Shown: one piece after another, positions 1 through 22,230 of the stretch
Layout of the letters: each line of letters starts with the position of its first letter
Position numbering within the stretch: position 1 is the first letter of the stretch
Program-made: the position numbers and the translations under genes
Notes under the pieces: generated by a model
Told to the model about the DNA's origin: nothing
Database searches by the model: none
Seen by the model: the letters and a program-made list of their open reading frames with translations, nothing else
Virus record (IMG/VR): IMGVR_UViG_3300036787_000095
Span: 1 to 22,230 of that record
Reading direction: 5' to 3' (one strand)
DNA: 22,230 bases
Source: a virus

Positions 1-28
1 TATGGCGTGCAACATTTCCAGTACGTAG
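1..28 (+). CDS. Possible 3' end of an upstream tail gene
   Basis: The first 28 bases can be read as the last codons of a gene ending in MACNISST and a TAG at 26-28. That leaves a 30-base gap holding the AAGGAGG of the next gene. A second reading ends at a TGA overlapping the next ATG (60-62). By position it should be a tail tube or similar protein, but too little is present to choose a frame or identify it. Confidence 0.25.
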
Positions 29-58
29 TAAACCGGCCCTGCAAGGAGGGCGCCACAA

Positions 59-535
59 ATGACAGTTGTTCTGAAATCAAAAACTAAGACCGTAGAAGTT
101 GACGGTCAGAAGTATCTCATTCGCAAGTTATCGGCTAACGTTGGTAGCTTTGTATTGGCGCGCGTACTGGCGGCTAGTGCCGGTGGAATAGTAGCATCTA
201 AGGAGGGCGAACAAAACTCCACCATCATGGCGTCAATGTTCGCCGCCTTTTTGCGCGGATTGAACTTTGAGGAGTTTAGTTTCATCCAGAATCACTGTCT
301 AGCAGTTGTCGCTAGATTGGAGACGCCTGCCGGGTCACCAGAAGTCCCTATGCCGATCGTCACCGACTCTGGTGTATTCGCCATTACTGAGGTTGGTGAT
401 GATCTGCCGCTGGTTATGAATCTCACCATTCAGAGTTTACTCTTCAACTTATCAGATTTTTTCGACTCGACCGGCTTGAGTGCCGCCCTAGCCGGGAAGC
501 CGTCGGCTTCGACCCAGCCGGTTACTTCAGCTTAG
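59..535 (+). CDS. Tail assembly chaperone, short (0-frame) form
   Basis: This 158-residue protein lies just upstream of the tape measure gene, where tailed phages encode the chaperone that coats the tape measure protein during tail tube assembly. The start ATG has AAGGAGG at 43-49, nine bases upstream. The N-terminal half (residues 1-50) is a short beta-rich segment followed by helices, as in tail chaperones. No enzyme motif is present. The last 24 residues (from DSTGLSAAL) lie after a slippery heptamer and are replaced in the frameshifted form. The family call rests on position, size and the frameshift signal more than on direct sequence resemblance. Confidence 0.75.
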   Translation: MTVVLKSKTKTVEVDGQKYLIRKLSANVGSFVLARVLAASAGGIVASKEGEQNSTIMASMFAAFLRGLNFEEFSFIQNHCLAVVARLETPAGSPEVPMPIVTDSGVFAITEVGDDLPLVMNLTIQSLLFNLSDFFDSTGLSAALAGKPSASTQPVTSA

Positions 536-705
536 ACGGTTTCTTGTGGCGACCGGTAGCTGCTGAACTATGGCGCCAGCATGAACTGACCGATGGTACT
601 TATGACATACAAGACTTACTAGATGCGCATGAGTATCTTGACGTTCTTGAAGAGAACGAACGGCGCGCTGCAGAGTGGCGTGAGCGCAAGCAGAAGGAGG
701 TCTGA
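59..705 (+). CDS. Tail assembly chaperone, -1 frameshift (G-T type) fusion form
   Basis: Translation that slips back one base at 457-463 reads 135 residues in the first frame and 80 more in the -1 frame, stopping at TGA 703-705, for about 215 residues. The -1 frame is open from 403 to 702. It encodes a credible acidic helical tail containing DIQDLLDAHEYLDVLEENER and a charged end (WRERKQKEV). That frame has no ATG or GTG; its only candidate, a TTG at 544, lacks a ribosome site, so independent translation is unlikely. By analogy with lambda gpG/gpGT, the short form would coat the tape measure protein and the long form would recruit tail tube subunits. The stop lies three bases before the tape measure GTG. 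Not shown directly: that slippage happens. Confidence 0.8.
457..510 (+). promoter_or_regulatory. Programmed -1 ribosomal frameshift signal
   Basis: The heptamer T TTT TTC at 457-463 is in the correct phase (codons TTT TTC) for tandem -1 slippage. A 6-bp stem CCGGCT/AGCCGG (471-476 with 490-495) starts after a 7-base spacer. It is followed directly by a perfect 6-bp hairpin GAAGCC-GTC-GGCTTC (496-510). Heptamer, spacer and downstream structure all match known tail-chaperone frameshift signals. Confidence 0.8.
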
Positions 706-708
706 CGC

Positions 709-2250
709 GTGGCAATACTTGAAGAATACCTTGTAAAGTTAGGCGTCAGTACTGACGATGCAGGAGTTAGTAAGTTCTTCGGCTCGCTCCGTAGCATGGG
801 TAGTTTGGCTGCGGCCACTGAGGGCAGTTTTCTCAGCTTGATGACTGCTGTAGTAAAGGTTCAAGTGGAGGTGGTAGGTGCGTTCGCCTCCATAGGCGCT
901 GCAGCGGTGAAGCTGGCCGATGACGTAGCTGTGACCGATCAGCAGTATCGTCTGTTCGGTCTGTCCATGCTGATGAACTTGGACACAGCCAAAAAGTACA
1001 AGATAGCTTTGGATGCGCTGGGTGATCCGGCGCTAGGCTTGGTACGCGCCGATCCTGAGCTTCGTCATCGTTTTGAAACATTGTGGAAAGACCAAGAGCG
1101 CATGCAGGCTTCGCTCAATGGTGAAAGCTATGAAGAGAACATGGCCAAGATGCGCGACATGCACTTCCAACTTACCAGGTTGGAGGTAGCTTTCAAGTAT
1201 CTTGGAATGGCTGTGGTGAACGGTCTCTTCAAAGCGTTTGGCACTGACTTTAGCGGCGTGATGACCAAGCTGAAGCAGTTCGCTGACTGGTTCATCGCAC
1301 ATCTGCCAGAGATTCGTGACAAAATAAATCAGTATCTCGTGCCGATCTTGAAGCGAGTCTGGGAACTGATGAAAGACGTTGGCGCTCTGATTGGCGATCT
1401 AGCTGAGGACTTCTCTGATCTCATCAACGGTGTAGTAGGTGATAGTTCTGGATTAGACTCTGCTACACCTAAGTGGGAGAAATTCGCCAAAGCTCTGGAA
1501 CACGTGACAGACATTCTTGATAACATGATTAAGGATTTTATTTGGATTGACAAGCACTTGCCAATGGGGACTTTAACTGGTGCGTGGCTTGGCGCTAAGG
1601 TTGGCGGGTTAGCCGGCCCAGAAGGTGTGTTACCTGGTGCGTTAGGTGGAGCTGTCGGTGGGCTTGGCTTAGACATTTACAGAGCTTTGCACGGCGGTAC
1701 TGTGAAAGGTCCTAATGAAGAGATTGCAGGCGGTATCACTCCACAATCAGCAGCTGCTTTAGCTCAGCAGGTGTCAGCTCAGACTGGTATTGCGCCAGAT
1801 CTTCTCTGGTCGCAGTGGGCACATGAGACAGATGGGTTCAAGCATATTGCTGCTGCCAATAACTTGGCTGGTATCAAGGTGCCGGGTACGGACCAGTACA
1901 TGTCGTTCAACTCACTGGACGAATTTAGTTCTTATTACTCATATTTGATGCGGCAAGGCGGTCGTTATTCTGGCATAGAAAATTCTCAGGCTCCGTGGCA
2001 ATTTGCCGCTGTATTGAAACACGGTGGTTATTATGGAGATACACAGCGGAATTACACGGCTGGTATGAATCGGTGGGACGCGCAATATAAAAGTGGCTCT
2101 AGTGGAGTGTCCATATCCGGCACTACCATCAACATTACGCAGCCTGGCGCTAGTGGGGCTGAGATTGAAGCACGTGTGCACAATGGTCTGCGTACCGCCG
2201 CAGCGCGACGTGTGCAGACTAATCTAGCGGAGTTCCAGGGAGGTTATTAG
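709..2250 (+). CDS. Tape measure protein with C-terminal glucosaminidase-like domain
   Basis: The protein starts at GTG with AAGGAGG at 694-700. It has 513 residues. The N-terminus (LEEYLVKLGVS) is typical of tape measure proteins, followed by long helices and hydrophobic stretches near residues 40-75 and 285-328. Residues about 345-460 resemble the FlgJ/endo-beta-N-acetylglucosaminidase family (PF01832): WAHETDGF with candidate catalytic Glu373, then NNLAGIK and the GGYYGDTQRNYTAGMNRW end. The last 45 residues (INITQPGASG, then an amphipathic helix) are a common tape-measure C-terminus. The expected role is to set tail length and open peptidoglycan during DNA entry. At 513 residues it is short for the family, implying a short tail. 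Confidence 0.88.
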   Translation: MAILEEYLVKLGVSTDDAGVSKFFGSLRSMGSLAAATEGSFLSLMTAVVKVQVEVVGAFASIGAAAVKLADDVAVTDQQYRLFGLSMLMNLDTAKKYKIALDALGDPALGLVRADPELRHRFETLWKDQERMQASLNGESYEENMAKMRDMHFQLTRLEVAFKYLGMAVVNGLFKAFGTDFSGVMTKLKQFADWFIAHLPEIRDKINQYLVPILKRVWELMKDVGALIGDLAEDFSDLINGVVGDSSGLDSATPKWEKFAKALEHVTDILDNMIKDFIWIDKHLPMGTLTGAWLGAKVGGLAGPEGVLPGALGGAVGGLGLDIYRALHGGTVKGPNEEIAGGITPQSAAALAQQVSAQTGIAPDLLWSQWAHETDGFKHIAAANNLAGIKVPGTDQYMSFNSLDEFSSYYSYLMRQGGRYSGIENSQAPWQFAAVLKHGGYYGDTQRNYTAGMNRWDAQYKSGSSGVSISGTTINITQPGASGAEIEARVHNGLRTAAARRVQTNLAEFQGGY

Positions 2251-2251
2251 A

Positions 2252-3031
2252 ATGGGGTCTACCAGCTCGACCACCACTTGGCGGCCACCGCAGTGGGGCG
2301 GCCAACCTGCCGTATACTCCATTCAGACTTCTGGAACGGCGGTAAATTCTTCTGGCGATACCGGCACTATAGCGTATGTGTTTGACGCTGTGTTAGTGGC
2401 CTCACATCGACAAGAAGTGGTAGTTACTAAGTACCCAGTACAAACTGGCGCGAGCATTGCGTATCATTCCTACATACAACCGGCTCAGGTAGTACTTGAG
2501 ATTGGAATGTCTGACGCTATGGATGCGTTTACAGCCGGTGTTTGGGAGGGTGCTGCTACTAAGAGTGCTTCAGCGTTTCAAGTCCTCAGCACGTTAAAGA
2601 ATTCGCGGCAGCCACTTACGCTAGCCACACGCCTATTCACTTACAACAACATGGTCATTACTTCGATCACGGCTGAGGAAACGAGCAAGACTGTTTCTTC
2701 GCTGCGCGCGAGAATTACCTTTGAAGAAATTTTCGTCGCTAATGATAGTTCTACCGCTGGTACTGGCGGAACCTCGACAACGAGCGCACGTGATCAGGAC
2801 ACACAGTATACGCCACAAGGCGTAACTACTGGGCAGGCGGTAGACACTACCACTTCCACACAGTATGGTGTTCCTTCGTGTTACCTTGCATCAAGTAGTT
2901 CAAGTGACTATATATGCACAGGCAGCAACATTGGCAGTTATGGCGCAGATGACAGTTCTACGGCCATCGGTACCGGGCATGCGTCTAGTGTGCCAACCAG
3001 TAACTTGCCAGCGACAAGCGGAGGAAGCTAG
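2252..3031 (+). CDS. Dit-like phage tail protein (baseplate collar/hub adaptor)
   Basis: This 259-residue protein directly follows the tape measure gene, where the distal tail protein is expected. Its start is backed by AGGGAGG a few bases upstream. Residues about 40-160 match my recollection of the Dit-like N-terminal family: FDAVLVASHRQEVVVTKYPV, then IQPAQVVLEIGMSDAMDAFT and a second strand-rich block ending in RARITFEEI. Such proteins form the ring between tail tube and baseplate. After residue 165 the sequence becomes a Ser/Thr/Gly-rich, low-complexity tail without clear structure. The family is assigned by eye. Confidence 0.75.
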   Translation: MGSTSSTTTWRPPQWGGQPAVYSIQTSGTAVNSSGDTGTIAYVFDAVLVASHRQEVVVTKYPVQTGASIAYHSYIQPAQVVLEIGMSDAMDAFTAGVWEGAATKSASAFQVLSTLKNSRQPLTLATRLFTYNNMVITSITAEETSKTVSSLRARITFEEIFVANDSSTAGTGGTSTTSARDQDTQYTPQGVTTGQAVDTTTSTQYGVPSCYLASSSSSDYICTGSNIGSYGADDSSTAIGTGHASSVPTSNLPATSGGS

Positions 3032-3032
3032 C

Positions 3033-3368
3033 ATGTACCAAACAGTCACGCTCTCTCCGCTGCCTCTGCAGACTAAGACAGTTCAGTTGCAGATAGATGG
3101 AAACGCTATCTCATTGCAGTTGGCGATTCGTTGGTCTGAAATGGCTGGCTACTGGGTAATGACCATCTATGACTCTCAGAGCAGTATGCTTCTAGACTCC
3201 ATACCAATGATCACAGGCTGGTACCCGGCAGCAAATTTATTGGCTCAGTACGGCTATTTGAAGATCGGCAGTGCATACATTCTCAACCTCGGCAGTTCTG
3301 GTTCTGATTATGCTGGGCGTAACGATCTTGGCACAGTATTCATACTGCTTTGGGGAGATACAGCGTAA
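3033..3368 (+). CDS. Baseplate plug protein, cyanophage Pam3 gp18-like
   Basis: I place the start at ATG 3033, because GGAGGAAGC precedes it and it follows the upstream stop by one base. Longer readings from 2865 run through the previous gene. The 111-residue product has paired strands (TVQLQIDGNAISLQLAIRWS, then GYWVMTIYDSQS), a central LLDSIPMITGW and YGYLKIGSAYIL, and a final DLGTVFILLWGD. This pattern is that of the small Pam3 gp18 baseplate plug family, which sits at the tube-baseplate junction. Neighbours on both sides are baseplate proteins, which supports the call. TAA overlaps the next ATG. Confidence 0.72.
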   Translation: MYQTVTLSPLPLQTKTVQLQIDGNAISLQLAIRWSEMAGYWVMTIYDSQSSMLLDSIPMITGWYPAANLLAQYGYLKIGSAYILNLGSSGSDYAGRNDLGTVFILLWGDTA

Positions 3369-4432
3369 TGAGTTCTGCATCAGTAACACCTAACTGGCTT
3401 ATTTCTTACGTACTATATGCTTATACCGCACAACCTGAGTTAGGCGGCGTTGGAACAATACTTACACGTGATTCCGGCGAACCTGGTGCAGTGAGACTAG
3501 AATTTGAGATACACCAAAGTGCCATTTCTGAGGGTTGGTGGCACGCCGAGATTTCAGTCTATAACTTGAATGACCAGGAATTGACACAGGCTGTTACTAA
3601 TACTCAGTGGATAGAACTTTATGCTGGGTTCCAATATGGCCTGGCTACTGGTGATTTGCCTGGACTTATTTGGCGCGGCCCAGTGTTTCAAACTACCATT
3701 GATCGTGAGAATGTGACTGATTACAAGGTAACTTTTCACTGTATAGTAGGTATAGGCGTGCTTACGGCTGGTATGATCAACTTCACGCAGGGGGCTTACG
3801 CTACACAAGCGCAGACTGTGTTGCAGATGATCGCCGAAACGCAGAAGATGACCGGGCAACAAGTAACACTGCAATCGCCAATGCCAGCAGCACTATCTGC
3901 AAAGCAGTACCCAATGGCTAAGACATTTTTTGGTACCCCGGATAAGTATTTCGATCAAATAACGAAAGACAATAATCTTAGTCGATGGATGGCGTCTGGT
4001 AACAATGTAAACATTGGATCTCTGAATCCTACGTCCATAGCACCAGACTTTATATTCTCTTCTCCCATTCCTGCAGGGTCTACTACCGCGCCAGATCCTG
4101 GAGTATCTTACACCATTTTAGGCAGCCCGCAGCAGACGGCTGTAGGCGTCAACTGGCGTGTGCTATTGAACTCAAAGTTGACTCCACAATTTCCTCCAAT
4201 TTTATGCAAGATTGACAATACTATTATTCGACAACTGACTCTGTCACTGCCACAAGGTGCCACGCTTCCTCTTGATCAAGATGGATTGTACGTAGTGGCA
4301 CAAGTGACGCATCGTGGTGATACTCGCGAGAATTTGTGGGAGACAGAGGTTGTCGGTTATAGTCTGCAGTACACCACAGATTTACCATTGGGCATTTTTG
4401 GAGGAGACTCTAATGCTGGAGGTGGTGCATGA
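3368..4432 (+). CDS. Baseplate hub protein (gp27/gpD-like)
   Basis: The start at 3368 is preferred because it forms a TAATG overlap with the previous stop and has GGGGAG about ten bases upstream; the in-frame ATG at 3350 has no ribosome site. The 354-residue protein has strand-rich blocks typical of hub proteins: RLEFEIHQSAISEGWWHAEI, WIELYAGFQYG, LIWRGPVFQTTI, and VTFHCIVGIGVL. A helical middle (QTVLQMIAETQKMTG) and a C-terminal barrel (YVVAQVTHRGDTRENLWETE) follow. In contractile tails this trimer joins tube to spike. It sits between the plug and the spike and overlaps the spike gene by ATGA. Confidence 0.75.
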   Translation: MSSASVTPNWLISYVLYAYTAQPELGGVGTILTRDSGEPGAVRLEFEIHQSAISEGWWHAEISVYNLNDQELTQAVTNTQWIELYAGFQYGLATGDLPGLIWRGPVFQTTIDRENVTDYKVTFHCIVGIGVLTAGMINFTQGAYATQAQTVLQMIAETQKMTGQQVTLQSPMPAALSAKQYPMAKTFFGTPDKYFDQITKDNNLSRWMASGNNVNIGSLNPTSIAPDFIFSSPIPAGSTTAPDPGVSYTILGSPQQTAVGVNWRVLLNSKLTPQFPPILCKIDNTIIRQLTLSLPQGATLPLDQDGLYVVAQVTHRGDTRENLWETEVVGYSLQYTTDLPLGIFGGDSNAGGGA

Positions 4433-5079
4433 TACCTCTTTTATCGCCACAGCAAGCTAATGCCGCAGAAACTGCGCAGTGGAAAGAAATCATCAGGCAA
4501 GCAAACGCTGACTTGCGAGTCGCCATTCCCGGCATTATTCAATCTTTTGACCCTATCAGGCAGTTGGCGGTAGTGCAGATAGCGCTTCGTGAAAATGTAC
4601 GCACTGTGATTAACACCACTACAGGAGTTACGGCGTGGCGCGATACCGCTATTAAGCCGTTGCAAGATGTACCTGTGGTACTTCCGCGCGGCGGTGGATA
4701 CTCTCTGACGCTGCCTTTGAAGAGCGGCGATGAGTGCCTGCTAGTATTTGGTGATATGGCACGTGACTTATGGTGGGTGCGTGGTGGCGTGCAGAACCAG
4801 TTTGAGAAGCGCCGACATGATGTGAGCGACGCCTTTTGCATTCCCGGGCCATGGAGTAAACCACGAGCAATCAGTAATTACTCTACTACCAGTGCGCAGT
4901 TGCGGTCTGACGATGGTACAGTGACCATTGACATATCAACATCAGGTGTCGCTATTACAGCACCTACAGTATCCACGAGTGGTGACTTTGTTGCCGGCAC
5001 CGGTGCCACAGGGTCATTCACTACTCCTACGGGGCAAGTCGTTACGGTCCAAGATGGAATTATAACCAACATTTTCTGA
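4429..5079 (+). CDS. Baseplate central spike, Gp138 N-terminal-domain protein
   Basis: The 216-residue protein begins inside the previous stop (ATGA) with GGAGGTGG upstream. Residues about 28-140 have the Gp138-type OB fold: LRVAIPGIIQSFDP, QLAVVQIALRE, VPVVLPRGGGYSLTLPLKSG, DECLLVFGDMARDLWW. RRHDVSDAFCIPGP follows. Residues 155-216 are short repeated strands (GTVTIDISTSGVAITAPTVS) ending in GQVVTVQDGIITNIF, consistent with a trimeric beta-prism needle. The role is the membrane-piercing tip beneath the tube. No tip metal motif (HxH) is visible, so a separate PAAR-like tip may exist elsewhere or be absent. Confidence 0.83.
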   Translation: MIPLLSPQQANAAETAQWKEIIRQANADLRVAIPGIIQSFDPIRQLAVVQIALRENVRTVINTTTGVTAWRDTAIKPLQDVPVVLPRGGGYSLTLPLKSGDECLLVFGDMARDLWWVRGGVQNQFEKRRHDVSDAFCIPGPWSKPRAISNYSTTSAQLRSDDGTVTIDISTSGVAITAPTVSTSGDFVAGTGATGSFTTPTGQVVTVQDGIITNIF

Positions 5080-5085
5080 GGGTTC

Positions 5086-5430
5086 ATGCAGCCACAAGGA
5101 ACAGCATTAGTTAACGCAGCAGTATTCGCCTCCAAAATAGTGGCGATTGAAAACGCACCGTCGTGCGCTGCACTGGGGGTACTTCAGGTTGAGATGATAG
5201 CATCACTAACTGCTGAGATTGCTGCTATCAATAGCCAGATAGCGATATTAGCTGCCCTGCTGGTAGCGCCTACTGATCTTACATCGGTGATAACGTGGAT
5301 CACTAAAATGATTGCACCAATGATCACTACTAATGCCACCGCTATTTCGCAGGTAGCATTACTAACAGCTAAGTTGGCGGCTCTTGAGTCGGCTATTGCA
5401 GCGCGTGCTGCTGTTTTGGGGTGTGTATAG
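5086..5430 (+). CDS. Small Ala/Ile/Leu-rich helical protein, unknown function
   Basis: This 114-residue protein has GAGGG before its ATG and lies between the spike and wedge genes. It consists almost wholly of helix with heptad-like spacing of Ile, Leu and Ala. There are two helical halves (residues 35-65 and 82-110) joined by APTDLTSVITWITKMIAP, suggesting a helical hairpin. Two cysteines (PSCAAL and the C-terminal GCV) stand out. It has no signal peptide and no family that I can name with confidence. Placement inside the baseplate operon suggests a structural or assembly role. A membrane function cannot be excluded from the hydrophobicity. Confidence 0.7.
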   Translation: MQPQGTALVNAAVFASKIVAIENAPSCAALGVLQVEMIASLTAEIAAINSQIAILAALLVAPTDLTSVITWITKMIAPMITTNATAISQVALLTAKLAALESAIAARAAVLGCV

Positions 5431-5825
5431 TGTCAACTACTAGTGTGCAGTACCTGGCGCTTGATAATTTGTATGATCCCAGCTTCGATCCTGGAGCATC
5501 GCTCAGTAATGCTTATGCCGTGGAGCAGGCTTTGCGTACACGGTTGAATTTGTTTCAAGGCGAGTGGTGGGCGAATTTGAACATCGGACTACCGATGCTT
5601 CAAGTTATGCTGGGTAAGTCGGCCAGTGCCAAGGGACTGGCAGCCATGCAACTCGCCGTTCAGCAAGTTATCTTAGGCACTCCTTATGTCACGGCAATCA
5701 CAAGCCTGAACGTAGAGTTCTCTGACGTAACACTACAACTTAGCATTTCAGCTGTGGTCACAACAGCCTTCGGGCAGGCGACCGTGGCGACTCAGTTAGG
5801 CACGTTAGCATCCTTAGGAGGTTAG
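5430..5825 (+). CDS. Baseplate wedge protein, gpW/gp25-like
   Basis: I use GTG 5430, which overlaps the previous TAG and has GGGG about eight bases upstream. An upstream in-frame GTG at 5421 would add three residues. The 131-residue product has the gp25/gpW hallmark order: a helix ending in ALRTRLNLFQGEWWANLNIG, then LPMLQVMLG, a central helix, and two final strands (VEFSDVTLQLSISAVVTTAFG). This lysozyme-like fold is a conserved part of contractile baseplate wedges and initiates sheath assembly. It precedes baseplate J, as in P2, Mu and Pam3-like phages. Confidence 0.85.
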   Translation: MSTTSVQYLALDNLYDPSFDPGASLSNAYAVEQALRTRLNLFQGEWWANLNIGLPMLQVMLGKSASAKGLAAMQLAVQQVILGTPYVTAITSLNVEFSDVTLQLSISAVVTTAFGQATVATQLGTLASLGG

Positions 5826-5829
5826 GCTG

Positions 5830-7047
5830 ATGAGCATACCAGCGTATGTGGCACCAAGCGTGGGACCGGCTGGGCTCACCATCCCGACTTACCCAAGCAT
5901 TTTGCAGGATAATCTTAGCGCCTTCTTGAATATCTACGGGTCTAATCAATTCATCGATCCTAGCTCAGCCATCTACCAGTTATTGAGCATACTCAGTTTG
6001 AAGCAGGCTGACTGCTGCACTGGGTTACAGCTGGCATACAATCAAAGCTCGCCGTTGACAGCCGTTGGCGCTGGCTTGGATCGTCTTTGCAAATTGATCG
6101 GAATAGCACGACTACCAGGTACATTCAGCGCTGTGGTGCTCACTTGTGTTGGTACACCGGGTGCGACTGTATTGAACGGAGTAGCTGAAGACGTCAATGG
6201 CTACTTCTGGACGTTGCCCACATCATTCACATTCCCTATTGGTGGTAGCGTCAATCTCACTGCCACATGCACTACGCCAGGTCCTATTGTGGCTGAAGCT
6301 GGGCAGGTTATCATTATCAATTATCCGGCAAGCGGCGCATGGACATCAGTGACTAACGTCGCTGCGTCCTCTCCTGGGTCCAACGTTGAAGCTGACTCAC
6401 AGTTGCGAGCGCGCTACGCCATCAGCGTGGCCGAGCCATCGCTCACATTGTTGGCCGGTACTGAGGCTGATCTATTGGCTTTGAACGGGGTGACCCGCGT
6501 CAACGTATTGGAGAACCCCACTGGAACCACGGATAGTTATGGCAATGGGCCGCACTCGCTTACTTGTGTAGTTCAGGCCAGCACAGCTACGCCGTTGCAG
6601 ATAGCTACCGTCATCTACAATAATCGCGGTATTGGGTGCAACACACTGGCGGCGGCATCAGGTGCTACGCTGGTCACCACGCCAGTGGCTGATCCTAACA
6701 TGAACGGGCAGATTACCAACATCGGCTACGTCACGCCTGCTGCTGTACCGATCTACGTCACTATGACAGTGCACGGCCTGAGCAGTTTCACCAGTGCCAC
6801 ATTGGCAGCCATTCAAGCAGCGATTGTGAGTTACCTCAATTCACTAGGCATTGGTGAGTCAGTAGTGTACTCAGAGCTGTATGGAGCTGCTTTGAACGCC
6901 AGATCTAACCCAGACATTCCAACCTTCAGCATTCGTAGCGTAGCTTCTGGGCTGTCAGCATCTCCCAGTGGTACGACTGACATTGCCATGCTATTCTACC
7001 AAGCTGCATCTGGCGTTACAGCCAATGTAGTGGTGACTAGTGTATGA
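5830..7047 (+). CDS. Baseplate J-like protein (Mu gp47 / P2 gpJ family)
   Basis: The ATG follows AGGAGG at 5816-5821 and lies four bases after the wedge stop. The 405-residue protein has the family's N-terminal helices (PTYPSILQDNLSAFLNIYG, SIYQLLSILSLKQAD). A beta domain with repeated GxVxLT-like strands (residues about 90-190) follows, then the typical NVEADSQLRARYAISVAEPS and GVTRVNVLENPTGTTDSYG, and a C-terminal VPIYVTMTVHGL domain. It forms the wedge body that links hub and fibres. It ends in an ATGA overlap with the next gene. Confidence 0.9.
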   Translation: MSIPAYVAPSVGPAGLTIPTYPSILQDNLSAFLNIYGSNQFIDPSSAIYQLLSILSLKQADCCTGLQLAYNQSSPLTAVGAGLDRLCKLIGIARLPGTFSAVVLTCVGTPGATVLNGVAEDVNGYFWTLPTSFTFPIGGSVNLTATCTTPGPIVAEAGQVIIINYPASGAWTSVTNVAASSPGSNVEADSQLRARYAISVAEPSLTLLAGTEADLLALNGVTRVNVLENPTGTTDSYGNGPHSLTCVVQASTATPLQIATVIYNNRGIGCNTLAAASGATLVTTPVADPNMNGQITNIGYVTPAAVPIYVTMTVHGLSSFTSATLAAIQAAIVSYLNSLGIGESVVYSELYGAALNARSNPDIPTFSIRSVASGLSASPSGTTDIAMLFYQAASGVTANVVVTSV

Positions 7048-7736
7048 GCAACCCAGGCTTCGGAGTAGGCGGATACGGCAGTGGTGAGTTTGGTAACGCC
7101 CCGTTAGAAACACTGCCCATAGGCTACTACATCGACCTTCTAACGCACGAGTACCGTACGCAATCGCCAAAACTCCAGGCTTTACTTCGTGTGCTATTGA
7201 AGAAGTTTGACGATGTCAGTCAGTGCCAGGTGCAGATAGACGTAGCATTTGATTTAGATTATGCTGTCGGAGTTCAGCTGGATACTCTTGGAATTATTCT
7301 TGGTACGTCACGCCAGCTACCATTTCAGCCTAGTAACAGTCTCAGTCCAATACTTCCTGATAACATCTTTCGCCAGTATCTGCAGGCGCGAGTGAGCTGG
7401 AACACGTGGAACGGTAAGATCGGCACTGTCCCCATCATCTGGAATGCTATGGGCTTTACCGGCACCTTAGTGTTGGCCGATGAGCAGAGCATGGCGGCAA
7501 ACATCACTTGCCCAGGGCTTACTAGTTCATTAATGCTGGATATGCTGTGTGGATTTCAAACTGGGTGGGTACCAGGTACGCCACAGCCTAGCGGGCTCAA
7601 TATGAACTATGGATTGATCATTCCTCGTCCGCAGGGCGTAGAGTACTTCTACAATGTGAGTAACCTGCCAGTATTCGGTTTTGATCACCAGGATGCATAC
7701 GTGGCCGGGTTCGACTCCGGCTTGTGGAGTAACTAG
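7044..7736 (+). CDS. DUF2612 / tail protein I-like baseplate protein
   Basis: The 230-residue product starts with a Gly-rich GFGVGGYGSGEFGN, then PIGYYIDLLTHEYRTQSPKL and a helical part, then LDYAVGVQLDTLGIILGTSR. A region NIFRQYLQARVSWNTWNGKI follows. This order is characteristic of DUF2612 proteins, the position-equivalents of P2 gpI, which connect baseplate J to the fibres. ATGA overlap with J and the AGGAGG-led fibre gene after it fit that role. No enzymatic motif is seen. Confidence 0.8.
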   Translation: MSNPGFGVGGYGSGEFGNAPLETLPIGYYIDLLTHEYRTQSPKLQALLRVLLKKFDDVSQCQVQIDVAFDLDYAVGVQLDTLGIILGTSRQLPFQPSNSLSPILPDNIFRQYLQARVSWNTWNGKIGTVPIIWNAMGFTGTLVLADEQSMAANITCPGLTSSLMLDMLCGFQTGWVPGTPQPSGLNMNYGLIIPRPQGVEYFYNVSNLPVFGFDHQDAYVAGFDSGLWSN

Positions 7737-7746
7737 GAGGTTGTAA

Positions 7747-8358
7747 ATGCCAGGAACGACTAATGCGTTGCAGTGGAACCCCACGCAGGCTAATCAAGAG
7801 AGCGATGCTACATACGCCGCAGATTCAGAGCGGACTGGCGGTGCGGTAAGCGGTCAGTTTCCATCAGCGACCGCCAATAAACTATTCTACCAATTGTCTA
7901 CGTACATCACGGCTCTTGCGACGATGCTGGCTAACAAAGGGTATTCTAACAATGACTCCAATTTAGCCAACCTCGTTGCCGCCATGAGTAATTTGGTGAC
8001 TAACGCGGATTTGTCGATACTGAGCCTAATCATCAGCCCTAATATGCACGTAGTAACTGGTACTAGGGGTTTCGGTGTAACGTATCAAAACACTGGCACC
8101 ATAGCCATGGATGTAGTAGTATCTGGGTTGCTTAATATTGGGAATGGTACTGGCAGTACTGTCACTATACAGGGGCGTGTTGGTAGTTCATATCCGTCTA
8201 GCATCGTAGCTACGGACAGTACCACAAATGGATCTGGCTACTGCGAAGTGCATTTCAAGGTGCCAGTCGGATACTACTACGGTGTTTATACCGGCGGAAT
8301 AGGACCTGGTGATTCAACTTCAGCAACATTGGCAAGTTGGGTGGAGTGGGGGAGCTAA
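7747..8358 (+). CDS. Fibre base / short tail fibre protein
   Basis: AGGAGG lies about seven bases before the ATG. The 203-residue product begins with a conserved fibre-base segment: W-NPTQANQESDATYAADSERT, followed by FPSATANKLFYQLSTYITAL. I recall this as common at the N-terminus of phage fibre proteins placed after gpI. Residues 95-203 form a compact beta domain (GFGVTYQNTGTIAMDVVVSG ... YCEVHFKVPVGYYYGVYTGG) resembling a receptor-binding or capping head. Unlike every large gene after it, it has no signal peptide, so it is the last conventional cytoplasmic virion protein of the operon. Confidence 0.75.
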   Translation: MPGTTNALQWNPTQANQESDATYAADSERTGGAVSGQFPSATANKLFYQLSTYITALATMLANKGYSNNDSNLANLVAAMSNLVTNADLSILSLIISPNMHVVTGTRGFGVTYQNTGTIAMDVVVSGLLNIGNGTGSTVTIQGRVGSSYPSSIVATDSTTNGSGYCEVHFKVPVGYYYGVYTGGIGPGDSTSATLASWVEWGS

Positions 8359-8359
8359 G

Positions 8360-10426
8360 ATGAAGAAAATTGGTATAACATCGGCGTTAATGATGATGGT
8401 CACTTCACTGCCACTTGTTGCGCAAGTCACACTGACACCTAATATCGGTCTGCAAGTTCCGTATTACCAACAAACTAACTGGCAGGTAACAATCCAGTAT
8501 GATTTGAACAGGCTTGACTTATTTCTGAGTGGCAACCTTCCACTACCAAATTTGACGGTGACTAACTTGCCTGGGTTGTTTGCAGGGTTGACGGGGTGCG
8601 GCATAATTGGTTACGTGTACAGCCCCGCCAGTAATACGTGCGTAGCTAATGGCACGGCACCATTCTCTTCTGTTACTGGCGGCACCAATACTGCGGCGGC
8701 GATGATCGTCGGTACTGGTTCTACACTTGGCACAACTGGTGCTGGGTCGATAGCGGCTACCAGTGCGGCCGCGTTGCTCAATACGCCGTCGCTTTGCTCA
8801 ACTGGGTATGCTCCTGTTGGAATATTATCAAATGGAAATGCCACTGGGTGTACTGCGCTGGTTGGGATCAGCCTTACTACGACCGGTACAAGTGGTGCTT
8901 CTACGCTGATTAGTGGTGTGCTCAATATCCCGCAATACGCAAATAATGGTCTTTCCGGTATGACGGCAGGTCAGCTGCCTGTAGCGTTAACGCCCACGAC
9001 AGTTGCCAACAGCATCCCCTATGCAACGGCGGCGACGGCATCAACCATCGTTGAACGCGACTCGTCCAATAATATCAATGCCGCAATGTTCAACGGCACG
9101 CCTATAAGCTGGTTTGGCATAGGCAATGCAAACATTGGTGGCAGCATGCCTTCCGCTGTTAACACGGGCAATACGGCGGTAGGGACCACCGCCCTCACGA
9201 ATGCTAACGGCGGAGCCAGTTATAACACAGCTGTAGGATACGAGGCACTCTCATCAACTAGCTCGGGTGAAGCAAATACCGGTCTAGGTTTTAATACGGT
9301 GACCTATGGATCTACCGATACCAACGAGACCATGATCGGCTACAATGCCGTCGGCAAAGGCTCCAACACTGTAACCTTGGGCAACAATTCGGTAACTGCC
9401 GTGTATATGGGCAACACACTGATAGGGCCAAACGCCAGCACCACTGGGACAGCGGCAAACCTCAGTGGTATGCCCACACTTCCTAACGGCACCATGGCGA
9501 CAACGCAGACGGCGGGAGACAACAGCACGAAGCTGGCGACGGACGCTTTTGTGCTGGCAAATGCTGGAAGCAGCGGCGGCGGGTGCCCTCTAACCGGCTG
9601 CACGTTTACCGGCGCACTCAACGGCACCAGCGCATCGTTCTCAGGCACCGTCGCGGCTGGCACTTCGACACCAACGACTATAGGACCGAACGGTGTTTTG
9701 TTAAATGGGGTTCCCGCTCTGCAGTCGCAGACATCGCTCAACAACTACTACTCCGGTGGAGCGGGAAACCTGACTGGCACCGGCTCCTTCAACACCGCGA
9801 ATGGGTTTGAGGCGCTCTCCGCCAACACCACCGGCAACAGCAACACCGCGAATGGGAGTCAGGCGCTCTACTACAACACCACCGGCAGTTACAACATTGC
9901 GAATGGGTATGGGGCGCTCTACTACAACACCACCGGCTCCGACAACACCGCGAATGGGAGTCGGGCGGGAATGTACATCGAGGATGGCGTAACCGCCAAT
10001 CAAACCAGCAGCAACTCAGTGTATGAGGGCTTTCAAGCCTATCCGCTTGCCTCTGGCGATACGAACGAAACGGTGATAGGCTATGCCGCAATTGGACACG
10101 GCAGCAACACGGTGACACTAGGCAATTCTTCAACAACTGCTCTTTATATGGGCAACACGCTGATCGGCGGCAGTGGCATGGGGACCACCAGCGGCACCGC
10201 GACCCTCGTCTCTGGCACGGTCACGGTGAGCTCGACAGCGGCCTGCGCTGTCAGCAGCAGTTGCCATTATTCTCTAACTCGCTATGCTACCAACTCTAGC
10301 GTGTCCATAGGAAATTTGAGCGTTGGAACGATCAGCGCGGGAAGCAGCTTTGTTATCAACTCCCTGACCGTGACGGCTACCATTGCGCTTACGGATGTGA
10401 GCAGCGTTTCTTGGCAAGTAAATTGA
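8360..10426 (+). CDS. Secreted tail-fibre-like protein with beta-roll repeats
   Basis: I place the start at ATG 8360, preceded by GGGGGAG and opening a clear signal peptide (MKKIGITSALMMM ... PLVA|Q). The 688-residue product has fibre motifs LTTTGTSGASTLISGVLNIP (about residue 172) and DNSTKLATDAFV (about 388). YadA-head-like repeats of the IGYNAVGKGSNTVTLGN type occur twice (about 268-356 and 546-602). A 17-residue tandem repeat, NTANGSQALYYNTTGSY, occupies 478-536. Cysteines come in close pairs (TGCGII...NTCV, GGGCPLTGC, AACAVSSSC). No S74 intramolecular chaperone domain is seen. A trimeric beta-structured fibre or adhesin is likely. Whether it joins the virion or is exported is open. Confidence 0.78.
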   Translation: MKKIGITSALMMMVTSLPLVAQVTLTPNIGLQVPYYQQTNWQVTIQYDLNRLDLFLSGNLPLPNLTVTNLPGLFAGLTGCGIIGYVYSPASNTCVANGTAPFSSVTGGTNTAAAMIVGTGSTLGTTGAGSIAATSAAALLNTPSLCSTGYAPVGILSNGNATGCTALVGISLTTTGTSGASTLISGVLNIPQYANNGLSGMTAGQLPVALTPTTVANSIPYATAATASTIVERDSSNNINAAMFNGTPISWFGIGNANIGGSMPSAVNTGNTAVGTTALTNANGGASYNTAVGYEALSSTSSGEANTGLGFNTVTYGSTDTNETMIGYNAVGKGSNTVTLGNNSVTAVYMGNTLIGPNASTTGTAANLSGMPTLPNGTMATTQTAGDNSTKLATDAFVLANAGSSGGGCPLTGCTFTGALNGTSASFSGTVAAGTSTPTTIGPNGVLLNGVPALQSQTSLNNYYSGGAGNLTGTGSFNTANGFEALSANTTGNSNTANGSQALYYNTTGSYNIANGYGALYYNTTGSDNTANGSRAGMYIEDGVTANQTSSNSVYEGFQAYPLASGDTNETVIGYAAIGHGSNTVTLGNSSTTALYMGNTLIGGSGMGTTSGTATLVSGTVTVSSTAACAVSSSCHYSLTRYATNSSVSIGNLSVGTISAGSSFVINSLTVTATIALTDVSSVSWQVN
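9791..9970 (+). repeat. 51-bp tandem repeat, three and a half copies
   Basis: Units begin at 9791, 9842, 9893 and 9944 (the last partial). Each full unit encodes 17 residues with the pattern N-T/I-A-N-G-x-x-A-L-x-x-N-T-T-G-x-x. Units keep the reading frame and differ mainly at the x positions, so the array is a protein-coding beta-roll repeat and a likely site of copy-number change. Confidence 0.9.
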
Positions 10427-10594
10427 GGGCGGCAGGGACAATTTGCACAGGAGCGACTTCAACGGCATGGCAGCATGGCACGTATACAAACTTGGCGATT
10501 TGGATCTGCACAATATTCTTCACTCGCAGCAAGCGCCACAAGAGTGCGCTGTTTCCAACACCTCAGATGCTGAAAGCAACCTTGGAGATACGCT
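10427..10594. other. Gap between fibre genes holding a stray 3' gene fragment
   Basis: This stretch opens with one copy of a 36-bp repeat and then shows no convincing gene. An open frame through it from 10411 (93 codons) starts inside the fibre gene's stop region without a credible ribosome site and has no recognisable domain. After about 10500 the bases become AT-richer. GGAG at 10584-10587 belongs to the next gene. No terminator hairpin with a T-run is visible. Confidence 0.6.
10433..10468 (+). repeat. 36-bp direct repeat, copy 1
   Basis: Identical over all 36 bases to 21401-21436. Begins CAGGGACAATTTGC and ends ACTTCAACGGCAT. Here it lies in the gap six bases after the fibre gene's stop and is not part of a recognisable gene. 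Confidence 0.97.
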
Positions 10595-11872
10595 ATGGCA
10601 GATACCACTATAAACAAGATACACCAAATTCACAATTACTGGGTAAGCAAAATAAAATTGTCAGTGCTGATGTCAGGAGTTGGTGTGAATAGAATACTGG
10701 TAGTAGGCGTGCTTGTACTTAGCGGCGTCGTTAATGCATCTGCACAATTTACGACAAGATTTCAAACCCAGACTCAGACCGACCCAGCTTACCAGATTAA
10801 CTGGGCAAAGGTAGCAGGAATCGGCGCTCCTACTATGTACTGTCCAACACTCATTACTGGTGAGGTGACTGTTGGTTCAACGGCAGTCACGCTTTCAAAC
10901 ATGACTGGGGTAGTAGTAAATCAAGCTGTATTTGGTACTGGGATTCCAGCTGGCACTACAGTGAAGGGCGTTGACGCACCGATGCAAACCGTGCTACTAA
11001 GCCAGCAAGCTACAGTAGGCGGCGCTGCTACACCGCTCAGCTTTTACAGTTACGGCATGCCGTACGTCGACACAGTCGGCAACGTAACGTACACTTGCAG
11101 TGGTGCTGGATGGCTACAAGGCGGTGGAGGCGGTGGAGGCGGCATTCCATATCCAACTGGTACTGGTATTCCGCAGGTTAATGGCGGTGTTGGGTGGGGG
11201 ACGTCTTATAATGCTGCCAATCAAATACCAGCAAGTTATCTGAATTTAAGCGCTTACGTTACTTCAATCACAGCAGCGGCTACATATCAACCACTACTTG
11301 GATACACCCCGTACAACTCTACTAATCCGACAGGGTACATCACCAGCAGTTCGCTCTCTCCATATGCACTTACCTCCGGGCTGGGCACGGGAGCATACGC
11401 TACCATAGCCAATTATCCGCTGACCTCTTCACTGGGAACAGGGGCTTACGCCACGATTGCAAACTATCTGACCACTGCAAGCGCGGCCAGTACATATCAA
11501 CCATTGCTAGGATACACCCCGTACAACTCTACTAATCCGGCTGGGTATGTTACAGCGTCAGTATTGGCGTCATACTTACAAAGTGCGACTGCTGCAGCGC
11601 TTTATGCTCCCATTTTTGCCGTCACTACTAATGGCACTAGCGGCCCAGCGACATATGCAGCTAATGTGCTCAACATTCCGCAGTATGGGTCTGGCGGAAT
11701 AGACGGTGTTCCATTTTGTACTGGATTCACTCCCGTAACTGGCCAGACGGTGGTATATACCACTGGAGGAACACCAAATCCATGCTGGTCTGCTGCTGGC
11801 GGAATTAACCTCTACGTAAACGGGACTCTGGTGGCAAGCGGTCTTACGGGGGTGACTGTAAATGGGTACTAA
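10595..11872 (+). CDS. Secreted tail-fibre-like protein with TYQPLLGYTPYN repeats
   Basis: ATG 10595 has GGAG at 10584-10587 and gives 425 residues, but places the signal peptide after a 25-30 residue extension. GTG 10685, with AGGAG at 10675-10679, would begin directly at VNRILVVGVLVLSGVVNASA and give 395 residues; either may be used. Motifs include an eight-glycine hinge (about residue 176), TYQPLLGYTPYNSTNPTGYI at about 230 with a near copy at 300, the duplicated LGTGAYATIANY between them, and GPATYAANVLNIPQYG near 350. These are fibre-shaft motifs. A cysteine pair (FCTGF ... PNPCW) lies near the C-terminus. The sequence ends abruptly at GVTVNGY where the next gene overlaps it, so the tip may be truncated. 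Confidence 0.75.
   Translation: MADTTINKIHQIHNYWVSKIKLSVLMSGVGVNRILVVGVLVLSGVVNASAQFTTRFQTQTQTDPAYQINWAKVAGIGAPTMYCPTLITGEVTVGSTAVTLSNMTGVVVNQAVFGTGIPAGTTVKGVDAPMQTVLLSQQATVGGAATPLSFYSYGMPYVDTVGNVTYTCSGAGWLQGGGGGGGGIPYPTGTGIPQVNGGVGWGTSYNAANQIPASYLNLSAYVTSITAAATYQPLLGYTPYNSTNPTGYITSSSLSPYALTSGLGTGAYATIANYPLTSSLGTGAYATIANYLTTASAASTYQPLLGYTPYNSTNPAGYVTASVLASYLQSATAAALYAPIFAVTTNGTSGPATYAANVLNIPQYGSGGIDGVPFCTGFTPVTGQTVVYTTGGTPNPCWSAAGGINLYVNGTLVASGLTGVTVNGY
11483..11513 (+). repeat. 31-bp inter-genic fibre repeat, copy 1
   Basis: Identical over 31 bases to 15230-15260 in another fibre gene. It encodes the start of the second TYQPLLG motif. A related copy 210 bases upstream (from 11282) is similar but imperfect. 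Confidence 0.93.
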
Positions 11873-13970
11873 GATGAGACTGATTTTCCTTTCGACGCTG
11901 GTCCTGCTGCTAATCGGAGCGGCTTGCGGACAGAGTGTCCCCGGAAACGCGAACTTGGTCAATACCCCGACTTCTGGTGCGCCGGGTCCCATGCCGCTAA
12001 CGGGTGCTTCTATCGTTCAATGGGGGCATGACGATACTGTTGTGCCGCGCAACATCTGGGGATGGACGACAGGCGGAGGGAATGCAACCCCCTACAACTC
12101 TGGCTATGGAATCTGCAACGGCCTGACACCCGGCGCGTCAACCGTGAGTACAGCCATCACACCGGGCATAGTGATGTTCGGTTCATCGAATTACTGGCAC
12201 ACGGATGTAAGTTCAGCCACGATTGACCCGAACAGCGCGACAATTCTCGCATACATAGTCAATACGACGCCAGGCGGATACTACCATCCAGGTACGTTGA
12301 CCGTCTCTAATGTCCAGATTACATCTGGTGTAATGACCGTACTCGGAACCGCAGGAAACTTTAGCCCAACAGTGGGACGTACCGTGATATTTGCCGGAAC
12401 CGGATTGTCTTGGCTCGACGGTGCGACAGTAACTGTAACTTCCGTGCTCGGCAATGGTCCAGCGGACCCAAACGGGTCCACGACAAATGGAATTACGACC
12501 ACAGTTCCTTCTGGAGCTCCGTCTTCTTATGGGCCGACTGCGACCTCTGGCACAGCGACCACGACAGACACTGCTCCGGCGCTCGGCCCTAACTTCGGCA
12601 CGGCGCAAGGAATTCCCTTCACCATTGACGACTCGACTAACATTCCTTTGACCTATGCGCAAGACACGTATGGTATGTTCCAACCACTCAGCACAGATGC
12701 AGACAATGTGGCGGCTCCAATCCCGTCCTATCTCCCCATTGAGGGTTTGATTCCTGACTGCTACGATCCCACGGGAAACACACCGGGCCAACCTTACGAG
12801 GACGCTCACGCCATCATTCTCGACAAGAACACTTGCTGGGAATACGACTACTATCAGGCTGTACGCTGCCACGGTGCATGGTCTACGGGCGGTGAAACCG
12901 TGTGGGATTTGACAAACTATAACCAGCGTCCTGTGGGATGGAGTTCAGTGGATGCGGCTGGACTTCCTGTTCTCCCTGGCCTGCTGCAACACGTCGAAGT
13001 AGCCAATGGAACCGTCAATCACGCCATCCGTGCGACAGTGAAAATCTCTCATGATGCGTATGTTTATCCGGCAACACACTGGGCTGGAATTGACCACACC
13101 TCAGGCTACAACTCGCCTATTCCGCTTGGGATGAGACTTCGACTGAAGCCGTCCTGTTCTTCGACTCTGACGACCAACTGTTTCAATATGACCGGATTCT
13201 CGATACAGAATCAGGTTATTCTTCGTGCGCTCCAGACTTACGGCCTTATCATTGCCGACAATGGTTCAAACCTATTTATAACAGGAACCGTAGACCAAGG
13301 GTGGAACGACAACGATCTAGGCAGTTTGCACAAAGTTACGGCAGGTGATTTTGACATCATTACGATGCCGCCTGCGTACACCGTGCTCAACCCCGGCTAC
13401 CGCATGACCATCAGCGGATGCACATCGGCGACATTCCTGAACGGCAACACCTACACCGCTGCGATGACTGGACGCGGCTGGTCGCAGGAAACAGCGGCGA
13501 TCACGCACGCTGATTATCCAACTACGACGGACAACTGCACCGTAAACTTTGCGTTCCCAGTTGGCAGCGTCTACACCCTTCCCGGCGCATGGACTGCGAC
13601 CACAGCGACGGTGAATGTCACAAGTAACGTGCTCACGCTGGTCTGGACCGTGAGCGATGCTGGAAGCAACCTTCCAAAGGGAGCCATACCGGTTATCAGT
13701 AGCTTCACTGCAACGCCTACGCACACGGCGGCAAACGGGAGCGTGACGCTGGCTTGGACTTATACCAATGGCACTTACGCCTACTTGACTCAATGCGACA
13801 CGGGATGCCCTTACACCGGCTCGGCTAACCCCCAAGTAGGCGTGATTCGTGGGGCCAGCGGAAGCATAACGGTGACTCCAGCGATCACGACAACCTACAC
13901 GCTGAACGTGCTGAACAATCTGAGTCAGTATGGGTACGTATCACAATCGGTCACGGTACCGGTTCCGTAG
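11862..13970 (+). CDS. Large secreted protein with a conserved bacterial domain of unknown function
   Basis: ATG 11862 has GGGGGTGA six bases upstream and overlaps the previous stop. ATG 11874 is a second option. Either gives a signal peptide (MRLIFLSTLVLLLIGAACGQ) in a protein of 702 or 698 residues. Residues about 110-500 match a family I recall from secreted proteins of many soil bacteria: NYWHTDVSSATIDPNS, then GIPFTID, AIILDKNTCWEYDYY, RPVGWSSVDAAGLPVLPG, DAYVYPATHWA, and QVILRALQTYGLIIADNGSN. Its activity is unknown to me. Residues about 620-702 form an Ig-like domain (SFTATPTHTAANGSVTLAWT ... TTTYTLNV). Codon style is richer in GC than in the tail genes, suggesting acquisition from a bacterial chromosome. 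Confidence 0.75.
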   Translation: MGTKMRLIFLSTLVLLLIGAACGQSVPGNANLVNTPTSGAPGPMPLTGASIVQWGHDDTVVPRNIWGWTTGGGNATPYNSGYGICNGLTPGASTVSTAITPGIVMFGSSNYWHTDVSSATIDPNSATILAYIVNTTPGGYYHPGTLTVSNVQITSGVMTVLGTAGNFSPTVGRTVIFAGTGLSWLDGATVTVTSVLGNGPADPNGSTTNGITTTVPSGAPSSYGPTATSGTATTTDTAPALGPNFGTAQGIPFTIDDSTNIPLTYAQDTYGMFQPLSTDADNVAAPIPSYLPIEGLIPDCYDPTGNTPGQPYEDAHAIILDKNTCWEYDYYQAVRCHGAWSTGGETVWDLTNYNQRPVGWSSVDAAGLPVLPGLLQHVEVANGTVNHAIRATVKISHDAYVYPATHWAGIDHTSGYNSPIPLGMRLRLKPSCSSTLTTNCFNMTGFSIQNQVILRALQTYGLIIADNGSNLFITGTVDQGWNDNDLGSLHKVTAGDFDIITMPPAYTVLNPGYRMTISGCTSATFLNGNTYTAAMTGRGWSQETAAITHADYPTTTDNCTVNFAFPVGSVYTLPGAWTATTATVNVTSNVLTLVWTVSDAGSNLPKGAIPVISSFTATPTHTAANGSVTLAWTYTNGTYAYLTQCDTGCPYTGSANPQVGVIRGASGSITVTPAITTTYTLNVLNNLSQYGYVSQSVTVPVP

Positions 13971-13978
13971 GAGAGTCT

Positions 13979-16138
13979 ATGTTAAGGAAACTCGCAATCC
14001 TTTTTGTTCTGGCACCGTGGGCGGCGCTTGCGCAGAGTAACGTGAACTTTGGTGCTCTCCCTGCGGCCCCCAGCGGTTATCAGAACTGCGTGTGGCAGCA
14101 GTCTGGCGCTGGAACCAGCAACGTTCAACAATCCTGTTACGTTCCCATTTCAACAGTCACGGCTCTGATTTATAGCGCCGGAGCACCAACCGCCACTTGC
14201 AGCAGCGTAGTGAACCTGAATGTGTACGGGATAAACACCAGCACAACTCCATGGTCCGAGTATATTTGCTCGACAGGACTCAGCGGTTACACGTGGTATC
14301 AGATTGGCGGTGGCGGAACAGGCACAGTAACGCACACGGGAAACCTTACGGCTCTCAAGTTGATGCTTGGAAATGGCACTGCCGATAGTACGGTCGATAC
14401 AGTCGCCTCAAGCGATGGCGCGGGGAATCTTACAGTCGCATCACTCACCGTCTCCGGATCTGCGCATGGGATCACCATTCCCGCTGGAACCGCAGTCTCG
14501 GGCGCGGCGGGAAGTGCGATATACGCTTCCGACTCGACGAATGGATACGCGGAGGTGAATGAAAACAATACCGGCCTCTCACGTGTCTGCACGGCTGCGA
14601 ATGGGATATGCGCTGGCGGAAGCCTCACATTAACTACCACGGGCTCAAGCGGCGCGGCCACCTATAGCAGCGGAACACTGAACATCCCGATCTACTCAGG
14701 AGGCGGTACCCCTGGCGGCAGCAGCACTCAATTCCAATACAATAATAGCGGCGCGTTCGGTGGCGTTCCCATGACGTACAACGGAACATTGATTGCCGAG
14801 ACGGTGCCTTTCCAGATTGGGTCAGCGATTAGTAAAACACTGCTTGAGACTTTCGCCTACACCATTGCCGCAGGGACATATCAGCTTCCAGCGGCTAGCA
14901 GTTGGAGCGGGTATCAGGCTCAGGTGAGTGACGGCCTAACACAGTGCGACGCCACGACAGGCGGCGGAACTATTGCTCACGTCGTGGTTTCTAACGGAAC
15001 GGCCTGGGTGTCGGCATCGCCTCTTTGCTCTGCCTTCCCAACCACATACACGGTGGGTGCCTACACTATGACGCAGCCAGCAGCGACGGGGACGTTGGCG
15101 CTGACCAGCCAAATAGGCACCTGGGGCGCTCTGAATTATCCAACGTGGGTATCTGGCATCCCGTTCGTCAAGATGACAGCAGCAGGTACGTTCTCGCTGG
15201 ATACGAATACCTACCTAACTACGGCGACAGCGGCCAGTACATATCAACCATTGCTAGGATTCACGCCATACAATGCTACGAATCCCAACGGGTACATCTC
15301 TTCAAGCGCATTGTCTCCGTACCTGCTCAGCGCCACGGCAGCTAGCACTTATGAGCCAGTTCTGGGGAATCCGGGCACAACCGGCTATGTACTCTCCTCT
15401 ACAACGGCTGGCCTGCGCAGTTGGATTGCGAATATGGTCTATCCCGGCGCTGGCATTGTAGTTTCTACCGGCTCAGCTTGGGACACGTCACTCGGCACGT
15501 ATGGGAGTGGGAGTGTCCTGCTCGGTAGCGGCGCGGTAGGTTCAGCGGCGTATCAGAACAGTAGCTATTTTCAGCTCGCACTCACCAACCCAGTCACCGG
15601 CCCCGGCAGCGGCGCGACGGTGGGCCACATGGCTGTGATGGGCAACACGAGTGGAACGTCGATCACAGACGGCGGCGCGGTGCCTACACTGAGCAGTCTG
15701 GGCGCGGCAGCATCAAATGCGTCAACCACTGTTAACGGGCAAACCTGCACTCTCGGTTCGACATGCACAATTACAGCCGGGGCATCGCCAACCAGCCTCG
15801 GTGCGATAACCTACAACGCCGCTGGCACTACAACCTTTGCGGCTGCATCTGGCGCGTGGGTGTTTGGCACGGTATCGCCAACCGCATCTACCGCGACCTC
15901 ACTGGCCTTCACCGGGCTTGTAGCGGGTGGAACGTACAAGATGTTCATTCACGGCGCGGCGACGGCAGGAACGATCACCTGGACGGGAAGCGCCAGCGGC
16001 TCTTGCACAAATATCATTGTTACCGGCAATGGGTCAGGGGTGTTCTCCACAGGCGGTTTGACTAATGAGCACGATACGCTCTACATCGATTTCGATGGAA
16101 CAACCTGCGCACTTACACTGATGCCGAGCGCGACATAG
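13979..16138 (+). CDS. Secreted tail-fibre-like protein (719 aa)
   Basis: GGAG overlaps the previous stop, with an eight-base gap before ATG. The signal peptide (MLRKLAILFVLAPWAALA|Q) is clear. Fibre motifs are LTTTGSSGAATYSSGTLNIP (about residue 217), GGSSTQFQYNNSGAFGG (about 246), and TYQPLLGFTPYNATNPNGYI (about 420). A C-terminal AVPTLSSLGAAASNAS block is followed by a small beta head. Cysteines pair at short distance (CVWQQSGAGTSNVQQSC, VCTAANGIC, TCTLGSTC, GSC...TTC). The C-terminal 100 residues (TYKMFIHGAATAGTITWTGS) look like a receptor-binding tip. As in the two other fibre-like proteins, virion-type shaft motifs sit behind an export signal. Confidence 0.78.
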   Translation: MLRKLAILFVLAPWAALAQSNVNFGALPAAPSGYQNCVWQQSGAGTSNVQQSCYVPISTVTALIYSAGAPTATCSSVVNLNVYGINTSTTPWSEYICSTGLSGYTWYQIGGGGTGTVTHTGNLTALKLMLGNGTADSTVDTVASSDGAGNLTVASLTVSGSAHGITIPAGTAVSGAAGSAIYASDSTNGYAEVNENNTGLSRVCTAANGICAGGSLTLTTTGSSGAATYSSGTLNIPIYSGGGTPGGSSTQFQYNNSGAFGGVPMTYNGTLIAETVPFQIGSAISKTLLETFAYTIAAGTYQLPAASSWSGYQAQVSDGLTQCDATTGGGTIAHVVVSNGTAWVSASPLCSAFPTTYTVGAYTMTQPAATGTLALTSQIGTWGALNYPTWVSGIPFVKMTAAGTFSLDTNTYLTTATAASTYQPLLGFTPYNATNPNGYISSSALSPYLLSATAASTYEPVLGNPGTTGYVLSSTTAGLRSWIANMVYPGAGIVVSTGSAWDTSLGTYGSGSVLLGSGAVGSAAYQNSSYFQLALTNPVTGPGSGATVGHMAVMGNTSGTSITDGGAVPTLSSLGAAASNASTTVNGQTCTLGSTCTITAGASPTSLGAITYNAAGTTTFAAASGAWVFGTVSPTASTATSLAFTGLVAGGTYKMFIHGAATAGTITWTGSASGSCTNIIVTGNGSGVFSTGGLTNEHDTLYIDFDGTTCALTLMPSAT
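15230..15260 (+). repeat. 31-bp inter-genic fibre repeat, copy 2
   Basis: Second copy of the sequence at 11483-11513, in the same reading phase relative to TYQPLLG. Flanks diverge at once on both sides at DNA level although the protein motif continues. Confidence 0.93.
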
Positions 16139-16146
16139 GAGATGAG

Positions 16147-18387
16147 ATGAGAAGAATTCTGATAGCATTATGCTTGCTCCTGTTAGTTGCCTGTGCGTAT
16201 GCTCAGGGACCGGGTGGTTCGTTCACCAACGATTTCTTCTATGAAGGCTTTGGCGATTCAGGAACCCAGAACTGTGGTTACGGGTCGCCGTGGAATATTG
16301 GCCTTTACGCTGCCGTTGGTTGTAATTATCCGTGGGTCATAACCGCAAATGTTGGAACTGATAATTCAGTCAGTATTGGTCCCAGCCCCGGCAGCAAGCA
16401 ATATCCACAAGGCCCATCGTCTCTAAGTATCAATACCGGAACCGCGTCTGGAGATCTGGTTACGGTGTCTAATTTTTCAACGCCGACAGTTCCAGCTTCC
16501 GCAACCACGAGTGTTACACTCTCACTGAATGTGGCATCAAGCAATCTGGCAACGAGTAACGGAGTTAGTATTTATGGGCTATGTAATTCCTTATCCAACT
16601 CTTGTTCTGGAGGGGCATATCACTCGTGCTGGATAAAGTTGCAAGGATACGGAGGAAATATATACCTCCTCGGAGAAGGTAGCACAGCATCGACGCAAAC
16701 AGCCAACATAACCTACGGTGCGGATAACATTGTAGTGCTCACATGCGTGCCTGGAGGCACATCGTCTATCAGTCTGAACGGCGCAACGCCACTTACGTTC
16801 ACAGGTAGCAATTATCCGTGGTCGTTTCAGCAGTTCGGCTCGTTCTATTCGAATAACACCTATGGGGCGGCGTACAGCATTGGAAGTGTGAAAGTTAATG
16901 TATCACAACCTAGTCCAGGTGCTGGACCAGATGTCTACGTGAATTTTTCTGCGGGTCCAAGCGCCGGAGTTCTCACGTCTACGAATCTTCCCAGCCAGGT
17001 CATCGGCGGCAATGGAGCATGGAGTTCAACGAACTGCACTGGTACGGCCACCTGGATGACATATGCCACAGGTGCGCACACTAACCTTTACTCCCCGGTG
17101 GATGCTTTAAGCTCTATGTATAGTGGAGCAGAATCCACCCTCGGATATAACTTTCTTCTCTCAGGAGGAACAAGCCCCTATTGTAAATACCAATGGGTCA
17201 CAGCTTCACCTGTGCTTTCAACAGGAGAGTGGGTGATGACCACGCTTCCCACTAGCGATAGCATTTCTTATGTCTCGATGGACCCTATGTACAACAATGG
17301 GGATTTCACCTCTTTTATGACTCACGGCGGTCATATGTATCTGGAGACTGAAAACAACCCAAATGGGTATCCAGTATCAGGAAGTTATTACTCCTTTAGC
17401 CCCTCCACCTGGTATTATCGTTCGTTGCAGATTCAAGCTAAATACTTAGGTTTTGCGGCGGGAGCCGATCTGTTGCTTGAAGGAGCGGTCTCTAGCGGAA
17501 CATTTCAGGCCGGTGAAACGGTCACTCAGACTACATCAGGGGCCACCGCGACGATAACCGGAGCACTCCCCACTGCTATCGGCGGTAGCCCTTCGGCTCA
17601 AGGGATGGAGTTCATAGCGGTATCGGGCACCGCGGATGCTACAGGTTCATGGTCTGGCAACACGAGCGGAGCAATATTCACGCCAAGCTATCGGATACCA
17701 GGAGCGGTTACTAGTGGGACCCTATCCACCACAAGTGAGACTCTTACGCAGACCGGGACAGGTGCCACCGCAACGCTCGTCGGCAATGGCTCCGCGTTTA
17801 ACCTCCCTTACGGGATAGGTGTAGCGGGTAGCTTCGCTATTAAAATACTCAATCTAAGCGGCTCTCCCAACTTCTACAGAACATGGACGGGAGGGACCAG
17901 CGGAGCTGTATATACCCCTACAGTACAAATCGTGACATCGTACAGCGAGACCACTTCGGCGACAACTCTCACGGTTTCTGGCACCAACTATTTCATTGCA
18001 GGAACCCCAGTGCTGTTCAGTTTCTCAGTAGGACCAACCTACCTGAATGCCGGTGGCCCCTATTTGGTAACATCTCAAAATTCCACCACTTTCACGGTTG
18101 CTTATGCGGGATCGGCCAACTCTGGATCGGCTACGGGAACAGCGGGTGTATTGCCTTTATCTCGTCTTCCTAGTACGTTCGACACCCTGCGTATCTATGA
18201 CGCGAGCTGCAATCTCGTCTCGACGCAAAAGAAACTCGCCTATGGTAGCTCAGCCACTCCTACAGTTTCTGGCTATGCTGGCTTGGGTCGCGGAGGGGAT
18301 ACGAACGCAAGCGGAATAACGACCTCGTGGAACGTCAGCAGCTTGTTTATGGATTACTCAAGGGGAAGACCGATCCCTTGCCACTAA
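16147..18387 (+). CDS. Secreted multidomain protein with LamG-like modules
   Basis: AGGAG at 16137-16141 precedes ATG 16147, eight bases after the previous stop. The 746-residue product begins MRRILIALCLLLLVACAYAQ. This allows signal peptidase I cleavage after AYA, or a lipobox reading (LVAC) with lipid anchoring. Residues about 25-250 (FFYEGFGDSGTQNC ... GSVKVNVSQP) and 260-440 (VYVNFSAGP ... STWYYRSLQIQAKY) look like two concanavalin/LamG-type beta-sandwiches, often carbohydrate-binding. Two related repeats follow: SGTFQAGETVTQTTSGATAT ... GSWSGNTSGAIFTP and SGTLSTTSETLTQTGTGATA ... RTWTGGTSGAVYTP (about 450-600). A phage-fibre-like Ig module comes next (to about 665). No catalytic site was recognised. 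Confidence 0.65.
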   Translation: MRRILIALCLLLLVACAYAQGPGGSFTNDFFYEGFGDSGTQNCGYGSPWNIGLYAAVGCNYPWVITANVGTDNSVSIGPSPGSKQYPQGPSSLSINTGTASGDLVTVSNFSTPTVPASATTSVTLSLNVASSNLATSNGVSIYGLCNSLSNSCSGGAYHSCWIKLQGYGGNIYLLGEGSTASTQTANITYGADNIVVLTCVPGGTSSISLNGATPLTFTGSNYPWSFQQFGSFYSNNTYGAAYSIGSVKVNVSQPSPGAGPDVYVNFSAGPSAGVLTSTNLPSQVIGGNGAWSSTNCTGTATWMTYATGAHTNLYSPVDALSSMYSGAESTLGYNFLLSGGTSPYCKYQWVTASPVLSTGEWVMTTLPTSDSISYVSMDPMYNNGDFTSFMTHGGHMYLETENNPNGYPVSGSYYSFSPSTWYYRSLQIQAKYLGFAAGADLLLEGAVSSGTFQAGETVTQTTSGATATITGALPTAIGGSPSAQGMEFIAVSGTADATGSWSGNTSGAIFTPSYRIPGAVTSGTLSTTSETLTQTGTGATATLVGNGSAFNLPYGIGVAGSFAIKILNLSGSPNFYRTWTGGTSGAVYTPTVQIVTSYSETTSATTLTVSGTNYFIAGTPVLFSFSVGPTYLNAGGPYLVTSQNSTTFTVAYAGSANSGSATGTAGVLPLSRLPSTFDTLRIYDASCNLVSTQKKLAYGSSATPTVSGYAGLGRGGDTNASGITTSWNVSSLFMDYSRGRPIPCH

Positions 18388-18395
18388 GGAGCATC

Positions 18396-19487
18396 ATGGC
18401 AGACAAACTGGAGATTTCATCTGCTTGGAAGGAACAGCCTCGACAACTTACATGGCGATTGGAGCGGGATATGGCGTATTCACAAATCATTAAAAAGATG
18501 CTGATTGCGGCACTGTTCACGGCGGCTTGTATCACAGCACAAGCGCAGGGAATCTTCATCTACTCGTCGTATATGTCTATTCCACAGGCTTCCACGCCCA
18601 CGTTCTCCCCAGTGGCTGGAAGTTACAGCGGCACGCAGACAGTGACCATCTCAGCCTCCACAGGTGGTGTAATCTGCTACAACACGACAGGCTCACCAGC
18701 TACCAACGGCACGACCGGATGCACGACCGGCACGCTCTACACCGGTACTGTATCTGTGGCATCGACTGAAACGCTCTACGCCGTGGCGGGCGGAACAGGT
18801 TATATGAACTCAGCTGTGGGCAGCGCAGCGTACACCATCAGCGGCGGCGGTCACAGTTTTGCGCTTGTCCACTCGCCAACATTGTGCGGCACGGCATCTA
18901 ATTTTGTTAATCCCATTACCTGCACCATCCCCTCAACCGTGGCAGGAAATTCTGTTCTCATTTTTTATTCTTTTAACTTTAGCGCGGCACTCCCCACTTC
19001 CTACTCTCCCGCCGCGACTTGTGTTCCTACGCCAGGCAATGGCAGCGCCGCCGCGTTCACGGGATTATGTATTATTTCTAACGTATCAGGAGGTGTGACA
19101 TCTGTTTCAATTATTCCCTCTAATAACTACACCGAATCTTCGGTCATGGCGGTAGAAGTGTCGGGCCTCGTCACGTCTTCGCCTGTAGATACCTCCGTGG
19201 GTGTGACTGCGCCCCTGTCCAACTACGCCGGCGCTTCCTCAACTGGCTCAGTCACTCCTTCAAACGCGAACGATGTGATAATTGGCTATGCTGGAGAGGC
19301 GGGAACCGGTTTAGTTTCGGTCGGTTCTGGCTTCACAGTTATTGGGGAATCGTCTGTGTATTCTGCCGCCCTTATCTGGGCGGAGTATGAAGTAGTTTCG
19401 TCCACAGGTACATATCCGGGATCGATCAATCAGAGTGTGAATTTCAGCATTTTCAACAGCGGGACAGTAGCATTGAAGTTGCAGTGA
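18396..19487 (+). CDS. Secreted beta-sandwich protein with chitobiase-C-like domain
   Basis: ATG 18396 carries AAGGAG and repeats the eight-base stop-to-start spacing of the two genes before it, giving 363 residues. ATG 18471 (GGAG at 18461-18464) would instead start at MAYSQIIKKMLIAALFTAAC and give a normal signal peptide ending AQA|QG and 338 residues. After the signal, TPTFSPVAGSYSGTQTVTIS ... STETLYAVAGGTGYMNSAVG is a chitobiase/beta-hexosaminidase C-terminal-like module (CHB_HEX_C_1 or Fn3-associated). A second beta domain follows (FALVHSPTLCGTASNFVNPI ... VMAVEVSGLV). These modules bind or space; no enzyme motif is seen. Which start is used is undecided. Confidence 0.68.
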   Translation: MADKLEISSAWKEQPRQLTWRLERDMAYSQIIKKMLIAALFTAACITAQAQGIFIYSSYMSIPQASTPTFSPVAGSYSGTQTVTISASTGGVICYNTTGSPATNGTTGCTTGTLYTGTVSVASTETLYAVAGGTGYMNSAVGSAAYTISGGGHSFALVHSPTLCGTASNFVNPITCTIPSTVAGNSVLIFYSFNFSAALPTSYSPAATCVPTPGNGSAAAFTGLCIISNVSGGVTSVSIIPSNNYTESSVMAVEVSGLVTSSPVDTSVGVTAPLSNYAGASSTGSVTPSNANDVIIGYAGEAGTGLVSVGSGFTVIGESSVYSAALIWAEYEVVSSTGTYPGSINQSVNFSIFNSGTVALKLQ

Positions 19488-19521
19488 GGTTCTTCAGCGC
19501 GGGATGTAGCAGGGAGCAAAC

Positions 19522-21480
19522 ATGAAGAGGATTCTAGCGGCGATCATTATTCTGGCGGCATCAGTGGCTCCTGCATGGGCATCCACCTGGTATATCTCAA
19601 CCACCGGCAGCGACACTAATCCCGGCACATCTTCAGGTGCAGCCTTTGCTACGTTCGCGCACGCGCTAGCGGCGATGTCGGGCTGCGACACATTGATTGT
19701 GGAGAACGGTTACTATTATGACCATATTCACACCCTCTCTAATCTAACCGGTAATGTTGGAAGCTCCGGGTGCTACACCACCATCGAGGCAGCAACACCC
19801 TTTGGTGTGACGATAGATGCAAGCCACACGACTCCAGTGCCGGAAGAAACGATAGGAATTTTCTATAACTATATTAAGTTTATTGGCATTGAAGCAGCGG
19901 GGTTTCCCACTGACACCACAGGCAATATGTCTTATGTCTGGCTAGTCAATTCCGCCAACCACGTCAAGCTCCAGCAGACGGCAGGGTTCAATGCTCCATG
20001 CGGACTTACTAACAATGGGGCGTGGAATAACGACGTGTATACCATAGGTCCGGGTAGCAGCTACACACTAGTGGAGGACTCTCACGCCTGGGGATGTGGA
20101 CGATACAAATTCATGGCCTACCAGTCCGACCACGTTATTTTCCGCCGTGACGTGGCGCGACATGATTTCGCAGCAATGTCAGACAGCCCACTCACCCCTA
20201 TGTCTCAGTGTGGCGATTTTGTAAACTACGATGGCCAGGATGACATTTTTCAAAATGATGTCGGAGTTGACTCCGGCATGGTCAGCGGAGAGACGGGCAA
20301 CATGTATGGCTGTTTCTGGAGTGAACACAATGATCCAGGAATAGATAACTCCATCATCTTTGAGGGAAGTATATGCGATAACGTTCAAGGCGCGAACACA
20401 TGGTACGACCCAAAGCAATCCGGTACTCACACCTTCATCAATGACGCGGCCGTAAATGACTTAGGTGGGATGAATATGGGTCCGGCACTGGAACCGACCG
20501 CCACAGTAACGAGCGTCACGCTTGGAACGTCTTACGCGACTATCACAGTCAGTGTGCCAATCGCCACCTATACCGGGAATATCGGCGCGTTCTCTGGTTT
20601 GACGGGAAGCGCAGCGGTTCTGAACGGCGGCTTTTATTCTGTGCTGACAGGTAACCTCTCCTCTTCAACATTCACAGTTAATTACTCCACTGTCTCTCCA
20701 GGTGGCCCTTACACCACAGGCGGCACATTCACTTATACAGATGGCATTACACTGCCTACGACCAGCATAACGCACATGACCGTTGCGAACATCAATGGTA
20801 ATGGAGGGGTTGAGCCTGTAGATGGAGATACATCAGACGGCGTCGGTGTGGTAAATGTCATTCCGTTCACTTGGTTTCAGAGTCAAACGGTTACCAACAA
20901 CATCTTAGAGGGCATAACTTCCAACATAGGTCACTCGTCGGCAATCGCTGATTATGTGACTTCCAACTATAACTACTACTACGAAAACCTGGCCAACTTC
21001 GGGCAGACCGATTACCTGAGCACTATGCCTACAGCGGGAGCCAATGACGTGCAGGGAGTCAACCCACAAATCAAATACATCACGCGAGAAGAAGTAGGTT
21101 CTCCGGTATATGGCACGGCCTCGGACGGGGGGAACATCGGCGCTACGATCCTCTATGAGATTGGAACCACTGGAACGCTTTGGGGCGATACGGGCTACGA
21201 CACTATAACTTCGACATCATTGTGGCCCTTTCCGAATGAGGCGGTCATCAAGAGCGACATGGCAACGTTCAGCATGGTGAACCCCATAACCAGTAATACC
21301 ATCAGCGGAACGCGGGGGTTTGCTGCGTCAGGGACAGGATTGTATGGCGGTCCCATCACGCTGACGAGCTACATCTGGGAGTCGCTGGGGAACGCTTGCC
21401 CAGGGACAATTTGCACAGGAGCGACTTCAACGGCATCTTCAGCGTTCGGCGTGAAGTTTGGCGCTGGAAAGTTTCAGTAA
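19522..21480 (+). CDS. Secreted parallel beta-helix protein, tailspike or lyase-like
   Basis: GGGAGC precedes the ATG. The 652-residue product has a signal peptide (MKRILAAIIILAASVAPAWA|S). Directly after it is the pectate-lyase-superfamily opening TWYISTTGSDTNPGTSSGAA followed by FATFAHALAAM. Short beta-helix turns follow (YIKFIGIEAAGF, HVIFRRDVARHDF, DDIFQNDVGVDSG, NSIIFEGSICDNV) up to residue about 310. A small Ig-like insert lies near 325-415. Further helix turns follow, then a C-terminal SLWPFPNEAVIKSDM ... GFAASGTGLYGGP block that I recall from secreted bacterial beta-helix proteins. It could cut or bind surface polysaccharide. Catalytic residues could not be assigned. The 36-bp repeat encodes GTICTGATST near its end. 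Confidence 0.72.
   Translation: MKRILAAIIILAASVAPAWASTWYISTTGSDTNPGTSSGAAFATFAHALAAMSGCDTLIVENGYYYDHIHTLSNLTGNVGSSGCYTTIEAATPFGVTIDASHTTPVPEETIGIFYNYIKFIGIEAAGFPTDTTGNMSYVWLVNSANHVKLQQTAGFNAPCGLTNNGAWNNDVYTIGPGSSYTLVEDSHAWGCGRYKFMAYQSDHVIFRRDVARHDFAAMSDSPLTPMSQCGDFVNYDGQDDIFQNDVGVDSGMVSGETGNMYGCFWSEHNDPGIDNSIIFEGSICDNVQGANTWYDPKQSGTHTFINDAAVNDLGGMNMGPALEPTATVTSVTLGTSYATITVSVPIATYTGNIGAFSGLTGSAAVLNGGFYSVLTGNLSSSTFTVNYSTVSPGGPYTTGGTFTYTDGITLPTTSITHMTVANINGNGGVEPVDGDTSDGVGVVNVIPFTWFQSQTVTNNILEGITSNIGHSSAIADYVTSNYNYYYENLANFGQTDYLSTMPTAGANDVQGVNPQIKYITREEVGSPVYGTASDGGNIGATILYEIGTTGTLWGDTGYDTITSTSLWPFPNEAVIKSDMATFSMVNPITSNTISGTRGFAASGTGLYGGPITLTSYIWESLGNACPGTICTGATSTASSAFGVKFGAGKFQ
21401..21436 (+). 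repeat. 36-bp direct repeat, copy 2
   Basis: Identical to 10433-10468. Here it is coding: it specifies PGTICTGATSTA, 15-27 residues before the end of the beta-helix protein. Flanking bases differ on both sides. Confidence 0.97.
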
Positions 21481-21541
21481 GCCTGAAAGGGCAATCAGAG
21501 TACGAGGCCAGATGCTAGGGCCAGAAGAGGGGATACAGCGG

Positions 21542-21829
21542 ATGGCCATTTCACCTGCAGAGCGTACAGGTAGACTGGAGGAGCGTGTGGACAAGCTAGA
21601 AGAGGGAGTATCAAACTTCCGTGCGTTCCAAGTAGAGGCGCGCGAATTCTTTACCGAAAGCAAGACGCGGGCAAAAGCAGAGATGGAGTTCCACAACCTG
21701 CGCGACCAGCAAATAAAAGACGCGCTCGGTTCTGCCAACCTCAGCATCCGTCGCTGGATGATGGGCATAGCGGCGCTGGCTTGCTTGGCCTCAATTGTCG
21801 ATATCATCATCCACTACCACGTATTGTGA
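21542..21829 (+). CDS. Coiled-coil protein with C-terminal membrane anchor, possible holin accessory
   Basis: I start at ATG 21542, nine bases after GAGGGG (21527-21532). Earlier in-frame ATGs at 21458 and 21512 have poor sites, and the first overlaps the beta-helix gene. The 95-residue product has a charged N-terminal coiled coil (GRLEERVDKLEEGVSNFRAF), a second helix (KAEMEFHNLRDQQIKDAL), then one membrane span near the end (MMGIAALACLASIVDIII) and a short tail. This layout resembles XhlA-type holin-associated proteins that help release endolysin. It also fits any tail-anchored phage membrane protein. No endolysin is visible next to it. Confidence 0.6.
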   Translation: MAISPAERTGRLEERVDKLEEGVSNFRAFQVEAREFFTESKTRAKAEMEFHNLRDQQIKDALGSANLSIRRWMMGIAALACLASIVDIIIHYHVL

Positions 21830-21837
21830 GGCAACCC

Positions 21838-21876
21838 ATGAAGGCAGCGAGTAGTGCGACGGCTGTGAAGAAATAG
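21838..21876 (+). CDS. Possible 12-codon peptide or gene remnant
   Basis: ATG 21838 with GAGG six bases upstream opens MKAASSATAVKK and stops at TAG 21874-21876. It has a good ribosome site but is too short to judge. It may be the broken start of a longer gene or a chance reading. The string CAACCCATGAAG around its start recurs at 22088-22099 at the start of the last gene. Confidence 0.2.
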   Translation: MKAASSATAVKK

Positions 21877-21879
21877 AAG

Positions 21880-21910
21880 TTGACAAGTGGGGCCATTGTG
21901 GGGCTATAAT
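21880..21910 (+). promoter_or_regulatory. Perfect-hexamer sigma70-type promoter
   Basis: TTGACA (21880-21885) and TATAAT (21905-21910) are both perfect matches, separated by 19 bases, two longer than ideal. The expected start of transcription, about seven bases after the -10 box, falls on the A of ATG 21918. It is the only strong promoter I see in the window. Confidence 0.65.
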
Positions 21911-21917
21911 CTGACCC

Positions 21918-22097
21918 ATGAGCAAAACCCCTAAACTGGTCGAAGTCAAGGTGAGGGTAAAGCCTCTGTTAAAACAGCAACTCTACAACCTTGCAAAGAG
22001 GCAGAAATGGTCTATGAACAAGTCTGTCGAGAACGCAATCGAGTGCGCTGTGATGTGTGAATTTGAGCGCACAGCGAAGGAGAAAACCAACCCATGA
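21918..22097 (+). CDS. Small ribbon-helix-helix DNA-binding protein
   Basis: This 59-residue protein is too short for many gene callers. It reads MSKTPKLVEVKVRVKPLLKQ, then a helix (QLYNLAKRQK), a turn (WSMNKS) and a second helix (VENAIECAVMCEFER). Strand-helix-helix order, size and the alternating strand VEVKVRVK fit the Arc/MetJ superfamily, dimeric repressors that contact DNA through the paired strand. There is no ribosome site before the ATG, and a strong promoter ends seven bases upstream, so the message would be leaderless. Its stop overlaps the next start (ATGA), implying co-transcription with a secreted protein. The DNA target is unknown; self-regulation at the promoter would be typical. 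Confidence 0.72.
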   Translation: MSKTPKLVEVKVRVKPLLKQQLYNLAKRQKWSMNKSVENAIECAVMCEFERTAKEKTNP

Positions 22098-22230
22098 AGC
22101 GCATCGCATTATTCACTTTCATCCTGCTGACGGCGGCGGGACTCTACGCGCAGGTACCCAAAATAAGTACACGGCCCGGATGTGCAAACTACCGCGACGG
22201 CGAAAAGCATCTGCTCAATGTTCCTGCTTG
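22094..22230 (+). CDS. Secreted protein, N-terminal part only
   Basis: The gene overlaps the stop of the ribbon-helix-helix gene and has AAGGAG at 22077-22082, eleven bases upstream. It continues past the window end. The 45 visible residues open with a signal peptide (MKRIALFTFILLTAAGLYAQ), then VPKISTRPGCANYRDGEKHL. The mature part is too short to identify. It continues the run of exported proteins and has the same AQ cleavage style. Confidence 0.65.
   Translation, partial: MKRIALFTFILLTAAGLYAQVPKISTRPGCANYRDGEKHLLNVPA

Follow-up and report, generated by a model that had tools for sequence, protein, structure and literature searches.

A run of tail-region genes with predicted Sec signal peptides in a viral contig and related phages

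Downstream of the contractile baseplate genes in a 22,230-nucleotide soil phage sequence (IMG/VR record IMGVR_UViG_3300036787_000095, positions 1 to 22,230; hereafter the window), seven consecutive genes spanning 8360-21480 each begin with a predicted Sec signal peptide (SP), an arrangement also seen in dozens of contigs from soil viruses belonging to its myovirus clade. We propose, with roughly even confidence and from sequence, that the run is a late-expressed array of Sec-exported appendage proteins (fibres, spikes and depolymerase-like proteins) that would be disulfide-bonded, some of them docking at lysis. On the current understanding, folding and assembly of tail fibres take place in the cytoplasm; the proteins of the run depart from this hallmark of cytoplasmic assembly without an export signal in that SPs are present, and SPs were absent from 20 of 21 control fibre genes, BgManors32 being the exception.

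SPs were identified with a coarse scorer of our own, based on a positively charged n-region, a hydrophobic core and an AxA-like cleavage site, features that all seven window genes displayed. After correction of two start codons the seven scored 5.1-10.1, whereas the 11 genes upstream reached at most 3.3 at annotated starts and 3.9 at any internal start (7/7 versus 0/11; Fisher p=3e-5). Several of the run genes are separated by gaps of only 1, -11, 8 and 8 bases, as in an operon. The original prediction of seven large consecutive genes with export signals was thereby borne out, as was its complete contractile baseplate module upstream (Pfam and PHROGs matches); it had omitted the gene at 7747-8358, a homologue of SP-less fibres lying directly before the run. 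The features are as follows:

59..7736, plus strand: contractile-tail and baseplate module by Pfam and PHROGs matches (SP scores all below 4), with genes at 59 (tail assembly chaperone, TAC_15), 709 (tape measure with glucosaminidase domain), 2252 (Dit-like), 2865 (plug, Pam3_gp18-like), 3350 (hub), 4429 (spike, xxxxx_N), 5421 (wedge, gp25-like), 5830 (Baseplate_J) and 7044 (DUF2612)
7747..8358, plus strand: canonical SP-less tail fibre, short form, 203 aa (profile matches)
8360..10426, plus strand: predicted exported fibre 1, 688 aa; SP score 5.1; 8 mature Cys; SP MKKIGITSALMMMVTSLPLVA^Q (start 8360)
8423..8557, plus strand: TPNIGLQVP..NWQV..YDLNRLD (TPN) domain, predicted mature N-terminus of fibre 1 (alignment and profile search over all loci)
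9778..9967, plus strand: three 51-nt repeats in fibre 1 encoding GNTAxG-type fibre-shaft motifs
10685..11872, plus strand: predicted exported fibre 2, 395 aa, GTG start; SP score 9.3; 4 mature Cys; SP MNRILVVGVLVLSGVVNASA^Q
11862..13970, plus strand: predicted exported protein 3, 702 aa; SP score 7.1; 10 mature Cys; SP MGTKMRLIFLSTLVLLLIGAACG^Q (start 11862)
13979..16138, plus strand: predicted exported fibre 4, 719 aa; SP score 8.4; 12 mature Cys; SP MLRKLAILFVLAPWAALA^Q (start 13979)
16147..18387, plus strand: predicted exported protein 5, 746 aa; SP score 10.1; 10 mature Cys; signal MRRILIALCLLLLVACAYAQ, for signal peptidase I or possibly a lipobox (LVAC)
18471..19487, plus strand: predicted exported protein 6, 338 aa; SP score 7.4; 6 mature Cys; SP MAYSQIIKKMLIAALFTAACITAQA^Q
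19522..21480, plus strand: predicted exported protein 7, 652 aa; SP score 9.8; 9 mature Cys; signal MKRILAAIIILAASVAPAWAS (start 19522)
21458..21829, plus strand: small protein predicted to have a single membrane segment, its gene overlapping the 3' end of gene 7
22094..22230, plus strand: eighth SP gene, cut by the contig end; begins MKRIALFTFILLTAAGLYAQ; SP MKRIALFTFILLTAAGLYA^Q

The corrected starts are those of gene 2, where GTG 10685 (AGGAG upstream) replaces ATG 10595 as the best start, and gene 6, where it is ATG 18471 inside the 18327 ORF. Fibre motifs, earlier noted in the ORFs at 8360, 10595 and 13979, were recovered as fibre-shaft repeats or spike domains in genes 1, 2 and 4 among the seven. 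Fibre 1 comprises, in order, the SP, the TPN domain, GNTAxG repeats and a K1-lyase_C-like C-terminus (PF24146; 29.7 bits, cut-off 27), and matches phrog_6002 (virion structural protein; 2.3e-9). Fibre 2, which aligns with SP-bearing homologues in contigs L038, L079, L086 and L116, contains the domain QINW..G.GAP..CP...YG.PY.D....Y.C..GW with an invariant Cys pair, YTPYN repeats, and an 84-nt repeat, TYQPLLGYTPYN, common to genes 2 and 4. Modules of fibre 4 recur in SP fibres of the podovirus-like contigs L005-L008 and of the myovirus contigs L092 and L115, and protein 6 combines a CHB_HEX_C_1 domain (PF13290; 25.3 bits, cut-off 22) with modules homologous to gp17 of phage Tunturi 2 and to L097, L098 and L100. 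The central domain of protein 3 (residues 314-502) resembles hypothetical proteins of Streptomyces and Kitasatospora plasmids (38-40% identity, E 7e-34 by tblastn); this protein is more like bacterial proteins than phage fibres, an observation that runs against a place in the virion. Proteins 5 and 7 gave no family match in Pfam or PHROGs.

In the clade (80 loci), 36 of the 55 non-redundant genes that lie downstream of the baseplate genes and encode at least 250 aa carry SPs, against 18 of 331 baseplate genes (p=1.5e-23); the other downstream genes are mostly canonical fibres or lie outside the array, and in two more an SP is evident but scores just below threshold. Loss of the SPs in most relatives had been named as a test of the idea, and the outcome was the opposite: the long fibres of the clade keep them. 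The arrangement is also present in podovirus-like contigs L005-L009, with modules shared between these and the myovirus contigs, and in the cultured Acidobacteriota phages Tunturi 1, 2 and 5 (PMC11924767), phages of the soil bacterium Tunturiibacter (podoviruses and a jumbo myovirus) that fall outside the myovirus clade of the window. Like the window, these phages carry runs of SP-bearing, cysteine-rich genes (gp12-14 and gp16-17 in Tunturi 2, gp337-gp342 in Tunturi 5), annotated as tail fibre, tail spike, pectin lyase or virion structural protein; neither "signal peptide" nor "mass spectrometry" occurs in the text of the paper describing them (PMC11924767). The predicted mature proteins begin with QTAAYPNG in Tunturi 2 gp12 and with QTPSSTPN in Tunturi 5 gp337. 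Synonymous to non-synonymous differences between Tunturi 1 and 2 (13:0 in gp12, 57:9 in gp14, 132:36 in gp17) indicate strong purifying selection. The arrangement is absent from Tunturi 3 and Tunturi 4. Tunturi 2 and Tunturi 3 infect one strain, X5P2, and the fibres of Tunturi 3 are SP-less, so the host does not demand export. The suggested link to Acidobacteriota thus gains indirect support from the cultured phages; two scans of genome contigs (a baseplate J alignment and protein 6) yielded no confirmed relative, so that for the window itself such a host is presumptive. A single-protein scan with gene 1 returned no related loci, and the phage collection held no direct homologue of gene 4 or of a fibre from L007.

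Cysteine counts provide a separate view of export. Once the SP is taken off, the cysteine number is even in 52 of 56 proteins (p=5e-12), compared with 29 of 57 precursors; where the SP itself holds an odd number (n=27), the count is even in two precursors and in 25 mature forms. Random deletions gave even counts in 52% of cases, and SP-less fibres in 7/14. Cysteine content is 1.87% in the SP proteins versus 0.81% in cytoplasmic neighbours, and an AxA-type motif followed by Q marks the cleavage site in 21 of 41. Because parity is even only after SP removal, we take it from these counts as almost certain that the run proteins lose their SPs and that their mature cysteines form pairs in an oxidising compartment. 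Together with SPs in many independent relatives, the parity test lends strong support to the earlier claim that the proteins are exported. Dual translation, yielding an SP-less isoform from an internal start, was considered and set aside, an internal start preceded by a ribosome-binding site being found in 1/41 only.

A possible link between the run and the virion is the TPN domain. A profile search over all loci found it as a stand-alone, SP-less protein of ~130 aa in about 20 phages and, in about 10, as part of long fibres, directly following an SP; within the clade, the N-terminal TPN domain is without an SP only when it stands alone, and in alignment the mature N-termini of the stand-alone proteins and the SP-cleaved long fibres coincide. 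That one domain exists both as a solitary SP-less protein and within SP-led large fibres speaks for attachment to the virion at a later stage. Two of the mature N-termini in Tunturi 5 are of TPN type; among the seven window genes the domain is confined to gene 1, which counts against the docking scheme. A model of the stand-alone protein, of low confidence in its N-terminal part (pLDDT 45-54), had phage neck and tailspike proteins as its best PDB matches, none reaching E 1e-3, and was weakly similar to the N-terminal domains of CBA120 TSP4 (E 3e-3); a PDB sequence search with the domain gave nothing meaningful. CBA120-type tailspike clusters, with TSP4 as hub, likewise bring several appendage genes together, but assembly of their spikes is taken to be cytoplasmic, and here the SP fibres of the window differ.

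In the scheme we propose, the appendage proteins would be made as Sec precursors and lose their SPs, and the mature proteins would fold oxidatively in the periplasm, kept apart from virions assembled in the cytoplasm until the two meet at lysis. Some might then dock on the baseplate through the TPN domain, docking after lysis being the step we think most likely. Export would offer a virus assembled in a reducing cytoplasm a route to disulfide-hardened, polysaccharide-binding appendages. The wider proposition, that some tailed phages form a class whose virions are finished beyond the cytoplasm by Sec export, periplasmic disulfides and docking at lysis, with infectivity maturing in the periplasmic or extracellular mix, is one we hold a little short of even confidence.

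A substantial possibility, which we place somewhat below even, is that the proteins are exported and never enter the virion, acting as late secreted or surface enzymes or adhesins that cut host polysaccharide, block receptors on the dying cell and debris, or aid the spread of progeny. Export is supported equally well under either account, and enzymes or adhesins would fit the GDSL esterase in Tunturi 5 gp342, the pectate-lyase-like match in Tunturi 2 gp14 (just under the Pfam cut-off), the chitobiase C-terminal domain of gene 6 and the bacterial homologues of gene 3. They would also fit the presence of the canonical fibre at 7747-8358, whose N-terminal domain has homologues in the AB434P2, Magia and EKP1 tail fibres (8.5e-17, 4.1e-10 and 3.3e-6, respectively, with a profile of 12 clade members), some of the canonical fibres of the same baseplate type; those of Magia, EKP1, AB434P2, Mulock, LZ35 and PP101 follow Baseplate_J and DUF2612, as in the window. 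A PDB sequence search with 7747-8358 gave nothing meaningful. Since the window and the Burkholderia phage Bcep1 each encode an SP-less fibre, infectivity need not depend on the exported proteins, and non-virion secreted proteins are plausible. We therefore dropped, for the window, the argument that the exported proteins must be receptor-binding because no others exist; it applies weakly to Tunturi 2, in which no SP-less fibre candidate was seen. Weighing against purely secreted proteins are the fibre-shaft repeats, K1-lyase_C and TPN domains, all features of virion appendages, the seven or eight genes per phage, which seem excessive for a secreted enzyme, and the lack of another evident fibre in Tunturi 2.

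That the run represents lysogenic-conversion or host genes lying near a tail operon by chance is highly improbable: gene 3 has bacterial homologues and the gene 6 domain is common in cellular proteins, but the genes keep one position across dozens of contigs and the cultured phages, their modules are common to myovirus and podovirus-like contigs, Tunturi 1 and 2 show the purifying selection described above, and the run was not found in host chromosomes in two genome-contig scans with single queries. The related suggestion of host adhesins built from phage parts is unlikely, as both in phage contigs and in cultured, plaque-forming phages the genes belong to the structural operon. Still less probable is that the hydrophobic N-termini are virion features, such as anchors buried in the baseplate; hydrophobicity alone cannot discriminate, but the motif preceding Q, the TPN domain occupying an equivalent position in proteins that lack the segment, a segment whose sequence differs between the window and L003 while its character is retained, and above all the parity test largely refute it.

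Single SP-bearing fibre genes have counterparts in Burkholderia phages, namely Bcep1 gp51, Bcep43 gp48, Bcep781 gp49 (Naesvirus), BcepNY3 gp51 and the BgManors32 tail protein, which, unlike the window, have no run and lack the TPN domain. Mature cysteines are even and precursor cysteines odd in number in Bcep1 (4 and 5) and Bcep781 (14 and 15), a pattern shared with the window clade, whereas BgManors32 has an odd mature count of 7; the Bcep43 gene, a join of two segments, was left out of simple scoring. Bcep1 resembles the window also in having a second, SP-less fibre. GenBank notes on Bcep1, Bcep43 and Bcep781 read "possible tail fiber; possible signal peptide domain", and we found no published interpretation of such fibres in the literature searched. 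Full-text searches likewise found no published description of exported phage fibre runs, a rumen phage paper using "signal peptides" in a general remark only; the original statement that no such system is described therefore stands for the searched literature and is qualified by the GenBank notes.

Should docking on virions prove true, the place and time at which a tailed virion gains its host-recognition parts would have to be revised; otherwise, the run would be a large arsenal of secreted proteins deployed in late infection. Either way, the analysis accounts for the SPs and paired cysteines of many soil-phage "tail fibre" genes and cautions against taking SP fibre genes in metagenomes for host secreted proteins. 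The cultured Tunturi phages allow direct testing, with Tunturi 3 as a same-host control. Beyond the run, the small gene at 21458..21829 resembles in position and size the genes that precede the endolysin in Tunturi phages, and this part of the window is likely the lysis region.

The window, a linear virus record of 22,230 bp in IMG/VR, carries two tail features ahead of its run of genes for probably exported proteins:
59-7736, contractile-tail module
7747-8358, short canonical tail fibre of the window's baseplate type, lacking a signal peptide (SP)
A profile built on the N-terminus of the 7747-8358 family picked up tail fibres in three phages: AB434P2 of Agathobaculum (8.5e-17), Magia of Burkholderia (4e-10) and EKP1 of Elizabethkingia (3e-6). 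Seven SP genes follow (genes 1-7), with an eighth from 22094. SPs were called with a simple scorer of our own, combining n-region charge, a 9-residue hydrophobic core and the -3/-1 residues, with 5 as the cut-off in the scorer's own units. By this measure the original prediction of seven consecutive SP-bearing genes behind the tail module was borne out (7/7 positive versus 0/11 upstream window genes; p=3e-5). Five of its seven gene starts stand; those of genes 2 and 6 move to GTG 10685 and ATG 18471, respectively. The scorer's positive rate in relatives' baseplate genes was about 5% (18/331), part of which represents real SP genes sitting inside the baseplate module (loci L070-L074, L096-L100, L103). 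Genes so placed occur upstream of baseplate J in L070, L073, L074, L096-L100 and L103; among them are a gene for a protein of 880 aa and one related to window gene 6.

Intergenic gaps from 7747-8358 onward (1, 258, -11, 8, 8, 83 and 34 bases) are typical of a single operon, excepting the 258 bases downstream of gene 1. Within that gap part of the C-terminal coding sequence of gene 7 recurs as an exact 36-nt repeat (10433-10468 and 21401-21436, 11 kb apart), as though recombination had duplicated a fibre 3' end or left one stranded there. The signal of gene 5 (16147), LLLLVACAYAQ, also matches a lipobox (LVAC), and the product could be a lipoprotein; gp79 of the cultured phage Tunturi 2 (MNTKILLLSLLLTGC) resembles it. 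Directly ahead of the eighth SP gene, a small ORF (21919-22098, about 59 aa, MSKTPKLVEVKVRVKPLLKQQL...) looks like a DNA-binding protein of the ribbon-helix-helix type.

If all cysteines are paired in exported proteins, mature counts should be even, irrespective of cysteines in the SP. Across all the lineages covered here, 57 complete SP proteins were scored for parity. The mature count was even in 52 of the 56 having at least two mature cysteines (binomial p=5.5e-12, a somewhat optimistic value because proteins share modules even after dereplication of clade members at 70% identity); the precursor count was even in only 29/57. The cleanest comparison is provided by the 27 SPs with an odd number of cysteines, where 2 precursors and 25 mature proteins had even counts. 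Random deletions of equal length yielded 52% even (maximum 66% over 200 trials), and even counts occurred in 7/14 SP-less fibres and 109/171 baseplate proteins. In the gene 2 family, alignment revealed an invariant cysteine pair. Parity is strong evidence, from sequence, for probable SP cleavage and an oxidising folding compartment, and we consider export and oxidation of the run proteins highly probable.

The arrangement, which had been proposed for a search of other phages, recurs in loci of the same clade, podovirus-like contigs and cultured phages of the acidobacterium Tunturiibacter. From 341 confirmed loci, 80 IMG/VR loci were sampled via baseplate-J alignment. Where contigs are long enough, the usual order runs from baseplate J through DUF2612 and an SP-less fibre to one to several SP genes, these last sometimes preceded by an SP-less protein of ~130 aa; short contigs (e.g., L049, L052) stop before this zone, and L054 differs, with no SP array seen. 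Downstream of the baseplate genes, 36 of 55 non-redundant genes of at least 250 aa across the 80 loci score as SP-bearing; the other 19 are mostly canonical fibres or genes past the array, and include evident SPs slightly under threshold in L067 and L102. Four podovirus-like contigs (L005, L006, L007, L009) carry a comparable run.

The mature N-terminus of gene 1 (8360-10426) is a domain of the pattern TPNIGLQVP...NWQV...YDLN.LD (TPN), which takes two forms. About 20 distinct sequences are SP-less proteins of ~130 aa, whereas in about 10 the domain opens a long fibre behind its SP. No confident exception was found in 48 unique domain matches, some of them spurious secondary ones, and what follows the predicted cleavage site lines up, to within a few positions, with the beginning of the SP-less form. 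By a gene-fusion type of argument, the exported fibres may work with a baseplate-operon protein. The AlphaFold model of the stand-alone protein is good only over residues 60-131. In the PDB the model came closest to proteins of phage necks and tailspikes (T5 portal complex, CBA120 TSP4), with no match below E 1e-3. An SP-less isoform arising from an internal start was rejected, such a start being preceded by a ribosome-binding site in only 1/41.

Searching a phage collection with the TPN domain by tblastn gave one weak match (E 0.04), in the jumbo Tunturiibacter myophage Tunturi 5, supported by the TPN-type mature N-termini of two of its six consecutive SP genes (gp337-gp342). Tunturi 2 bears SPs on gp12, gp13, gp14, gp16 and gp17 (gp15 scores low), and the SP genes of Tunturi 1 are near-identical. 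In contrast, fibre and tail genes of the podovirus Tunturi 3 and the siphovirus Tunturi 4 are SP-less in the stretches read. Tunturi 2 and 3 (L132 and L131) are podoviruses of one host strain, X5P2, with fibre-gene SPs only in the former, and provide a ready natural control. The text of the paper on these isolates mentions neither signal peptides nor mass spectrometry. Burkholderia phages Bcep1, Bcep781 and BgManors32 differ in having one SP-bearing fibre gene each; among control fibre genes, a small, non-random sample, 20/21 lacked SPs. Single SP-bearing fibres are already on record, GenBank notes on the Bcep1 group reading 'possible signal peptide domain'. No published account of exported fibre runs was found in the openly licensed literature, although subscription journals may hold one.

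The exported proteins would dock on virions following lysis, a proposal to which we give an even chance. That they are secreted or surface proteins, outside the virion throughout, we hold as a tentative alternative; it draws on the additional canonical fibre encoded in the window, on enzyme-like domains, and on the similarity of gene 3 (11862-13970) to Streptomyces and Kitasatospora proteins, but the TPN domain, the fibre motifs and the apparent absence of another fibre in Tunturi 2 speak against it and favour post-lysis docking. Residues 314-502 of gene 3 share 38-40% identity with hypothetical proteins of Streptomyces and Kitasatospora plasmids, and matched no family over cut-off in Pfam, PHROG or NCBIfam. 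The run proteins would be phage appendage proteins, a known kind; were they to dock after lysis, their assembly route would be categorically new.

Synonymous to non-synonymous differences between SP genes of Tunturi 1 and 2 (13:0, 12:2, 57:9 and 132:36) indicate purifying selection, gp17 being the most variable. SP proteins of myo- and podovirus-like contigs and of Tunturi 2 share modules with window genes 4 and 6. Together, selection and recurrence suggest that the SP-gene repertoire behaves like a common pool of host-interaction modules.
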